From contig JAAFIG010000009.1 in assembly GCA_013298595.1 (NCBI GenBank), positions 1 to 64,000 on the forward strand: a stretch of 64,000 nt of DNA, written 5' to 3'. This document shows positions 1 through 64,000 of this stretch, piece by piece. This DNA is from Deinococcales bacterium (GTDB lineage: Bacteria > Deinococcota > Deinococci > Deinococcales > JAAFIG01). Below the pieces are notes generated by a model. It was not told where the DNA came from, made no database searches, and saw nothing but the letters and a program-made list of their open reading frames with translations. Positions within the stretch are counted from its first letter, which is position 1, and the number at the start of each line of letters is the position of its first letter. The position numbers and the translations under genes are program-made.

Positions 1-146
<146 letters not shown>

Positions 147-205
147 CTATTTATTCCAAACGAATAGACCCACTCGAGGCGGGCATTGCTTTCTTGACTA
201 ACAAA

Positions 206-280
206 TGGAGCTCGCGGTCGGGATTGAACCGACGACCTCCCCCTTACCAAGGGGGTGCTCTACCACTGAGCTACGCGAGC
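206..280 (-). tRNA. tRNA-Thr (anticodon GGU), CCA encoded
   Basis: The minus strand folds as a full cloverleaf: acceptor stem GCTCGCG pairing with CGCGAGC, D-arm GCTCAGTGGTAGAGC, anticodon loop CTTGGTA with anticodon GGT, and T-arm GTCGGTTCAATCCCGAC. The discriminator base is T and CCA is encoded (206-208). The anticodon stem is CCCCC/GGGGG. The gene sits between a strong promoter and tuf. Confidence 0.97.
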
Positions 281-324
281 AAACTCCAAGTCCGAAAAAA
301 ACACACTCTCTCGAGTGCCGCGTG

Positions 325-353
325 AATATAGCACCAAGGGCGCGGGTTGTCAA
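325..353 (-). promoter_or_regulatory. Promoter for tRNA-Thr / tuf
   Basis: The minus strand carries TTGACA (348-353), a 17-bp spacer and TATATT (325-330), close to the perfect sigma-70 consensus. The predicted start of transcription falls about 38-40 nt before the tRNA. It fits the high expression expected for a tRNA-tuf unit. Confidence 0.88.
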
Positions 354-391
354 AGGGCGAAAACAGAAATACTAAAAAAAGCCATACAGAC

Positions 392-1189
392 TTAAAATTT
401 CAAAACCTGTAAAAGCTGGGCTGCGACGCTAATTGCAATAATTTCAGGGGCTTTACCTTGAATCCCAGCTACGCCAATTGGCGTGGTCACTCGAGCAAAA
501 TCGGTGCTGTTAAAACCACGTTTTTCTAAGGCTTGCTGAAAATTCTGCCATTTAATACTTGAGCCAATTAAGCCAATAAAGCTGGTGTCTGAGCGGTTCA
601 AGGCAACCTCGAGAATGCTGATGTCTTGGCTGTGATCGTGGGTCATGATCAGCACAGTAGCTTCTGGGCGTAACTCGAGGAAAACAAATTCTGGACTTGG
701 ATTTTGATAGTGAAAAACCCGACGAATCGCTTGGCTCGAGCAATCTTTGAATCGTGTAGAGGTGAGCATTTCGGCTCTGGTGTCATATAATAAAAGTTCG
801 ATTTCGAGGTTAGAAAGAATTTTTGCCAAGGCAAACCCAACGTGTCCAACACCAAAAATAGCCACTTGGGGTCTGGGTTTAACAAATGGCTCGAGTAAAA
901 TAGTCACTTCGCCTCCGCAGCATTGCATACCAAATTCACCAGCTTGTTGTCCTAAGTTAACGACCATAGAGATTGGTTCTGTCAGGGCTTGCTCGAGTAT
1001 CAACATAGCTTTTTGTACCACTGCTGCTTCAAGATTGCCCCCACCAACACTACCAACAGACTTTTCTTTGGCAATCAGCATTTTGGCACCAGCGGCTCGA
1101 GGTGCATGTCCACGCACTACACTGATTGTGACTAGCACACAAGCTTCGCCACGTTGCAAACAATCCTCGAGTGCTTCTAACCAAAGCAT
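392..1189 (-). CDS. XdhC/CoxI family protein (molybdenum hydroxylase maturation factor)
   Basis: The 265-aa product matches the XdhC/CoxI family, which binds molybdenum cofactor and inserts it into xanthine dehydrogenase-type enzymes. Visible marks are GSVGGGNLE (about 46-54), the CCGGEV cysteine motif (about 90-95), a Rossmann-like IFGVGHVG turn (about 111-118) and the C-terminal GVAGIQGKAPEIIAIS block. Length is normal for short XdhC proteins. No molybdenum hydroxylase subunit is adjacent, so its client enzyme is unknown. The start codon lies only 15 bp from that of the divergent gene at 1205. A TAGATT box 5 nt before the ATG suggests a leaderless mRNA. Confidence 0.85.
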   Translation of the reverse strand: MLWLEALEDCLQRGEACVLVTISVVRGHAPRAAGAKMLIAKEKSVGSVGGGNLEAAVVQKAMLILEQALTEPISMVVNLGQQAGEFGMQCCGGEVTILLEPFVKPRPQVAIFGVGHVGFALAKILSNLEIELLLYDTRAEMLTSTRFKDCSSQAIRRVFHYQNPSPEFVFLELRPEATVLIMTHDHSQDISILEVALNRSDTSFIGLIGSSIKWQNFQQALEKRGFNSTDFARVTTPIGVAGIQGKAPEIIAISVAAQLLQVLKF

Positions 1190-1204
1190 AGTTTAATCTA
1201 CACT

Positions 1205-1654
1205 ATGCACTTGCTTCGGGTTTGTTTATTTATCCTGCTTTTTTCTTCGTTGGCATCGGCACAACAATTTGCTTTTGGTGGCAGTCTCAGTGGCACAGGT
1301 ACCTTTGGCAGCGGCATTTTTAATACGGGCTTACTGGGTACTTTTGGCGTAGCGGCTCGAGCCGAATGGTTGAATTCTTTTGCCCCCAATTTCTCGGTGC
1401 GGGTTGACCTTGGCACTCGAGGTTTAGAAACAGGTATTGGTTGGCGATTAGACTTGAGTCTAGTGGTCAATTTCACCATCAATATTGGTTTTACGTTGCT
1501 TGAATGGCAAAACACAGGTTTATACGGCAGGTTTGGTTTTGAGTATCAATTCTCGAGTTTTGCTATTGCCATTGAATATGGTTGGCTTAGCCCGTTCAGT
1601 GGCACACCCAATATTCGCTCGAGTTTGATTCTGAGTTTTTTATGGTTTCGTTAA
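1205..1654 (+). CDS. Hypothetical secreted or outer-membrane protein, 149 aa
   Basis: I do not recognise a family. The N-terminus has a signal peptide: hydrophobic core LLRVCLFILLFSSLASA followed by QQ, cleavage expected at Ala-Gln. The mature part is rich in Gly and Phe with alternating hydrophobic residues (for example SVRVDLGTRGLETGIGW) and ends WFR, with a terminal aromatic. This pattern fits a small beta-barrel or outer-membrane protein, but that is inference. It is divergent from xdhC with a 15-bp gap between start codons, so the promoter must overlap the neighbour or the mRNA be leaderless. Confidence 0.6.
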   Translation: MHLLRVCLFILLFSSLASAQQFAFGGSLSGTGTFGSGIFNTGLLGTFGVAARAEWLNSFAPNFSVRVDLGTRGLETGIGWRLDLSLVVNFTINIGFTLLEWQNTGLYGRFGFEYQFSSFAIAIEYGWLSPFSGTPNIRSSLILSFLWFR

Positions 1655-1691
1655 CGTAAAACTCTCATCGCAAAAACTTATCGTGTAAGCC

Positions 1692-2522
1692 GTGGCAAAA
1701 AAAGCGAAACGTTCATCCGACCCATTTCAAAGCGCACCTATGGCAAGACCAGATTGGTTGATTGGCATTGGACAAGGTGCATTTACGGGTGTTTGGTTAG
1801 CTGTGCTGGCTGCCCTGATCAATTCTGACCTCGAGTGGTACTGGGCAATTGGTATATTCCTGCTTGCCACACTTTTGGGTGCCTTCAAAATCTCAAGAAT
1901 GCTGCTGCGTATTGGCTCGAGTATCCTGACAGGCATTGTTGCTGTCCTGATTTTAACCCCTGCCTTACAACCGCTCGAGAAGTACTTGGATGTCACCGAA
2001 TTACCAAGCCAAGCCGATGTGATTGTGCCACTTGGTGGTGGCTATTATTGCGGTACCAGCGAACTCGAGGCGGCTTCTTTAGGGCGCATCACTCGAGGTT
2101 TAGAACTCTGGCGGCAAGGTTACGCTAAAACCATGACAATTACCGATGCACATGGTTTAGCTCAGAATTGTGGCAGTATCGAAGATGCTGCTAAGGATAC
2201 GATTCAAAAACTTTATCCCAATAATGCTCCAGATATTGTTGTGCTCAAAAACATGAAAACCACTCGCACCGAAGCCGAAGCGGTTGCTAAAGAAGCCAAA
2301 ACTCGAGGTTGGAAAAAAATATTGGTTGTGACCAGCCCCACACACTCAAAACGAGCCAAAGCCACATTCACCCAGCTAGGCTTAAATACTTTTGTGGTTG
2401 CCAGTTCCGAACCACGTTTTGACTCGAGTTTACACACCCCATTTGATCGGCTGATGGCAATGCGTGCCATCGCCAGAGAGCTGGCAGGGTTACTAAAATA
2501 CACACTTTTTGGTTGGTTTTAA
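1692..2522 (+). CDS. YdcF/SanA-like membrane protein (DUF218 family)
   Basis: The 276-aa protein starts with GTG at 1692. Two or three hydrophobic segments occupy residues about 20-95. They are followed by a DUF218 domain: DVIVPLGGGYYCG, a Thr-Ile-Thr-Asp strand, the TRTEAEAVAKEAKTRGW block and ILVVTSPTHSKRAKATF, all typical of the YdcF/ElyC/SanA family. Members are linked to envelope and polysaccharide homeostasis in other bacteria; the exact reaction is unknown. It follows the secreted-protein gene at 1205 by 37 bp and may be co-transcribed. Several CTCGAG copies lie inside, so it looks resident. Confidence 0.75.
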   Translation: MAKKAKRSSDPFQSAPMARPDWLIGIGQGAFTGVWLAVLAALINSDLEWYWAIGIFLLATLLGAFKISRMLLRIGSSILTGIVAVLILTPALQPLEKYLDVTELPSQADVIVPLGGGYYCGTSELEAASLGRITRGLELWRQGYAKTMTITDAHGLAQNCGSIEDAAKDTIQKLYPNNAPDIVVLKNMKTTRTEAEAVAKEAKTRGWKKILVVTSPTHSKRAKATFTQLGLNTFVVASSEPRFDSSLHTPFDRLMAMRAIARELAGLLKYTLFGWF

Positions 2523-2616
2523 GAACTGCTGTACTTTTTTCGACAAACAACTCATACCAACAAAATTCCTTCATGACTCAAAACCAGTGTCATACGGAAT
2601 TAACTTAATCACTCTC

Positions 2617-2639
2617 GTTTGACCAAAAAACGGTCAAAC
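2617..2639. repeat. Perfect 8-bp hairpin GTTTGACC/GGTCAAAC
   Basis: Arms 2617-2624 and 2632-2639 with a 7-nt A-rich loop. It lies 95 bp after the stop of the YdcF-like gene. Without a T-run it is a weak terminator candidate; it may instead be structure of the repeat element. Confidence 0.6.
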
Positions 2640-2798
2640 TGTCGTTCTTGCTCACAAGACAGCACCGTCGCGCCCATGGCTGGACTGGTGGCACACAGGA
2701 GCGAAGCGGGCTGTTCGCGCTTCAAACGTTAATTCCGTGTTGTTGTTACTCCTTTTCTTGCTCACAAGACAGCACCTTCGGCTGTTCGCGCTTAGTCG

Positions 2799-2829
2799 GT
2801 TAATCAGTCAAAATACACGACTGATCAAC
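2799..2829. repeat. 11-bp hairpin inside the repeat region
   Basis: Arms GTTAATCAGTC (2799-2809) and GACTGATCAAC (2819-2829) pair with one G-T position and a 9-nt loop. It lies at the right end of the MITE-like stretch, upstream of the protease gene. Confidence 0.55.
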
Positions 2830-2970
2830 ACAATTCCGTATCAGAGATTTTTTTCGTGCGACGTTGATGCGACGCTTGGTTACATAAACTCCCTTTGAAG
2901 CTCGACTCCAAACAACGATCTCGAGTCTTGAAGCGGTTTAAGAAATTCTTGTTTTCAAAGGAGTTCATGT

Positions 2971-4701
2971 ATGCGTCAAAAATTGTATTCATTGTCGGCA
3001 ATCGCCTTACTTGGTATTGGTTTAGTTGCTTGCCCAGCGCCAACAGTAACTCGAGGTTCGATTAGTGGGAAAATTAGTCCTGGTCGAACAAAATCTCAGA
3101 GTATGCACATTTTTGTGGCTGGCGAAGTGATTGTGAAATTTAGAAACACTTTACAAGCCACCAGTGCATTAACCTTACAAGTCAATGGTCTGCAGTTGGC
3201 TCGAGTTCGAGCTATGGGATTAGCTAAAACATCGTTATTCAAAGCAAATGTTAATGCTGCTCAGACGCTCGAGTTGGTTCAAGAACTGGCTCAGCGTAGC
3301 GATGTTGAATTTGCCCAAACAAATCGTATTTATCAGACAACTTCGTTTACGCCTCCAAACGACGGATTGTATGTGCGCCAATGGCATTACGATGCAATGA
3401 ATGTGCCTGCTGCTTGGGAAATTTCAACAGGTAATGCAAGCACTGTTGTGGCTGTTGCTGACGATGGTATGCTCTATAATGAAACCGATACCGACCCCAA
3501 AACCCATCCTGATTTTGCAGGCAAAGTGATTGGTGGTTACGACTTTATCTCGAGTGCCACAGCCGCCGAAGATGGTGATGGACGCGATGCAAACCCCTAT
3601 GATAATCGAATTGGGTTACATGGCACACATGTTGGTGGAACAATTGCAGCAGCTACCAACAATGCTGTTTTTGGTGCTGGCATAGATTGGAATGCAAAGT
3701 TACTAAACATTCGTGTGCTTGGTAAAGGTGGCGGTAGCGAAGCTGATATTCTTGACGGCATTTTATGGGCAAGTGGCGAAGCAGTCGCTGGTATACCCAA
3801 TAATGCCCATCCTGCAAAGATCATTAATATGAGCTTAGGTGGCGATGGTGCTTGTAGTGCAGCCGAACAAAATGTTTTTAATACCCTCGCTGCCAAGGGC
3901 ACAATTGTTGTGGTAGCAGCTGGCAACGAAAACGAAAATGTGGGTAAACCCAAAGCCCCAGCCAATTGCCAAAAAGTGATTACAGTGGGTGCAACCGATC
4001 CCAATAACCGTCGTGCAACGTACTCGAACTTTGGACCTCGAGTTGACATCATGGCACCGGGTGGTGAAACCAATGTTTCACTGACTCGAGGTGGCGAAAC
4101 CATTGCGGGTGGTGTATTTAGCAATTATGCCAGTAAAGCTGGTACTGAATTTCGACTCAGTGGTATAGAAGGCACCAGTATGGCAACGCCACATATTGCT
4201 GGGTTACTTTCGTTAATGGTTGGTATCAACCCGAACTTAACAGTTACCAGTGCTCTGCAATTCTTGAAGGACAATGCCACACCATTAGCCACAGGAGCTT
4301 GTACTAGCAGCAATACCGTGGTCACAGATACAGATTGTGGTGCTGGACTTGCCAATGCTGCTAAAACCCTAAAAGCTGTTAAAGATGCTTTAGGTGGAAC
4401 AACTACCCCCGAGCCACCCGCTGCTCCTGTTCCGCCAGCCACCCAAGAAGCCAAGAATTATGTGGTTGCTAATAACCTCAGTAATCCGAGTGAATCCAAA
4501 AAAGTGGAAATCAAACTTGGTAATAGCGAAGTGACGTATAAGATTACTGATTTAGCGCCAGGTAATTACAAACTTGTTGCATTCCAAGATTTAGATGGTG
4601 ATGCCACACCAGATCCAACCGAGCCTACAGTAGAACGTAATGATAGCGTGACTGCTGGGTCAGATACCACCGAAGATATCGAAATGGAACCTGATAATTA
4701 G
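2971..4701 (+). CDS. Subtilisin-like S8 serine protease, lipoprotein
   Basis: The 576-aa protein is an exported peptidase. The signal ends in the lipobox LVAC (Cys21), so it is probably anchored to a membrane. Residues about 50-122 form an inhibitor I9-type propeptide. The catalytic domain follows with Asp164 (VAVADDG), His217 (GLHGTHVGG), Asn319 (AAGNE) and Ser403 (EGTSMATPH). A proline-rich linker leads to a C-terminal domain of about 85 residues with an acidic DLDGDATPDP stretch that may bind calcium. An AAAGGAG ribosome-binding site precedes the ATG. It stands alone, downstream of the repeat region. Confidence 0.94.
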   Translation: MRQKLYSLSAIALLGIGLVACPAPTVTRGSISGKISPGRTKSQSMHIFVAGEVIVKFRNTLQATSALTLQVNGLQLARVRAMGLAKTSLFKANVNAAQTLELVQELAQRSDVEFAQTNRIYQTTSFTPPNDGLYVRQWHYDAMNVPAAWEISTGNASTVVAVADDGMLYNETDTDPKTHPDFAGKVIGGYDFISSATAAEDGDGRDANPYDNRIGLHGTHVGGTIAAATNNAVFGAGIDWNAKLLNIRVLGKGGGSEADILDGILWASGEAVAGIPNNAHPAKIINMSLGGDGACSAAEQNVFNTLAAKGTIVVVAAGNENENVGKPKAPANCQKVITVGATDPNNRRATYSNFGPRVDIMAPGGETNVSLTRGGETIAGGVFSNYASKAGTEFRLSGIEGTSMATPHIAGLLSLMVGINPNLTVTSALQFLKDNATPLATGACTSSNTVVTDTDCGAGLANAAKTLKAVKDALGGTTTPEPPAAPVPPATQEAKNYVVANNLSNPSESKKVEIKLGNSEVTYKITDLAPGNYKLVAFQDLDGDATPDPTEPTVERNDSVTAGSDTTEDIEMEPDN

Positions 4702-4815
4702 GCATTGGGCTATGAACTGTGAGCTATTGCTCTACCAAATATTCTCGAGAACATTCAAAAATGCTTTCCATAGCAAATGATCTTTCACTACAATAATGCT
4801 TTGCTATTTGCATAA

Positions 4816-4857
4816 AAACCACGGGTTCTCTATCCCTCGAGAGTTCGTGGTTTTTTA
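4816..4857 (+). terminator. Probable terminator after the S8 protease
   Basis: AACCACG pairs with CGTGGTT across an imperfect inner stem, followed by TTTTTT on the plus strand. Location about 115 bp after the protease stop fits a rho-independent terminator. Confidence 0.6.
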
Positions 4858-4907
4858 GGTACTTAACAATAGTAGACTTTTTGCATAAATGCCATCCCTT
4901 GAAAACA

Positions 4908-4952
4908 GGGCGATGACAAGCATCGCCCCACAAAAACCTGATTTTTGTGGGG
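4908..4952. terminator. Overlapping hairpin pair (terminator, possibly switch-like)
   Basis: Stem 1 is GGGCGATG/CATCGCCC (4908-4915 with 4921-4928). Stem 2 is CCCCACAAAAA/TTTTTGTGGGG (4926-4936 with 4942-4952). Both stems are perfect, and they share the C residues 4926-4928, so they cannot both form completely. Placed at the 3' side of the esterase gene (minus strand) it could terminate transcription from either side. Confidence 0.6.
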
Positions 4953-5014
4953 CTTTCCCTACGTATTTACTTTGCTAAAAATAAATAATTCAGACATAGA
5001 CAAGAGGTTTATTT

Positions 5015-5734
5015 TTACTTGGTAACCTCGAGAATAAATTGCACAATTTCTTGGCAAATTGTGTCTCTCTCGGCATCCCAAAAAACTTCGTGATTACAAT
5101 TTTGCAACCAACCAATTCGTTTTTGCTGACTACCAATTCGCTCGAGGGCAAGATCGGCTGCACTTGGTGGGATAACTGTGTCTTTGAGTGAATGTAAAAT
5201 CAGCGTTGGCGCTTTAATGCGTGATAACACTTGTGGAGTTGCTTTAGCAAATTTGGAAAGTTGATCAAAAGCTGCTGTGGGAAATACCTGATAGGTAATG
5301 TTTTCCGCTTCAGCTTGGGCACGTAATGCAGGGTCCAGGATGGCGCTACCATCTCCTTTCCAATCTTTAATGATCCCTTTGAGCATACCGACCAGTGGCG
5401 AGAGCGGATTAGCAAATTTAAACGCAGGGGCAACCAAAACCAAAGCGGCTACTTCGTGCTGAGCAGCAATTTGAGAGGCGACCAAAGCGCCCATGCTATG
5501 CCCAACCACTGCCACTTTTTCGCAAGTTTGTTTTAAGCGCATAAAAGCAGCTGTGCCATCTGTCACCCAATCTTGGTATTGGACACCGCGTAAATCTGTC
5601 CAGACCGTGCCATGCCCTCGCAGTACAGGAATTTCAAAAGGCAAACCTGCTTGCTCGAGAAAAGGTGCAATATAATTCACCGTTTTAGGTTGGGCAGTGA
5701 ACCCATGACAGACCAATACACCAAGTTTATTCAT
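5015..5734 (-). CDS. Alpha/beta hydrolase, carboxylesterase (Est30-like)
   Basis: The 239-aa enzyme resembles the small cytoplasmic carboxylesterase/monoacylglycerol lipase group (COG1647). The sequence shows LGVLVCHGFTAQP (oxyanion loop), the nucleophile elbow GHSMGA, the acid in HSLKDTVIPP and the catalytic His in NCNHEVFWD near the C-terminus. I chose the ATG at 5734 because the family starts just before the first strand. An in-frame extension to 5857 runs through a 23-bp tandem repeat and has no family similarity. The gene is divergent from the small gene at 5878. Confidence 0.85.
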   Translation of the reverse strand: MNKLGVLVCHGFTAQPKTVNYIAPFLEQAGLPFEIPVLRGHGTVWTDLRGVQYQDWVTDGTAAFMRLKQTCEKVAVVGHSMGALVASQIAAQHEVAALVLVAPAFKFANPLSPLVGMLKGIIKDWKGDGSAILDPALRAQAEAENITYQVFPTAAFDQLSKFAKATPQVLSRIKAPTLILHSLKDTVIPPSAADLALERIGSQQKRIGWLQNCNHEVFWDAERDTICQEIVQFILEVTK

Positions 5735-5766
5735 TTGTCTCATTGTACTGTATTCGGTTTCGGGGC

Positions 5767-5842
5767 GTGGGTTGCATTCCGCAACGAATGTGGGTTGCAT
5801 TCCGCAACGAATGTGGGTTGCATTCCGCAACGAATGTGGGTT
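5767..5842. repeat. 23-bp tandem repeat, 3.3 copies
   Basis: Three exact copies of a 23-bp unit (5767-5789, 5790-5812, 5813-5835) plus 7 bp of a fourth. Each unit contains the inverted repeat GTTGC-ATTCC-GCAAC. The array lies in the divergent promoter region of the esterase and the 5878 gene. The period is not a multiple of three, which argues against it being coding. Confidence 0.92.
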
Positions 5843-5877
5843 AGATGCCTTCACCAAAGTAGGTTAGGCTTAACCCC

Positions 5878-6180
5878 ATGAAGCTCGATCCAAAAATCCG
5901 TGCCACATACGACCAAACCTTTATGGAATTACTGGCAGTTGTTCGTGTCGGTGTGCTAGACGCAAAGCCACCTGCTTTTGCTGCCTCGAGCATGGTGGCT
6001 AAAATGTTTTTTCAAGAAGCCCAAAAAAGTGTACTCCAAGATTTAGCCCAACTAACAGCCAGTTGGAATAACTCGGAAATTCATCTGCCCACGGTTGAAA
6101 AAGCCATGAAAACCCTGACCGATATGGAATTACTCGAGGCTCGAGATCGTTTAGCTAAACTCAAAGAACTTGGTGTTTAA
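5878..6180 (+). CDS. Hypothetical helical protein, 100 aa
   Basis: I do not recognise this family. The protein begins MKLDPKIRATYDQTFMELLA, has no signal peptide, membrane segment or cysteine, and looks almost wholly helical, with a charged C-terminal helix rich in Leu, Glu and Arg. It contains CTCGAG copies (two near 6135-6150) like resident genes. It is divergent from the esterase across the 23-bp repeat array and ends 4 bp before the convergent GGDEF-EAL gene. A soluble small regulator or structural protein is possible, but nothing in the sequence decides it. Confidence 0.6.
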   Translation: MKLDPKIRATYDQTFMELLAVVRVGVLDAKPPAFAASSMVAKMFFQEAQKSVLQDLAQLTASWNNSEIHLPTVEKAMKTLTDMELLEARDRLAKLKELGV

Positions 6181-6184
6181 TTCT

Positions 6185-8875
6185 TTAATTAACCACAGTT
6201 GGAGGGCGTGGCGAACGCAATTTTGGCAGTAATTCTGTAGCAGGAATTGGTTTAGAAAAATAATAGCCTTGTGCTCGATCAACGTTTAAGCCTTTAATCG
6301 CATCAAATTGGGTTTTGGTTTCAACACCTTCAGCCACAACTTCCATCCCAAGATGCTTAGCCAAGGTTACAATCAGTTGCACCAAAGACCAACCAGAATC
6401 ATTGGCTTCTAAATGCGAAACAAAACTGCGATCCACTTTTAAGCAATTGAGTGGTAATTTTTGCAAATACGCTAAGCTCGAGTAACCCGTACCAAAATCA
6501 TCTATCGCTGTTTGAATCCCTTTAGCCCGAAGGCGTTGTAAACGTTCAACTGCCACATCAGTATCGTGCATTAAAGCACTTTCGGTAATCTCGAGTTCGA
6601 GGTAACGCGGATCAAATTGGGTTTGCTCGAGAATTTTTGAGACAGTATTAGAAAAATCTGGTTTCATCAGTTGTTGTACATCAATATTCACTGCTAGTGA
6701 AACATTGATTCCTTCTTTGCGCCATGAGCCAATATCAAGACAAGCTTGGCGTAAAATCCATTCGCCCATAGGTACAATCAGACCAGAATCCAAAGCCGTT
6801 GGTAAGAAACGACCTGGTGGCAACACACCTTCTCGAGGGTGCTGCCAATATAATAACGCTTCCACAAAAACCACTTGTCCGCGAGCATTGACTTGTGGCT
6901 GGTAGCGAATAACAAATTCGTTACGCTCGAGCGCCCGACGCAATGCCACCTCGGTTTCAATGCGTTCTTTGGCAGCGGCATTCATGCTTGGGTCAAAGCG
7001 ACGATAAGCACTTTTACCACTGCGTTTAATGGTGTTCATGGCGGTGTCGGCGTTACGTAACAAAATATTGGCTGTTTGACCATCATCTGGATAAACTGCT
7101 GCGCCAATACTGGCAGATAAAAACAGTTCCACACCACGTAAAGATAAGGGATGCGACAATGCCGAAAGCATCTCAGTTGCCAGCGTTTCAGCTTCTAAAG
7201 GATGCTCGAGATGATTGACCAACAACGTAAATTCATCGCCACCAGGGCGGGCTAAAATATCTTTGGAAGGCAGAATGGTTTTCCAACGGGCTGCCACTGT
7301 TTTCAGGATATCATCGCCAACTTCGTGCCCAAGTGTATCGTTGACACGGCGAAAACCATCTAAATCAATTTGTAAAACAGCTAATTTGGAACCTCGCTGA
7401 GCAGCCGTTAAAAGCGCCTGCTCGAGATGACGTTCAACACCGAAACGATTGGGTAAATTGGTTAAACTATCGCGGCTGGCTTGTTCGTCGAGACGTTCGA
7501 TTAAAGTGCTGCGTTCAATGACCAAGGTCGCTAAACGTGCTACGTTCTCAAAACGATCCAATTCCGAAGGTAACGGCGCAGTGGGTTGCGAAAACAATAA
7601 CTCGAGTGCCGCAATCACTTTACCACTGGCATCCACCACAGGCACAGCCCATGAGCTTGCCACACCACTCATTAGCATTGCCCGATCCATACTCGACCAA
7701 CGCGGATCATCTTGAACATTTTCAACCACAGCTGGTAAACCCTCAAGCATACTGTACGCCGCTGTACCATGCCCTAAAGCAATAGGGGCACCATCCAGTA
7801 AAGACCGCACCAATGGTCGCCAATTGGGGGCTACTTGCAATGCCACTCGTTCACCACGACGCATAAAAACCCCAGCACTTGACCCAGGGAATAATTGCTC
7901 GAGTAGGGCTGTCAGGATTTGCAATGTCTCGTTTAGATCGCCATCTTGTAAAGCCAATTCAAGAATTTTATTACGGTACGCCTCGAGTAATTCGTTGCGT
8001 TTACGTTCGGTGATATCACGCCGCCAAGAAACCCGATGGGTAATTCTTTGTTGTTCGTTTCGCATTGGCACAATCGAAAGTTGCACCCATAACGGCGAAC
8101 CATCTTTGCGATACTCCACAGTTTCGATTTCTGCCGAAAAACCTTGTAACAATGTTTGTTTGGCTGCTTTAAACGCCTCAACATCGGACAAGGCACCACG
8201 CAACATACTTGGGCTTTGCCCGATTACCTCACCAACAGTGTACCCAGTTGTGCGGGTAAAAGCCTGATTAACAAAAACAATCCGTGCTGAAGAATCCTCG
8301 CCATCATCAGACTCGAGTACTTCGCTAATTAAAACACTTTCATCAGCACCTAAAACAGCCGATTCAAACAATCGTAAGCGCTCATCAAATTCTGAAAGTG
8401 TCGCCACAGCCGCAGCTCGAGCTTCGGTTTGCTGCATAAATTGCCGCCGCAAAAAACCATTCTCGAGCGCCGTTGCACATAAATCTGCGAGGCGTTGAGC
8501 ATACGTGGACTGGGCTTCTAAGAATTGAACAGATTTACCGTACATTAAGAGTAAAACCCCTGCCACCGTACCTGACAAACGGATAGGTAAACCTACCAGC
8601 ACTGAAATACCTTGCTGCATGGTACGTTCCGACCAATTAAAATAATCCGAAACAACCAAGGCTTCACCATCTGCCCAGACTTTTCCAGCCACATCTTTAC
8701 CCTGCACGAAACTAGTTTCGGAGAGTAATCCTAAGCCACGACCTGTAACGCGGTTCAGATGAACACCTGTGACAACGTATAATGCCACTCCATCAGCTAA
8801 TAAAGCACTGCTACACAAGTCCATTAGTGTTTCTAAAGAAGTCCGATCTGCGGACAAAGACGATGAAACCGACAT
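6185..8875 (-). CDS. GAF-PAS-GAF-GGDEF-EAL cyclic-di-GMP signalling protein
   Basis: The 896-aa protein makes and/or degrades c-di-GMP. Domains in order: GAF (about 10-150), PAS (about 165-290, with TTGYTVGEVIGQSP), GAF (about 305-455), GGDEF (about 470-630, with intact RPGGDEF) and EAL (about 645-890, with EALLYW, EITESAL, DDFGTGYSS, KVDRSF and VAEGVET). Catalytic residues of both output domains are present, so either activity is possible. No membrane segment is visible, so it is probably a cytoplasmic sensor, with GAF or PAS ligands unknown. A CATAAT box lies close upstream of the start. It stands alone between convergent and divergent neighbours. Confidence 0.94.
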   Translation of the reverse strand: MSVSSSLSADRTSLETLMDLCSSALLADGVALYVVTGVHLNRVTGRGLGLLSETSFVQGKDVAGKVWADGEALVVSDYFNWSERTMQQGISVLVGLPIRLSGTVAGVLLLMYGKSVQFLEAQSTYAQRLADLCATALENGFLRRQFMQQTEARAAAVATLSEFDERLRLFESAVLGADESVLISEVLESDDGEDSSARIVFVNQAFTRTTGYTVGEVIGQSPSMLRGALSDVEAFKAAKQTLLQGFSAEIETVEYRKDGSPLWVQLSIVPMRNEQQRITHRVSWRRDITERKRNELLEAYRNKILELALQDGDLNETLQILTALLEQLFPGSSAGVFMRRGERVALQVAPNWRPLVRSLLDGAPIALGHGTAAYSMLEGLPAVVENVQDDPRWSSMDRAMLMSGVASSWAVPVVDASGKVIAALELLFSQPTAPLPSELDRFENVARLATLVIERSTLIERLDEQASRDSLTNLPNRFGVERHLEQALLTAAQRGSKLAVLQIDLDGFRRVNDTLGHEVGDDILKTVAARWKTILPSKDILARPGGDEFTLLVNHLEHPLEAETLATEMLSALSHPLSLRGVELFLSASIGAAVYPDDGQTANILLRNADTAMNTIKRSGKSAYRRFDPSMNAAAKERIETEVALRRALERNEFVIRYQPQVNARGQVVFVEALLYWQHPREGVLPPGRFLPTALDSGLIVPMGEWILRQACLDIGSWRKEGINVSLAVNIDVQQLMKPDFSNTVSKILEQTQFDPRYLELEITESALMHDTDVAVERLQRLRAKGIQTAIDDFGTGYSSLAYLQKLPLNCLKVDRSFVSHLEANDSGWSLVQLIVTLAKHLGMEVVAEGVETKTQFDAIKGLNVDRAQGYYFSKPIPATELLPKLRSPRPPTVVN

Positions 8876-9050
8876 TCGGACTGTATTATGCCCGAAATCA
8901 GCCAGTCATGTTGGTCATTTCCGTACTGACAATCTTTGTCTACTATTGAAAAGCAAAGTATCTAAAGTATTTCTAAGCAAAGAAAGTAAAGTCAACCTCT
9001 TTGACGAATAAAAATAACCACCTAAAAACCTAAGCCAAGTACAACAGCAC

Positions 9051-9079
9051 TTGTTCAAGACCAAAAAACTCGGTACACT
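9051..9079 (+). promoter_or_regulatory. Promoter for the 9119-11247 gene set
   Basis: TTGTTC (9051-9056), a 17-bp spacer and TACACT (9074-9079) lie about 40 bp before the ATG at 9119. The three following genes are closely spaced in the same direction, so this may drive all of them. Confidence 0.65.
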
Positions 9080-9118
9080 TCCTGCGCTACGTGCCAATTG
9101 GCACTCGAGAGGAACATC

Positions 9119-9445
9119 ATGCCTGTGTACATGTATCAAGGTTTAGAAACTGGTGAAACATTTTCTATAGAACAACGTATTAGCGAAGCTGCCTTAACCC
9201 ACAACCCTGCCAATGGCGAACCCGTTAAACGCATCATTGGTAAACCAGCTATTTCTTTCAAAGGAACTGGCTTTTATGCCAACGATTCCAAAAGCAACTC
9301 GAGTAGCAAAAGCAGCAAAGCTGAAACTTCGAGTAACCCAACCACCGAAAGTACCAGTTCGGAAAGCAAATCCGAAAGTAAACCCGAAGTCAGCAAACCC
9401 GCCGAAACTACTGCTACTGCCGCCCCAGCCGTTAAGAAAGACTAA
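9119..9445 (+). CDS. FmdB-like protein lacking the zinc cysteines
   Basis: The 108-aa protein keeps the FmdB family frame: MPVYMYQ at the start, FSIEQRISE, EPVKRIIGKPAISFKGTGFYAND in the middle. FmdB proteins are normally small zinc ribbons with two CxxC pairs. Here every cysteine is replaced (MYQGLETGE where YxCxxCG is expected, NPANGE for the second pair). The last 50 residues are a Ser/Lys/Glu-rich disordered tail. The ATG at 9119 is preceded by AGAGGAAC. Function is unknown; family members are often called regulatory without proof. It is the first gene of a likely three-gene unit. Confidence 0.8.
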   Translation: MPVYMYQGLETGETFSIEQRISEAALTHNPANGEPVKRIIGKPAISFKGTGFYANDSKSNSSSKSSKAETSSNPTTESTSSESKSESKPEVSKPAETTATAAPAVKKD

Positions 9446-10171
9446 ATGCAACTGGCGACAGGAGTTCACATTGGCTCGAGTATCGGCTACAAAGCCCTTA
9501 GCAGCCTCGAGTTCTATATTTTGGTTGGTGTGACAGGGGTTGGCAAAACCACCACCTTAAACGCCTTAGCAGCCCTTGGTGTGCAATTCTCGAGCTTACC
9601 TGATCGCCGCGAAATCACCGATGCGATTATTTTTGCAGGTAAAAAAATTACTGACCGCGCCGAGCGTTTTGCTCGAACAGCTGCATTTCGGAGCAATTAC
9701 CCTGGTGGTATGGCACAAGCCCTCGAGCAAATTTATCTTCAATTACCCGAACCGATTTTATTTGATGGTTTACGCGGCAAAAACGAAGTCCAACATGCGG
9801 CAAAAGCCTTTCCAAAAGCCAGATTTATTGCCTTAGATGCACCAGATATAACCAGAGTGCAACGCTTACTGGGACGCAACGACGCATTTGATACGATTAG
9901 CAGTGCAACAAAAAACAATCTGCGCGACATCCAAGGTATCGAAGCGATTTTCTCGAGCCAAGAAATTCTGCAACTCGAGCAATGGAATATCAACCCAGCA
10001 GAGCTTGAAGCAAAACTGAATATTGTTATTGCCGAACGGCAAAATTACGATCCTAAAGCCGCCAATGCCTTTCTGGCAACCCTCGAGCCTCGACGTTCCT
10101 TGTACCTCGAGACCAGCAGTGCTCGTGCCGAAACAATTGCTGAAAAGATTCGTACTTGGATGTTTGCATGA
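9446..10171 (+). CDS. P-loop ATPase of unknown function, 241 aa
   Basis: A Walker A motif GVTGVGKTT sits at about residues 28-36 after a hydrophobic strand YILVG. A likely Walker B strand is PILFDGLRG (about 107-115). The family is not one I can name; the fold looks like a short P-loop kinase or ATPase. The ATG follows the upstream TAA directly (TAAATG), and the stop overlaps the next start (ATGA at 10168), so translation is coupled at both ends. Many CTCGAG copies indicate resident DNA. The C-terminal half is helical and ends RTWMFA. Confidence 0.7.
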   Translation: MQLATGVHIGSSIGYKALSSLEFYILVGVTGVGKTTTLNALAALGVQFSSLPDRREITDAIIFAGKKITDRAERFARTAAFRSNYPGGMAQALEQIYLQLPEPILFDGLRGKNEVQHAAKAFPKARFIALDAPDITRVQRLLGRNDAFDTISSATKNNLRDIQGIEAIFSSQEILQLEQWNINPAELEAKLNIVIAERQNYDPKAANAFLATLEPRRSLYLETSSARAETIAEKIRTWMFA

Positions 10172-11247
10172 AAATCCAAGCCATTGAGGTGGTTGCTTAT
10201 CGTCTCAAATTGTTAGGTGCACTCACTTGGGGGCAACATGGCAAACTCGAGTATGCCGAACATGCCCTAATACAAGTCCACCTCGAGAATGGCATGATAG
10301 GTACAGCCGAAGCCACACCACGCCCCACCATTTACGGCGAAACCATTGGCAGCATCCAAGCCATTCTTAAACACCTCGAGCCACGCTTAACGCAACTCAA
10401 GATTACCGATAGCGCAACCATCAGCAACGTTCTTGCCAGCGTACCCAACAACAATTGCGCCAAAGGTGCACTTGATATGGCAATCTGGGAGGCCAAAGCT
10501 CAACTCGAGCAGACCAGCGTCCACGCACTGATTGGTGGCACGAAAACACACCTCGAGACCAGTTTTATACTCGGTATTGCTGATCAAAACACCATGCTTG
10601 AAGAAGCCAAACGGGTTGTTGCCGCAGGTGTACGGGTTTTGAAAGTCAAAGTCGGACGTAACACAACCCACGACCTCGAGACCATTTTGGCATTGCGTCA
10701 CGAATTTGGCGAAACCGTGAAATTATACGCCGATAGCAACGAAACCCTCAGTGCCCAAACTGCCGCTCATGCCCTCGAGCAAATGCAAAAAGCAGGCTTG
10801 TTATACGTCGAAGAACCATTACCAGTAAGACAAATTAAAGCTCGAGCACAACTGAAAAAAGACAATATTCTACCAATCATTGCCGATGATTCTTGTTTCA
10901 CCCCAGCCGATTTACGCCGCGAACTCGAATTTGATACTTTTGACATTCTCAACATCAAAAGTGCTCGCAACGGTTTCACCGACAGCCTCGAGATGATACA
11001 ACTTGCCAACAGTGCAGGCAAACAAATCATGATTGGATCACAAGCCAGCAGCACCCTTGGCACAATCCATGCTGCCATCCTTGCCAGCCGACCCGAAATC
11101 ACCCATCCCAACGAACTGAGTTTCCCACTGAAACTCGAGACTGATATTACAACCCGCACCGCTGCACTCGAGAATGGTTTTTATGATCTACAAAATGCAC
11201 TCGAGATTCGGATAGACCAAGAAAAACTTGCAACTGCAAAAATTTAA
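10168..11247 (+). CDS. Enolase-superfamily enzyme, dipeptide epimerase / muconate-cycloisomerase type
   Basis: The 359-aa protein has the TIM-barrel catalytic pattern of the muconate lactonising subgroup: KVKVG (catalytic lysine on strand 2), metal ligands in YADSNE, VEEPL and IADDS, and a second lysine in NIKSARNG. Closest functional labels are L-Ala-D/L-Glu epimerase or a related N-acylamino acid racemase; the sequence alone does not fix the substrate. The ATG at 10168 overlaps the upstream stop as ATGA and is preferred to the ATG 12 bp earlier. An epimerase role in recycling cell-wall dipeptides is plausible. Confidence 0.82.
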   Translation: MKIQAIEVVAYRLKLLGALTWGQHGKLEYAEHALIQVHLENGMIGTAEATPRPTIYGETIGSIQAILKHLEPRLTQLKITDSATISNVLASVPNNNCAKGALDMAIWEAKAQLEQTSVHALIGGTKTHLETSFILGIADQNTMLEEAKRVVAAGVRVLKVKVGRNTTHDLETILALRHEFGETVKLYADSNETLSAQTAAHALEQMQKAGLLYVEEPLPVRQIKARAQLKKDNILPIIADDSCFTPADLRRELEFDTFDILNIKSARNGFTDSLEMIQLANSAGKQIMIGSQASSTLGTIHAAILASRPEITHPNELSFPLKLETDITTRTAALENGFYDLQNALEIRIDQEKLATAKI

Positions 11248-11248
11248 A

Positions 11249-11272
11249 AGGGACGAGGCAAGCCTCATCCCT
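11249..11272. terminator. Short hairpin between convergent genes
   Basis: GGGACGAGGC-AA-GCCTCATCCC forms an imperfect 10-bp stem in the 46-bp gap between the epimerase and nuoN stops. It is preceded by AAAA, giving a T-run on the minus strand, so it may end the nuo transcript. Similar GGGCGAGGC-type sequences occur near 62225 and 58818. Confidence 0.5.
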
Positions 11273-11293
11273 ACAGCATCATGAATTTTACAT

Positions 11294-12724
11294 TTATCTC
11301 GAGGCAAACACACCAATGGTGCTGACCAGATTGGTAACTAAACTTGGCAATACACCAAGCAAAACAACACCAATTGCACAAACAACCATCACAGCTCGAG
11401 ACATCCCACTGGATAAATCAGGCAAAGCAAAACCTTTGGCTTCGGTAAACCACATTAAAGCCACTGGACGCAAGTAATAATACAGACTGACCGCACTGGT
11501 CAGGGCTGCGAGAATCACTAAACCATAAAAACCCGATTGTGCTGCACCAGCAAAAATCATGTACTTACCCATAAAACCAGCCAGTGGTGGCACACCAGCC
11601 AAAGCAATTAAAAATAATGCCAGCATGGCAGCCAGAAACGGATTTCTCGAGCCAAGCCCAGCCAAACTATCCACTTTGATACCATCATCGGATGGTGAAA
11701 TACTATTGAGCACAGCAAACGCACCCGCATTCATCAGTGCATACGCTGCTAAGTAAAACAACGCAGCAGGATAGGCTTGGGCTGGACTCGAAAGCACAGC
11801 TAAACCGATATACCCAGCATGGGCAATACTCGAGTAAGCCAGCATTCGCTTAAAATTGGTTTGCCGCAACGCCGCTAAATTACCAATCATCAGGGTTAAG
11901 GCAATTAGAAACTGGGCTGGGGTTTGCCAACCACCAACACTCGGTAATGCCTCACCAAAGATTTTCAGCATCCCCGCAAAAGCAGCGGCTTTAACACCAA
12001 CACTCATGTACTGTGTAACCGCAATTGGCGCACCTGAATAGACATCAGGAGTCCACTGATGAAACGGTGCAAATGCCACCTTAAAACCAAAACCAATCAG
12101 AATAAAAAGCGCCCCAACAGCCACAATTGGCGCATTCGCAGGAGCTACTGCCAAGGCAGCACGAATACCCTCGAGTGCAAAAGAACCTGTACCACCAAAG
12201 ACCAAAGCAATACCAAAAATCAGAATGGCACTAGCAAAAGAACCCAAGAGGAAATACTTCATACCTGCCTCTTCGGATTGCTGACGCGCTTGGAAGGCAG
12301 TCAAAATATACACACCAAGGCTCATTACTTCAAAACCAATGAGCATCACAATCAAATCTCGAGCATGAACCAGTAACATCGTGCCACAAATGGCATAAAG
12401 CATTACGGCAAAAAATTCGGCAGGAAAAGAACCCGAACGGACAATACCATCGGCACTCGAGGCAATGGCAGCAATACCCGCCAAAATCAGAATGACACTA
12501 AATGCTAAAGCAAAATTATCTGCCACATAAGACCCACCAAAACTCGAGAGGCGTTGATTCCACAAGGCAACCGTCCAACCAAGTGCCACCACCAGCCCCA
12601 TGCTACAAAGCCCAGCAATACCACGCCGAGTTGTGTAAAACGGTAAAACCGTTGCAAAAACAGCTGTCAGCAAAACCACCAGCACAGGCATCAAAGACAA
12701 CACATTCACATCAGGCGGGGTCAT
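11294..12724 (-). CDS. nuoN: NADH-quinone oxidoreductase subunit N
   Basis: The 476-aa protein is one of the three antiporter-like proton-pumping subunits in the membrane arm of complex I. It is almost wholly hydrophobic with about 14 transmembrane helices. Conserved features include KVAFAPFHQWTPDVYSGAP (lysine in TM7 region), TNFKRMLAYSSIAHAGYI and LAGVPPLAGFMGKY. Its ATG overlaps the nuoM stop (ATGA). It is the last gene of the leftward nuo operon. Confidence 0.96.
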   Translation of the reverse strand: MTPPDVNVLSLMPVLVVLLTAVFATVLPFYTTRRGIAGLCSMGLVVALGWTVALWNQRLSSFGGSYVADNFALAFSVILILAGIAAIASSADGIVRSGSFPAEFFAVMLYAICGTMLLVHARDLIVMLIGFEVMSLGVYILTAFQARQQSEEAGMKYFLLGSFASAILIFGIALVFGGTGSFALEGIRAALAVAPANAPIVAVGALFILIGFGFKVAFAPFHQWTPDVYSGAPIAVTQYMSVGVKAAAFAGMLKIFGEALPSVGGWQTPAQFLIALTLMIGNLAALRQTNFKRMLAYSSIAHAGYIGLAVLSSPAQAYPAALFYLAAYALMNAGAFAVLNSISPSDDGIKVDSLAGLGSRNPFLAAMLALFLIALAGVPPLAGFMGKYMIFAGAAQSGFYGLVILAALTSAVSLYYYLRPVALMWFTEAKGFALPDLSSGMSRAVMVVCAIGVVLLGVLPSLVTNLVSTIGVFASR

Positions 12725-14217
12725 TTCTTTGCCTCCAATACAATTCCGTACAACTGTGCCACCACTGGTTTGACCAACTCGAGGGCAGGGGCACTATAAA
12801 CACCAAATAACACCACCAGTGCAACAATCGGCACAAGCACCGTCCATTCGCGTCTCGAGAGATCAGCCACAGAATGCGTGGCTTCTTCGTACCAAGTTTT
12901 CTGATACGCCGTTAACGCAAATGCAGCACTGGCAATGACGGTGGTTACGGCAATTGCAGCAATCCACGGATTGGCTTGATACGCACCCAATAAAATACTG
13001 TACTCACCAATAAACCCAGCCAAACCGGGCACACCAATACTGGCAAACCAAAGCAGCAATGCCACACCTGCAAACGCAGGTGCACTAGCAGCTAAACCAC
13101 GCACACGACCAATCTCGAGTGCCCGATCCAAAGCTTTTTCCTTGGATTCGTCACCACCCTCGAGCACAATAAAGCGCCGCTCGAGCATACCAACCACAAG
13201 GAACAACGCACTTGAGTAAATACCTTGGAAAGCCAGCAGTAAGATCGCACCACTTGAACCCGCAGGATGCAAACTAAAAACACCAAGCGCAACTAAACCC
13301 ATGTGCGAAATACCCGAGTAAGCCAGCAAGCGTTTGAAATCGGTTTGGGCAAAAGCAATCCAAGCACCATAAATCGCAGTGAATGCCGCCAGCAGCATCC
13401 AAATCCATTGGTAATTATTAGCAACATCAGGAAAAAGTGGTAAAGCAAACCGAAACAAGCCATAACCACCAACTTTGTATAAGGTACCCATCAAATCCGC
13501 TACACCACTTGGATGATTCTGACCATGAAATTCAGGTAACCAAGCGTGCATTGGAAATAACGGGGTTTTAACCGCAAAAGCCACCAAGAAACCCAGAAAT
13601 AACCAAACTTGTTGCCACTCAGGAATTTGACGCACACCACGCAACAAATCCTCGAGTAAAAAAGTTGGTGAACCTGATAACAACTTCGTACCAATAATAC
13701 TGACTAGCATCAGTAAACCACCAAAAACGGTGTACAACGCCATTGTGGTTAAAGCCTGCACTCGAGCTGCACGCCCATAACGCCCCAGCAAAAACAAACT
13801 AGGAATTAAGGTGCCCTCGAAAAAAACATAAAACAAAATCAAATCTCGAGCTGCAAAAATTCCCAGAATACCTGTTTCCATCGCCAAAGCCAGCGGGTAA
13901 AACGCACTGAGCTTGCCATCATCTCGAGATGTTAAGTAATACAAACCAATTGGCACCATGAGCGCAGTGACTAATGATAAAAGTAACGAAACACCATCGG
14001 TACTGACAGCATACTTCACACCAAGACCAGGCAACCAATCTATGACTGTTGAAAATTTATCAAAAGCAATACCACTTAACCAGATGTACACACCAATGGC
14101 TAAATTCGCAATACCCGCAAAAACCGCGAATTTACCTCGAGCTGCTTTAGGCACAGCTAATGAAAGCAATGCAGCCACCAGTGGCAAGAAAATAAACGCA
14201 TTCAAAACCCAATTCAT
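12721..14217 (-). CDS. nuoM: NADH-quinone oxidoreductase subunit M
   Basis: The 498-aa antiporter-like subunit of the complex I membrane arm. Diagnostic blocks are VKTPLFPMHAWLPEFHGQNHP, TDFKRLLAYSGISHMGLVALG, FFEGTLIPSLFLLGRYG (the glutamate of TM5) and GVPGLAGFIGEY. About 14 transmembrane helices. The start overlaps the stop of the 30-codon ORF at 14214 (ATGA), which in turn overlaps nuoL, and the stop overlaps nuoN, so three genes are translationally linked. Confidence 0.96.
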   Translation of the reverse strand: MNWVLNAFIFLPLVAALLSLAVPKAARGKFAVFAGIANLAIGVYIWLSGIAFDKFSTVIDWLPGLGVKYAVSTDGVSLLLSLVTALMVPIGLYYLTSRDDGKLSAFYPLALAMETGILGIFAARDLILFYVFFEGTLIPSLFLLGRYGRAARVQALTTMALYTVFGGLLMLVSIIGTKLLSGSPTFLLEDLLRGVRQIPEWQQVWLFLGFLVAFAVKTPLFPMHAWLPEFHGQNHPSGVADLMGTLYKVGGYGLFRFALPLFPDVANNYQWIWMLLAAFTAIYGAWIAFAQTDFKRLLAYSGISHMGLVALGVFSLHPAGSSGAILLLAFQGIYSSALFLVVGMLERRFIVLEGGDESKEKALDRALEIGRVRGLAASAPAFAGVALLLWFASIGVPGLAGFIGEYSILLGAYQANPWIAAIAVTTVIASAAFALTAYQKTWYEEATHSVADLSRREWTVLVPIVALVVLFGVYSAPALELVKPVVAQLYGIVLEAKK

Positions 14218-14306
14218 GCCAAGCCCCTATTCCCCAACTGTAACGGTGAGCGAACCTGACCGTCAGCGACCACGCATGTAAGTGTTGCCGTTACCACCCA
14301 AATCAT
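14214..14306 (-). CDS. Micro-ORF bridging nuoL and nuoM, 30 aa
   Basis: The ATG overlaps the nuoL stop and the TGA overlaps the nuoM ATG, both as ATGA, so the 30 codons exactly fill the nuoL-nuoM gap. The peptide begins MIWVVTATLTCVVADGQVRS and has no recognised domain. It may be a real small protein, or only a device that keeps ribosomes moving between the two genes. The DNA includes the palindrome TGACGGTCA, so a small insertion could also have created the gap. Confidence 0.4.
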   Translation of the reverse strand: MIWVVTATLTCVVADGQVRSPLQLGNRGLA

Positions 14307-16279
14307 GCGAACCCCCGCACAATTAAAAAAGCAATTAACGCAACAGTACCAATCAGCACTGAAACACCATAGCCTCGAGCAAACCCACTCTGCCAAAACG
14401 ATAAACTCGAGCCAGCTTCACTGACTTGCTCACCAAGCAGTTGCGCGCCACCTTGCACCCCGCTTTTATCCACAATGCCAAAGAAAACTGCTGCAACTCG
14501 AGACGGATTACCAAGCACGAAATCATAAACTTTATCAAGGAATAACGCATTTCTCGAGGCTGTACCAAAACCATTTGGCACTTCTGCCATAATTCGTGCT
14601 CCATCGCGCCTATAAAAGTAATTAGCAATAAAATACCCTGCAATAACAGCAATGATGCTACAAATTAACGGGATAAATTCAACAATGCCCTTTAATTCAG
14701 TCATACCTTTAGCATTCGCAGAGACTTTCTCGAGAAAAGGTTCAATCAGGTTCGCATTCTTACCAAGAAAGTGTGGTAACCCAATCCAGCCACCAATCAC
14801 ACTGAGTACAGCTAATATCATCAGTGGCAAAGTCATAACAGCACCTGATTCATGTGGATGTGCATTACCACGGTACTCGCCGCTAAAAACAAGCACATAC
14901 CAACGCCACATGTAAGCCGCTGTCATTGTGGCAACAATCACCATCACAGCAAACAAAAGAATATTGATCGAACCAACAGCATCTTTGCTACCATCAAAAA
15001 AAGGTGATTTTAAGGCACTCTCGAGAATCGCATCTTTAGAAAAGAAACCCGATAACAAAGGCACACCCATAATCGCCAATGTACCAATCAATGAAACAGC
15101 GTGTGTGGTTGGCAGTGCACCCCGTAAGCCCCCCATTTTACGAACATCTTGCTCCCCTTCGAGCGCATGAATCACACTACCACTCGAGAGAAAAAGCAGT
15201 GCTTTAAAAAAAGCATGGGTTAAAACATGAAAAATACCAACCCAGTACGCCCCGCAACCTACCGCCACAAACATAAAACCAAGTTGGGAAACGGTGCTGT
15301 ATGCCAAAATTTTCTTAATATCAGTTTGGGCAATAGCACTGACCGCGCCATACACTGCTGTTAATGCACCAACCCAAGCTACCCAACTCGAGGCAACAGG
15401 AGCATGGGCAAATAACTCGGAATTACGAGCCACCAAGTACACACCTGCTGTGACCATTGTCGCAGCATGAATAAGTGCTGAAACAGGTGTTGGACCCGCC
15501 ATCGCATCGGGCAGCCAAGTAGACAATGGCAATTGAGCACTTTTACCAGCCGCACCAAGCAACAAGAAAATACAAGCCAACTCGAGACCAGGTGCTCCAA
15601 ATGCCACAACATTCTTGGTAACTTGACCAACCAAAGGCACATTGATACTGCCAAACGATTCTCTAAGTTCATGCAAATTCAGTGTGCCAAATTCTTTAAA
15701 CAACAAGAACATACCAAGCATTAAAAACGCATCGCCCACCCTATTGACAATGAAAGCTTTACGCGCCGCATTGGAATTATTGAAATCCTTATACCAAAAA
15801 CCAATCAACAAGAAACTGGCAACGCCCACACCTTCCCAACCAATAAATAAGATTGGTAACGAATCGGCGAGCACTAAAACCAGCATAAAAGCAATAAAGA
15901 AATTTAAGTACGCAAAGAACCTCGAGAAACCCGAGTCGCCGTGCATATAGCCAATTGCAAAAACATGAATTAAAAACCCAATCCCTGTAATAATTAATGT
16001 CATCAAGCTCGAGAGTTGGTCAAGGGCAAACCCCATATGCAAAGATTTACCTTCACCACCAATAAACGGTAGGAACTCCCAAAGTTGCACATGCCATTGC
16101 TTGCCTTCTGCTAAACCCATCGTGCCAGCAAAACCTAGCACTGCCATCACAAACGACAACAAAATCATACCGCTTGCCACATACCCCGAAGTTGGCTCAG
16201 CTAAACGCTTACCAAAAGCAATCAGCAACAACCACCCAACCAACGGCGGCACAATCATGAAGTAAAAAATAGATTCCAC
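14303..16279 (-). CDS. nuoL: NADH-quinone oxidoreductase subunit L
   Basis: The 658-aa largest membrane-arm pump of complex I, with about 16 transmembrane helices including the long lateral-helix C-terminal region. Recognised blocks are GWEGVGVASFLLIGFWY (TM5 glutamate), AGKSAQLPLSTWLPDAMAGP (TM7 lysine), LIHAATMVTAGVYL, TDIKKILAYSTVSQLGFM and FFKALLFLSSGSVIHAL. It follows nuoK by 3 bp. Its stop overlaps the micro-ORF that leads to nuoM. Confidence 0.96.
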   Translation of the reverse strand: MESIFYFMIVPPLVGWLLLIAFGKRLAEPTSGYVASGMILLSFVMAVLGFAGTMGLAEGKQWHVQLWEFLPFIGGEGKSLHMGFALDQLSSLMTLIITGIGFLIHVFAIGYMHGDSGFSRFFAYLNFFIAFMLVLVLADSLPILFIGWEGVGVASFLLIGFWYKDFNNSNAARKAFIVNRVGDAFLMLGMFLLFKEFGTLNLHELRESFGSINVPLVGQVTKNVVAFGAPGLELACIFLLLGAAGKSAQLPLSTWLPDAMAGPTPVSALIHAATMVTAGVYLVARNSELFAHAPVASSWVAWVGALTAVYGAVSAIAQTDIKKILAYSTVSQLGFMFVAVGCGAYWVGIFHVLTHAFFKALLFLSSGSVIHALEGEQDVRKMGGLRGALPTTHAVSLIGTLAIMGVPLLSGFFSKDAILESALKSPFFDGSKDAVGSINILLFAVMVIVATMTAAYMWRWYVLVFSGEYRGNAHPHESGAVMTLPLMILAVLSVIGGWIGLPHFLGKNANLIEPFLEKVSANAKGMTELKGIVEFIPLICSIIAVIAGYFIANYFYRRDGARIMAEVPNGFGTASRNALFLDKVYDFVLGNPSRVAAVFFGIVDKSGVQGGAQLLGEQVSEAGSSLSFWQSGFARGYGVSVLIGTVALIAFLIVRGFA

Positions 16280-16282
16280 TTT

Positions 16283-16588
16283 TTATCCCTTCAAACTCGA
16301 GAGTTCATCCACATTTGTAGACACTCGTTTACGAAAAATTGCCACGATAATAGCAAGTCCAATCGCAACCTCAGCCGCAGCGAGGGTCAGAATAATAAAC
16401 ACCGCCGTTTGTGCCTCGAGATTCCCCCACGCTCGAGCAAATGCCACCAACACAAGGTTAGCGCTATTGAGCATCAACTCGACACACAAAAACATTTGAA
16501 TCACACTACGGCGCATTAAAAAACCAACCGCGCCAATCGAAAAAAGAATACCAGCCAAAGCAATGTAATACGAAGTCTCAACCATCAT
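16283..16588 (-). CDS. nuoK: NADH-quinone oxidoreductase subunit K
   Basis: The 101-aa subunit has three transmembrane helices. Glutamates typical of NuoK lie in MFLCVELMLNSANL and LTLAAAEVAIGLAI, both needed for proton transfer in characterised homologues. Two adjacent ATG codons are possible starts (16588 or 16585), with GGAG a few bases upstream. It sits between nuoJ and nuoL in the standard order. Confidence 0.95.
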   Translation of the reverse strand: MMVETSYYIALAGILFSIGAVGFLMRRSVIQMFLCVELMLNSANLVLVAFARAWGNLEAQTAVFIILTLAAAEVAIGLAIIVAIFRKRVSTNVDELSSLKG

Positions 16589-16640
16589 GTGCTCCTAGCA
16601 AAGCCAAGCGTACCTTACCCATACAATAAATTTGGTTCAT
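16578..16640 (-). CDS. Possible 20-codon ORF across the nuoJ-nuoK gap
   Basis: Its ATG overlaps the nuoJ stop (ATGA) and its TGA lies 8 bp inside nuoK. The peptide [20 protein letters not shown] has no known domain. It is best read as a candidate coupling ORF; chance is not excluded. Confidence 0.22.
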   Translation of the reverse strand: MNQIYCMGKVRLALLGAHDG

Positions 16641-17206
16641 GCCACAACCTCCTCGGGAGTATGGGTAGCCCGTTCCTCGAGGGTTTCCCTGACTTGCTTG
16701 CCCTCAGGTTCGCGTTTCACCAGAGCCACCGCACCCACCACAGCAACAATCAGCAACAACGAAACCGCTTCAAATGGCAATAAGAACTTAGTAAACAATG
16801 TCTCGCCAACAGGACCTGGTGTGCCACCCTGCAAAGCCTTTGCCGCTTCCTCGAGAGGCTTAGGGGCTTTAAACAAAAAGGCTGTATACGCAATCGCCCC
16901 AGCTAACACAATGCCACCCGCAATTGCCGCAGGCGCAACCCACTCGAGCGGATCAACTTCGTCCGAAGGATACTGAGCATTGAGCAACATAATCACAAAC
17001 AAAAACAACACCATAATTGCGCCTGCATACACAATCACTTGCACACTGGCAAGGAATTGCGCTTCAAGCGTCACAAAAATACAAGCTAAACTCAGCAGCG
17101 TACCCACCAAAGAAAGGGCACTATAAATAGCGTTCTTCCACAAAATCACGCCAAACGCCCCAACAATCGCCAGCAATGCCAACAACACAAACACAACCAT
17201 ATTCAC
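16637..17206 (-). CDS. nuoJ: NADH-quinone oxidoreductase subunit J
   Basis: The 189-aa membrane subunit has five transmembrane helices. The block [21 protein letters not shown] is the conserved TM3 region with its pi-bulge, diagnostic for NuoJ. A hydrophilic C-terminal tail ends EEVVA. The ATG overlaps the nuoI stop by 4 bp (17203-17206). Confidence 0.95.
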
Positions 17207-17883
17207 CGTTTCACGCCCTCTTTCTGAGGCGCAATCGGTGCAAACCCAACTCGAGACGGACTCGAACGACCAGCACCATCACCAGCATCTCGAGCCACAC
17301 TATGCGTACCAACACCCGAAGCGGGCAAACTCGAGATACGCGCCGAAGGATTCTTTAAAGCCTCTAGTGCCTCGGCAACCTCAGCTCGAGGCGTGATGTT
17401 ATAACCAACTTTGACAGGTTTGTTTTTAGCACTTGCCTCACGGCGCTGCGGTTTCGTACCAACCACACCAACCATCATGTCTTCTTTACCATAGACAAAA
17501 TCTCTGGACTTATAATCTGCCAACTCGAAATCCGTACCAAGGATAATTGCACCAGTCGGACAAGCCTCCTCGCACATGCCACAAAAAATGCAACGCAACA
17601 TATTGATCTCATAAACAGAAGCGTACCTCTCCCCTGCTGAAACCGTGTTGCTCGAGGTATTCTCCGCAGCTTCGACATAAATGGCATACGCAGGACACGC
17701 AGCAGCACACAACGAACAACCAATACACTTTTCTAAACCATTAGCGTGCTTAGTCAAAATATGCCGACCACGGAAACGTGGTTGCAAACGAATAGGGCTT
17801 TCCGGATAAGACACCGTTAGCGGCTTTTGAAACAACTTACCAAGGGTCGTACCCATGCCCTTAGCGATCTCGAGAACACCCAT
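17203..17883 (-). CDS. nuoI: NADH-quinone oxidoreductase subunit I (two 4Fe-4S clusters)
   Basis: The 226-aa peripheral subunit carries clusters N6a and N6b. Two ferredoxin motifs are intact: [17 protein letters not shown] and [16 protein letters not shown]. The C-terminal 60 residues are a Pro/Ser/Arg-rich extension that is longer than in many homologues. The gene is separated from nuoH by about 690 bp of inserted DNA (HTH gene, short ORF and hairpin element), whereas nuoH and nuoI are normally adjacent. Confidence 0.95.
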
Positions 17884-17915
17884 TTAAGAACCTCCGATGG
17901 AACATACAATTGCGA

Positions 17916-18356
17916 CTAAGTTTCAGCTCGTTTCAAAATTAATTCTTGATATTTTTCTTCAAAAGTATTTTCGTTAGACTTTAACCATTCTTTACCACTT
18001 TTTGTTAATTTATATAACTCATCTAAGCCATCTATTTTTCTTTCCAATAAGCCCTTTTCTGAGGCTTTTCGTAAATATTGATAATGCCGAGCGTTTTGAA
18101 AACCTCCATAAATTTGAGTATGAATTTGACTTATCGTTTGAAAATAATTAGTACAAACTCGCATCATATTATACAAAGCCTGACCTTCACTAATTTTATG
18201 TTTACTTATTATTCCGCGCTCTTTGCACCATCTGCCAACCGATGAATATGGTATCCCTGTTTCGCGTTCCACATCAGCTAAAGACATTCCTTCTTCCACT
18301 TTTTTAACTGCCATCTCTATTACTTCAAGACTATAGTGATTTTTACTCTTTGGCAT
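17916..18356 (-). CDS. HTH protein inserted between nuoH and nuoI
   Basis: The 146-aa protein begins MPKSKNHYSLEVIEMAVKKV and contains a helix-turn-helix of transposase-OrfA/psq type (SLADVERETGIPYSSVGRWC, about 28-47). The rest looks like a winged or helical module (HYQYLRKASEKGLLERKIDG). A GGAGG site lies 5 bp before the chosen ATG at 18356. Base composition is clearly more AT-rich than the nuo genes and it has no CTCGAG copy, both signs of recent acquisition. It could be a transcription factor or a remnant of a mobile element; no catalytic transposase domain is visible. Confidence 0.6.
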   Translation of the reverse strand: MPKSKNHYSLEVIEMAVKKVEEGMSLADVERETGIPYSSVGRWCKERGIISKHKISEGQALYNMMRVCTNYFQTISQIHTQIYGGFQNARHYQYLRKASEKGLLERKIDGLDELYKLTKSGKEWLKSNENTFEEKYQELILKRAET

Positions 18357-18377
18357 AAATACCTCCAATCATAATTT

Positions 18378-18560
18378 TCAGCCAGCAGCTTTGGCTCGAG
18401 CATGGGCAAAGGACTTAGGCGCATTGTTAAAAAATGCCCTCCTACACGGGCGACCCCTACGGTTGGACACCAAATTTCGCAGTCCAACCGCAGGGGAGGG
18501 TCTCGTACCCTCCCTGACCTGCATAAGCCCAAAGCTATTTCTACCACCAATCAATTTCAT
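18378..18560 (-). CDS. Short ORF carrying a palindromic element, 60 aa
   Basis: The ATG at 18560 lies 13 bp after the nuoH stop with AAAGGA upstream. The peptide begins MKLIGGRNSFGLMQVREGTR and is Arg-rich in its middle, where the coding sequence is a large inverted repeat (18430-18512). It ends AKAAG 21 bp before the HTH gene. The pattern recalls palindromic elements that insert in frame into ORFs, as described in Rickettsia. Whether it is translated is unknown. Confidence 0.3.
   Translation of the reverse strand: MKLIGGRNSFGLMQVREGTRPSPAVGLRNLVSNRRGRPCRRAFFNNAPKSFAHARAKAAG
18430..18530. repeat. Palindromic repeat element in the nuoH-nuoI gap
   Basis: CCCCTACGGTTGGAC pairs with GTCCAACCGCAGGGG with one mismatch around a 13-nt loop. 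A second stem GGGAGGGT/ACCCTCCC follows directly. Together they form a strong hairpin cluster of REP/MITE type. No copy of the same sequence was noticed elsewhere in the window. Confidence 0.7.
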
Positions 18561-18573
18561 GACCGTAATTCCT

Positions 18574-19695
18574 TTAATCCCCTGCACTAGCTCGAGCAGG
18601 AGCAGGTCGGGTTGTACTTCTCGAGGTAATAACAAAAATCAGTAATAAAGCAACCAGACTGATTGCACCCAAAATCCACGGACTACCATTTGGTAAATAC
18701 CCACGGAAAGCCGCTGCGCCCAATGTATTAAGCAACGCCACTGGAAACAAGAACTTCCAACCAAATTGCATTAACTTGTCGTACCGCATCCGAGGCAAGG
18801 TCGCACGCACCCAAATAAACACAAATAAGAACAAACCAATTTTTGCATACAACCAAATAAATGGAATGTTCCCAATGTTAAAGCCAGCAATCTCGAGATT
18901 CGGTCCTTTGTACCCACCAAAAAATAAAGTACTCATGACTGCCGCTGCTGTAATCATGGCAACGTACTCTGCCATTTGAAACAACGCCCATTTAATGCTC
19001 GAGTACTCTGTTAAAAAACCTGCGACCAATTCTTGTTCTGCTTCGGGAAGATCAAAAGGTGAACGATTGGTTTCCGCAAAAGCTGATACAAAAAAAGTCA
19101 TAAAGGCAACGCATTGAAAAAGAATTAACCAACCATTGGTTTCTTGCCATTTCACAATCTCGAGCAAATTCATACTACCAACCAGAATCAGTAAACCAAG
19201 CACACTTAAACCCATGCCAAGTTCGTATGAAATCACTTGTGCACTGGCACGAAGCCCACCAAGTAAAGGGTACTTACTACCGGATGCCCAACCACCCAGA
19301 AAAATGCCGTACACGCCAATGCTGGTAACACCAAGCACAAATAGCAAACCAATATCCAAATTAAACACCCAAGGGTCAGTGCCAAATAAACTGCCCGCAG
19401 GACCTGCTGGAATCGCACCAAAAGCTGTTAAGGACATTGTAATAGCAATGAGTGGTGCAATCCAGTAAACAAATTTATCTGCCAAAGTAATATTGACATC
19501 TTCCTTGAAAATACTTTTAATCGCATCCGCAAGGGGTTGCGCTAAACCAAGAGGACCAACCCGATTTGGACCTTGGCGCATTTGGAAACGCCCTAACAAG
19601 CGACGTTCGATCAGGGTCATGTAGGCGAAAGTGGTAAGCAGCCCAAGGGCTACACCAATAGCTTTTAGTAAAACAATTAAAATCTCGAGAATCAT
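18574..19695 (-). CDS. nuoH: NADH-quinone oxidoreductase subunit H
   Basis: The 373-aa subunit forms much of the quinone-binding site at the junction of the two complex I arms. It has about 8-9 transmembrane helices. Conserved blocks are [58 protein letters not shown] and [20 protein letters not shown] precedes the ATG. It is separated from nuoG by a lipoprotein gene and from nuoI by inserted DNA. Confidence 0.96.
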
Positions 19696-19704
19696 ATTTT
19701 TTCC

Positions 19705-20310
19705 TTATGGGTTGATGTTAAATGGGTCAAGATTACTTGGGGTCACTCGGAATTTTTCTTCGCCAAAACCACGATTCACAACAATTGAAAATGAGACAGT
19801 CTTATCTATGTTTGCTAGGTCACTTGGATTCAGTTGGTCGAAATCATATCGCACACCTGGTAAGACACCCTCCACACTTGCGTTACGCAATTGTGCAAAC
19901 TCTTTACCATCTTTATCTTCTAAGGAAAGATACAACGAGACTTTCTTGAAATCTGTTTCTTTCGTAAAAACAACAACATAAGCATGAGCATCTCTGATTT
20001 GTTGTTTAAATGCACCTGAAGAAAAGTATTGGTCTCGAGCAGTTGCTGTCTGCAATCCAAAACTAAAAAGTTGACAGAAAATACCAACTTTACCTGGTGT
20101 TGACATAAAATTTACAGCACCATTAACTGATGCAAAAGGCTTCTGACCTATGTAACTTCCTGGGGGTTGAGTAATAGCAGCTGTGCAACCTTTTTGTGCT
20201 GCACTTTCTGATGCTACAAAAACCACTCGTGACCATGATTCATTACCAACGGATGTAGGAGCACAACTGACGAAAATTGCCAAAAAGATCAAACCAAAAA
20301 TTCTTTTCAT
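19705..20310 (-). CDS. Lipoprotein of unknown function inside the nuo operon
   Basis: The 201-aa protein has a short signal and lipobox, [20 protein letters not shown], so Cys16 is the predicted lipidated residue. The mature part has no family I recognise; it is a mixed beta-rich sequence with two further cysteines. Its ATG overlaps the nuoG stop (TGATG) and its stop lies 9 bp before nuoH, so it is translated with the complex. Only one CTCGAG copy is present. Other Deinococcota lipoproteins of this look are uncharacterised; a role in complex I is not implied by sequence. Confidence 0.65.
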   Translation of the reverse strand: MKRIFGLIFLAIFVSCAPTSVGNESWSRVVFVASESAAQKGCTAAITQPPGSYIGQKPFASVNGAVNFMSTPGKVGIFCQLFSFGLQTATARDQYFSSGAFKQQIRDAHAYVVVFTKETDFKKVSLYLSLEDKDGKEFAQLRNASVEGVLPGVRYDFDQLNPSDLANIDKTVSFSIVVNRGFGEEKFRVTPSNLDPFNINP

Positions 20311-22682
20311 CAGTCATCGCCTCCGACCATGACTGCAATTTTGACACTCGAGAGCGCTCCTGGCAAATCGGTATTTAATGCAGGTATTGTTGGGGCACTT
20401 ACTGCTTCATCAATACGAACTGTTACAGCTCGAGCTTTCCCACCAACTTCTAACTCGAGGTTAAATCCGTCATGGATACCGAGTTTTTGGGCATCACTCG
20501 AGTTAACTGTTAAGTAATCTGCGCCGACACTTTCGCGGATGCGGTTACTCGAAAGCATATTTTCTGTCCACATACGCGGCACAAGCAATACTGTTTCGCC
20601 AGTGGTTGAGCGCACAATTGGGGCTGACCTGCTCGAGACTGGTTTGGTTGGGAATGCACCTTCAACAGGGATTTTATCCATCTCGAGTCCGAATTTATCT
20701 TGCAAAATTCTTTGAGCACTGCGCGTACCACGAATCTCGAGTTTGGCATTCATCGCATCAGAAATAACTTGTAATGCCCCAATCACATCCACACTTTGTC
20801 CACCATCTACGGCAGCTCCAGTTAACGGCAGTAATCGCCCCTCGAGATTCATGGTGGTGCCTCGTTTCTCGTAAGCGGTACTGGCTGGAATAATCACATC
20901 CGCCTCGAGTGCAGCGCCTGTTAATGTATGGGTATGAATCACTAATAACTCGAGGGATTTAGGGCGTTTACTGAGCATTGAACCCGAAACAAATAAACCC
21001 TTTAAGCCATCCCATTGCCCGAAGCTACGCCCGTTCTTGGCTGGAACAAGCTCGAGTGTCTCGAGTCCAGCACCATTTGCCCCCGCAGGAATTGGCATAA
21101 TTTTGCCGCCAAGTTTCTTCGCTGCTGCCAGCACTTTTTCGGCATCGGTGGCGAGGGCAAAACTACCCAGCACAATCACAGGATTTTTAGCCGCCGCCAA
21201 GAGTTTACCAGCGGCATTAGCTTGAGCATTACTCGAGTCCGTACCAGATTTGGCTTGGTTTATCTGAGCTAACAACTCGAGTTCAGAACCCACAGCGTAC
21301 AAACTCGAGATTCCCGCGTGGCTCATTTGTTGCACTGGAATTGGCGCAAAAACCGCAAGTTTAGAGCGCTTTCTATCCATGCGTTCTTTTAAGCGCAAAT
21401 CTGCCAACGGTGCGCCATGATTAAACTGGGCATCGGAACTGATTACACCTTTCAAGGATTCTTCGATACGCAAATAAGCTGTGCCACTTTCCTCGTATAA
21501 ATCTGCACCAATCACAATAATCGCGTCAGCTTTGGCTAAATCGGTAAAGGTTGCCCTGCTCACACCACCTAAACCACTGTTGTAACGCGGGAAGTGATCC
21601 ACATTAATGGTGGCAATGGTCTTGGCAAACGACTCGAGAGCCACTCCTTCCTCGAGCGTGATATCTGCGCTGGTGTACAAGCCCAAACTCTTTGGCTCGA
21701 GATTCGCTTTTCTAATGGCTTCGACTGCCTCATCGAAGGTTGCTACCTCGAGCTTGCCATTGCGTCGCACCATCGGGCTACGTACTCGAGCATCGGCATC
21801 CACCCATTCATGCCCGAAACGCTGCGCGTCGGAAATCCAAATTTCGTTGACTTCTTTGTTATGTGCAGCCCGAATACGTTCAATTCGCCCAGTACGAGCA
21901 TCCACCCAAATACTCGAGCCATCAGCATTAGACATATCCGTGGTTTGAGCGCGATCGTACTCCCAGTTGCGCCCACGGAATCTCGAGACATTATCGAGCA
22001 GCGCACCAACAGGACAGAGATCGTTGATATTGCCCGAGAAATTACCCAGTTTTGCACCAGCTAAATCCTCGGATTGATACGAATCGATAAAAGTATGCCC
22101 GCCACGTTCGATGAAATCCAAAACTTCCTCACCAGGAATTTCCTCGAAGTAACGCACACAACGTTTACAGTGAATGCAACGTTCTTTATCCAGCACAATA
22201 AAATCGGATAGTGCATGGTGCTTATCGGCATGACGGCGCGTAAATTCAAAACGGGCTTCACCGTAACCATACTCGTAAGCTCTGTCTTGGAGTTCGCAGG
22301 CACCACCCTTATCACAAGTTGGGCAATCAAGCGGATGATTAATCAGCGTAAATTCCATCATGCCAGCTTGGGCTTTGACAGCAGCGTCCGTCGTTGTTTT
22401 AATCACCATGCCTTCAGAAACCGCGAGGGTACAACTTGCTACTGTGCCAGGAAAATAAAATAACTTAGGCAATCCAGTGGATTCCTCGAGAATCCAAGAA
22501 CCATCAGGGTTTTTACGTGGCGAACCAGCTTCGACCAAGCACATTCGACACGCACCAATAGGTGAAAGGTACTCATTCGAGCAGAAATAAGGCACATCGA
22601 AACCCGCATGGAAAACCGCATCCAAAGCAGATGAGCCATTGGCGACTTCGATTTCACGATCATTGACGATTACTTTTGGCAT
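20310..22682 (-). CDS. nuoG: NADH-quinone oxidoreductase subunit G
   Basis: The 790-aa subunit is the large electron-wire protein of the complex I peripheral arm. The 2Fe-2S domain has [15 protein letters not shown] plus a fourth Cys in ASCTLAV. Then come a HxxxCxxC type motif ([17 protein letters not shown]), the 4Fe-4S motif ERCIHCKRC with a distal Cys in NDLCPVGAL, and a long molybdopterin-oxidoreductase-like C-terminal region without molybdenum-site function. Length is close to Thermus Nqo3. It follows a lipoprotein gene instead of nuoF, which lies 1.5 kb upstream. Confidence 0.96.
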
Positions 22683-22702
22683 ATTATTTTCCTATCACGG
22701 GT

Positions 22703-23107
22703 TCAATACCCATTTACAGAAGTAAAATTATTTGTTGAAGAATTTCCCATCACTGTTGACTTGAATTCACCATCATTTAAAACTTCCATTTTACAAGAAC
22801 CACCGTTTTTAACAACATCAGGTATTCTTTTCCAAGTAATATCTGATTTTCTTCCTTCTATAAACAATTCTGGTTTTTCCAAAAGACACTTTGTAGAAAT
22901 TTCTCTTGCTATTTCTTGTCTAAGATCTTTATATGACAATCTAGTTTTATCCACTTCAAATATTTCAACTGCATTCGCAGCACTATACAAAGTTCTAGCG
23001 AACACTTTAATCTCACGTTTTTGTTCATCTAAGGTATCATTTGCACTTGGCGCACAACCTAGTAAAAAAACAATAGACACTAATGCAATACTCCACAATT
23101 TATTCAT
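22703..23107 (-). CDS. Small lipoprotein between nuoF and nuoG
   Basis: The 134-aa protein has signal and lipobox MNKLWSIALVSIVFLLGCAP (Cys18). The mature region is charged, with two cysteines (STKCLLEK and GSCKMEV) that could form a disulphide, and ends in a Ser/Asn-rich tail. No family is recognised. DNA is AT-rich and lacks CTCGAG, suggesting acquisition. Its ATG overlaps the stop of the 33-codon ORF (ATGA); its stop lies 20 bp before nuoG. Confidence 0.65.
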   Translation of the reverse strand: MNKLWSIALVSIVFLLGCAPSANDTLDEQKREIKVFARTLYSAANAVEIFEVDKTRLSYKDLRQEIAREISTKCLLEKPELFIEGRKSDITWKRIPDVVKNGGSCKMEVLNDGEFKSTVMGNSSTNNFTSVNGY

Positions 23108-23205
23108 ACTGAACCCACTTGAACCGCACGCTGTACAACAAGGGTAAAACCCACCTCGAATACAACGTTTTCATTTTTGCCTTTTTTTTCGAGCACGAAT
23201 TTCAT
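23104..23205 (-). CDS. Micro-ORF bridging uma2 and lipoprotein genes, 33 aa
   Basis: The ATG overlaps the Uma2 stop and the TGA overlaps the lipoprotein ATG, both as ATGA. The peptide starts MKFVLEKKGKNENVVFEVGF. The FEV block recurs in the 31-aa micro-ORF at 27104. Double coupling makes translation likely, but no function can be assigned. Confidence 0.45.
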   Translation of the reverse strand: MKFVLEKKGKNENVVFEVGFTLVVQRAVQVGSV

Positions 23206-23783
23206 GACCACCACTCCAAATTCACATCTGGAAACTCGAGTGGCACAATACTTTGTCCTTTAGATAACGTCATTTTTGTTTTGTACGTTTCTCCTTCTGG
23301 GTCGCGGTAAACCTCGAGTTGACTGGTTTGCACATTCAAAATCCAGTATTCAAGCACGCCGTTTCTGGCGTACAATTTTTGTTTGAATGTTCGATCATCT
23401 ACCAAAGTGGAATCGCTGATTTCTATGGCAATACTAATTTCATCTGAACGAACAACTCGAGGTTCGTATCGCTCGAGTGGGGTGATGGTGAAGTCTGGCA
23501 CTGGCATATTGAAATCTTCGGTTAATCGCATGGTTTGTTGTGGAATCACTCGGGCTTTTTTGAAGAACGCTATGACAAGTTTTTCGTTGATAGAACCTGT
23601 CCAAGTGCTGTGTCCATCACCATCTGCGTTCATGTCAATGATCTCCCCATCCAGTAATTCAACTTTGCGTCCGTAAAATAAACCCACTTTGCCCAATTGC
23701 TCAAATTCTTGCACTGTGAAACGATAACGCCGCTCGAGAAGCGTTAATGGCGTTGCTGGCGTTTGGTTGATAAGTTGCGTCAT
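23202..23783 (-). CDS. Uma2 family nuclease-like protein (DUF820)
   Basis: The 193-aa protein belongs to the Uma2/DUF820 family, a PD-(D/E)XK fold expanded in cyanobacteria and Deinococcota and predicted to be a nuclease. Visible core: VELLDGEIIDM (about 42-52), PVPDFTITPLE (catalytic Asp), IAIEISDST (catalytic Glu) and KQKLYARNGVLEYWI (lysine and following helix). The C-terminus ends LEFPDVNLEWWS. GAGGTGAAACG precedes the ATG. Five CTCGAG copies show it has been resident a long time, despite sitting inside the nuo operon. No transposase is nearby. Confidence 0.85.
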   Translation of the reverse strand: MTQLINQTPATPLTLLERRYRFTVQEFEQLGKVGLFYGRKVELLDGEIIDMNADGDGHSTWTGSINEKLVIAFFKKARVIPQQTMRLTEDFNMPVPDFTITPLERYEPRVVRSDEISIAIEISDSTLVDDRTFKQKLYARNGVLEYWILNVQTSQLEVYRDPEGETYKTKMTLSKGQSIVPLEFPDVNLEWWS

Positions 23784-23799
23784 CGTTTCACCTCAAATC

Positions 23800-24069
23800 T
23801 TATTCTTCTGTTTCTATGGCTGCATTCATTTCTCGAGCATGAATTTCTAAGTGCGATAACGACCCGTACAAAGCTGTCTCGAGAATGTCGCGGTCTGGAT
23901 GATTGGCTGGTAATTGCTTTAAGGCTTTGATTAACTCGAGGTAATGCGTGGCTTCTTCGGCAAGTTCTTCCCAAAGCACGTTCTGCCCGCCAAAATGCTG
24001 AGCCATGATTGGATTGTCTAGCGTTTGCGTTTCAGGCGTTCCTCGAGTCGAAGTATTTCTTGTTGCCAT
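23800..24069 (-). CDS. Hypothetical 89-aa protein inside nuo operon
   Basis: The start is well supported by a strong AAAAGGAGG site 7 bp upstream. The protein begins MATRNTSTRGTPETQTLDNP, then is helical and acidic (ELAEEATHYLELIKAL, LSHLEIHAREMNAAIETEE), with no cysteine or membrane segment. I do not recognise a family. It lies 16 bp before uma2 and 17 bp after the 41-aa ORF. An antitoxin-like partner of Uma2 is possible but purely positional. Four CTCGAG copies indicate resident DNA. Confidence 0.6.
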   Translation of the reverse strand: MATRNTSTRGTPETQTLDNPIMAQHFGGQNVLWEELAEEATHYLELIKALKQLPANHPDRDILETALYGSLSHLEIHAREMNAAIETEE

Positions 24070-24086
24070 GCGCTTACCTCCTTTTC

Positions 24087-24212
24087 TCAGTGTTTGATTA
24101 AACCAATGTTCGGGTATTCTTTGCTGCGTTCCAATGCAATTTTCTCGAGGTGTTCTTGAAGTGGGATGCTTAGCCCACGAATACGATTGCGAATGTGTTT
24201 GTTTTCACCCAT
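24087..24212 (-). CDS. Small basic ORF after nuoF, 41 aa
   Basis: The ATG overlaps the nuoF stop as TAATG and the ORF ends just before the strong ribosome-binding site of the next gene. The peptide begins [20 protein letters not shown], is basic at the N-terminus and helical at the C-terminus (HLEKIALERSKEYPNIG). It contains one CTCGAG in frame as Leu-Glu. It resembles a short DNA-binding or antitoxin-type peptide only in charge; no family is recognised. Confidence 0.5.
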   Translation of the reverse strand: MGENKHIRNRIRGLSIPLQEHLEKIALERSKEYPNIGLIKH

Positions 24213-25570
24213 TACTCGTCTTTCCAGCGATTGCCGTAACCTGTGTACATGGGTTTGCCATGCTGTGCAATGTATTCAAATTCATCGCGGAAGAGTTTCA
24301 TGGCACTCTGCACTGGCATGATGCAGCTATCGGCAAGTAAACAAAACGATTTGCCTTTGATGTTGCCAAATAAATCCTCGAGAATTTTGACATCGTTTGG
24401 GTCGCCTTTTCCGCTAATGAGTTTCTGGAAAATTCGGTTCATCCAAGTGCCAATTCCTTCGCGGCAAGGAGTACATTTACCACAGGATTCATGTCCATAG
24501 AACCGCACGTAGTTGTACATCATATTGACAATATCGCAATTTTGCGGAATCAGAATAATGCCGCCTGTTCCAAGAAAAGTGCCTTTGGCAGCGCAATTTT
24601 CGTAATCGGCTTGCATGTCCAGAATCTCATCGGTGAATGGCAGCATTGGGGTACTCGAGCCACCAGGGTTAAAGGCTTTGATTGGTTCGGTTGGTCCACC
24701 GCCCCATGTGTAAATGATTTCGCGGTACGTTGTGCCGAGCGGCAATTCGTAGACACCGGGTCGCTTGATGGGTCCGGAAATATGAAATAAGAAATTGCCT
24801 TTGGATTTTTCTGTTCCCATGCTCGAGAACCAGTCCGCTCCGTGGCGCATAATTAGCGCTGCCGAGGCGATACTAACCACATTATTCACTGTGCTTGGCA
24901 TGCCAAAAATTCCAGCTTGAGCAGGAAATGGTGGTTTCAAACGCGGATTCGCTCGCAGCCCCTCGAGTGAATTCATCAGGGCAGTTTCTTCGCCACAAAT
25001 GTATGCCCCTGCACCGCGATGCACATGGACTTCCATGCTTTTGCCAAAACCAAGCGCGTTCTCACCGAGGATGCCAGCGGCTCGAGCTTCGGCAATAGCA
25101 GCGTTTAAGCGGTTTGCTCCAAGAATATACTCGCCGCGAATATAGATATAACCAACATTGGCACGGATTGCGTGCATTCCAATCAGCATTCCCTCGAGCA
25201 GTTGGTGTGGGTCGGCTTCCATCAGGTAACGGTCTTTGTACGTGCCGGGTTCAGATTCATCGGCATTGCACACCAAGTAATGGGGTTTGCCATCTTCTTT
25301 GGGCATGAACGACCACTTAACACCCGTGGGGAAACCAGCGCCACCACGTCCACGCAGACCCGCTTTTTTGACTTCGTCTTGCACCGATTCAGGAGTGCCA
25401 GCCAAAGCTTTTTTAGCACCTTCATACGCCCCATGACGCAAGGCATACTCGAGTGTCCAAGAATTGTTCTGCCCAACGTGTTCGTATAAGCGCGGTTTGA
25501 AACGTGGGTCTAAACCACTGGTAATGCTCTTTGGTTTTTCTGGCGAGACAACTTCGGCAACTGCGGTCAT
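24212..25570 (-). CDS. nuoF: NADH-quinone oxidoreductase subunit F (NADH/FMN site)
   Basis: The 452-aa subunit oxidises NADH. Marks are the NADH-binding [16 protein letters not shown], the FMN region [17 protein letters not shown], the loop [16 protein letters not shown], and the N3 cluster ligands [10 protein letters not shown] with a distal Cys near CLLADS. Length is typical. The start overlaps the nuoE stop (ATGA). Confidence 0.97.
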
Positions 25571-26148
25571 AAAATTGCTCCTTCAGCCGTGATTTGCGTC
25601 ACAACATCCCCATTTTTTTGCACAAACACAGGTGCTCGAGTATCGGATTCGGGCATGCTGCCATCACCTCGAGCTTTGAAATCGGCAAGTAAGGCATTTA
25701 AGCGTTTTTTGGTCAGGCATTCGTAATAGCCACTATCAGAAACTTGCATTAACGGTGCGGTACCGCATGAACCAAGGCATTCGACTTTTTGCACACTAAA
25801 TAAACCATCTGATGTGACATCGCCCACACCAATATCAAGTGTTTCGCACAAGTAATCCCACATTTGATCTGAACCAGCCAACGCACACGAAAGCGTCATG
25901 CAAACCTGCAAATGATACTTCCCAGTTGGACTACTCGAATAGGTGCTGTAAAAACTCATCACCGATTTCACTTCGGTTGGTGTGCTTTTAATAATGGCAG
26001 CAATTTCAGCCACTCGAGCATCGGAAACAAAGCCTTCGGCATTTTGCACTTCACGCAGCAAAGGCATGACTGCACTGCGTTCACGTCCGACAGGGTAACG
26101 AGAAAGAATTTCTGCAACGAGGGCTTGTTTATTGGCAAAGAAACTCAC
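25567..26148 (-). CDS. nuoE: NADH-quinone oxidoreductase subunit E (2Fe-2S)
   Basis: The 193-aa thioredoxin-like subunit carries cluster N1a. Ligands are [10 protein letters not shown] and CLGSCGTAP. The start is GTG at 26148, overlapping the stop of the upstream membrane protein (GTGA), with GGAGG 7 bp upstream. It directly precedes nuoF as usual, but nuoD lies about 1 kb upstream instead of adjacent. Confidence 0.95.
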
Positions 26149-26573
26149 GGTTTAACCTCCGCTTCCAAAGCAGCATTGTTATCTTTCGATAAACTAAAAT
26201 AAGTAACGACCAGCAGTAGAACAAAAATAAAACCAATTATCCAAGCAATTTCTGGGTTTTGTGGGGACACAAGGCTTTTGATAACGCGATCTGCTCCTAA
26301 ACCTGAAAGTACAAATATGGGAAAAAGTCCAGACAAATTAGACCCATTTTTTGTGACAATTGAAACAATATAAACAAGCACAAAGATACCTATTATAGAA
26401 ACCAATACACCTCCATAATTTATCAACGGCGCACTTTTAGAAACGTTAACTTGAATCTCGAGATATATCGAGTAAATGGTCAACGAAAATCCAATACAAA
26501 ATGGAAGAACTCCGAATAGCATAAAAATAGACGAATTTACTTTTCTAAAATTTGAATGTAACAAGTCTTTCAC
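26145..26573 (-). CDS. Hypothetical membrane protein between nuoD and nuoE
   Basis: The 142-aa protein has four predicted transmembrane helices (about 16-37, 50-72, 83-95, 108-126) and a short charged C-terminus ending EAEVKP. I find no family. A GTG start at 26573 is supported by GGAGG 6 bp upstream, and the stop overlaps the nuoE GTG. The DNA is AT-rich with one CTCGAG copy. It forms a pair with the next gene and is probably expressed with complex I. Confidence 0.6.
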   Translation of the reverse strand: MKDLLHSNFRKVNSSIFMLFGVLPFCIGFSLTIYSIYLEIQVNVSKSAPLINYGGVLVSIIGIFVLVYIVSIVTKNGSNLSGLFPIFVLSGLGADRVIKSLVSPQNPEIAWIIGFIFVLLLVVTYFSLSKDNNAALEAEVKP

Positions 26574-26645
26574 ACAATGCCTCCAAAATATTAAACAATC
26601 ACCGCTATCACATAACTCGTAAATTTATTTAGGAAATATATCCTC

Positions 26646-27104
26646 TTATTGATTGCCACTAGTCAGTTTTTGTTGTTCTAAATATAAAAAACCCACAATC
26701 ACAGGTGACATAAAAACAAAAACTATCAAAAATATAATCAATGGATTGGAGCTGTACGTATTTCGGGTCAAATGCAAAAACATAGGAATAAATAAAAATA
26801 CATTGCCCCTTAGGAAAAAATTGATGTATTTTTGAATGTAAAGAATCCTTTTTGGAACAAAAGTTATTAATACTAAAGAAACTGTACTAAAAAGAGGCAG
26901 CAAAGACACCAAAATATCAGTCGGGTTTAGTAATTTAAGATTTGAGACAAGTAAAAAGGATTTTGCAACCACATCAACCGTATCGCGCAACAACCAAACT
27001 GATGGCACTACGCCAAAGATAAATTTTATCCAAAACCAGCGTGTCGTGTTCAAGAAAAAATAACTTAACTTATGCTGAGATAGTACTGAATTATTAGATT
27101 CCAT
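26646..27104 (-). CDS. Hypothetical membrane protein downstream of nuoD
   Basis: The 152-aa protein has four hydrophobic helices (about 25-45, 63-84, 98-112, 123-144). It begins MESNNSVLSQHKLSYFFLNT. Three GTG codons precede the chosen ATG at 27104; I prefer the ATG because it overlaps the stop of the 31-aa micro-ORF (TGATG). The DNA is AT-rich and lacks CTCGAG. No family is recognised, and a shared origin with the 26145 gene is possible but not clear by eye. Confidence 0.55.
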   Translation of the reverse strand: MESNNSVLSQHKLSYFFLNTTRWFWIKFIFGVVPSVWLLRDTVDVVAKSFLLVSNLKLLNPTDILVSLLPLFSTVSLVLITFVPKRILYIQKYINFFLRGNVFLFIPMFLHLTRNTYSSNPLIIFLIVFVFMSPVIVGFLYLEQQKLTSGNQ

Positions 27105-27199
27105 CACCACCACCTGATTTCAACATCTGTAAACTCGAGAACCTCAAATGCAATTAGCATTTGAGGTTTGTTTCCATCTCGAGTTACTTTTATGCTCAT
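27104..27199 (-). CDS. Micro-ORF after nuoD with Uma2-like tail, 31 aa
   Basis: The ATG lies 4 bp after the nuoD stop with AGGT upstream, and its TGA overlaps the next ATG (TGATG). The peptide begins MSIKVTRDGNKPQMLIAFEV and ends LEFTDVEIRWW. That tail closely matches the end of the Uma2 protein (LEFPDVNLEWW). It may be a remnant or relative of a Uma2-associated reading frame. It contains a 10-bp perfect hairpin (27142-27166) between two CTCGAG copies. Confidence 0.45.
   Translation of the reverse strand: MSIKVTRDGNKPQMLIAFEVLEFTDVEIRWW
27142..27166. repeat. Perfect 10-bp hairpin flanked by CTCGAG
   Basis: CCTCAAATGC and GCATTTGAGG pair with a 5-nt AATTA loop; CTCGAG lies on each side (about 27134 and 27178). 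No T-run follows on the minus strand, so it is not an obvious terminator. It could attenuate or stabilise the nuo mRNA downstream of nuoD. Confidence 0.6.
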
Positions 27200-27203
27200 G
27201 ATT

Positions 27204-28475
27204 TTACCTGTCTACATCGCCCATCACGGGATCAAGGCTGGCGATTACAGTGATTAAATCGGCGAATAATCCACCAATGCCAATGACTGGTAAGGCTTGG
27301 AGGTTAACAAAACTTGGGCTACGGAAATGAATACGGTATGGCATACTGCCACCATCCGAAACAATGTACGCACCAAGTTCACCTCGAGCCGATTCGGTTG
27401 GAACATAGGCTTCGCCTTTAGCTGGGTGGTAGCCTTCTGTCACCAATTTGAAGTGATGAATCACGGCTTCCATGCTAGTCTCGAGTTCTTCACGTGGTGG
27501 TAAACTAATTTTGCGATTTGGGTCTTGGATTGCGCCTGGTTTTAGTTTTGATAGTGATTGACGGCAAATTTTGGCACTTTCGCGCATTTCTTGAACGCGT
27601 ACCACAAATCGGTCGAAGCTATCGCCGTGTGTGCCTAGTGGAATATTGAAATCGTATTGTTCGTAGCCGCTGTATGGCGTGGTTTTGCGGTGATCGAGGG
27701 CAACGCCTGAAGCGCGAAGGTTTGGTCCTGTAATTCCGAGGTCAAGCGCAACCGCAGCACTCATGACGCCAACGTTTTGGGTTCGCTCGAGGAATAACGG
27801 ATTGGTTTTGAAGAGTTTTTCGTAGTCGTCTACTTTGGCATCGAAGGTATCGAGGAATTTCTTGACCATGGCTTCAAAACCTTCTGGGGTATCTTTAGCC
27901 ACGCCACCAACGCGGAAATAGCCTTGGTGTAAGCGTTGCCCTCCGATGGCTTCAAAAATATCCAAGATGGCTTCGCGTTCGACAAAGGTGTAAAAAAATG
28001 GGGTCAGTGCGCCCAAATCGAGTAAACCTGTGCCTAAAAACACAAGGTGGCTCGAGATACGGTTAAGTTCGGTTAGCAACACTCGAATTTCTCGAGCGCG
28101 TTCGGGAACTTCTGCGCCGACCAATTGCTCGACGGGTAAGGCATAAGCCAGTTCGTAGCCAAAACCATGTAAGTAATCCATGCGTGGTGCAAAGGTAAAG
28201 TTTTGTGCGTAAGTGCGGTTTTCCATGGTTTTTTCAAAACCAGTGTGCAAGTAACCAATATGCGGTTCGACCCGTCGGACGTACTCGCCTTCCATATCCA
28301 CAACCACCCGTAACACACCGTGGGTGCTTGGGTGTTGCGGTCCGACATTTAAGCGCATCACTTCGGTGTGCAACAAACCACTACCACCCGTTAAGCTCGA
28401 GCGTTGCTGAGGAATCATCACTTCGGCTCGAGATTCGAGTTTTGGCATGACTGGAGGTTCTTTGAGTTGCGTCAT
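27204..28475 (-). CDS. nuoD: NADH-quinone oxidoreductase subunit D
   Basis: The 423-aa subunit, a relative of NiFe-hydrogenase large subunits without the metal site, lines the quinone cavity. Blocks seen: [14 protein letters not shown] (quinone-site His), [44 protein letters not shown] and the C-terminal [12 protein letters not shown]. The start overlaps the nuoC stop (ATGA). Confidence 0.97.
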
Positions 28476-29080
28476 GATTGATTGCTCCTTTCTGGTACGG
28501 CTGTTGGTAATTTTGGTATCAGGCTCGAGTCGATGCGGCTGCCACCGCGCCAGCCTGATAATCCTGTGTCTTTGCCGCTTAGACCAGCGCGGAATGCACT
28601 TGGGTCGAGGAAGCGTCCTTCACGGAACAGGGTTGGTGTTTCGCCAAGTGGGAAATCTTTACGAAGCGGATGACCGTCTAAATCTTCTGGGGTGAGAATT
28701 TTTCGCATGTCTGGATGGTCGTCAAATTCTATGCCGAATAAATCAAACACTTCACGTTCATGAAATTCGGCTGTGCGCCAAATATCGGTAATCGTTGGGA
28801 GTGTTTCGCTATCTGGCAAGTAAACTTTGACCAAAATCCGTTCGCCATTGCTGGCATTGAGTAAATTATAAATAACGCCAAAGCGCTCAGGCATGAACTC
28901 GGTAAACTCGAGATAATCTACTCCCATCACATCGGCACAAATGCTAAACCCAGCAGCTTTGCATTCAAATAAAAAGGCTTTGAACGTATCGCGGGCAGCA
29001 ACAACTGTTTTGATTTTTCCCTCGAGAATGGTGTATTCACGCAGTGTAGCTTTCTCGAGGGCAGTGGTTAATGCACTCAT
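28472..29080 (-). CDS. nuoC: NADH-quinone oxidoreductase subunit C
   Basis: The 202-aa subunit has the 30-kDa family signature [20 protein letters not shown] followed by [13 protein letters not shown] start at the ATG at 29080 because GGAGGAAACTC directly precedes it; a longer frame to 29116 has no ribosome-binding site. The C-terminal 40 residues ([17 protein letters not shown] onward) form a flexible extension. The stop overlaps nuoD. Confidence 0.95.
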
Positions 29081-29166
29081 GAGTTTCCTCCAAGTAAGGC
29101 ATGTTGAGCGAGGCATACCGCACCACTACGATTGAGTGACAACAAGAAACAGCTTTCGTCTTTCAT
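29077..29166 (-). CDS. Micro-ORF between nuoB and nuoC, 29 aa
   Basis: An AAAGGACA site precedes the ATG at 29166, 20 bp after the nuoB stop. The TGA overlaps the nuoC ATG as ATGA. The peptide begins MKDESCFLLSLNRSGAVCLA; the nuoC ribosome-binding site lies within its last codons. It is a candidate coupling ORF and may not make a stable product. Confidence 0.35.
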   Translation of the reverse strand: MKDESCFLLSLNRSGAVCLAQHALLGGNS

Positions 29167-29186
29167 CCCTTGTCCTTTCTCTGCCC

Positions 29187-29726
29187 TTACCTTGTCCATG
29201 CTTCCACCATTGGCAGCGGTGTGCCAAAATCATCCATAGCTTCGCCGCGAACTTTTTTCTGCAATTGCATGACGGCATAAATCAGTCCTTCTGGGCGTGG
29301 TGGACATCCGGGTACAAAAATATCTACTGGAACAACACTGTCCACGTTTTGCACAATGGCATAATTGTTAAACATGCCGCCGCTACTGGCGCACGCACCC
29401 ATACTAATCACCCATTTTGGATCGGGCATTTGGTCATAAACGCGGCGCATAACAGGTGCCATTTTTTTACTTAAACGCCCTGCAACAATGAGAACATCTG
29501 ATTGACGGGGTGAAGCGCGAAACACTTCCGAGCCAAATCGGGCAAGGTCGTTGCGGGCATCGGTGGATGCCATCATTTCGATAGCACAACAGGCGAGTCC
29601 GAAAGTCATAGGCCACAACGAATTGCTTCGCCCCCAAGCGACGAGTTTCTCGAGGGTGGCAAAGACAATGCCTTCGTTCTCGAGTTCTTGGACATCTTTT
29701 TCAAATAAGTCTGTGAGTGTTGGCAT
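29187..29726 (-). CDS. nuoB: NADH-quinone oxidoreductase subunit B (cluster N2)
   Basis: The 179-aa subunit holds the terminal 4Fe-4S cluster N2 that reduces quinone. All four ligands are visible: LACCAIEMM (adjacent pair), MGACASSGG and [16 protein letters not shown] precedes the ATG. The 72-bp gap to nuoA holds an imperfect AGCCAAAAGC/AAAAGCCAG repeat and no gene. Confidence 0.97.
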
Positions 29727-29798
29727 TTTTTGCTCCTAGCTGTTTGTTTTGATTTTTTGTTTTGACTTGTAGCCAAAAGCTAAAAGCCAGTAGTTGTG

Positions 29799-30152
29799 TT
29801 ATTTCCAGTCGAGGATGCCTTTTTTAAGGATGTAAAAGTAGCCAATGCCAACCAGTGCAACAAAAGCAAGTGCTTCGTAGAAAGCAAATAGTCCGAGTTT
29901 GTTGTAAGCAACAGCCAATGGGTAGAAAAATGCTGTTTCGATATCAAAGATAATAAAAAGCATGGCAACCAAGTAGAAATGCACTGGGAAACGTTCTCGA
30001 GCCGTTCCAATTGGGTCATTGCCGCTTTCATAGCTCATATTTTTAGCTCGAGTTGGTTTTTTTGGTCCGAGTACAGCACCAACAATCAGTGCTAGTATGC
30101 CGATGCCTGCAGCGACAAGAAACATGATGAAGACGTTTAAGTATTGGTTCAC
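29799..30152 (-). CDS. nuoA: NADH-quinone oxidoreductase subunit A
   Basis: The 117-aa membrane subunit has three transmembrane helices and the conserved loop MSYESGNDPIGTARERFPVHFY, followed by IFDIETAFFYPLA. I choose the GTG at 30152, because GGAGG lies 8 bp upstream and the length then matches Thermus Nqo7. A longer frame to 30215 overlaps the promoter. It is the first gene of the nuo operon. Confidence 0.94.
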   Translation of the reverse strand: MNQYLNVFIMFLVAAGIGILALIVGAVLGPKKPTRAKNMSYESGNDPIGTARERFPVHFYLVAMLFIIFDIETAFFYPLAVAYNKLGLFAFYEALAFVALVGIGYFYILKKGILDWK

Positions 30153-30206
30153 AGGTGTACCTCCGTGGGGGTGCAACTCGAGTTCGTAATATCTTTCACG
30201 AATAAG

Positions 30207-30235
30207 AGTATACAAGAATACACAGAGTTTAACAA
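30207..30235 (-). promoter_or_regulatory. Promoter of the nuo operon
   Basis: On the minus strand TTGTTA (30230-30235), a 17-bp spacer and TATACT (30207-30212) lie about 55 bp before the nuoA GTG. It is the only convincing promoter I see for the 19-kb operon, though internal promoters near inserted genes cannot be excluded. Confidence 0.78.
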
Positions 30236-30266
30236 ATGCTCACACTGTAAAGAAAGACCCCATTAT

Positions 30267-30917
30267 TTAGTCAGTTTGTTCGGATTCTGCCTCTATTAAA
30301 GGTAAAGCTCCAGATTGCCAAACATTCATAACAGCATTAACTACTTGCGGATCAAAATGGGTATTCATATTCTTCGAGACTTCATCAATAATTTCTCGAG
30401 GTGTACGGCGTTTCTGGTAAACACGTCCGTTTAACATCACATCAAGACTATCTGCCACAGCAATCACTCGAGCTAAAATTGGAATAGCTTCGCCTTGTAA
30501 ACCATCGGGATACCCCGCACCATCAAAGCGTTCATGGTGCGAACGAGCAATCACAGCGTATTGCTCGAGACCAGGCAGATGTTGTAAAAACTCAAATCCC
30601 AGCAAAGTGTGATTTTGGACTTCCTTAAATTCATGCGACTCGAGCTTAGATGGTTTATTGAGAATACCAAGGTTAACTGATATCTTACCGATATCGTGCA
30701 GCAAAGCTCCGAGACGCAGTGTCTCAAGATCATCTGTATCTAAATGCAGTTCTTCACCAATTTTGATGGCTAAGCGCGAAACACGCTCAGAATGTGCATA
30801 TGTATCAGGGTCGCGTTGCGCTAACATCCGCAACACCAACCCCGCAGAAGCGGAGTCCAATACACCTGATAAATCGAAAAAATTCGACTCAGAGGCACTT
30901 GCGAACTCATCTGCCAT
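30267..30917 (-). CDS. HD-GYP domain protein (predicted c-di-GMP phosphodiesterase)
   Basis: The protein (216 aa from the ATG at 30917) carries a full HD-GYP domain: HSERVSRLAIKIG, LLHDIGKISV (metal-binding HD), NHTLLGFEFL, and SHHERFDGAGYPDGL (GYP motif). Such enzymes hydrolyse c-di-GMP. There is no attached receiver or sensor domain, only about 25 extra N-terminal residues. The start is uncertain; the frame stays open to 30983 and no clear ribosome-binding site is present. It follows the patatin gene and precedes the nuo promoter. Confidence 0.87.
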   Translation of the reverse strand: MADEFASASESNFFDLSGVLDSASAGLVLRMLAQRDPDTYAHSERVSRLAIKIGEELHLDTDDLETLRLGALLHDIGKISVNLGILNKPSKLESHEFKEVQNHTLLGFEFLQHLPGLEQYAVIARSHHERFDGAGYPDGLQGEAIPILARVIAVADSLDVMLNGRVYQKRRTPREIIDEVSKNMNTHFDPQVVNAVMNVWQSGALPLIEAESEQTD

Positions 30918-30984
30918 AAAAAAGTCTAACACTTTCCTCGAAAAAATTACTATACGCACGGCTAGGGATTGCGTATTTAGCAAA

Positions 30985-32940
30985 TCACATTCTCGGACGG
31001 GCTTTCAGGTCAAACTGTACCAACTCTTGGGTCTGATTATTCGTTGGAAACAATGTTTGCCTAAAAAAGAAAAAGCTTTTTGTAAAAAGATTTCGATCAA
31101 ACTGCTCGAGCGCATCAGAAATAGCCATTGCTTCCTGCCACACTTGTGGGTATGTATTCACAATTTGGGGTTTTTGTTGCACTAAAACTTGCTTAAAAGT
31201 AGCATCTGAGTAGCCTCGAGCAAAACGAGTCATCCAAGATTGTAAATTTTGTAAACTCACTGTGTAACGCAACCAAACATGATGATACCAATTAAAGGTG
31301 TTCAATAAGTGCTCAGTGGCATAAAAACCACGTTCACTTAAACGCTCAATCACCGCTTTTGGCATGTTTAGATTTGCTCCGCCTTCCTCGCCAAGCATTT
31401 GTACATGCACAATACGATCTCGAAAACCATCGAGCGCCATTACAGAATTATCAGACCAATTCATCATCGTATCAAAGACTCGACCAAAAAAACCACCAAG
31501 CGAAGTGATACCCACAGGAAATAATTGTCCACTCGAATTAATCAAAAATACATTATCTGCTTGGTTAGGCTTGGGTTTTAGCACAGTTTCTGGGAAAGCT
31601 CGTAAGTTAATGGCAAAAGTGGGACGCAACGGAATTGGTGAATCATACAAATGCACAGGGAAATTACTACCAATACCACCATCACTAAACCATAATGCAA
31701 TGGCTTGATTATTTTCATCTAATGCCCAAAGACGCACTGCTGTCAGCAGCACAGGGAAACTCAAACTCAACCGTGCTGCAAAAACCAAAGGCAGTAAATG
31801 TGCTGGCGGTAAGCGCAGCACCGAACCCGTCTTTGTGCTTAACTCGAGAGGTAAAGCATCGGGATGAGCTGTGAACCATGCCCGCGAAGCCTGTTCCATC
31901 CAAGTCACCACATCAGCAGGCAAGACTGTTTGTAAGTCTGAAGGCATAAAATAAAATTGGGTATTTTCAAAAGGAATCACAAATGGTCTGCCTAATGTTA
32001 AACAAGTTGTCATAGTGTGCAACAAAATAGCTGTAGGATGCGTACTTTTGGGGCTTTCCGCGCTCTGCCATAAATCACCAAAAACCATTGGACGCTGATT
32101 ATGATCGATATGCACTGGCAACCACGCTGCGTCATTTTGTAAACCACCACTCAAACGCAACACCAATTGGTGCATCCATTCACTTAGCGCAGGTGTTGTT
32201 GCTTGCCCTTGACGCAACCCTGTACAAATACCGTAACCCGTTTCGGCTCGAGACAATTGCCGCCACGCATCAAGGGCAGAAAAAATCAGACCAGTAATCA
32301 CCAGACTAATCATAACTAAACCAAAACCCAGCACTAACCGTAACCAATTTGGTATACCAAATAAACTACTTTGCCAAAGTTGATCGGACATATCGGCAGC
32401 AAATGCTACAAAAACCAATATAGCTAAAAGCATTGTCACAAGCACCATAGAATTTTGTAAACCTTGAATCAGAATCACTCGAGCGAACCTGAGATATGCC
32501 AACCCAGTTTTCAGGGGTGAACGAGGCTCATATGTCAACGGGTTTTTAGCTTGGCTGGTCAAGTCAATAAAACCCAACAAGATTTGAAAAATATACTTGA
32601 GCGAAGGTTGGGCTTGAAATAACCGCGATAACAAACTTTTCTTACTCGAGTCTGTAGCAGTTAATTCGTCTGGTAAAGCTGCTAACTCAGCAAAATGTTT
32701 ACCCTTTTTAGCTCGCCGTCCATACTCAGCCGCCACCGTAGCAATAGCAGCAATAGCTCCAGCACTTACACCACCGACTCGACGAATTTTATAATCTCGA
32801 GCCAATTGGCAAATAGCCAGTGGGTAAACCACACCACTGGTAATCCCACCCTTTAAGACCAAATCACATTCTTGTTGAGCATCTACATAGTTACTCGAGT
32901 TAAGAAGTGCTTCTTTACTTTGCTGAAATGACATTGCCAT
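30985..32940 (-). CDS. Patatin-like phospholipase with membrane segments
   Basis: The 651-aa protein has a split patatin catalytic core. The oxyanion loop is DLVLKGGITSGVVYP (26-40), the nucleophile elbow GVSAG has Ser59, and the acid is Asp420 in SDGGIGSNFP. Between them sit two transmembrane helices (about 155-180 and 200-222) and a long insert, so the enzyme is probably membrane-bound. Substrates are likely phospholipids. GAGGAGG precedes the ATG. The gene is larger than typical bacterial patatins (about 300-400 aa). Confidence 0.85.
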   Translation of the reverse strand: MAMSFQQSKEALLNSSNYVDAQQECDLVLKGGITSGVVYPLAICQLARDYKIRRVGGVSAGAIAAIATVAAEYGRRAKKGKHFAELAALPDELTATDSSKKSLLSRLFQAQPSLKYIFQILLGFIDLTSQAKNPLTYEPRSPLKTGLAYLRFARVILIQGLQNSMVLVTMLLAILVFVAFAADMSDQLWQSSLFGIPNWLRLVLGFGLVMISLVITGLIFSALDAWRQLSRAETGYGICTGLRQGQATTPALSEWMHQLVLRLSGGLQNDAAWLPVHIDHNQRPMVFGDLWQSAESPKSTHPTAILLHTMTTCLTLGRPFVIPFENTQFYFMPSDLQTVLPADVVTWMEQASRAWFTAHPDALPLELSTKTGSVLRLPPAHLLPLVFAARLSLSFPVLLTAVRLWALDENNQAIALWFSDGGIGSNFPVHLYDSPIPLRPTFAINLRAFPETVLKPKPNQADNVFLINSSGQLFPVGITSLGGFFGRVFDTMMNWSDNSVMALDGFRDRIVHVQMLGEEGGANLNMPKAVIERLSERGFYATEHLLNTFNWYHHVWLRYTVSLQNLQSWMTRFARGYSDATFKQVLVQQKPQIVNTYPQVWQEAMAISDALEQFDRNLFTKSFFFFRQTLFPTNNQTQELVQFDLKARPRM

Positions 32941-32968
32941 GACAACCTCCTCAAGATTTGAGGATAGT

Positions 32969-34108
32969 TTACATCACTTGCAACAACGCAAATTTGAGAT
33001 ACCGACTCTCAGGGAAATTCAGTACTTCAGGATGACAAGCCGCTTGACTACGACGCTCAAGAATCCGCACCATCCGTCCAGCATCGGCAGCCGCATCTTC
33101 AAGCATCACATAAAAGTCCGCTTCGGAAACATGAAAACTACAACTGGTGGTACCCAGAAAACCACCTGGCTCGAGCAGTTTTAAAGCTCTTAAATTCAGT
33201 TCTTTGTATGCCCTGTACGCACCATCTAAATCTCGGCGAGCTTTAGCAAGGGCTGGCGGATCGAGTGAAATCGTGTGGTAACGCTCGGAAGTATCGGTCT
33301 GATGCAACCAATCAAAGGCATTGGCTTCAGTAAAGATCATATTATTCAAGCCATTCAACCGCGCATTATCCTCGGCACGCTCGAGGGCAGCCGCACTAGA
33401 ATCTATACATTCCACCGAATCGCAAACCTTCGCCAGATGCAAACCAAACGAGGCATGGTACGAAAAAATATCTAAAGCACGACCAAAGCCCACTTCGGCA
33501 AGGGCAATACGGTTATCGCGCTGATCGAGGAAACCACCTGTTTTTTGCCCCTTCCACGGGTCTACTCGGTAAGCTATTTCGGCTTCATGACAAGTAATCC
33601 ATTCGGGCACATCACCAAAAAGCACTTCGACTTTGGCTTCTAAACCTTCTAAAGTACGAATCTTAGAATCAAAACGCCCGAGAATCCCCTTGAGCTTGTA
33701 CTCACGTTTTAAAACCCGCAGCATATCCTGTAAAAAAGGCTCGAGAGCAGCACAGTTTTGTTGCACCACCAAGTAATCAGCGTACTTATCGATGGTTAAA
33801 CCGGGTAAACCATCGGCATCCGAATGCACCACCCGAAAAGAATCACCATTGACATGTAAGAATTTACGAAAAGCAATAGCACGCTCCAAACGCTGCAAAA
33901 TATTTGGACGTGCCGAACCCTTATTGATAAAGCGCACTGTAATCTCGGATTTAGGATTAACTGCTGCCCAACCAAGATGCTGACCACGCACATCTTGTAC
34001 ATCCTCGAGACCTGCTTGTTCAGGCATTTTGGCAATATCGGATTTATAAACCCAAGGATGCCCAGTGTCGTAACGGCTTTTACCGCGAGGTGCAAGAATG
34101 ACTGTCAT
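32969..34108 (-). CDS. RlmI-like class I rRNA methyltransferase
   Basis: The 379-aa protein has an N-terminal PUA-type domain (ILAPRGKSRYDTGHPWVYKS) and a SAM-dependent methyltransferase domain: FLDQRDNRIAL, the SAM-binding ALDIFSYHASFG, catalytic-region SLDPPALAKARR and TTSCSFHVS. This architecture is that of RlmI/YccW, which methylates a 23S rRNA cytosine to m5C. A TATGCT box 6 nt before the ATG suggests a leaderless mRNA. The exact rRNA target cannot be inferred. Confidence 0.88.
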   Translation of the reverse strand: MTVILAPRGKSRYDTGHPWVYKSDIAKMPEQAGLEDVQDVRGQHLGWAAVNPKSEITVRFINKGSARPNILQRLERAIAFRKFLHVNGDSFRVVHSDADGLPGLTIDKYADYLVVQQNCAALEPFLQDMLRVLKREYKLKGILGRFDSKIRTLEGLEAKVEVLFGDVPEWITCHEAEIAYRVDPWKGQKTGGFLDQRDNRIALAEVGFGRALDIFSYHASFGLHLAKVCDSVECIDSSAAALERAEDNARLNGLNNMIFTEANAFDWLHQTDTSERYHTISLDPPALAKARRDLDGAYRAYKELNLRALKLLEPGGFLGTTSCSFHVSEADFYVMLEDAAADAGRMVRILERRSQAACHPEVLNFPESRYLKFALLQVM

Positions 34109-34135
34109 ACGTCGAGCATAGCATTCTCGAGAAGT

Positions 34136-35926
34136 TCATGGCAGTTTCACCACAAATTCCGCACTAGTTTTCTCGAGTTTAACAGCTCGAGAAACGGTTT
34201 TATCACCAAGGGTCACTGTGATTTTATAATCACCCATAAAGCCTCGAGTACCAAATTGACCATTGTTGTTCGTTTGCCCATTTGCTTTTGTCCACCACTT
34301 ATCAAACACCAAATCCTTAAAAACCTGCCCGTTGGGTTTGATACTCCAATCCTGACGATACATGGCAGCACTCGGTAACCAATGCCGACCAGCCCAAAAA
34401 CCCCACATCAAAAAACTCGTGACATGCGGGTTAGCAAACGCAACAGTCAGGAAATCGCGAGTGTAATCCGCTTGCAGCGCTTCGTTGTTGATATTAATAT
34501 CGAATTCTGTAATGGCAAGTGGTAAACCAAGTTTAGCAAAATCCTCGAGCCGGGTATGTAACTCCTCTGGTGGGGTTAATTGCAAAGCAAAATGGGCTTG
34601 TAAACCAATACCTTCAAGTGGCGCTCCAAGTGCAAGTAAACGCTTGATAATTCGTTTGTACTCAACATCTAACTCCCCTTCGCCAAGGTTGCCATAATCG
34701 TTAATGAACAATTTTGCTCGAGGATCAAGTTGCTTGACACGTTTGTACCAAAGCGCCATTTCATCCTCACCAAGCACAGAGGTGATTCGCTTATTGGCAC
34801 TAGGTTCATTGACCACATCCCATTCGACCAACTTCCCTTTGGTCGCAGCCAAAATATCCACAAAATGCGAATCTATTCGGGTTCGCAAGGCTGCAGGATT
34901 TGCCAGCAAGGCAGGCACATCTGCTGGTAAACAATTGACATCTGGACAAGCCCAAACCAAGTTGTGCCCACGGACTGCAATGTTATTGCGGGTCAAATAC
35001 TCTATGGCTTGCAATGCTCGAGTGCGACTATATGATTCCCAATCCGTCCATTTTAAATCGTTCTCGAGTACCACTCGATTAAAAATTTGTAGCACAGTTT
35101 TTTTGTACTTTTGCGAATCACTCGAGGTTCCTAGTAACTGCTCAGCAGCGACAGCACTACCAAACGGAAAAGTATGACGAGTCATCTCGAGTTGGATTTT
35201 GGCACCCGACACGGGTTTTTGGTTAGCATCCACAACCCTAACCCGAAAATCGGCTTGGCGTATTTGCTTGATTCGAGCTTCAGCGGCTGCTCGCCATGAA
35301 GCATTCGCTTCACGACCATCGTAACTAAAACCCAGAAAAGGTAATTGCTCGAGTTTTTTGGTATGAGCAAAATTTTTCAACACCACCCCACCCAGTTCAA
35401 AGCGTTGATTGTTGTAACCCAACCGAAAACGCGCACTACCCTGACCAAGGGCATAGTCACGATCTGCCCTGAACGGTAAACTGTACAAAGTCCATAACGC
35501 GTTGAGCCGCAGACCCGCAGTCATTGTTTTGTCATACGGCGCAGCACTCAATTCAAAAACAAATTCGGTTCGCGCCGTACTCGAAAGACGACGCGCCCAA
35601 AACTGCAAAAATAACAGATCATTTTTACGAATTGGTACGGTATTACTCGCCGATAATTGCACATCGTAAGGTTGTGACAAAACTTGTAAGCCACTGATAC
35701 GCCATGCTCGAGTAAAACTTTGCCCAGTCACAGCTATTTGTTCGACTTGTACAGCTTTGCTCGAGGCAGCCGCAAAGGCTGTTATGGTGTTGGCTCCAAC
35801 AACGTCAGTACCACCATCAGGTAAGGCTAAACCCATACCTTGATTGGCAACAAATCCTAAGAACACCACGGCAAATGCCAGCAACAAAAACAAGCGGTAA
35901 CCTTTACCGATCAAGCAAGCATTCAT
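34136..35926 (-). CDS. Secreted GH10 endo-1,4-beta-xylanase with N-terminal carbohydrate-binding module
   Basis: The protein (596 aa) starts MNACLIGKGYRLFLLLAFAV, a signal or anchor segment. Residues about 60-190 look like a CBM4/9-type beta-sandwich (ITGLQV-like Trp/Phe strands). The GH10 barrel follows: GSAVAAEQL, RGHNLVWACPD, acid/base Glu in EWDVVNEPS, FINDYGN, GIGLQAHF, nucleophile Glu in LAITEFDIN, and MWGFWAGRHW. The C-terminus has a small beta domain (GDYKITVTLGDKTVS). Product degrades xylan outside the cell. It is divergent from the GH5 gene, suggesting shared induction. Confidence 0.93.
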   Translation of the reverse strand: MNACLIGKGYRLFLLLAFAVVFLGFVANQGMGLALPDGGTDVVGANTITAFAAASSKAVQVEQIAVTGQSFTRAWRISGLQVLSQPYDVQLSASNTVPIRKNDLLFLQFWARRLSSTARTEFVFELSAAPYDKTMTAGLRLNALWTLYSLPFRADRDYALGQGSARFRLGYNNQRFELGGVVLKNFAHTKKLEQLPFLGFSYDGREANASWRAAAEARIKQIRQADFRVRVVDANQKPVSGAKIQLEMTRHTFPFGSAVAAEQLLGTSSDSQKYKKTVLQIFNRVVLENDLKWTDWESYSRTRALQAIEYLTRNNIAVRGHNLVWACPDVNCLPADVPALLANPAALRTRIDSHFVDILAATKGKLVEWDVVNEPSANKRITSVLGEDEMALWYKRVKQLDPRAKLFINDYGNLGEGELDVEYKRIIKRLLALGAPLEGIGLQAHFALQLTPPEELHTRLEDFAKLGLPLAITEFDININNEALQADYTRDFLTVAFANPHVTSFLMWGFWAGRHWLPSAAMYRQDWSIKPNGQVFKDLVFDKWWTKANGQTNNNGQFGTRGFMGDYKITVTLGDKTVSRAVKLEKTSAEFVVKLP

Positions 35927-35959
35927 CGCTTCATAGACTATCGCAAAGACAAAAAAACT

Positions 35960-35988
35960 TTGCAAGAAAATTCATATCTAACTATACT
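35960..35988 (+). promoter_or_regulatory. Promoter of the GH5 gene
   Basis: TTGCAA (35960-35965), 17-bp spacer, TATACT (35983-35988), about 31 bp before the ATG at 36020. It lies in the 93-bp divergent region shared with the xylanase. Confidence 0.7.
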
Positions 35989-36019
35989 TACACTCACCTG
36001 CCAGTGCTACTTTAACAAA

Positions 36020-37426
36020 ATGAAAAAAATGCTTTGGACAATGGTCGGGTTGTCTGTCTTCACACTTGGTGCAGCCAACATTCAGCAAAACAACATTGCA
36101 CAACGCGCCGCAACATTAGCCAAAACCATTAATTTTGGCAATGCCCTCGAAGCCCCAACCGAAGGTGCATGGGGTATGACCCTCGAAGAAAGTTACTTTA
36201 CGGCTGTGCAAAAAGCAGGTTTTAGCGCCATTCGTTTACCCACCAAATGGAGCGCCCATACACAAACAAAAAGCCCATACACCATAGACCCCAAATTCTT
36301 TGCCCGAGTGGATTGGGCAGTAAAAAATGCTGTCTCTCGAGGCTTAGCCATCATTATTAACATTCATCATTACGATGAAATTCTCGAGAATCCAGCCGCC
36401 CATAAAGAACGTTTATTGGCGATCTGGAAACAAATCGCCGAGCATTACAAAAAAGAGTCTGATAAAGTATTTTTTGAAGTGCTGAACGAACCCAATTCAA
36501 AACTCGAAGCTGTCTGGAATGCGTATCAAAACGAAGCAATAAGTGTTATTCGCAAAAGCAATCCCACTCGAGCAATTATCGTTGGTGGTAACGGCTGGAA
36601 TAGCATTGCTGGACTCGAGCAAATTGTGCTACCAAACGACCCAAACTTAATTGGCACCTTCCATTTTTACTCACCATTTACCTTCACCCATCAAGGTGCA
36701 GAATGGATTAACCCCGTACCTCCAACAGGTGTTCAATGGAACACAACCAGCACATCATGGCGTTCAGGTTGGCAAAATTGGTCGTGGAAAAGCACTATCA
36801 GACCCATAGATGCAGGTTTTGAAGTGACATACAACGAAGGGTATGCAGGCTTGTACTTACATAATGACACGCCCGCCAGCAACGTCAAGAATATTCTGTT
36901 CTCGACCAATCAGGTTTTACCATTAACCATCACTTGTCTGGAAAAAAACAATGGCAATAATAACAACCCCAAAGGCTTTTCGTTTGACAGCAAAGTTGGT
37001 CTTAACACCATACCAACCACTGCGTGTGGCTCGAGCAACGGCAATATCCGCGATATTTTAATCATGAATAACAGTGCCGAAGCCAAACCCACATGGCAAC
37101 TAAAAAGTATGGTATTAGAAACAGCCAATGGCACCATTAGTTTACTCTCGAGCGGCGCGGACGAATTACGAGGCGAACTCGAGCGAGTTGCTGCATGGAG
37201 CAAAAAAACAGGTCGTCCAGTTTTTATGGGCGAATTTGGTTCATACGGCAAAGCTGACAACGACAGCCGTATTCGTTGGACAAACTTTGTTCGCAGCACC
37301 GCCGAACAACTCGGCATTACTTGGAGTTACTGGGAATTTGGTGCTGGATTTGGGGTCTATGATCGAGGCTCGAGAAGTTATAAAACCGATTTAACCAAAG
37401 CATTACTGCCGAATTTTAAGCCCTGA
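36020..37426 (+). CDS. Secreted GH5 cellulase-like glycosidase with large insertion
   Basis: The 468-aa protein starts MKKMLWTMVGLSVFTLGAAN, a signal peptide. GH5 marks: GNALEAPTEGAWGM, GFSAIRLPTKWSAH, NIHHYDEI, acid/base Glu in FFEVLNEPNS, HFYSPFTFTHQGAEW and nucleophile Glu in FMGEFGSYGKAD. The two catalytic glutamates are about 255 residues apart, roughly twice the usual distance, because a beta-rich module (about 130 residues, Trp/Asn-rich) is inserted before the last strands. Likely substrate is a beta-1,4-glucan. Divergent from the xylanase. Confidence 0.9.
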   Translation: MKKMLWTMVGLSVFTLGAANIQQNNIAQRAATLAKTINFGNALEAPTEGAWGMTLEESYFTAVQKAGFSAIRLPTKWSAHTQTKSPYTIDPKFFARVDWAVKNAVSRGLAIIINIHHYDEILENPAAHKERLLAIWKQIAEHYKKESDKVFFEVLNEPNSKLEAVWNAYQNEAISVIRKSNPTRAIIVGGNGWNSIAGLEQIVLPNDPNLIGTFHFYSPFTFTHQGAEWINPVPPTGVQWNTTSTSWRSGWQNWSWKSTIRPIDAGFEVTYNEGYAGLYLHNDTPASNVKNILFSTNQVLPLTITCLEKNNGNNNNPKGFSFDSKVGLNTIPTTACGSSNGNIRDILIMNNSAEAKPTWQLKSMVLETANGTISLLSSGADELRGELERVAAWSKKTGRPVFMGEFGSYGKADNDSRIRWTNFVRSTAEQLGITWSYWEFGAGFGVYDRGSRSYKTDLTKALLPNFKP

Positions 37427-38801
37427 GCAATTGCACTGCCGCCTCGAGGATCGAATCGGTTTTACCAACAAGGTCTGTGAGTGTTGGTGGCATAACGATG
37501 TCAGGGGCTATTCCTAAGCCTTCATACAACTGCCCATCGGTACGATACGAAACCATCGAAGACGCTAAGAATTTAATCCCACTTTGCTCGAGTGTATAAG
37601 TTTCTGGACGACCACTAGTCCCCATGGTGTTGGTACCAATCAGTGTTGTGTTTCGCCAACCTTTGAACGCACCGACAAATACGTCGGTGGCACTGGCACA
37701 GCGTTCGTCAATCAGTAGCACCACGGGTTTTTCATAGTAATAATGTTGTTCAGAGCGCGGTAAAATACCAAAATGCAAAGCACTAAATTGCTCAAGTGGT
37801 GGTTGCCATGCAGGTGCAAACTGAGCAGCAAATGTACGGATAAAGGCTTGTTCTGGCTCAGTCCAAAGACTTGCGGTGATTGGATACAAAAAACGATCAG
37901 CTAAGTAACCTTCGGGGTCGTCTCGAGCTTCATTTTCGGGAATTCGCACAGTTGCCACAGTGTAAATATGCGGCACATCGTTTGGATGTAAGAAAAATGG
38001 AAACAATAGACGCAAGGCATGGCGTGTACCTCCAGAATTACCTCGGACATCAATAATCAGACCTCGAGTATCTTGTAATGCGTACATTGCAGGTATCAGC
38101 GAATCAAGAAATTCTGTTGTGTTTTCCATTTGCTGCAAAAACAAATACCCTATGTTTGGCTCGAGAATTTGCTGCAATGGTTTACTGACTGCCGACATCA
38201 CCATGGCAGACTCGAGGGTAGGCATATCAAGGGTTTGTACCTCGCCAGACGCTGACTCAAGTTCGACTTGCAGTATTTTACGCTCTGGCAATCCTAGTTT
38301 TTGTCGAAAAAAACCAAGCCAGGTTAAGGCTTTGCCAACTCGCAATCTTTGTGCCTGCGACCCGCCTGCTTTTGTCATTACTCGAGCTGCTTCTAGCCAA
38401 GTCTCGAGTGGTATACCATCCAAGCTTTTTAGGAAAGGAAAGCCTGCATGCAGTAACACCTGATTGGCAGTTAATGCCAGATAGCGCGCATCGAATGATT
38501 GAAGAGTAAACGGTAATTTAGTACCAAGTTGACTGCTGGCAAATTGATCCGAATTGATTCTGGTATGACCATCGTGCAGACGATGCAGCAACAAAGAAAT
38601 TTCTGTGGTTAATTTACCTCGAGTACATCCTTGTGTGCAGTGTTCTTTTAATTCCGCTATTGCCAGCAAAAATTCTTCTCTATGCCGAGAAAAGTATGAA
38701 TGTCGTTGCTCGAGAATGCTTTGCAATTGCTCGAGATCCTGCACCACTGCTTTTGCATCAAGCCATAAACTTGCCCAGTCAGATTTTGTTAATAAGTCCA
38801 T
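37416..38801 (-). CDS. S41-family peptidase (tail-specific protease type)
   Basis: The 461-aa protein shows the S41 catalytic domain: LIIDVRGNSGG, KPVVLLIDERCASATDVFVGAFKG (nucleophile Ser in CASATD) and IGTNTMGTSGRPETY. The N-terminal 200 residues are helical with HDGHTRIN, a feature of the family's lid region; no PDZ domain is clear. There is no signal peptide, so it may be cytoplasmic. It converges with the GH5 gene (11-bp overlap of 3' ends). Confidence 0.85.
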   Translation of the reverse strand: MDLLTKSDWASLWLDAKAVVQDLEQLQSILEQRHSYFSRHREEFLLAIAELKEHCTQGCTRGKLTTEISLLLHRLHDGHTRINSDQFASSQLGTKLPFTLQSFDARYLALTANQVLLHAGFPFLKSLDGIPLETWLEAARVMTKAGGSQAQRLRVGKALTWLGFFRQKLGLPERKILQVELESASGEVQTLDMPTLESAMVMSAVSKPLQQILEPNIGYLFLQQMENTTEFLDSLIPAMYALQDTRGLIIDVRGNSGGTRHALRLLFPFFLHPNDVPHIYTVATVRIPENEARDDPEGYLADRFLYPITASLWTEPEQAFIRTFAAQFAPAWQPPLEQFSALHFGILPRSEQHYYYEKPVVLLIDERCASATDVFVGAFKGWRNTTLIGTNTMGTSGRPETYTLEQSGIKFLASSMVSYRTDGQLYEGLGIAPDIVMPPTLTDLVGKTDSILEAAVQLLRA

Positions 38802-38889
38802 GTGCTGCAAGCATATCATTGAGGGAAAATTTCTAAATCATACGTCAAATGGCTATTTCTTTTTCATGGCTACTGGGATAGTTTCAACC

Positions 38890-39381
38890 ATGTCTAAAAA
38901 TTATTTATCTCAATCAACTGATTCTTTCTGGCAGACCTACCTCGAGTCACTGTCTGAACAACAACGAGCCGAGGCATTACTTCGTAGCCCTATGTTCGTT
39001 GCAGAAGCATGGGGCGATAACCCAAACCTCGCTGACGAACTTGCAGCGTTGATTACATCTGGAATAAAAACTGCCACTTGCTCAAGTCTTTGGGAATGGG
39101 AAATTCAACAAGAAGCTTTGCCCCAAATTGGTTTAAAAACAATTGTCCTTAACAGTCAAAACAAACCTATGTGTATGGTCGAAACTACCGAAGTAACGAT
39201 ACGAAAATTTCAAGATGTGGATGCCGACTTTGCTTATGATGAAGGCGAAAGTGACCGTAGCCTTGAGACTTGGCGCGAAGCACATTGGCAGTATTTCACG
39301 CGTGTTCTCAAACCATTTGATATGCAACCTACACTCGAAATGCCACTTGTTTGTGAGCGATTCAAAGTTATTTTTCGGTAA
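38890..39381 (+). CDS. ASCH domain protein
   Basis: The 163-aa protein matches the ASC-1 homology (ASCH) family: GIKTATCSSLWEWE, MCMVETTEVTIRKFQDVDADFAYDEGESDRSLETWREAHW and the end LVCERFKVIF. ASCH domains are thought to bind RNA and some hydrolyse N4-acetylcytidine. I start at the ATG at 38890; another in-frame ATG at 38866 is possible, and the longer upstream frame overlaps the S41 gene. It is followed 10 bp later by the nucleotidyltransferase-like gene. Confidence 0.8.
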   Translation: MSKNYLSQSTDSFWQTYLESLSEQQRAEALLRSPMFVAEAWGDNPNLADELAALITSGIKTATCSSLWEWEIQQEALPQIGLKTIVLNSQNKPMCMVETTEVTIRKFQDVDADFAYDEGESDRSLETWREAHWQYFTRVLKPFDMQPTLEMPLVCERFKVIFR

Positions 39382-39391
39382 ACTGAGAGTA

Positions 39392-40159
39392 ATGAAAGAA
39401 CTTCTTCTTGAACGTCTCGAGCAAATTGGGCACTCACTTGAGCACACTGGTCAGGCATTGGCTTTAATTGGTTTAGGTTCGGTTGGAAGCGAACTCGAGC
39501 GTTTAGATGCTTATTCGGATTTAGATTTTTTTGCGATCGTTAAACAAGGCAAAAAACAACATTTCCTCGAGGATTTATCGTGGCTGACAACCATTGCACC
39601 TGTATCATATGTTTTTCAAAACACTGCTGATGGCTTTAAGTTACTTTTTGCCGACGATGTTTTTTGTGAATTCGCGGTATTTGAATTGGCTGAACTCGAG
39701 CCGATTCCTTTTGCTGCTGGACGCATTATTTGGAAAGCCGATGGTATCTCGAATGAAATTGCAAATCCCACTCAAGTCTCAAAACCACATGAACAGAGTC
39801 TCGAGTTTAACCTCGGCGAGGCACTGACTAATCTTTACGTTGGTATGAAACGTTTTGCTCGAGGTGAAAAGCTCAGCGCAGCACGTTTTGTACAGCAATA
39901 CGCTGTGGATAGGGTTCTTGAGTTAAACCAAAGACTCGAAGCAGCCCAAAATGATTTGGCTGACCCATTTAATCGTGAGCGCAGACTCGAACAGCGATTC
40001 CCTCAATTGGCACTCGAGTTGCCGAAATTTGTTCAAGGATATGAACAAACACCCGAATCTACCTTAGCAATTTTAGCTTGGCTCGAGCAAAATTTTATAG
40101 TCAATCAAAGCATTTCTCGAACTATCAAAAAGGTGGTACACGATGTTCAAACCCATTAA
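39392..40159 (+). CDS. Nucleotidyltransferase-like protein, 255 aa
   Basis: The N-terminus has a minimal nucleotidyltransferase pattern: LALIGLGSVGSELERLDAYSDLDFFAIV, with GS and the DxD pair of the pol-beta fold. A helical C-terminal part (about 130-255) resembles that of aminoglycoside or lincosamide nucleotidyltransferase-like proteins and may bind substrate. No antibiotic class can be assigned. The gene lies in a three-gene group with ASCH and GNAT genes, overlapping the latter by 17 bp. Confidence 0.7.
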   Translation: MKELLLERLEQIGHSLEHTGQALALIGLGSVGSELERLDAYSDLDFFAIVKQGKKQHFLEDLSWLTTIAPVSYVFQNTADGFKLLFADDVFCEFAVFELAELEPIPFAAGRIIWKADGISNEIANPTQVSKPHEQSLEFNLGEALTNLYVGMKRFARGEKLSAARFVQQYAVDRVLELNQRLEAAQNDLADPFNRERRLEQRFPQLALELPKFVQGYEQTPESTLAILAWLEQNFIVNQSISRTIKKVVHDVQTH

Positions 40160-40676
40160 TACCCAACGTCTGATTTTGCGAGCGTTCGCACCAGAAGATA
40201 CCCTTACTTTTGCTACGTATCGCAACCATCCTGCTGTTGCGAAGTTACAAATGTGGGAAAATTACTCACTCGAGAATGCAAGAAATTTAATTACCCAAAT
40301 GCAGGAACTTGGGCAACCTACTCAGCATCATTGGTATCAAATCGCAGTCACACTCGAGGGGCAACTGATAGGTGATTTGGCATTCAAGCTCGAGGATCGC
40401 CAAGCCGAATTAGGTTATAGTTTCGACCCTCAATTTCAAGGTAGAGGTTATGCCACAGAAGCTATAACTGCCTTACTCGAGTATGCTTTTAGTACATTAG
40501 CGTTGCATCGAATTCATGCCACCACAGACCCCCGCAATACGGCTTCGATTCGCTTACTCGAGAAACTCGGTTTTAGAAAAGAAGGGCATTTACTCGAGAA
40601 TCTGTGGTTCAAGGGTGTTTGGGCAGATGATGTCCTGTTTGGCTTGTTGGCAAGAGAATGGCGAGCTACTCGATAA
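40143..40676 (+). CDS. GNAT acetyltransferase, RimJ/RimL type
   Basis: The 177-aa protein shows TQRLILRAF at the start, ELGYSFDPQFQGRGYATEAI (acetyl-CoA pyrophosphate loop Q/RGxGY/A), HRIHATTDPRNTASIRLLEKLGF and the C-terminal EGHLLENLWFKG. This fits the acetyltransferase-3 group that acetylates ribosomal proteins, antibiotics or small amines. AGGTGG precedes the ATG. Its 3' end overlaps the convergent phosphoesterase by 11 bp. Confidence 0.87.
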   Translation: MFKPINTQRLILRAFAPEDTLTFATYRNHPAVAKLQMWENYSLENARNLITQMQELGQPTQHHWYQIAVTLEGQLIGDLAFKLEDRQAELGYSFDPQFQGRGYATEAITALLEYAFSTLALHRIHATTDPRNTASIRLLEKLGFRKEGHLLENLWFKGVWADDVLFGLLAREWRATR

Positions 40677-41307
40677 AATCCACAGTTTCACCTGCGATAA
40701 ATTGGGCTTTGCGCTGGTTAAAGACTTTCACTCGAGGTTGCATCCAATCCTGCAATTCGGCAAAACTGATCGGTTTGTAATCGCAAGCATCCACGCCAAC
40801 ATCTCGAGTCAGCGTATAGGGCTTTGCTGCATCTTCGGCTTGTAAACGCCCATGTACATGTCCGTACAAATGCCACGAACCATGAAACGAACCATCCCAG
40901 GAACGCATTGGATAATGATTTAACCAAATTTTTTGCCCAGCCACACTGACCATCCCTTGATCTACAACTCGAGAAAATTCGGTGGCGACACTGTGTGAAT
41001 CGTGATTACCCCAAACTAAATTAACGTTTTTACAACGAATTCGTGCTCGATACGCTTTGGCTTTGGCAACATCGCGCATACAAAAATCACCAAGAATCCA
41101 CAGGGTATCGCCTATTTTGACCCTCGAGTTAATCGCCTCAAGCAGCATTGTATCGTGATACTCAATCGTTTCCTTTGAGAGTTGCCATGTGCCTCGAGGC
41201 TCGAGATTAGCCCTGAGTTGCTCGTCTGGATTCATAAATGGGCGATTGCTGTATTTAATGATGTTGCCATGCCCTAAGTGCAAATCAGCTGTAAACCAAG
41301 TTTCCAT
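40666..41307 (-). CDS. Calcineurin-like metallophosphoesterase
   Basis: The 213-aa protein has metal-binding motifs of the family: TADLHLGHGNI (Asp, His), ILGDFCMRD (Asp), LVWGNHDSH (Asn, His), WLNHYPMRSW and LYGHVHG (His pair). It resembles small phosphoesterases often found alone in bacterial genomes; substrate unknown. A TAGACT box 7 nt before the ATG suggests leaderless transcription. Confidence 0.85.
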   Translation of the reverse strand: METWFTADLHLGHGNIIKYSNRPFMNPDEQLRANLEPRGTWQLSKETIEYHDTMLLEAINSRVKIGDTLWILGDFCMRDVAKAKAYRARIRCKNVNLVWGNHDSHSVATEFSRVVDQGMVSVAGQKIWLNHYPMRSWDGSFHGSWHLYGHVHGRLQAEDAAKPYTLTRDVGVDACDYKPISFAELQDWMQPRVKVFNQRKAQFIAGETVDFIE

Positions 41308-41401
41308 ACTGTTTAGTCTACAAATTCAAGCACAAATGCAAATCAGTAGTCCAGCTTAAATCACATACCTGCAATAGCGTACCTAGTGACATAATGAAAC
41401 C

Positions 41402-42643
41402 ATGCTACCGACTGAATTCCTCATCAATACACTCAAAGGTGGCATCATTTCACCTCATGCCCTCGAGTTAAACACCACAAACCTTGACTTAGCTCGGGGT
41501 TTAATTGAGTTATTTACTGCTCATCATGGTTTTTCCAGACGCGATCTTGATGAAGCCCTTGAAGCCGAAACAGGTGACAGTACCGATTACCGTGTTCGTC
41601 GTGGCTTAGCCCATCTCCTCTACTCAGAAAGTTGTGAATTCACCACCCAAAGTCTGCTCGAGCCAAGTGCAATTCGGCAGCATGTGTTTGCCCTAGCTGC
41701 TAAGGAGCGCCCAACCTTAGCCACAGCCGCAATTACCCTCGAGAATGTTGCCCTACAAGTCAGTGCTGAGCTAAGTAAACCCGTCACTCGAGCTGACATT
41801 GAACGGGGTTTATACGCCGATTTACGCGAAGCTCAACTTATCACTTTTACGGCTCCAACCCCAGAGTGGTTACTCGAACGCTACAACCTTGCCCAAGCCC
41901 AAGGTATCCTTTATCGTGCTTCGGAATTATTAGTCACCGCTCACCGCAATAACCCAGGGCAATACAAACTCCTTTTCAAATACTTAAAACTCTTTGGTTT
42001 AATGCACCGCATCAACGGCGACCCAGATGCAGGGTACACCATTCTACTTGACGGACCCTCGAGTTTATTTCAACCCAGCACCCGTTATGGTATTGCCTTT
42101 GCTAAATTCTTACCTGCCATGCTACACGTCTCAAAATGGACATTACAAAGCAAAATTCAAGTTCGGCATTACGATGGTTCAAAAGACGAAGCCGAATACA
42201 ACCTCAGTTCAGAAACAACCTTAAAAACCCATTACAACGCAGGTAAAACCTTTGATAGCTTACTCGAGCAATCCTTTGCCAGCCGTTTTGCCCAACTCGA
42301 AACCCAATGGCAACTCGAGCGAGAAGTAGACATTGTAGACCTTGGTGGCACCGTCATGATCCCAGATTTTCGCTTAGTCCACCCAGACGGACGCACCATC
42401 CTGCTCGAGATCATAGGCTACTGGCGAACAGAATACCTCGAGCGTAAACTCCGAAAAATCCAAGCTTCAGAACGCCCAGACCTGATACTTGCTGTATCAC
42501 AACGCCTTAACTTAGGCAAAGAAACAGCCCTTAAACTCGAACGGTACAACAACCAAATCATTTGGTTCAAAGGCGTACTCGAACCAAAAAATGTGGTCAA
42601 ACTTGCTGAACGCTTACCCAATTCTCGAGTTTATCCAATATAA
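41402..42643 (+). CDS. DUF790 / Bax1-like nuclease
   Basis: The 413-aa protein belongs to DUF790, whose archaeal member Bax1 is a nuclease partner of the XPB helicase. N-terminal residues LPTEFLINTLKGGIISPHAL are typical. A RecB-like nuclease region lies at about 300-380: IPDFRLVHPDGRTILLEIIGYWR (catalytic Asp and Glu) and YLERKLRKI (Lys). No XPB-type helicase is adjacent, so a partner must be elsewhere. CTCGAG occurs in all three codon phases within this one gene. Confidence 0.8.
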   Translation: MLPTEFLINTLKGGIISPHALELNTTNLDLARGLIELFTAHHGFSRRDLDEALEAETGDSTDYRVRRGLAHLLYSESCEFTTQSLLEPSAIRQHVFALAAKERPTLATAAITLENVALQVSAELSKPVTRADIERGLYADLREAQLITFTAPTPEWLLERYNLAQAQGILYRASELLVTAHRNNPGQYKLLFKYLKLFGLMHRINGDPDAGYTILLDGPSSLFQPSTRYGIAFAKFLPAMLHVSKWTLQSKIQVRHYDGSKDEAEYNLSSETTLKTHYNAGKTFDSLLEQSFASRFAQLETQWQLEREVDIVDLGGTVMIPDFRLVHPDGRTILLEIIGYWRTEYLERKLRKIQASERPDLILAVSQRLNLGKETALKLERYNNQIIWFKGVLEPKNVVKLAERLPNSRVYPI

Positions 42644-42645
42644 AA

Positions 42646-42672
42646 AATCCCCCAAGTTTGGGGGATTTTAGT
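42646..42672. terminator. Bidirectional terminator between DUF790 and pilQ
   Basis: AAATCCCCC and GGGGGATTT pair with a short AAGTTT loop; A-rich on the left and TTTT on the right, so it can stop transcription from both converging genes. Confidence 0.9.
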
Positions 42673-42682
42673 TTTGCTTGAC

Positions 42683-44227
42683 TCACTTAATGATGTCAGC
42701 AGTTACAACAATGATAAGTTGTTTTTGCTCATCCGAAGTTTTGGTGGTTTTGAACAAATCTCCAAGCAATGGAATGGCACTCAGTACAGGTACTGCAGTT
42801 GTTGTTGAGTCTTGGCTTGTTGCAAGTAAACTACCTAGTAACAAAGTTTGCCCTGATTTGAGTCTCACAATTGATTTTGCAATGTTATCCACAAAATCAA
42901 TTCTATTTGGATTTGGATTTGATGCATTTGGCACTGAACTAATTTCAGCACCTAAATCTAATGTAATTGTTCCATCAGACGCAACTGTTGGTGAGACATC
43001 TACTTTAACACCAAAGGTTAATGTCTTTTGGATGTTATTTCCACCTGTACCGGGGATGTTTAACTCAATACGTCCACCAGAACGAACCGAACCAGTTCCA
43101 TTATTCAGAACTGTTAGGGTTGTATCATTAATTCGGCGGGATAAACCTTGCGTCTCGAGAGCATTTAGGGTTGCTGTTAAATTCAAACCAGCAAGACTCT
43201 TTGTTGCATTGGTGACAAAATTCAATGCACCACCAACAATTCCACCCGAGAAATTACCAAGTCCAAAATTCCAATCAACCCCTAAACTACGAGTGGCAGA
43301 ATCACTATTTTCTTGGATTCGTACACCAATATTGACCAGTTGTTGTGGTTTATCCAGTTTCGGCATCAAAGCAAGCAACCCTGAAACCGAGTTTTCTGGA
43401 CCACGAATAATTAAGGTATTAGAACTATCATCCGCAACAATAGTGATATTTGGTGTGGTTTGGATAGCAACTGCATTTGGCGCAGCAACACCTTGGGTTG
43501 TATTACCTTGGGTCGTTGGTCCTGCAATCAGTTGCTTCAAAATTTCAGCCAATCTGCTGGCTTTACCATAAGAAACTGCGTATATTTCTTGGACAATTCT
43601 CGAGCTATCTGATGGCACTGGAGCAGCCGTTGCAACATCAATTTGTGTTAATAACGAAGCAATTTCGGTGTGTTGAGCTTGTGTTGCTGTAATCACAATT
43701 CGGTTTGTTCCAGCGACAGGTACAACTTTAATATCTGGGAATTGACTGGTTAGAGCTTTGACAATGTTATCTGCATTGGATTTAATGTCATACGTTTTGA
43801 CAATCAAAACAGGAGCAGGTGTTGGAGCCACAGGCACAGGAGCGGCAGCCGCTGGGCGAAATTTTGCAATTACATCTGGTGGACCAACAACCACAACATT
43901 ATTTGGTAGTAATTCATAATCTAAGTTATTGAGTGTCACAACCATATTCCAAACTTGACGGAAAGGAATAGCAGTAAAATCGTAAGTGACGGATTTTGCT
44001 GGAATTGCTTCAGGGGTTGCTTGCAACTTCACCAAACTGGCTAATTCACGCAGGTACAAACCCAAGTCAAGACCACCAGAGGGTGTAGAGACTGTGACCA
44101 ATTGGTCAAATCGTGGGTCGTTAGGGAAACGATCACTGACAATCCGTTGTGCCGACGCTTGTACGCATAGGCTCGAGAGGGCAAATAAAGCGACCAGAAG
44201 TACGTTTCTGAGTTTCGTCATGTTCAT
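42683..44227 (-). CDS. pilQ: Type IV pilus secretin (PilQ-like, short)
   Basis: The 514-aa outer-membrane secretin forms the pilus and DNA-uptake gate. Signal peptide ends about ASAQR. One STN-like domain (about 30-115) is followed by an N1/KH domain (VKTYDIKSNADNIVKAL...), VKTEIYAVSYG-type second repeat, and the secretin core with VGVRIQENSDSATRSLGVDW, TLTFGVKVDVSPTV and SGQTLLLGSLL. It is shorter than Thermus PilQ (about 757 aa), with N-terminal STN modules apparently moved into the next upstream gene. Start ATG 44227 follows GAGGTATAC. Confidence 0.9.
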   Translation of the reverse strand: MNMTKLRNVLLVALFALSSLCVQASAQRIVSDRFPNDPRFDQLVTVSTPSGGLDLGLYLRELASLVKLQATPEAIPAKSVTYDFTAIPFRQVWNMVVTLNNLDYELLPNNVVVVGPPDVIAKFRPAAAAPVPVAPTPAPVLIVKTYDIKSNADNIVKALTSQFPDIKVVPVAGTNRIVITATQAQHTEIASLLTQIDVATAAPVPSDSSRIVQEIYAVSYGKASRLAEILKQLIAGPTTQGNTTQGVAAPNAVAIQTTPNITIVADDSSNTLIIRGPENSVSGLLALMPKLDKPQQLVNIGVRIQENSDSATRSLGVDWNFGLGNFSGGIVGGALNFVTNATKSLAGLNLTATLNALETQGLSRRINDTTLTVLNNGTGSVRSGGRIELNIPGTGGNNIQKTLTFGVKVDVSPTVASDGTITLDLGAEISSVPNASNPNPNRIDFVDNIAKSIVRLKSGQTLLLGSLLATSQDSTTTAVPVLSAIPLLGDLFKTTKTSDEQKQLIIVVTADIIK

Positions 44228-44245
44228 CACCAGTATACCTCGAGT

Positions 44246-45184
44246 TTAGGGTTTTTGTATCTTCAGCGTCATACTTTGGTCGCCGAGTGAGAGAACAGCT
44301 TCTGTTTCCGAGAATGATTTAAGCGTTACTTTACTATCTTTAATGATCTCTGCGCCAATTTCAACAACTTTAATACCTTGAGCTGTTTGGAAAACTGCTT
44401 TTCTGACTGCACTCGAGGTGACAAAACCAACGAATTGTACTTTTTGGGTTTCGAGGAAAACTTCAAGTTCTGGTTTGACTGCTACTGGTGGCGGTGGAGC
44501 AACAACCACTGGTGGTGGTTTTACTTCTGGTGGTTTTGGACGCAGTAAGTCTATAGCAGATGAAGCACCAACTGTCACAATATCATTTGAAACAATGTAG
44601 TAATCAAGATCGCCAAGGGATAGTAAAACATTCCAAGCCACACGCAATGACAAACCTTTGAGGTTGTAATCGATTGTGCGGCTTGGAATGTTGACTGGAA
44701 TCATTTGCAATTTAGCAATACTCACAACAGCACGCACTGCTTCTTCAAGGGTTCTACCCACTCCAAAATCGAGGTTAATAGCTGCGTTTGATGAAGATGA
44801 TGGCAGGGTGGCTGCATTTGCATTTAAGGCTCGCAAACGTGTAATGGTTTCAGGGCTTGAGACCACAACAACATTTTTCTCGAGCAATTCAAATTGAAAA
44901 TTACCAAGTGCCATGGTGACATTCCAAGCATCACGAAATTTGACATCGTTCAATGGACGGTTGACAGGTTGCTCAGGAACATTTTCGAGAATCGGTTGTA
45001 AACCAATGGTTCCAGCCAATTCCTTAATATATGTTTTCAGATCTATACCAGCTGGTAAATTCATTGTTACTCGCTGGTCATACCGAGCTTCTTTCGGCAA
45101 TTGATCTGCATAAGGTTGTTGGGCGTGGCTTACACCCGTACCAAACCATGTCAACAATGCCAGTAACGATAACCAAATTTTCAT
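44246..45184 (-). CDS. Pilus protein with two STN-like modules and a PilP-like C-terminus
   Basis: The 312-aa exported protein (signal MKIWLSLLALLTWFGTGVSH) contains two repeats resembling secretin N-terminal STN modules (about 25-120 and 125-210); the first is clearly paralogous to the start of PilQ (RYDQRVTM, EKNVVVVSSPETI). A proline-rich linker leads to a 65-residue C-terminal domain (VQFVGFVTSSAVRKAVFQ to SLGDQSMTLKI) shared with the 45193 gene. PilP-type domains bind the secretin periplasmic face. Start at 45184 has GAGGTTAGAC upstream. Confidence 0.72.
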   Translation of the reverse strand: MKIWLSLLALLTWFGTGVSHAQQPYADQLPKEARYDQRVTMNLPAGIDLKTYIKELAGTIGLQPILENVPEQPVNRPLNDVKFRDAWNVTMALGNFQFELLEKNVVVVSSPETITRLRALNANAATLPSSSSNAAINLDFGVGRTLEEAVRAVVSIAKLQMIPVNIPSRTIDYNLKGLSLRVAWNVLLSLGDLDYYIVSNDIVTVGASSAIDLLRPKPPEVKPPPVVVAPPPPVAVKPELEVFLETQKVQFVGFVTSSAVRKAVFQTAQGIKVVEIGAEIIKDSKVTLKSFSETEAVLSLGDQSMTLKIQKP

Positions 45185-45192
45185 GTCTAACC

Positions 45193-46890
45193 TCACCGTT
45201 TCACTAAAGGTAGCGTTAAGAGTTCATTGCCGAGCGCCAACACAGCTTCCGTTGGGCTAACCGATTTGAGAATCACTTTTGAATCACGAAATAATGGCTC
45301 GCCTTCCACAACTGATAATAACCCTCGACTAGACTGAAAGAAAGCTTTCTTGACTGTACCTAAGGAAAAACCAGCGTACTCGAGTCGGAGTTCTTCTTCA
45401 ACCACTCGGCGTAACTCGAGTAAATCCGCTGAAGGTGCAGTTGGCACAGCTGGAGCAGTTGGTGCACTTGCCGCAGGTGTTGCAGGTGTAGTTGTAGGGG
45501 TATTTGGTGTGGGTGTTGTTGTGACTGGTTCAGTAGGTGTTGTTGGGTTTGGATTCGTTACAGGTGTAGAAGGAGTTGCTGGCGTTGGAGCTGGAGGATT
45601 TTGAGTTGGAGTCGGGACTGGTGTGGTTTGAGCTGGTGGTGTTACAGGGGGATTACTCGGTGTTGTGATTGGCGGAACAGTGGTTGTCGGGTTACTCGAG
45701 GCTGGTGGTGTTGCAGGTGTCGTTGTTGGAGTGCTGGGAGTTGGCGGTTTCACCGTACTCGAGGTTGGCGGTGTTGCAGGTGGAGTAGATGGTGCTGGTG
45801 TGACCACTTGGAAAACAGGTGGTTCAGGCTTTGGTGGTGTACTACTGGTAACGGGTGGCGTTGTTACTGGCGGTGGCGTTGTAGGGCGAGTTGGTGCAGG
45901 TGTTGGCACGGCTGCAACAACTGGTGGTGTTGGATTTGTTGATACAGCTGGTGGTGTAGCAGGAATTGGTTTTTGTGTTTGTGGTTGCTGTGATAACAAT
46001 GTTGGCGCAACTGGGAAAGCAGGACGCGGCACGACAGTAGTTGGCGTGACTCGAACTGTAGGCGCAGCAGCTACTAACGGTGGACGACTTGTCGTCGTTC
46101 GTGAAACAACTGGTTTTTGTGTAGTCGCTACAACCGGAACAGGTGTCACAACACGGATTTGTCCTGGACGTGGCACAACTGTTGAATTTGTACGATTTGC
46201 TGTATTAAAAACAGGAGTACGACCACTTGATGCACTTGCTGTTGTAGGACGTGCACTCGGACGAGGGAATAAACTCGAGGTAACCACAGGTGCAGGTTGT
46301 GGAATTGGCGCTGGAGCAGGTGTGAACGTTGCTGCTGGTGGCGTAAAAGTTGGGACTGGTGTAGCTCGTGCAACTACTGCTTCAGATGTTGGTAATGGAG
46401 CGAAAGGATTAATCACCCGAGGCGCAACTGGTTTAGGCGCTGGTTTGACAATTGGTTTCGTTGTGGTTGCGCTGGTATTTGTTGTTGTTGGTTTTGGCGT
46501 GTTGGGCTTCCCTGCTAAAATTGGAATATTCCCAGCTTCAACTCCTTTGGTGCTGGCTGTACTTGGGGTTTGTGCTGGCGCAGTTGTCGTTGTGGGTGTT
46601 GTTGCGTTTGTTACAGGTGTATTAGGTGAAGTCGGAGCTGTTGGATCAACACTGCTTGGCGCTGGAGGCGTTGTTGGTGTAGTTGGTTGAGAAGTAATGA
46701 CAGGGTCTGGGGCAACTTGCTGTGGTGACGAATTTAACGCCCACCAAGCACCAACGCCAACAACCAAACCAGCCAGTACACCACCAAAAAGAACTGGTCT
46801 TGAGACATTGTTCAGGCTTAAACCCTGTTTCTTAGGCGGGGTTTCTTGGGTAATTTCACTTTCTGTCAGATCATCATCGAAGTCACTCAT
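45193..46890 (-). CDS. Pilus protein in PilW position: TM, long Pro/Thr-rich region, PilP-like domain
   Basis: The 565-aa protein starts MSDFDDDLTESEITQETPPK, has one transmembrane helix (about 35-55) and about 430 residues of Pro/Thr/Val low complexity, then a C-terminal domain (LEYAGFSLGTVKKAFFQSSR to LALGNELLTLPLV) homologous to that of the neighbouring protein. By position between pilO and pilQ it corresponds to Thermus pilW, but its layout fits a PilP that spans the periplasm on a long rod. GGAGGTCCCGAA precedes the ATG at 46890, which overlaps the pilO stop. Confidence 0.7.
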   Translation of the reverse strand: MSDFDDDLTESEITQETPPKKQGLSLNNVSRPVLFGGVLAGLVVGVGAWWALNSSPQQVAPDPVITSQPTTPTTPPAPSSVDPTAPTSPNTPVTNATTPTTTTAPAQTPSTASTKGVEAGNIPILAGKPNTPKPTTTNTSATTTKPIVKPAPKPVAPRVINPFAPLPTSEAVVARATPVPTFTPPAATFTPAPAPIPQPAPVVTSSLFPRPSARPTTASASSGRTPVFNTANRTNSTVVPRPGQIRVVTPVPVVATTQKPVVSRTTTSRPPLVAAAPTVRVTPTTVVPRPAFPVAPTLLSQQPQTQKPIPATPPAVSTNPTPPVVAAVPTPAPTRPTTPPPVTTPPVTSSTPPKPEPPVFQVVTPAPSTPPATPPTSSTVKPPTPSTPTTTPATPPASSNPTTTVPPITTPSNPPVTPPAQTTPVPTPTQNPPAPTPATPSTPVTNPNPTTPTEPVTTTPTPNTPTTTPATPAASAPTAPAVPTAPSADLLELRRVVEEELRLEYAGFSLGTVKKAFFQSSRGLLSVVEGEPLFRDSKVILKSVSPTEAVLALGNELLTLPLVKR

Positions 46891-47564
46891 TTCGGGACCT
46901 CCGGTGTTTTTGGATTTTGGGTGAGGACACATAATGGATTGAGTGGTCTTTCCACTGTGCCTCGAGCAGCATCATAGACGTATGCAACGACTGATACTGC
47001 TGCTGTGAGTTTTGGATCCGTTATATTTTCGGTTGTTGCGTTGTTATTACCACCTAGCGTTAAGTTAATCCCATCTAAACGCAAAAATCGTTGTTGCCCC
47101 TCGAGTGAACGAAGGATACCTGTGACGGCTGGGAATGAACCCGTTAGATTTAACCCTGTACTGACAGCTCGAACACCTGCTGGTAATGTTCCAGATGTTG
47201 CTCCTGGCGCTCGAGTCAGACTGTTGATCTGTCCTTTATTGTTACCAACTTGTAATTTTAAGGTTCGCATCAGATCAGCGTATTGTTCTTTACTTGGTAA
47301 GGCACTGAGGAATTGCTTACGCTGAACTTGTAAGTCGGTTACAGCAGCACAAAGTTGTGGCACAATAGCTTTGGCTCGGTTACCGACTTCAATTTTTTGA
47401 TCGAGGTCGGCTATTTCGGTTCGTAAAATATCTTGCTCAGCAATGGTTGCTTGATACATCGAGGTATACCAAAGCACCGCAATCAATATTGTGACTACCA
47501 AAACAATAATGGCAATCAGTTGTCCTGTTAAACGCGAGAAAAGCGAGGAGACAGAAGCGGACAT
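46887..47564 (-). CDS. pilO: Type IV pilus inner-membrane protein PilO
   Basis: The 225-aa protein has one N-terminal transmembrane helix (IAIIVLVVTILIAVLW), a coiled coil (EIADLDQKIEVGNRAKAIVP) and an alpha-beta periplasmic domain with FPAVTGILRSLEGQQRFLRLDGI, typical of PilO. It pairs with PilN. The ATG overlaps the pilN stop (TAATG). Confidence 0.88.
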   Translation of the reverse strand: MSASVSSLFSRLTGQLIAIIVLVVTILIAVLWYTSMYQATIAEQDILRTEIADLDQKIEVGNRAKAIVPQLCAAVTDLQVQRKQFLSALPSKEQYADLMRTLKLQVGNNKGQINSLTRAPGATSGTLPAGVRAVSTGLNLTGSFPAVTGILRSLEGQQRFLRLDGINLTLGGNNNATTENITDPKLTAAVSVVAYVYDAARGTVERPLNPLCVLTQNPKTPEVPK

Positions 47565-48253
47565 TACTGACCTCCTGGGGTTGTAGGCGCGGGTGTTACA
47601 GGCGGGGTTGGTGGTGCAACAGGTGTTTGGTCTACAATTCCAACAATAGCATTGAATGAATATGTTGGAATTGCCGAGGTTGAATCCTGCCCTCTGGTAT
47701 AACCACCAAATTGAATACCAAAACGATCACTGTTTTCAAAGGCTCGTTGAAAAACCTCAATATCGTTAGCACTGGTGGCTTTGGCTGTAAAAGTAATCTG
47801 CGTTGTGACAGCTTTACCATCGTATAGACCAGTTGCGGCTGAAGCAGTTGCAGCCGCTGGGTCAATGCGAGATAAGGTCATATTTTGCAATGAAGCCGCA
47901 AGACGATTAGGGTTATCTGTACTACGCGGAATTTGCGAAGTAAATTGACCAATTTCTCGAGACCAAGCGACACGTTCACGCTCGAGCTGCGCCTTGATAC
48001 CTGTGGTTGCTTCTAATTCTTTTTGTTGAGCTGTCAGTTCACTTTGTGCTGTAATGTATTTTTGTAGCAATGCTAATTCGGTGGTGCGGTCATCTCGAGT
48101 TTGTGCGAGACGGTCACGTTCTGCATTAGCACTGAGTTGTACACCCAACATAACTGCAAACGCTACAAGTGGCACGGCAATGGCAATAAGCCGCCACCAA
48201 CCTGGTTCAACGCGTTTACGCAGTGTTTTTGGTAGTAAGTTAATTCTAATCAA
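47564..48253 (-). CDS. pilN: Type IV pilus inner-membrane protein PilN
   Basis: The 229-aa protein begins with the PilM-binding motif IRINLLPKTLRKR, then a transmembrane helix (LIAIAVPLVAFAVMLGVQL), a coiled coil rich in Gln/Glu and a periplasmic domain with a Pro/Thr-rich tail. The start is TTG at 48253, overlapping the pilM stop by 8 bp; no ATG fits the INLLP motif. Confidence 0.9.
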   Translation of the reverse strand: MIRINLLPKTLRKRVEPGWWRLIAIAVPLVAFAVMLGVQLSANAERDRLAQTRDDRTTELALLQKYITAQSELTAQQKELEATTGIKAQLERERVAWSREIGQFTSQIPRSTDNPNRLAASLQNMTLSRIDPAAATASAATGLYDGKAVTTQITFTAKATSANDIEVFQRAFENSDRFGIQFGGYTRGQDSTSAIPTYSFNAIVGIVDQTPVAPPTPPVTPAPTTPGGQ

Positions 48254-49424
48254 GTCCGCTCACCCCCCGAATCGCTAAGCCGAGTGGTACGGCAAGCTCG
48301 GCTGCTGAGGCACGTAAAAAAGCGGAGTCAAATTGACCATCGTCAAAGGCTACAGATAACCATGGGTCACCCACTTCGACACGAAAGCCTAAAGTATCGC
48401 CAATTGCATCGGCTAGTCCACGCAGTTTCGCTCCACCACCAGAAAGATACATGCGATCCACACTGATGTCACCGCTTTGCACACGGTAAAACTCGAGTGA
48501 ACGACGAATTTCTGTGGTCAAGTCAAGCAGTGGTGTGCGAATAGCATCAAAGATTTTAGCTGGTGAATACTTTTCTTTGTTGACATCAAAGTCAAGTAAA
48601 TCTTCTTCGTCTTCGGTAGGGATGGTGGCTGTTGCGTATTGTAGTTTGATTTCTTCAGCAGCATTAAAGTCTAGGTTAAAGGCTTTTTGAATGGCTACTG
48701 TGAAATCGTCACCTGAAACATTGATGGTACGGTTAAGCAGAATTCGTTCACCGCGTACCAATGCGATGTTACTACTTGAAGCACCAATCTCGAGGACAAC
48801 ACCAACTTCGCCACCTTCAGTGAAACGGGTTCCTGTGAGTGTGGTTTTGTTGAGGTGCTCACCGAGCAAACTACCTTTGAGGGAGCGCAAACCAGCAAAA
48901 GGTTTAACATCAATGACTATTGGCTCGAGTCCTGCAAGTTTGATAACTTCAACAAGGCGAGCAATCACTTCTTGTTGAGCTGCAGCAATCATGACTTCCA
49001 TTTGACCATCAGCGGGGATGTCATCTGGGTTATCAAGGGTATCGTAGTCAAGAACAACCTCTTCAATGGGAAATGGAATGTAGCGTTCGGCTTCCCATTT
49101 GATGGCATCATCAAGTTCTTTGCTGGTCATTTTTGCAATCGAGACAATACGGGTAATTGCGGATTGTTGTGCAACCGCTGTGACCACGTATTTGTTACGA
49201 ATTTTCTTTTCGATCAATGCAGCGCGAATTTCGTTCGCAATGGCTTGCGGTTCAACCACTTGTCCGTCTGCGACCGCTCCAGGAGGTGTAGGACGAATAG
49301 CGATGTTACGCAAGGTTGGCGGACTACCTGCTTTAAGTTCAACGATTTTGATCGTACTCGTGCCAATTTCAAGACCAATAGCCTCGATTTTTGGATTGAC
49401 GAGCCGGTTCAACATATCTTTCAT
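48246..49424 (-). CDS. pilM: Type IV pilus cytoplasmic ATPase-fold protein PilM
   Basis: The 392-aa actin-like protein shows IGLEIGTSTIKIVELK (phosphate 1), AVAQQSAITRIVSIAKM, the PF-type EAERYIPFPIEEVVLDY, VVLEIGASSSNIALVRG (phosphate 2) and YLSGGGAKLRGLADAIG. It links the PilN tail to the cytoplasm and heads the pil operon. A TATACT box lies about 55 bp upstream. Confidence 0.93.
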   Translation of the reverse strand: MKDMLNRLVNPKIEAIGLEIGTSTIKIVELKAGSPPTLRNIAIRPTPPGAVADGQVVEPQAIANEIRAALIEKKIRNKYVVTAVAQQSAITRIVSIAKMTSKELDDAIKWEAERYIPFPIEEVVLDYDTLDNPDDIPADGQMEVMIAAAQQEVIARLVEVIKLAGLEPIVIDVKPFAGLRSLKGSLLGEHLNKTTLTGTRFTEGGEVGVVLEIGASSSNIALVRGERILLNRTINVSGDDFTVAIQKAFNLDFNAAEEIKLQYATATIPTEDEEDLLDFDVNKEKYSPAKIFDAIRTPLLDLTTEIRRSLEFYRVQSGDISVDRMYLSGGGAKLRGLADAIGDTLGFRVEVGDPWLSVAFDDGQFDSAFLRASAAELAVPLGLAIRGVSGLD

Positions 49425-49597
49425 ATGCCCCCTGAGTACGAGGAATTGGAATTACAACAACGTGCAGACACTTTAAGTATACACCACCACGGATGCAAAG
49501 CGGTGAGATTCCGTCTTGGGACAGGTTCTGGTGTCACAGACACAATGAGTTGCCCTTCAAACCCTCCTATGTATATAAGCTCCGACATCTTCAAAAA

Positions 49598-49617
49598 TCA
49601 GTATACCGTGATACTGA
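49598..49617. promoter_or_regulatory. Palindrome TCAGTAT-N6-ATACTGA upstream of pilM
   Basis: Perfect 7-bp inverted repeat with 6-bp spacer (arms 49598-49604 and 49611-49617) in the 283-bp gap between pilM and the dehydrogenase terminator. Shape is that of a dimeric repressor or activator site; no regulator is identified. Confidence 0.45.
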
Positions 49618-49637
49618 CATAAAATGCACCATGCCAT

Positions 49638-49666
49638 AAAAAAACGTGCGCTCTGGAACGCACGTT
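49638..49666 (-). terminator. Rho-independent terminator of homoisocitrate dehydrogenase gene
   Basis: On the minus strand AACGTGCG and CGCACGTT pair (49643-49650 with 49659-49666), followed by TTTTTTT. It lies about 40 bp after the stop at 49708. Confidence 0.9.
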
Positions 49667-49707
49667 CAATTGATTTTTAACAATCACATTGTCAAGCACA
49701 ACAGGTT

Positions 49708-50730
49708 TTAAGCTGTTTTATATGCCTCGAGCAGGGTTGCTGCAAAATCCATGGTACTGGCTGTACCGCCTAAATCTCGGGTGCGAGGTCCATGCTCGAG
49801 AGCAATATCTACGGCTTTCTCGAGACGGTCTGCTGCTTGGTGTTCGCCAATGTGATGCAACATCAGCGCAGCCGCGAGGACTGTAGCGGTTGGGTTTGCA
49901 ATCCCCTGACCTGCAATATCAGGTGCGCTACCATGAACACTTTCAAACACAGCGTATTGTTCACCAATATTGCCACTGGCTGCAATACCAAGCCCACCGA
50001 CTAATCCAGCGGTTAAATCGGAAATAATATCGCCAAAAAGGTTCGTGGTAACAATCACGTCAAATTGTTCTGGACGAGCCACCAATTGCATGGCGCAGTT
50101 ATCTATGATGATATCTTTAACCGTCACATCGTATACACTGGCGGCAGCTTGGGCGGTATTCAGGAATAAACCTTGGGTGACTGGTAATACATTGGCTTTA
50201 TGGGCAACATGCACCAGTTTACGTGGACGACTCAAGGCAAGTTTAGCGGCGTAATCGCCAATTCGTTGCGAGGCTCGTTTGGTAATAACAGCTTCGGCAA
50301 CTGCCAATTCGCCATTCATATAGGAGCGTTCTTGTTCGACATATAAACCTTCGGTGTTCTCGCGGACAACAATTAAGTCCACACCTGCTCGAGAACCTGG
50401 CACTGGGTGGTGCTTAGCTGGGCGGACATTGGCATATAAGTCTAAGGCGCGGCGCATATGTCTGATGGCACCTTTAAAACCTGCAACTTTTTTGGATGGA
50501 CTGGTAGCTGCGCCAAACAACGTGGCTTTAGCACTTTTAACAATGTCTAGGGTTTCGTCTGGGATGCTATTACCTGTGCGTTCAAATAATTCCCAGCCTG
50601 CTTCGGCAGTCAACCAAGAAAATTCGAGTTCGCCTGTAACTTGCATTCCTTCGAGTACGTGTTTTGCAGCACGGATGACTTCATGCCCGATTCCGTCGCC
50701 TTCGATTAAACAAATGGTGTGTTTCGCCAT
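49708..50730 (-). CDS. Homoisocitrate/isocitrate-type dehydrogenase (lysine biosynthesis)
   Basis: The 340-aa protein closely matches the Thermus homoisocitrate dehydrogenase, which oxidises homoisocitrate to 2-oxoadipate in the alpha-aminoadipate lysine route. Seen: [89 protein letters not shown] and [19 protein letters not shown]. It could act also on isocitrate. Transcription starts leaderless from the promoter at 50737. No other lysine-pathway gene lies next to it. Confidence 0.92.
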
Positions 50731-50736
50731 AGACTT

Positions 50737-50765
50737 AGTCTAGGCGGGAAACTTGGGTTTTACAA
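50737..50765 (-). promoter_or_regulatory. Leaderless promoter of homoisocitrate dehydrogenase
   Basis: TTGTAA (50760-50765), 17-bp spacer, TAGACT (50737-50742), then 6 nt to the ATG at 50730. The mRNA would begin at or next to the start codon. Confidence 0.78.
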
Positions 50766-50807
50766 GTTGTCTCGAGGAGGGTGACAAATATAAGGTGACA
50801 AGAGCTT

Positions 50808-51431
50808 TTAGCTTAGATTTTCCACATATTTTTTTAAGCCTTCTAGGGCTTCTCGAGTGCTTTTTTCTTGACTTTGAACAGCCCGTTTATGCAGCCATTT
50901 AAAACGTGGGACGTACGTTTTGGTTAAAGTAATTTCTGTACCGCCTTTGGCTGGTGCAAATGCCCATGATTCAGCAATACCTGCTAGCAAAATCGAACCG
51001 CCTTTGGTTGCTTGTAAGACAAAACCATTGGGTGAACGGACAAATTCGTAGCGAAACTGAAAGCCACCAAGCAGCAAGGTGTTATAGGTTAATTCTAAGT
51101 AAACACCTTCAGCGGCTTTGGTTGGCACAGGCACTTTTTTCTTTGCATTTGGTGATAAAAATTGTGAACGCGAAACGGATTTATCCCATTTTGCGCGTTC
51201 GTTTTGTGGCAATGCCGCGTAAAATACTTTTTCTGGGCGTGCCCGAACAATGATTTTTTCAGTCAAAGTAATTGGCTGATACCGCTCTCGAGCTTTTTCG
51301 AGTTTAGCCAGTTTTTTCGGGTCTTGCTCGAGAATGGCTTGTTGTTGAGCCGCAGCTCCAGGACGCATTTCCTTTGGGAGTTTAGCGCGGCGTTGCTGCA
51401 TTTGTTGAAAAGGGGGGCGATTACGAGACAT
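50808..51431 (-). CDS. SRPBCC (START-like) domain protein
   Basis: The 207-aa protein has a basic N-terminal 55 residues (Arg/Gln/Lys-rich) and then a SRPBCC fold: ITLTEKIIVRARPEKVFYAALPQNERAKWDKSVS, EGVYLELTYNTLLLGGFQFRYEFV, a Trp strand and a long last helix (RAVQSQEKSTREALEGLKKYV). The fold binds small hydrophobic ligands; no specific role is evident. ATG at 51431; AAGGA about 14 bp upstream. Confidence 0.72.
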   Translation of the reverse strand: MSRNRPPFQQMQQRRAKLPKEMRPGAAAQQQAILEQDPKKLAKLEKARERYQPITLTEKIIVRARPEKVFYAALPQNERAKWDKSVSRSQFLSPNAKKKVPVPTKAAEGVYLELTYNTLLLGGFQFRYEFVRSPNGFVLQATKGGSILLAGIAESWAFAPAKGGTEITLTKTYVPRFKWLHKRAVQSQEKSTREALEGLKKYVENLS

Positions 51432-51530
51432 CAAAATATAGTTTAATCCTTAAACTCGAGAAACGAAAGTGAGAAACAACCAATATTGTCTACACATTGC
51501 TGTATTCACTTGGCTTAAACCGATTTGCTA

Positions 51531-51575
51531 GGGTTTTACATCCATGTTGCTAAGGGGTTTACATCAGTGTTGCTG
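51531..51575. repeat. Tandem duplication at a gene end
   Basis: A 21-bp sequence (GGGTTTTACATC..TGTTGCT type) is repeated 24 bp on (51531-51551 and 51555-51575) with small differences. The right copy contains the stop codon of the 51559 gene, so the gene's 3' end has been duplicated. Confidence 0.6.
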
Positions 51576-51897
51576 CGCGTTGGAACTCAAAGCTCGAAGC
51601 TGCAAACTCGAGTTTTAAGACCGAATCCGAAATGATAAAATCGGTGATAAATTCGATGGTGCGCCCACTGGCAACACCTGAGGTCAGTGTGACTTCGAGT
51701 TGTTGCCCCACCAATGAAAAATACCCTCGTAAGCCTGGTTGGGCTTTGACTTTGATCGTGATTTTGCCAGCCCGAATCTCGAGTTGCTGCCAAACTTGGT
51801 GTGGTGATACCGCTTGCCATTTGCCCTCGAGTTGATGAATGACTTTAGGTTCAGGTTCAAGTGGCATTGGATTGGTTTTCGTTGGTGTATGAGTCAT
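51559..51897 (-). CDS. Hypothetical 112-aa protein, beta-rich
   Basis: No family recognised. After a Pro-rich start (MTHTPTKTNPMPLEPEPKVI) the sequence alternates polar and hydrophobic residues (LEIRAGKITIKVKAQ, SLVGQQLEVTLTSG, VLKLEFAASSFEFQ), suggesting a small beta-barrel of lipocalin type. The ATG at 51897 follows GGAGG. It lies between two minus-strand genes, about 100 bp from the next. Confidence 0.55.
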   Translation of the reverse strand: MTHTPTKTNPMPLEPEPKVIHQLEGKWQAVSPHQVWQQLEIRAGKITIKVKAQPGLRGYFSLVGQQLEVTLTSGVASGRTIEFITDFIISDSVLKLEFAASSFEFQRAATLM

Positions 51898-52103
51898 CAC
51901 AAAAGTACCTCCTAAGAATAGTGTGCCAGATGACCGTCACACGAGCGTCACATGCCTCGTCACACGACATGCCGCGCCGAAATACTACGTTCATGGCTCA
52001 TCGTAAATAAAAAAGAATCACAAAACTCTTACTTTAAGAATAGATACCAAGCGCAAGATTATAAGCCCTAGACAATTTCATCTCGAGTTTAACGGGCAAA
52101 TGA
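51898..52103. other. Gap between bshC and the 112-aa gene
   Basis: 206 bp without gene. It contains repeats of CGTCACA(C/T)G near 51930-51970, and AT-rich DNA that may carry the promoter of the 51559 gene. Nothing else is supported. Confidence 0.4.
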
Positions 52104-53654
52104 TTAAATCTCAACTTCAAACACGCCACCAGACTCGAGGGTTAAAACCTTTTCCAGTGCAACAAAACCAAATTTAAGCAGGTACTCGAGGAAGCTATTA
52201 TGGCGTTCTTGAGGTATGCCGTTGGGCAGCAAATGTTTCTCGAGCCGCGTTAAGTGGTTTTGCAAATCAATATCGGCTCGAGTTAAGGCGGCTGTTAATT
52301 TACGTGGCAATTTGTTCTCGAGTTGATACCGAATGGCACCTTGGGCACGCCAGACACTTTTACTAAACCCAGGCTCGAGGTGAACCAAATCGGCGCTTAG
52401 CCCTTCGATTTGCTGCATGACCTGTTCCAAGGTGTTGGCAATACGCTCCTTGGCTTGATGGGTTTCAAATAAGGTATTTTTCAGAGTTTCACCAGCGCCG
52501 CCTTGGAAAGCTTTCGCCGTAAAACCATATTTCTCGAGAATACGTTTGACTGGAGGTTCGATGATTGTCATACTCAGACGTGGTGACATCAATGGTTGAG
52601 GTATTTTGTGCAATTTGTACACCTCGAGCAATTGCAAATGATATGCCAATTCGCCAGGTCCAAGCACATTGACAATACTGGGAAACACAGCATCCGCCAA
52701 AATAGAACGCAACCCCGCCGCTGGTGTGATGCGGTGTGGTGCGGTGTGCAGTACTTGCTCGAGATCGGTTTTTGTATAGGTTTGATCGGCACTGAATACT
52801 TGTCCGTCGAATTTCAGTAAACGCCGCTGACCATCATCACCTGTGATAAACAAATTGGTCGCCTGTGCCGCTCGGCGTAACTGCGCGGTCAGACTATGTG
52901 ACTCGAGTTGCCCAGCCGCTTGTTCGATGGCTTGACTGGAAGCCAATGGCGACTCGAGTTCGTGTTGAATCCCTTTTACAAATAATGCTGCAATACTTGG
53001 ATAAAGCGGATCAACAATTATGAGACCGTATTTACCAAGCAATGCAAATAAAATTCTTGAGAACCATTCACTATAATTGTGCGAAGCGGCAAATGTTGTT
53101 TTGAGCATCTCGAGGATTGGTGTTTTAAACACTTCAGGTGCGTCAAAAGCAGTTAAGTGCTGGATTATCGTCTCGAGGTATTCTGGCAGTAATGGAATGG
53201 CTCCGATTGGCATACCTTTGGGTAACTCGAGGCTGATGTGGTGTTCTTGTTCAGAGCCATCCAAAAGATAGGCATGACGCACTTCGTCGGAATCATGATC
53301 TTGGCTTGCCACCCAGAAAATGGGTAATACAGGTGCATCTGGGGTAGATAAACGCTTTGCCAGTAAAATGGCATCCACTGCCTTAGAAATGGTATATGAA
53401 GCCCCTAACAGCAAACCCGCTTGTTGACCTGTCATGATGGTACGCGAAGCAGGATGGGCTAATAACTTGGCATTCTCGAGAGCGGTTTTTGGTGCGGCGA
53501 CACTTTCCAGATAAGCCACTACCGCTTGGCTCAGTGTTATACGATCTACATCTCGAGTTGTTGCCAATGCAGCCACAAAATCAGCGTGTTTTAGCCGATG
53601 CAAAGGGAGAAGTTGATGCGAACAAAAAGCCTCGAGTGCGGTCACGCGAGGCAT
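52104..53654 (-). CDS. bshC: Bacillithiol biosynthesis cysteine-adding enzyme BshC
   Basis: The 516-aa protein fits BshC, which adds cysteine to glucosaminyl-malate to give bacillithiol. Core: TIMTGQQAGLLLGASYTISKAV, LPIFWVASQDHDSDEVRHAY, a Rossmann-like region with GKYGLIIVDPLYP, and GPGELAYHLQLLEVYK. The C-terminal coiled-coil part is present. Bacillithiol is made by Deinococcus species, which fits the placement. No bshA or bshB in the window. Confidence 0.92.
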   Translation of the reverse strand: MPRVTALEAFCSHQLLPLHRLKHADFVAALATTRDVDRITLSQAVVAYLESVAAPKTALENAKLLAHPASRTIMTGQQAGLLLGASYTISKAVDAILLAKRLSTPDAPVLPIFWVASQDHDSDEVRHAYLLDGSEQEHHISLELPKGMPIGAIPLLPEYLETIIQHLTAFDAPEVFKTPILEMLKTTFAASHNYSEWFSRILFALLGKYGLIIVDPLYPSIAALFVKGIQHELESPLASSQAIEQAAGQLESHSLTAQLRRAAQATNLFITGDDGQRRLLKFDGQVFSADQTYTKTDLEQVLHTAPHRITPAAGLRSILADAVFPSIVNVLGPGELAYHLQLLEVYKLHKIPQPLMSPRLSMTIIEPPVKRILEKYGFTAKAFQGGAGETLKNTLFETHQAKERIANTLEQVMQQIEGLSADLVHLEPGFSKSVWRAQGAIRYQLENKLPRKLTAALTRADIDLQNHLTRLEKHLLPNGIPQERHNSFLEYLLKFGFVALEKVLTLESGGVFEVEI

Positions 53655-53696
53655 TCTAGGCTGAGAAGCAATGATTGGGGCGTTGCGCTGACTACC

Positions 53697-54353
53697 TTAA
53701 CGCTTTGCCAGCAGTTGCACAAATTTCTTTAAGTCATCGGCTTGGACACCATCTTTAAACGGATTAAAGGGTTTGTTGTTCTGAATTGCATCAAACATCT
53801 TTCTGACTCGAGGGTCTGGTGTGCCACCTGCTCCGCCTGGTCTACCGCCCCCAAAGAAACCACCGCCACTTGGTCGTGCGCCACCTGCTGCTCCTGCAAT
53901 TGCGGCAGGATTAGGCGGATTGGTGTTGGTGCCTTGTTGCAAACGCCGAGCCTCGGCGCGTTTACGGCGTTCCTCATCTCTGGCTAAACGGGTTTTATCC
54001 ATCCAAACGAGTTGTTTGGCACTAACGAATTTATTCTCGAGTAAATCCAAAATTTTTGTTGCATCTTTTGGTGCTAAAGCAGCGCGTTTACCTAAGTCTG
54101 CCAGAATTGGCAGACCAATCTTCACTTGGGCTTTGGTGAACGCCAAACCTTTTTCTTTGTCCACTTCTTGCATCAATGCTAGGCTTTGGCTTAAATCAAA
54201 CCAAGGCTGATACTTTTGCATTATTGCCCTCAGTTGAGGGTTGCGCCCACCAGGGGCATCGCCACCAACAGGCGGAGTTCCTTGTTGGGCTAATGCCAAA
54301 CCAACTAAGGCAAAACTCGAGACAAGCAGCAAACCAATAGTTGTACGTTTCAT
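53697..54353 (-). CDS. Exported Gly/Pro-rich protein at end of efflux operon
   Basis: The 218-aa protein has a clear signal (TTIGLLLVSSFALVGLALAQ), a helical domain (about 40-110; LGKRAALAPKDATKILDLLE), a basic helix and a flexible Gly/Pro/Arg segment (GGGFFGGGRPGG), then a short amphipathic C-terminus. No family recognised. GGAGG precedes the ATG. It follows the permease gene by about 45 bp, so it may be a periplasmic accessory of the pump or unrelated; this is inferred from position only. Confidence 0.6.
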   Translation of the reverse strand: MKRTTIGLLLVSSFALVGLALAQQGTPPVGGDAPGGRNPQLRAIMQKYQPWFDLSQSLALMQEVDKEKGLAFTKAQVKIGLPILADLGKRAALAPKDATKILDLLENKFVSAKQLVWMDKTRLARDEERRKRAEARRLQQGTNTNPPNPAAIAGAAGGARPSGGGFFGGGRPGGAGGTPDPRVRKMFDAIQNNKPFNPFKDGVQADDLKKFVQLLAKR

Positions 54354-54397
54354 AAGAGACCTCCAAAGGGAGAGGGCGAAAGGCGAAAAGCAAAAGC

Positions 54398-55684
54398 TTA
54401 CTCGTACCGTAGGGCATCAACTGGTTGTAATTTAGCAGCTCGAGATGCAGGGTAATAACCAAAGAAAATGCCAACAAAGGCAGAAAAACCAAATGCCAGT
54501 AAAATACTCGAGAGTCCAATAACTGGTGTGATATTGAGAGCAGCACCTGCCAGTAATGCAAGTGAAACGCCGAGGGCTGCACCGAGCAAGCCTCCACCAA
54601 CTGAAAGGGCAATACTTTCGACCAAAAATTGGGTCAGGATATCTCGAGGGCGTGCGCCTAGGGCTTTACGAATACCAATTTCTCGAGTGCGTTCGGTGAC
54701 AGATACCAACATGATGTTCATAATGCCAATACCACCAACCAGCAAACTAATTCCTGCTACACCACCAAGAAATAAGGTCAGAATAGTGGTCACTTGGTTG
54801 AGGCTAGATAAGGCATCGGCTTGGTTTTGGACATTAAAATCGTAATCATCAGGGATTTCTTTTTTATGTAATTTTGCCATTGCATCAATTAAATCGGTTT
54901 GTAATTGTTTAAGATCATTTTTGTCTTTACCTTGAATATAAGCACTCGAGACAGTATCGGCAGTGCTGCTTTGCCGACCTAAACGCTGCGAGTATGTGGA
55001 TAATGGCACAATAATTTGTGTGTTTGGACTGGCAAAACCAGCATCGCCTTTATCGGGCAAAATACCAACCACCGTAAACGAGACACCTTGCAACTTGAAT
55101 TTACTACCAACCTCGAGTTGTAAATCGGTAGCGACTTGAAAACCAATCACTGCCACGCGTTTACGCCCATTATTATCGGTTTCAGTAAAAAATGCACCTT
55201 TGGCAGGAATGGTATTTCTAACAATGGCATAATCTGTCCAAGAACCAATCACGGTTGCCGAAATATTATTAGCTCCTGCTTTGGCTTGGATGTTGCGTTG
55301 CACAGTTGGCGCAATCCCACCAATCCGACTCGAGAATTGTTCACGTAATGCTTTGACATCCGCCAGTGTAATAGTTTGTTGTCCACCACCACGCACCAAA
55401 CCAAAACCACCACCTCGAGCACCCGAACCACTGGAAACCGTTAACAAATTGGTGCCTAAACTCTCGAGTTGTTTTTGGATACCACTGGTTGCGCCACTGC
55501 CTAAACTGGTTAAAGCAATCACAGCTGCTACGCCAATAATCACACCTAAGGTTGTCAGAATGCTGCGAAGCGGATTGCCCAGAATGGCACGCCAAGCAAT
55601 ACGAATGGTTTGCGATAAAGGCATTCCACCACCATCACTCGAGACCAAATCTGTAATCTTGGGTTGCTCGAGGGCAAGGCTCAT
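54398..55684 (-). CDS. MacB-type ABC transporter permease
   Basis: The 428-aa permease has the MacB pattern: a first transmembrane helix (ILTTLGVIIGVAAVIALTSLG), a periplasmic domain of about 220 residues (with GGIAPTVQRN and RVAVIGFQVATDLQLEVGSKF), and three C-terminal helices with the motif VTERTREIGIRKALGARPRDIL. It works as a dimer with the ATPase in the next gene to pull substrates from the periplasm into a TolC channel. I start at the ATG at 55684 (AAAGG upstream). Confidence 0.92.
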   Translation of the reverse strand: MSLALEQPKITDLVSSDGGGMPLSQTIRIAWRAILGNPLRSILTTLGVIIGVAAVIALTSLGSGATSGIQKQLESLGTNLLTVSSGSGARGGGFGLVRGGGQQTITLADVKALREQFSSRIGGIAPTVQRNIQAKAGANNISATVIGSWTDYAIVRNTIPAKGAFFTETDNNGRKRVAVIGFQVATDLQLEVGSKFKLQGVSFTVVGILPDKGDAGFASPNTQIIVPLSTYSQRLGRQSSTADTVSSAYIQGKDKNDLKQLQTDLIDAMAKLHKKEIPDDYDFNVQNQADALSSLNQVTTILTLFLGGVAGISLLVGGIGIMNIMLVSVTERTREIGIRKALGARPRDILTQFLVESIALSVGGGLLGAALGVSLALLAGAALNITPVIGLSSILLAFGFSAFVGIFFGYYPASRAAKLQPVDALRYE

Positions 55685-55712
55685 AAGGCACCTTTGGTTT
55701 GAGGTTTTTGCA

Positions 55713-56420
55713 TCATGCCACCACCCTACGACGATCGTGGTTTTGCATATCAGATTCGAGTAAACCATCGCGTAATCGAACAATGCGCTCGCAGTGCTCA
55801 CCAATTTCAGGTTCGTGAGTCACAATAATCACAGTGCTACCCTCATTATTGAGCGCTTGGAACAAACTCATGATTTCAATACTGGTACGACTATCCAAGT
55901 TACCCGTGGGTTCATCAGCCAGTAAAATGGCTGGCTCGAGAGTTAAGGCTCTGGCAACTGCAACACGTTGCTTTTGACCACCCGAAATTTGGCTGGGCAA
56001 GTTACGCCATTTTTCGGCAATACCAACTCGCTCGAGTGCCCACATCGCTCGTTCACGGCGTTCTTTGGGTGGAATACCCGCGTAAATCATTGGGGTTTCA
56101 ACATTCTCGAGCACATTTTGCCGAGTCAGCAAGTAAAATGCCTGGAAAACAAAACCAATGTCCAGATTTCTGGCTCGAGCACGTTCATTTTCGTTAAGGG
56201 TAGTAACATCGCGTCCACGTAATTGGTATGCCCCATCACTTGGAGCATCGAGCAAACCAATGATTTGCATCAAAGTGGTTTTGCCACTGCCACTTGGTCC
56301 CATCAGTGCCACCATCTCGCCACGTTCAATGCTTAAATCCACACCTTTTAAGGCATGAAATTCTTCTTCGGCAAGTTGATAGGTTTTACGAATCCCCTGT
56401 AGCTCGAGAATAATGCTCAT
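55713..56420 (-). CDS. MacB/LolD-type ABC transporter ATPase
   Basis: The 235-aa ATPase has Walker A GPSGSGKTT (40-48), Q-loop, signature ISGGQKQRVAVARAL, Walker B ILLADEPTGNLDS and H-loop VTHEPEIGEHC. Family and operon context assign it to the MacAB or LolCDE type. The ATG overlaps the upstream stop (TAATG). Confidence 0.95.
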   Translation of the reverse strand: MSIILELQGIRKTYQLAEEEFHALKGVDLSIERGEMVALMGPSGSGKTTLMQIIGLLDAPSDGAYQLRGRDVTTLNENERARARNLDIGFVFQAFYLLTRQNVLENVETPMIYAGIPPKERRERAMWALERVGIAEKWRNLPSQISGGQKQRVAVARALTLEPAILLADEPTGNLDSRTSIEIMSLFQALNNEGSTVIIVTHEPEIGEHCERIVRLRDGLLESDMQNHDRRRVVA

Positions 56421-57715
56421 TAGGGTCCTCCTGTACCAGGTTGTGTTGTCGTTGTTGTTCGATCCTTGGTGGTGAGAACAACTTTTTGTCGGGCATCTAA
56501 ACCAGATTCAATAACAACATTGGTACCATCCTCAGCTGCAACCACCACTCGGGTCAGTTCTTCTGTACCATCGCGTTTTTGCACATTGACATAGGTTCGG
56601 TTTCGCACTGTTTGAATGGCTCGTTTGGGCAGTACAACCACATTTTGGAATTCCTGAGCAATAATTTCAACTTCTGAAGTCATGCCTGGACGCAATGTAA
56701 GATCGGCATTTTCGACAGTCACCGTGGCGTAAAACACAGCAATATTTTGCTGAATTGTGGCTTTAGGGCTAACAGCCGTGACTTTACCCATAAAGGTTTC
56801 GTTTGGCAGAGCATCCAATGTCACCTCGGCACGTTGACCAACTTTCACTTTAGCAATTTCGGTTTCGTCTACTTGCACAGGAATTTTTACACTCGAGTCC
56901 TGAATCAGGGTCAAAATACTCGCACCGCCAACACTGGCTCCAACCTGCCCAGTCACACTCGAGACCACCCCAGAAAATGGTGCGTACATTTTAATGTTGG
57001 CTAAATCTGTTTGGCTGCTGCTTAAACTCAGTTCGGCTTGGCGAATGGCTAATTCTTGATTTCGCAAATCTTGAGGATCCGAAGAACCTTTGATGTTCTG
57101 GGCACTCTGCGCGGTTTGTAAAGCAACTCGAGCCGAAGCTAAGCTGCTCTGAGCTTTCTCGAGGCTGCGCTTGGCATCATCGAGTTGATTCTGACTGGCA
57201 CCACCTGCGGCAATTAAACGCTGCATATTGGTGTATGCACTTTGTGCACTTGCCATATCGAGTTTAGCATTGCCCACTTGGGTTTGAGCACTGAGCACAC
57301 TTTGTTGCTGACTAACCCGAGCATTCACTTGATTTAAACGGGTTGTTTCAAGTTGAATCTTGGCTTTCTCGAGTTGTAACTTTGCATTTTCAACCGCTCG
57401 AGCAAAAGTGGTCGCATCGAGTTTGGCAATCACTTCGCCTTTATTAACCCGAGCACCTTCTTTAACAATAAATGCCAATGTGCCATTGACACTGGGTTTC
57501 ATATCCATACTGGTCACAGCCTCGAGTGAACCAGGTCCTGTTACTGAAACCCGAAAAGTGCTGATATCCGCTGTGGCGGTTTCGATTTTAACAATGGCTA
57601 ATTCGTTAGCTGTCGAAGATAATTTAATGATGCCACTGGCAATTAAGCCGCCACCAATGGCTGGGACAAGCAGTAATCCCCACCAGAATGGTGAAATGCG
57701 GCGTTTCTTTTTCAT
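56420..57715 (-). CDS. MacA-like periplasmic adaptor (HlyD/RND membrane fusion)
   Basis: The 431-aa adaptor has an N-terminal membrane anchor (PFWWGLLLVPAIGGGLIASG), a lipoyl half (KPSVNGTLAFIVKEGARVNKGEVIAKLD), a long coiled-coil hairpin with QNQLDDAKRSLEKAQ, the second lipoyl half (MYAPFSGVVSSVTGQVGASV) and a beta-barrel with VPVQVDETEIAKVKVGQRAEVTL and LRPGMTSEVEI. It bridges the permease and TolC. Stop/start overlaps join it to both neighbours. Confidence 0.93.
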   Translation of the reverse strand: MKKKRRISPFWWGLLLVPAIGGGLIASGIIKLSSTANELAIVKIETATADISTFRVSVTGPGSLEAVTSMDMKPSVNGTLAFIVKEGARVNKGEVIAKLDATTFARAVENAKLQLEKAKIQLETTRLNQVNARVSQQQSVLSAQTQVGNAKLDMASAQSAYTNMQRLIAAGGASQNQLDDAKRSLEKAQSSLASARVALQTAQSAQNIKGSSDPQDLRNQELAIRQAELSLSSSQTDLANIKMYAPFSGVVSSVTGQVGASVGGASILTLIQDSSVKIPVQVDETEIAKVKVGQRAEVTLDALPNETFMGKVTAVSPKATIQQNIAVFYATVTVENADLTLRPGMTSEVEIIAQEFQNVVVLPKRAIQTVRNRTYVNVQKRDGTEELTRVVVAAEDGTNVVIESGLDARQKVVLTTKDRTTTTTQPGTGGP

Positions 57716-58755
57716 TTGTCACCACCAAGTTTGGTGAGCAAACCAAGCACATCCACACCACTGGATGTTGAAACCGAAGCTAATGCACGCCAATAAGAAT
57801 CGATTGCTTGAGCTAAACTATACTGCGAACGACGATACGCCACCTCGGTTTGTTGCAAAGTCAAACGAGCAATACTACCACCCTTAAAACGCGCTTGGTC
57901 TTGCTCGAGATTACTTTTCGCATTTTCCAAATCCTTGGCACTAATGCCCACACGTTCCTTGGCGTTGCTGGCATTCCGAATTGCATCACGCAAACTGGTG
58001 ACAGCATTAGCTCGAGCCGTTTCTAAACTGCGTTTACTATTCTCGAGTTGTGCTTGATTATCACGCAAAGTATTGGGTGGGGTGTAATCATTATCGGCGA
58101 GTTTGACATTTAACTCTGATAACGCCACGCTCTGAGCGGCTTGTAAAACACTGGCAATGCGTTTTTCCAAACCAGCTTCCAGAGCTGCTGCATCTAATTT
58201 AATATCCACCTTGGCAAGCGCTTCCGCCGCTTGTAAATCCCCTGTTGCCCCTGTCACCAACTCGAGACGGTTACTCAGTACGGGAATTTGGGCTTTTGCA
58301 TCTGCCAGACTTTGTTTACTCGAGGAAACTGTGGACTCTGCCTTAGACACATCCAAAGCCGTTCCGTTACGCGCCGCCAGTTTCGCTTTTGCCACCTCGA
58401 GATTACGAATATCCAATGCCAGTTGCGTTTCGAGTACATTAATATTTTCTTGCGCTTCAAACAAATTGATATACGCCGTTAAAACATTGGAAAATACCGA
58501 GAGTTTCTGAGCCTCGAGTTGCACAGCATTCAGCACCGCTGTATTGCGAGCCTGAGTCAAAGGCACAATGAGCGTGGTTGGATCCGCTTCTTTAACCACC
58601 AAATCCGCTTGGGCATTTGCCAGCGTACCTCGAGAAGTTGCCAAATCTGCATTACGTTCCAAAGCTAATTTTGTCACACCCTCGAGATTCAACGGTGTTG
58701 CAGCAGCAAGGGCGATGGAGACAAAGGCGAGGCTGATAGTGAGTAGTTTTTTCAT
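57712..58755 (-). CDS. TolC-family outer membrane protein (short)
   Basis: The 347-aa protein has a signal peptide (LLTISLAFVSIALAA) and TolC-type helical hairpins (LYLFEAQENINVLETQLALDIRNLEVAKAKL-like periodic Ala/Leu/Gln/Glu pattern). It is about 90 residues shorter than common OMFs and lacks a visible beta-strand insertion in places, so it may be a diverged partner of the second TolC. AGGAGTCACC precedes the ATG, and its stop overlaps MacA. Confidence 0.78.
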   Translation of the reverse strand: MKKLLTISLAFVSIALAAATPLNLEGVTKLALERNADLATSRGTLANAQADLVVKEADPTTLIVPLTQARNTAVLNAVQLEAQKLSVFSNVLTAYINLFEAQENINVLETQLALDIRNLEVAKAKLAARNGTALDVSKAESTVSSSKQSLADAKAQIPVLSNRLELVTGATGDLQAAEALAKVDIKLDAAALEAGLEKRIASVLQAAQSVALSELNVKLADNDYTPPNTLRDNQAQLENSKRSLETARANAVTSLRDAIRNASNAKERVGISAKDLENAKSNLEQDQARFKGGSIARLTLQQTEVAYRRSQYSLAQAIDSYWRALASVSTSSGVDVLGLLTKLGGDK

Positions 58756-58869
58756 AGGTGACTCCTGAGGAGAAAGATATTAGGAATAAAAGCAAGTCTA
58801 AAAGAGAAAAAAATTGTAGGGCGCGAGGTGTACCTTGCTCAAATGGCTAAATGCTAAAAACATCTCGAG

Positions 58870-60180
58870 TCATATTCGCATTTCCTTTCCTAGGGCAATC
58901 TCGAGTTTTAAAGCAGCACTGATTGCAGCCATAATGGTATTCTCGAGGTCTCGTTCGGCTTGTTGAACAGCTAATTTGCTGGTCTCGAGATCGGTTTTGG
59001 TGATACTACCTGCAGTGAACCGAGTTTGCGTGGTGGTTAAATTGTTTTTGGCATTCTCGAGGGCTTTTTGACTAAGCGGAATGCGGCGAATGGCATTTTG
59101 GGTATCTATATATTTTTGGCGGATGTCCAGTTCAGCCGTTTTTTTGCTGCGTTCAAGGTTTTGTTTAGCTATCTCGAGAGCAGTTTGGGCACTGGCAACT
59201 TGAGCATCGCTACTGGGTGCAATCAGGGGCACACTGATACTGGCAGATAGGCTGATGGTTGTACCACTGCTTGAACTGGTACCTGATGGTGGTTGATACG
59301 AACCACTGACCGATAAACTACCTGTTTGTAAATTCAGTCCTGTACTGAGATTTGCACCACTATCAGAAATACCTAAGGTGACACTGCTATTTGGTAACGC
59401 TCGGTTGCGTTGCGCGATAACAACAGCATCTTCAGCATCTCGCAGTGAAAGTATAGCTTTGAGAACATCAGCACGAGTATCAAAAGATTTTTTAATCAGT
59501 GCTTCAACTGGCTCGAGTGGTAAGGTTGGTGCGCTGGTAGGGCTTGTTGGGCTGATCGTATCGGTTGTACCCAATGTATTGGCAATGGTCAATTGGGCTA
59601 ACTCGAGACTTGCATTGGCTTGCTCGGCAGTATTTTTGGCAGTCTCGAGGTTTTGTTGACTGCTGCTTAGTTGTTCAGCAGTGATTTGATTGTTGCTGCG
59701 TTGAATTTGCGCGATTTTCAATTGGTTATCGCGTAACAGTAGCGTATTTTTAGCAATTTCTAAATCGAGTTCGGCAATTCGCAGACTGTAATACTGGTTG
59801 CTGGTATTGACAATTAATGTGTTTCTCGAGTCTCGCAAATCGAGTTTGGCACGGTCAAAAGTTCGTTCCGCTCGGCGGATATCATCAAATTGACTAGCCC
59901 AAGGCAGCACGGGCAAACTGGCTGTTCCTGTAATTTTAATCGAGAAATTATTCGCACCTGTTGCGACATTGGTGTTGTTACTGGCATCTGCGCCAACATT
60001 GACCCGAATGCCCGCAGCAGCTTGGGTGCTTTCATAATTGCGTTGAGCCACTTGAAAACCAAGGTCTAAGGATTGCCACTCGAGACCATTGCGTAATTGT
60101 TTCAGGACTTCTGGTAATGTGAATGGTTTTGCTGCTAATGCTGTACTTACAAATAGTAATAGAACCAGCCTTCTTCGCAT
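58870..60180 (-). CDS. TolC-family outer membrane efflux protein
   Basis: The 436-aa protein starts MRRRLVLLLFVSTALAAKPF (signal) at the ATG at 60180. It shows two structural repeats of OEP type, with NTSNQYYSLRIAELDLEIAKN and KYIDTQNAIRRIPLSQKALEN-like helices, each with long Asn/Gln/Ala coils. Length is normal for TolC. It is the first gene of the efflux operon and lies opposite the two-component genes across 132 bp. Confidence 0.85.
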   Translation of the reverse strand: MRRRLVLLLFVSTALAAKPFTLPEVLKQLRNGLEWQSLDLGFQVAQRNYESTQAAAGIRVNVGADASNNTNVATGANNFSIKITGTASLPVLPWASQFDDIRRAERTFDRAKLDLRDSRNTLIVNTSNQYYSLRIAELDLEIAKNTLLLRDNQLKIAQIQRSNNQITAEQLSSSQQNLETAKNTAEQANASLELAQLTIANTLGTTDTISPTSPTSAPTLPLEPVEALIKKSFDTRADVLKAILSLRDAEDAVVIAQRNRALPNSSVTLGISDSGANLSTGLNLQTGSLSVSGSYQPPSGTSSSSGTTISLSASISVPLIAPSSDAQVASAQTALEIAKQNLERSKKTAELDIRQKYIDTQNAIRRIPLSQKALENAKNNLTTTQTRFTAGSITKTDLETSKLAVQQAERDLENTIMAAISAALKLEIALGKEMRI

Positions 60181-60225
60181 GTGTGTATTGTAATCCTGTT
60201 GCTCCGAAGGTTTATCGAAGCGATG

Positions 60226-60265
60226 ATGAAGGTTGTGTGAATAGGTAATTTCACACAACCTTCAT
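60226..60265. promoter_or_regulatory. Perfect 16-bp inverted repeat in divergent efflux / two-component promoter
   Basis: Arms ATGAAGGTTGTGTGAA (60226-60241) and its reverse complement (60250-60265) are separated by 8 bp. They lie midway between the tolC start (60180) and the response regulator start (60313). Outside the arms GCGATGATGAAG and CTTCTTCATCGC extend the symmetry imperfectly. This is most likely an operator controlling both directions, but it could also form a hairpin in either transcript. Confidence 0.8.
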
Positions 60266-60312
60266 AAATTCCTCGAGACTTCTTCATCGCAAAGCTCGAG
60301 AATACATGCCTG

Positions 60313-60993
60313 ATGCTATCTGCCACTGTGTTAATCGTTGAAGATGAATCCGAAATCGCTGATGTACTCGAAGCGTACTTACGCCGCGAAGGATTTAGAA
60401 CCGAACGAGCCGCTGATGGCGAACGCGCCCTCGAGTTACACCGCGTTGTCAAACCCGATTTACTTTTACTCGATATCATGTTGCCAAAAAAAGATGGTCT
60501 TGAAGTACTACGAAAAGTCCGTGCTGAAGGCAATACACCTGTTATTTTACTGACCGCTCGAGCCGAAGATATTGACAAACTGATTGGTTTAGAACTTGGC
60601 GCAGATGATTATGTGGTCAAACCGTTCAGCCCACGCGAAGTAGTGGCTCGAGTTAAAGCGGTGTTGCGCCGCGCTCGCCCAGAAGAAAAAATAGATATCC
60701 TCCGTGTCGGCAACCTCGAACTCGATATCCGTGCTGTCGAAGTTAAAGCCAAGCAAACAAGATTAGATTTAACCCTGACCGAATATCGTTTACTCGAAGC
60801 ACTGATGCGAGCTGTTGGCAGGGCTTTTACTCGCACCGAATTACTCGAGATAGCCTTACCCGATTCCGAAGCTTTAGAACGGGTTGTGGATGCACACCTC
60901 AAAAATTTGCGCCACAAACTCAGCCAAGCAGGTGTTGGTGATATGCTCGAGACAGTACGTGGTATTGGTTATAGATTAAGGCTAGAACCATGA
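60313..60993 (+). CDS. OmpR/PhoB-type response regulator
   Basis: The 226-aa protein has a receiver domain with DE acidic pair (VEDE), phospho-acceptor Asp54 (LLLLDIMLP), Thr (LLTAR) and Lys103 (VVKPF), then a winged-helix DNA-binding domain with LTLTEYRLLEALM, RTELLEIA and the C-terminal VRGIGYRL. It likely binds the divergent region before it. The stop overlaps the kinase ATG (ATGA). Confidence 0.96.
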   Translation: MLSATVLIVEDESEIADVLEAYLRREGFRTERAADGERALELHRVVKPDLLLLDIMLPKKDGLEVLRKVRAEGNTPVILLTARAEDIDKLIGLELGADDYVVKPFSPREVVARVKAVLRRARPEEKIDILRVGNLELDIRAVEVKAKQTRLDLTLTEYRLLEALMRAVGRAFTRTELLEIALPDSEALERVVDAHLKNLRHKLSQAGVGDMLETVRGIGYRLRLEP

Positions 60994-62165
60994 GTATAAC
61001 AACTCGAGTAATTACAGCTATGTTACTCGTGGCAATTGCCACCATTGGCATGCCTGCTCTAATTACTTTATTTTCTGCCGAACAACAATTTCGCCAACCA
61101 AACGAACGCGGGCGAGAAATCTCGGCTGTGCTTCGCAGCGTCGAAGCGCTTTGTGCCGACCAACCACCCGTAGGTTTAGTCTGCCCCAAACCTCGCCCTG
61201 AAGATTTTGCCCCACGCCCATCACGCAACCGCAGCGGCATTCCATTTATTGACCCCAGACCTTGGGTTGCCCAAGCTGTCATAGTCGGAGTCAGCATCGC
61301 CTTAATAATGGCATTGGGTTTAGCTTTACTCTTATCAAAACGCATCAGCAAACCCATTCAAAATGTATCAGCCGCTGCCGCTCGAGTAGCCCACGGCGAC
61401 CTCAGCGCTCGAGCCGATATACAAGGTTCAGATCGGGATGAACTCAGCACTTTAGGACAAAATTTTAATCGGATGGCAGCTCACCTCGAAGCCCAAGCCA
61501 CCATGCGTCAAAATCTTTTTGCCGATATCGCCCACGAACTTCGCACCCCACTGAGCGCCATCAAAGCACGATTAGAAGCCCTCGAAGACGGTGTGATGCC
61601 TCTGGATTTAGAAGCCATTCAACGCTTATCAGGACAAACCAGATTACTTGAACGCTTGGTCGAAGATGTGCGTTTATTATCTCTTGCCGATGCTGGCACA
61701 TTAACCCTCGAGTTACACAATACCGACATCACCGCTTTAGCCAAAGAAACCCTAGAAGTATTCCAAGCCAAAGCCACACAACACCAAATCACCCTCGAGT
61801 TACACAGCCACCAAATAATCCAATCTAAAGTAGATGCCAACCGATTACAACAAGCTATTGGCAACTTACTGGAAAATGCCATTCAGCACACTCCAGCAAA
61901 AGGTCGTGTCCGACTCGAGTTACAACAAACCACACAGGCAATTGAAATTCAAGTCTCTGATACCGGCTCAGGAATTCCACCCGAAGCTTTAACACGCATC
62001 TTTGAAAGACTCTACCGAGCCGATGCCTCGAGAAACCGAGCTACTGGAGGGAGTGGCTTAGGGTTAGCCATTGTCAAAACCATTGCCGAACTACACCAAG
62101 GTACAGTCAAAGCCAAAAATCTTAGCCCGCATGGGGCGGCACTTTGTATTACGTTGCCGTTATAA
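60990..62165 (+). CDS. Sensor histidine kinase
   Basis: The 391-aa kinase has two transmembrane helices (about 8-28 and 92-115) enclosing a short periplasmic sensor of about 65 residues, with two cysteines (ALCADQPP and LVCPKPRP) that could form a disulphide and a proline-rich end. Then follow HAMP (about 115-168), HisKA with His182 (DIAHELRTP) and HATPase with N-box NLLENAIQHTP and G-boxes SDTGSGIPPE and GGSGLGLAIVK. It probably senses an envelope or antibiotic signal for the adjacent pump. Confidence 0.95.
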   Translation: MSITTRVITAMLLVAIATIGMPALITLFSAEQQFRQPNERGREISAVLRSVEALCADQPPVGLVCPKPRPEDFAPRPSRNRSGIPFIDPRPWVAQAVIVGVSIALIMALGLALLLSKRISKPIQNVSAAAARVAHGDLSARADIQGSDRDELSTLGQNFNRMAAHLEAQATMRQNLFADIAHELRTPLSAIKARLEALEDGVMPLDLEAIQRLSGQTRLLERLVEDVRLLSLADAGTLTLELHNTDITALAKETLEVFQAKATQHQITLELHSHQIIQSKVDANRLQQAIGNLLENAIQHTPAKGRVRLELQQTTQAIEIQVSDTGSGIPPEALTRIFERLYRADASRNRATGGSGLGLAIVKTIAELHQGTVKAKNLSPHGAALCITLPL

Positions 62166-62224
62166 AATATAAAGCTTTGCGCTTAATACGTTTAACAAGT
62201 AAAACTCAAGGGTTTTTGCAAGTT

Positions 62225-62252
62225 GGGCGAGGCACGCTTCGCACCCTACTGG
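62225..62252. repeat. Short GGGCGAGGC-type hairpin
   Basis: GGGCGAGGC-ACGC-TTCGCACCC, an imperfect inverted repeat followed by TAC, similar to 11249-11272 and to 58818-58838 (rev.). The 158-bp gap here (62166-62323) otherwise holds the promoter of the next gene. Confidence 0.45.
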
Positions 62253-62288
62253 TTATTGGCATGCCCCACAGTGTTCTGCCTTAGCCCT

Positions 62289-62317
62289 TTGCCCTCCTCA
62301 CCTAGAAGCGTTACACT
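62289..62317 (+). promoter_or_regulatory. Leaderless promoter of 2-phosphoglycerate kinase
   Basis: TTGCCC (62289-62294), 17-bp spacer, TACACT (62312-62317), then 6 nt to the ATG at 62324. Confidence 0.75.
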
Positions 62318-62323
62318 ACTGCC

Positions 62324-63790
62324 ATGCGCGAGATTCATGTTTCCAGTGGTGGTCATGACTTTCCTTTTTCCAAAGGATTAGTTGTTGAATCATTGTTGAA
62401 TGCAGATATTCCTCGAGAATCTGCCATGGTGATTGCTCGTCGGGTTGAGCAGCGCCTTGTCGATGAAAAACTCAAGATGATTGATCCACACACATTAAAA
62501 CGCATTATTCTCGAGGAAACCCAAGATGTTTTAGGGATTGCAGCGGCTCAGAAACTCGAGCGGCAAACCACAGCTTTTGAGGATGTGATTGTCCGTGATG
62601 GTGAGCGGAGTATTCCGTTCAGTAAAGGGTTGTTGTCGCGATCTTTAGAATTAGCAGGTATTCCAATTAAAGATGCTTTTGGTTTTGCTAAAGATTTAGA
62701 AAAACAATTGCGGGTACAGGGTATCTCGGAGATTTCTCGAGCCAGTTTAGAAAATATTACCCTCGAAGAACTCGAGCGAGTCTATGGTGAGGAACGCAAA
62801 GATGCCTATCTCGAGCGGTATCAACGGGCAACTCAAGTGATGGTGCTTGAAGATGATGAAGGTGTCAGTTTTCCATTTTCAAAAGGTATTTTGGCACAGA
62901 GTTTAATGGCAACGGGTCTAAACCCTGCTAATGCTCATCAGATTGCTCGTGAGATTGAAATTCATTTGCTCGAGGAGAACGAATTGGTGGTTTCGCGGGA
63001 TCGGCTTCGCCAAATTGTGATTACCGCTTTAACAGTAGAAGCAGGAGAAGAAGTCTCGAGGCGTTATACGTTGCTGCGTTCAATTCGTCGTCCTGAAAAA
63101 CCAATTCTTATTCTTATTGGTGGGGTCACAGGCACGGGTAAAAGTGTGTTAGCCGCAGAAATTGGCTATCGTTTAGGGATTACTCGAGTTGAGTCCAGCG
63201 ATTCCATTCGTCAGGTGATGCGAGCCATGATTAGTAAAGAATTGCTACCAGCTTTGCACTCGAGTACTTTCGATGCTTGGACTGCAACCCTCGAGCCAAT
63301 CGAAGAAGCTCAGTTTAAACGCGGTGGTGGGCGTAAATTTGTCAAACCAACCAGAGATCAGTTATTGGATGGTTTCCGCGACCAAGTCAAACAAGTTTCG
63401 GTCGGAATCCGTGCCATTGTTGAACGAGCCAGCAACGAACATACCAGCATGATTATTGAAGGTGTGCATATTGTGCCAGGGTACTTACCCGTAGATTTAT
63501 TCGAGAACGCCATTGTGGTGCCTATGGTGGTTGCTGTTCGTACCGAAGATGCTCATCGGCAAAGATTTTACAGCCGTGATGCCGAAACCAACAAGCACCG
63601 CCCAATGCAGCGTTACCTCGAGCATTTTGAAGATATCCGCAATTTACAAGAATACGTTGAACGCTTAGCTCGAGCCGTTGGTGTGCCCGTGATAGATGCC
63701 GAGAGTTTAGATGCGGCTGTTGAAGGTGCTATCGAAGTGATTGCCCAACGTGTGATGACCTTACAAAAACGCAAAGTGGTGGCTGTTTGA
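62324..63790 (+). CDS. 2-phosphoglycerate kinase with three ATP-cone repeats
   Basis: The 488-aa protein has three repeated ATP-cone-like modules, each beginning with an (F/I)PFSKGL-type motif (residues 13-19, 97-103, 183-189), then a P-loop kinase domain: GVTGTGKS (267-274), ESSDSIRQVMRAMIS, a lysine-rich phosphate loop and IIEGVHIVPGY. It phosphorylates 2-phosphoglycerate to 2,3-bisphosphoglycerate in archaeal homologues, the first step of cyclic bisphosphoglycerate synthesis. The reaction here is inferred from that family. It is leaderless. Confidence 0.8.
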   Translation: MREIHVSSGGHDFPFSKGLVVESLLNADIPRESAMVIARRVEQRLVDEKLKMIDPHTLKRIILEETQDVLGIAAAQKLERQTTAFEDVIVRDGERSIPFSKGLLSRSLELAGIPIKDAFGFAKDLEKQLRVQGISEISRASLENITLEELERVYGEERKDAYLERYQRATQVMVLEDDEGVSFPFSKGILAQSLMATGLNPANAHQIAREIEIHLLEENELVVSRDRLRQIVITALTVEAGEEVSRRYTLLRSIRRPEKPILILIGGVTGTGKSVLAAEIGYRLGITRVESSDSIRQVMRAMISKELLPALHSSTFDAWTATLEPIEEAQFKRGGGRKFVKPTRDQLLDGFRDQVKQVSVGIRAIVERASNEHTSMIIEGVHIVPGYLPVDLFENAIVVPMVVAVRTEDAHRQRFYSRDAETNKHRPMQRYLEHFEDIRNLQEYVERLARAVGVPVIDAESLDAAVEGAIEVIAQRVMTLQKRKVVAV

Positions 63791-63797
63791 GGTGCCT

Positions 63798-64000
63798 ATG
63801 AATCTCGAGCAAATACTGGCAATTTCCCAAAATTTGCATCGCCATATTTGCCCTCGGCAAGTGCTCGGTGCACGCATGGGTTTACTGGCAGGCGAACTTC
63901 TCGAGCTTACATTGCCCAGAGAAGATAAACGCCTTGTGGTGCTGGTCGAAACCGATGGCTGTTTTGCCGATGGTGTTTCGGCTGCCACTGGTTGTTGGTT
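63798..64000 (+). CDS. FmdE-family protein, N-terminal part (cut by window edge)
   Basis: Only the first 67 codons are in the window. They begin MNLEQILAISQNLHRHICPR and include the pattern ICPRQVLGARMGLLAG and VETDGCFADGVSAATGCW, both diagnostic for FmdE (formylmethanofuran dehydrogenase subunit E family). Such proteins have a putative metal-binding Cys/His site; in bacteria their job is uncertain. The ATG is 7 bp after the 2-phosphoglycerate kinase stop, so the two are probably one unit. Confidence 0.85.
   Translation, partial: MNLEQILAISQNLHRHICPRQVLGARMGLLAGELLELTLPREDKRLVVLVETDGCFADGVSAATGCW

Follow-up and report, generated by a model that had tools for sequence, protein, structure and literature searches.

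The nuoA-nuoN genes lie on the minus strand of a 64,000-nt stretch of DNA (the window), which is part of a 4.58-Mb, 68-contig Deinococcales genome, and several of the gaps between them are spanned by short ORFs whose ends overlap or nearly touch the flanking genes. The question is whether such ORFs carry ribosomes from one gene to the next, encode small proteins, or fit between their neighbors by chance. Accessory genes sit at nuoD-nuoE, nuoF-nuoG, nuoG-nuoH and nuoH-nuoI, and six short ORFs had been singled out in the region. All six are present, all on the minus strand; however, they are not one class. ATGA overlaps at both ends were found for the nuoL-nuoM ORF (14214-14306, 30 codons) and for the ORF between a Uma2 gene (PF05685; 23202-23783) and a lipoprotein gene (23104-23205, 33 codons), whereas the other four are exact at one neighbor only. 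The nuoJ-nuoK ORF (16578-16640, 20 codons) starts in the ATGA of nuoJ and stops 8 nt inside nuoK; the nuoB-nuoC ORF (29077-29166, 29 codons) starts 20 nt past the nuoB stop and ends in the ATGA of nuoC; the ORF at 24087-24212 starts at the TAATG of nuoF and ends 17 nt before a gene for an 89-aa protein (23800-24069); and the 31-codon ORF at 27104-27199 starts 4 nt past the nuoD stop and ends in TGATG.

These junctions were compared with those of a genome of the same genus (G001, JAAFJQ01; nuoD identity 94%), a genome of the same family (G003, JANXTZ01; nuoD identity 84%), a further member of this family (G002) and more distant Deinococcales. For the ORF at 23104-23205 no orthologous junction was found, as G001 and G003 carry other genes there. 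It should be noted that the window genome contains a second complex I-like gene set (G000:C67, about 1445-10965).

A truncated gene and a Uma2 remnant

Two of the six ORFs have origins of their own. The ORF at 24087-24212 comprises the first 41 codons of a gene for a 64-aa protein that is intact in G001 (MGENKHLRNRIRGL...HWEKEVSAWQQEILRLEERLKRKR). In the window genome codon 42 is TGA, where G001 has TGG; the rest of the frame is open to 24018, and the whole frame is 94% identical to the intact gene. The two versions differ by 16 synonymous and 5 nonsynonymous nucleotide changes (stop included), which suggests that the frame was probably a protein gene until recently. The end of this gene is overlapped by the 89-aa gene, and relatives of the two genes adjoin each other in G005, G021, G024 and G039. 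Neither gene has a Pfam match; they also overlap in G001 and are recurrent neighbors in several Deinococcales. The ORF thus belongs to a real, conserved protein gene, of which the window genome retains a fragment cut by TGA.

The ORF at 27104-27199 carries the tail of a Uma2 gene. Positions 27104-27139 are identical at 34 of 36 nt to the end of the complete Uma2 gene that follows nuoD in G001, and the homology covers the C-terminus (the final 12 codons, stop included). G001 has another short copy of the tail 400 nt further on, and in G003 this interval contains an ORF with a Uma2 tail. Since the tail includes the Shine-Dalgarno-like AGGTGG and the TGATG for the next gene, it may have been kept as the predicted ribosome-binding site of that gene.

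Such Uma2 3' tails recur as short pieces before small membrane-protein genes (27104-27139; L033 5883-5918 and 6319-6360; L034 14917-14952). The conserved piece begins at CTCGAG, and recombination at this site is a possibility. The CTCGAG palindrome is found at 386 sites in the 64-kb window and at 27,159 in the 4.58-Mb genome (one every 169 bp), compared to 15 for GAGCTC; its abundance is seen in all four family genomes, and G016 and G008, which represent another family of the order, also show it strongly. The excess recalls the HIP1 palindrome of cyanobacteria; our literature search found no report on CTCGAG in this group.

Inserts at nuoL-nuoM, nuoJ-nuoK and nuoB-nuoC

At the remaining three nuo junctions the comparison with relatives reveals insertions. 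In G003, none of them has an insert: nuoL shares an ATGA overlap with nuoM, as does nuoB with nuoC, and nuoK follows directly on nuoJ. These tight junctions are the ancestral state; in the window genome and G001, the same places are lengthened by 48-189 nt. The nuoL-nuoM ORF has 30 codons in the window genome and 40 in G001, with different sequences and ATGA at both ends in both species. The G001 insert contains two GTAG-type palindromes, whereas the insert of the window genome has no clear match to the GTAG consensus and contains a 21-nt imperfect duplication of the junction (18/21), one copy at each end. The nuoJ-nuoK ORF has 20 and 66 codons, respectively, and in both genomes begins in the nuoJ ATGA and stops 8 nt inside nuoK; the 66-codon version contains a REP palindrome. 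The nuoB-nuoC ORF has 29 codons in the window genome, with a degenerate REP inside (29077-29166), and 21 in G001, where it contains CGTAGGGGCGAGGCACGCCTCGCCC; both versions stop in the ATGA of nuoC. That nuoC has its own Shine-Dalgarno sequence counts against a bridging role at this junction.

When the window genome is compared with G001, the peptides encoded at the three junctions have unequal lengths and no clear similarity. Nevertheless, both species keep the bridging frame open. Frame-breaking changes next to intact neighbors would speak against these ORFs, and the G001 junctions did not deliver such a refutation. In favor of functional small proteins of the complex I operon are the conserved 64-aa family and its surplus of synonymous changes; however, that very gene is truncated in the window genome, and the products of the three insert junctions differ in G001 in both length and sequence and are absent in G003. 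We regard this explanation as highly improbable, and a single class of functional micro-proteins was rejected, because neither lengths nor sequences are conserved.

Most of the repeats in question are REP-type palindromes. REP-like GTAGGGGCGA sites number 78 in the window genome, 140 in G001, 87 in G002 and 17 in G003, whereas the four other genera searched had no more than 4 apiece; the reversed control gave 0-3 copies, compared to the 78 and 140 of the window genome and G001. The elements are GTAG-tagged palindromes, present in many copies and intergenic, as is typical of GTAG REPs (examples are GTAGGGGCGAACCCCTGTGTTCGCCC and GGGCGAGGCATGCCTCGCCCCTAC from G001 inserts). They were found in the G001 inserts at nuoL-nuoM, nuoJ-nuoK and nuoB-nuoC and, as a variant, at nuoM-nuoN. 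The bridged sequences as a whole include GTAG REP dimers, repeats of the CTCCCCC...GGGGGAG type and a 24-nt tandem repeat. The REP-associated RAYT transposase was not identified in the window genome or G001; each has a single Y1_Tnp gene, with no GTAGGGG/CCCCTAC site in the flanks examined, and by eye the G001 protein resembles IS200/IS605 TnpA. Two further observations concern repeats in the region. Between nuoH and nuoI, a gene with a weak match to a transposase-type helix-turn-helix (17916-18368) adjoins repeat-rich sequence (18420-18520), and nuoB on G001 contig C77 (L033 2935-3044) has an internal direct duplication, possibly an assembly artifact.

Bridges at other junctions and the expectation by chance

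Bridged junctions are not confined to the three nuo sites. The pyrR-pyrB pair has an ATGA-ATGA bridge in both the window genome and G001 (49 and 36 codons, respectively), and the two sequences differ. The nuoM-nuoN junction is an uninterrupted, direct ATGA overlap in the window genome (12721-12724, minus strand), whereas G001 has an insert of about 158 nt there, with a 53-codon ATGA-ATGA bridge. This bridge starts with MTP-VFELMPV, a shortened partial copy of the nuoN start (MTPPDVNVLSLMPV); the resemblance to the nuoN N-terminus indicates that part of the nuoN start has been duplicated. The junctions L193 and L204 are bridged in G001 as well, and their window-genome orthologues are direct ATGA overlaps; it should be noted that L193, L204 and nuoM-nuoN were picked for study because they are bridged. 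At the site orthologous to L226, G003 has a bridge of its own (63 codons, ATGA at both ends, with a REP) and G001 one of 55 codons, although the downstream genes differ; the 40-nt gap of G002 at this site is unbridged, which counts against the bridge reading. At the G001 orthologue of L094, an ATGA junction, the insert is in frame with the downstream gene and lengthens its N-terminus.

Where a junction lacks ATGA coupling in the other species, the insert usually has no bridge (L074, L085|13-12 and L087). At L103, an insert at a -4 (GTGA) junction is unbridged and coupling is lost, another point against the bridge reading. A rule by which all REPs lying between co-oriented genes would be bridged was discarded, since unbridged cases exist. 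Duplication of the junction is clear only at nuoL-nuoM in the window genome and nuoM-nuoN in G001, with L193 suggestive and none at the others. It was rejected as a universal signature, and the scores at L185a and L185b reflect self-overlap of the compared windows or tandem repeats.

The original prediction held that matched ends are unlikely by chance. Genome-wide, this was not supported: among 402 same-strand gaps of 20-300 nt in 864 kb of the window genome, strict bridges were found in 9, compared to 7.8 ± 2.1 in dinucleotide shuffles, and general genome-wide bridging was dismissed on this count. The claim stands for a narrower set, gaps of 40-300 nt with ATGA at both ends, collected from the window genome and 1.1 Mb of G001 (N = 29). 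The expected number of open bridges was obtained as the openness in shuffles multiplied by the frame chance of 1/3. By length, 17 of these gaps are in the bridging frame, compared to 9.7 expected (P = 0.0045), and the frame is open in 9, compared to 2.6 expected (P = 0.0004). After exclusion of the discovery case and the duplicate pyrR-pyrB, the right frame was found in 15 of 27 gaps (P = 0.014) and open bridges in 7 versus 2.3 expected (P = 0.005); without any nuo junction, there were 6 open bridges versus 2.1 (P = 0.014). These values come from 27-29 junctions and home-made gene calls in about 2 Mb of sequence, which corresponds to some 19% of the window genome and 25% of G001. G001 supplies most of the signal; the result for the window genome alone (2 versus 1.0) is not significant.

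The same figures bear on chance as the whole explanation, under which GC-rich, stop-poor REP inserts, frequent downstream ATGA and a long operon would yield some fits with no selection on the bridge. Consistent with it are the count of strict bridges, the frequency of loose ones (119 of 402 gaps), the result for the window genome taken alone and the paucity of stops in GC-rich palindromes. The excess at ATGA-coupled gaps does not agree with it, and no such excess of open frames is seen in gaps of the wrong length (3 of 12 open versus 2.1 expected). Nor does it account for nuoL-nuoM and pyrR-pyrB, where the bridge persists while the sequence has been replaced. Chance is, in our view, a rather unlikely explanation, although one of some weight.

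Proposed origin of the bridges and comparison with known systems

A distance of about 20 nt between stop and start codons all but eliminates coupling by reinitiation (PMC10666635). Therefore, two genes whose ATGA junction receives an insert should lose their coupling unless the insert is translated through, and an open frame with coupled ends is expected, whatever the peptide sequence. We consider it probable, from the sequence comparisons, that repeats inserted at coupled junctions, which persist if they are readable, gave rise to the ORFs at nuoL-nuoM and nuoJ-nuoK and, with less certainty, to that at nuoB-nuoC. Short repeats, mostly REP-type palindromes, would have landed at places where the start codon of one gene overlapped or abutted the stop codon of the gene before it. 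At the clearest of these, the junction itself or the opening codons of the downstream gene would have been copied in the process, leaving the old ATGA at the left end and a second ATGA at the right for the downstream gene. Having finished the upstream gene, a ribosome could then reinitiate at the first ATGA, translate a meaningless peptide, terminate at the second ATGA and begin again on the gene that follows. Selection would keep this frame open, while the sequence turns over freely.

The proposal that such ORFs keep ribosomes on the mRNA thus finds indirect backing at ATGA-coupled junctions only, in the frame kept through sequence turnover and in the excess over shuffles. The translated bridge might instead shield the mRNA from Rho-dependent termination. 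For this purpose any translated gap would suffice, and both the length of the operon and the open frames in inserts at coupled junctions are in keeping with it. However, ATGA at both ends would be unnecessary, and similar or larger gaps in the nuo operon (upstream of nuoA, nuoA-nuoB and nuoH-nuoI) are unbridged. Shielding appears improbable to us as the main role, if slightly less so than functional small proteins.

Taken together, the picture is mixed. Part of the reported set is ordinary (a truncated gene, a remnant, chance), and part appears, on comparative evidence of moderate strength, to be a MIRU-like outcome reached in Deinococcales with REP-type and other repeats. A broader statement for the family has in our estimate about an even chance of being correct: unrelated repeats at ATGA-coupled junctions become ribosome bridges whatever their sequence, selection acts solely on the openness of the frame and the coupling of its ends, and the genes thereby stay coupled despite the insert. 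If true, MIRU-like bridging would be a general evolutionary outcome and not the property of one mobile element, and selection on the continuity of translation between cistrons would be strong enough to keep meaningless frames open. These junctions would also provide natural insertions with known states before and after, in which the role of translational coupling in operon evolution can be tested. They would also be a warning that small ORFs with matched ends between genes may in many cases be bridges or relics and not proteins.

Among the closest known systems is the mycobacterial MIRU, whose insertion is thought to have little effect on the gene concerned and for which bridging by run-through has already been put forward (PMC12548453). 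The similarity lies in an internal ORF that overlaps both neighbors by stop and start codons, found at nuoL-nuoM and pyrR-pyrB in both genomes, at nuoM-nuoN, L193 and L204 in G001 and at one G003 site; among the other ORFs reported in the window, only that at 23104-23205 has it. Insertion at a pre-existing coupled site is likewise shared, the orthologue being a direct ATGA overlap for nuoL-nuoM, nuoM-nuoN, L193 and L204. Unlike MIRUs, the Deinococcales bridges carry several repeat types and not one shared, ORF-bearing family, some show junction copies longer than four bases, and the hosts are not mycobacteria.

GTAG REPs are GTAG-led palindromes, single or in inverted pairs, between co-oriented genes, and can reach into or lie inside ORFs; in the available portion of that account, they are described inside genes or as supplying stop codons and not as coupling bridges (PMC3733652). 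The Rickettsia palindromic elements, as cited in PMC3733652, are also palindromic repeats kept readable; however, they lie inside proteins, whereas the Deinococcales inserts are intergenic, with the exception of the N-terminal extension at the G001 L094 orthologue. Finally, a short ORF placed before a cistron is known to raise its translation, as for mgtQ between mgtC and mgtB and for synthetic nonsense ORFs (PMC8092293; PMC13255528). The mgtQ ORF needs acidic codons and RNA structure, whereas the Deinococcales bridges conserve the frame only and not the sequence.
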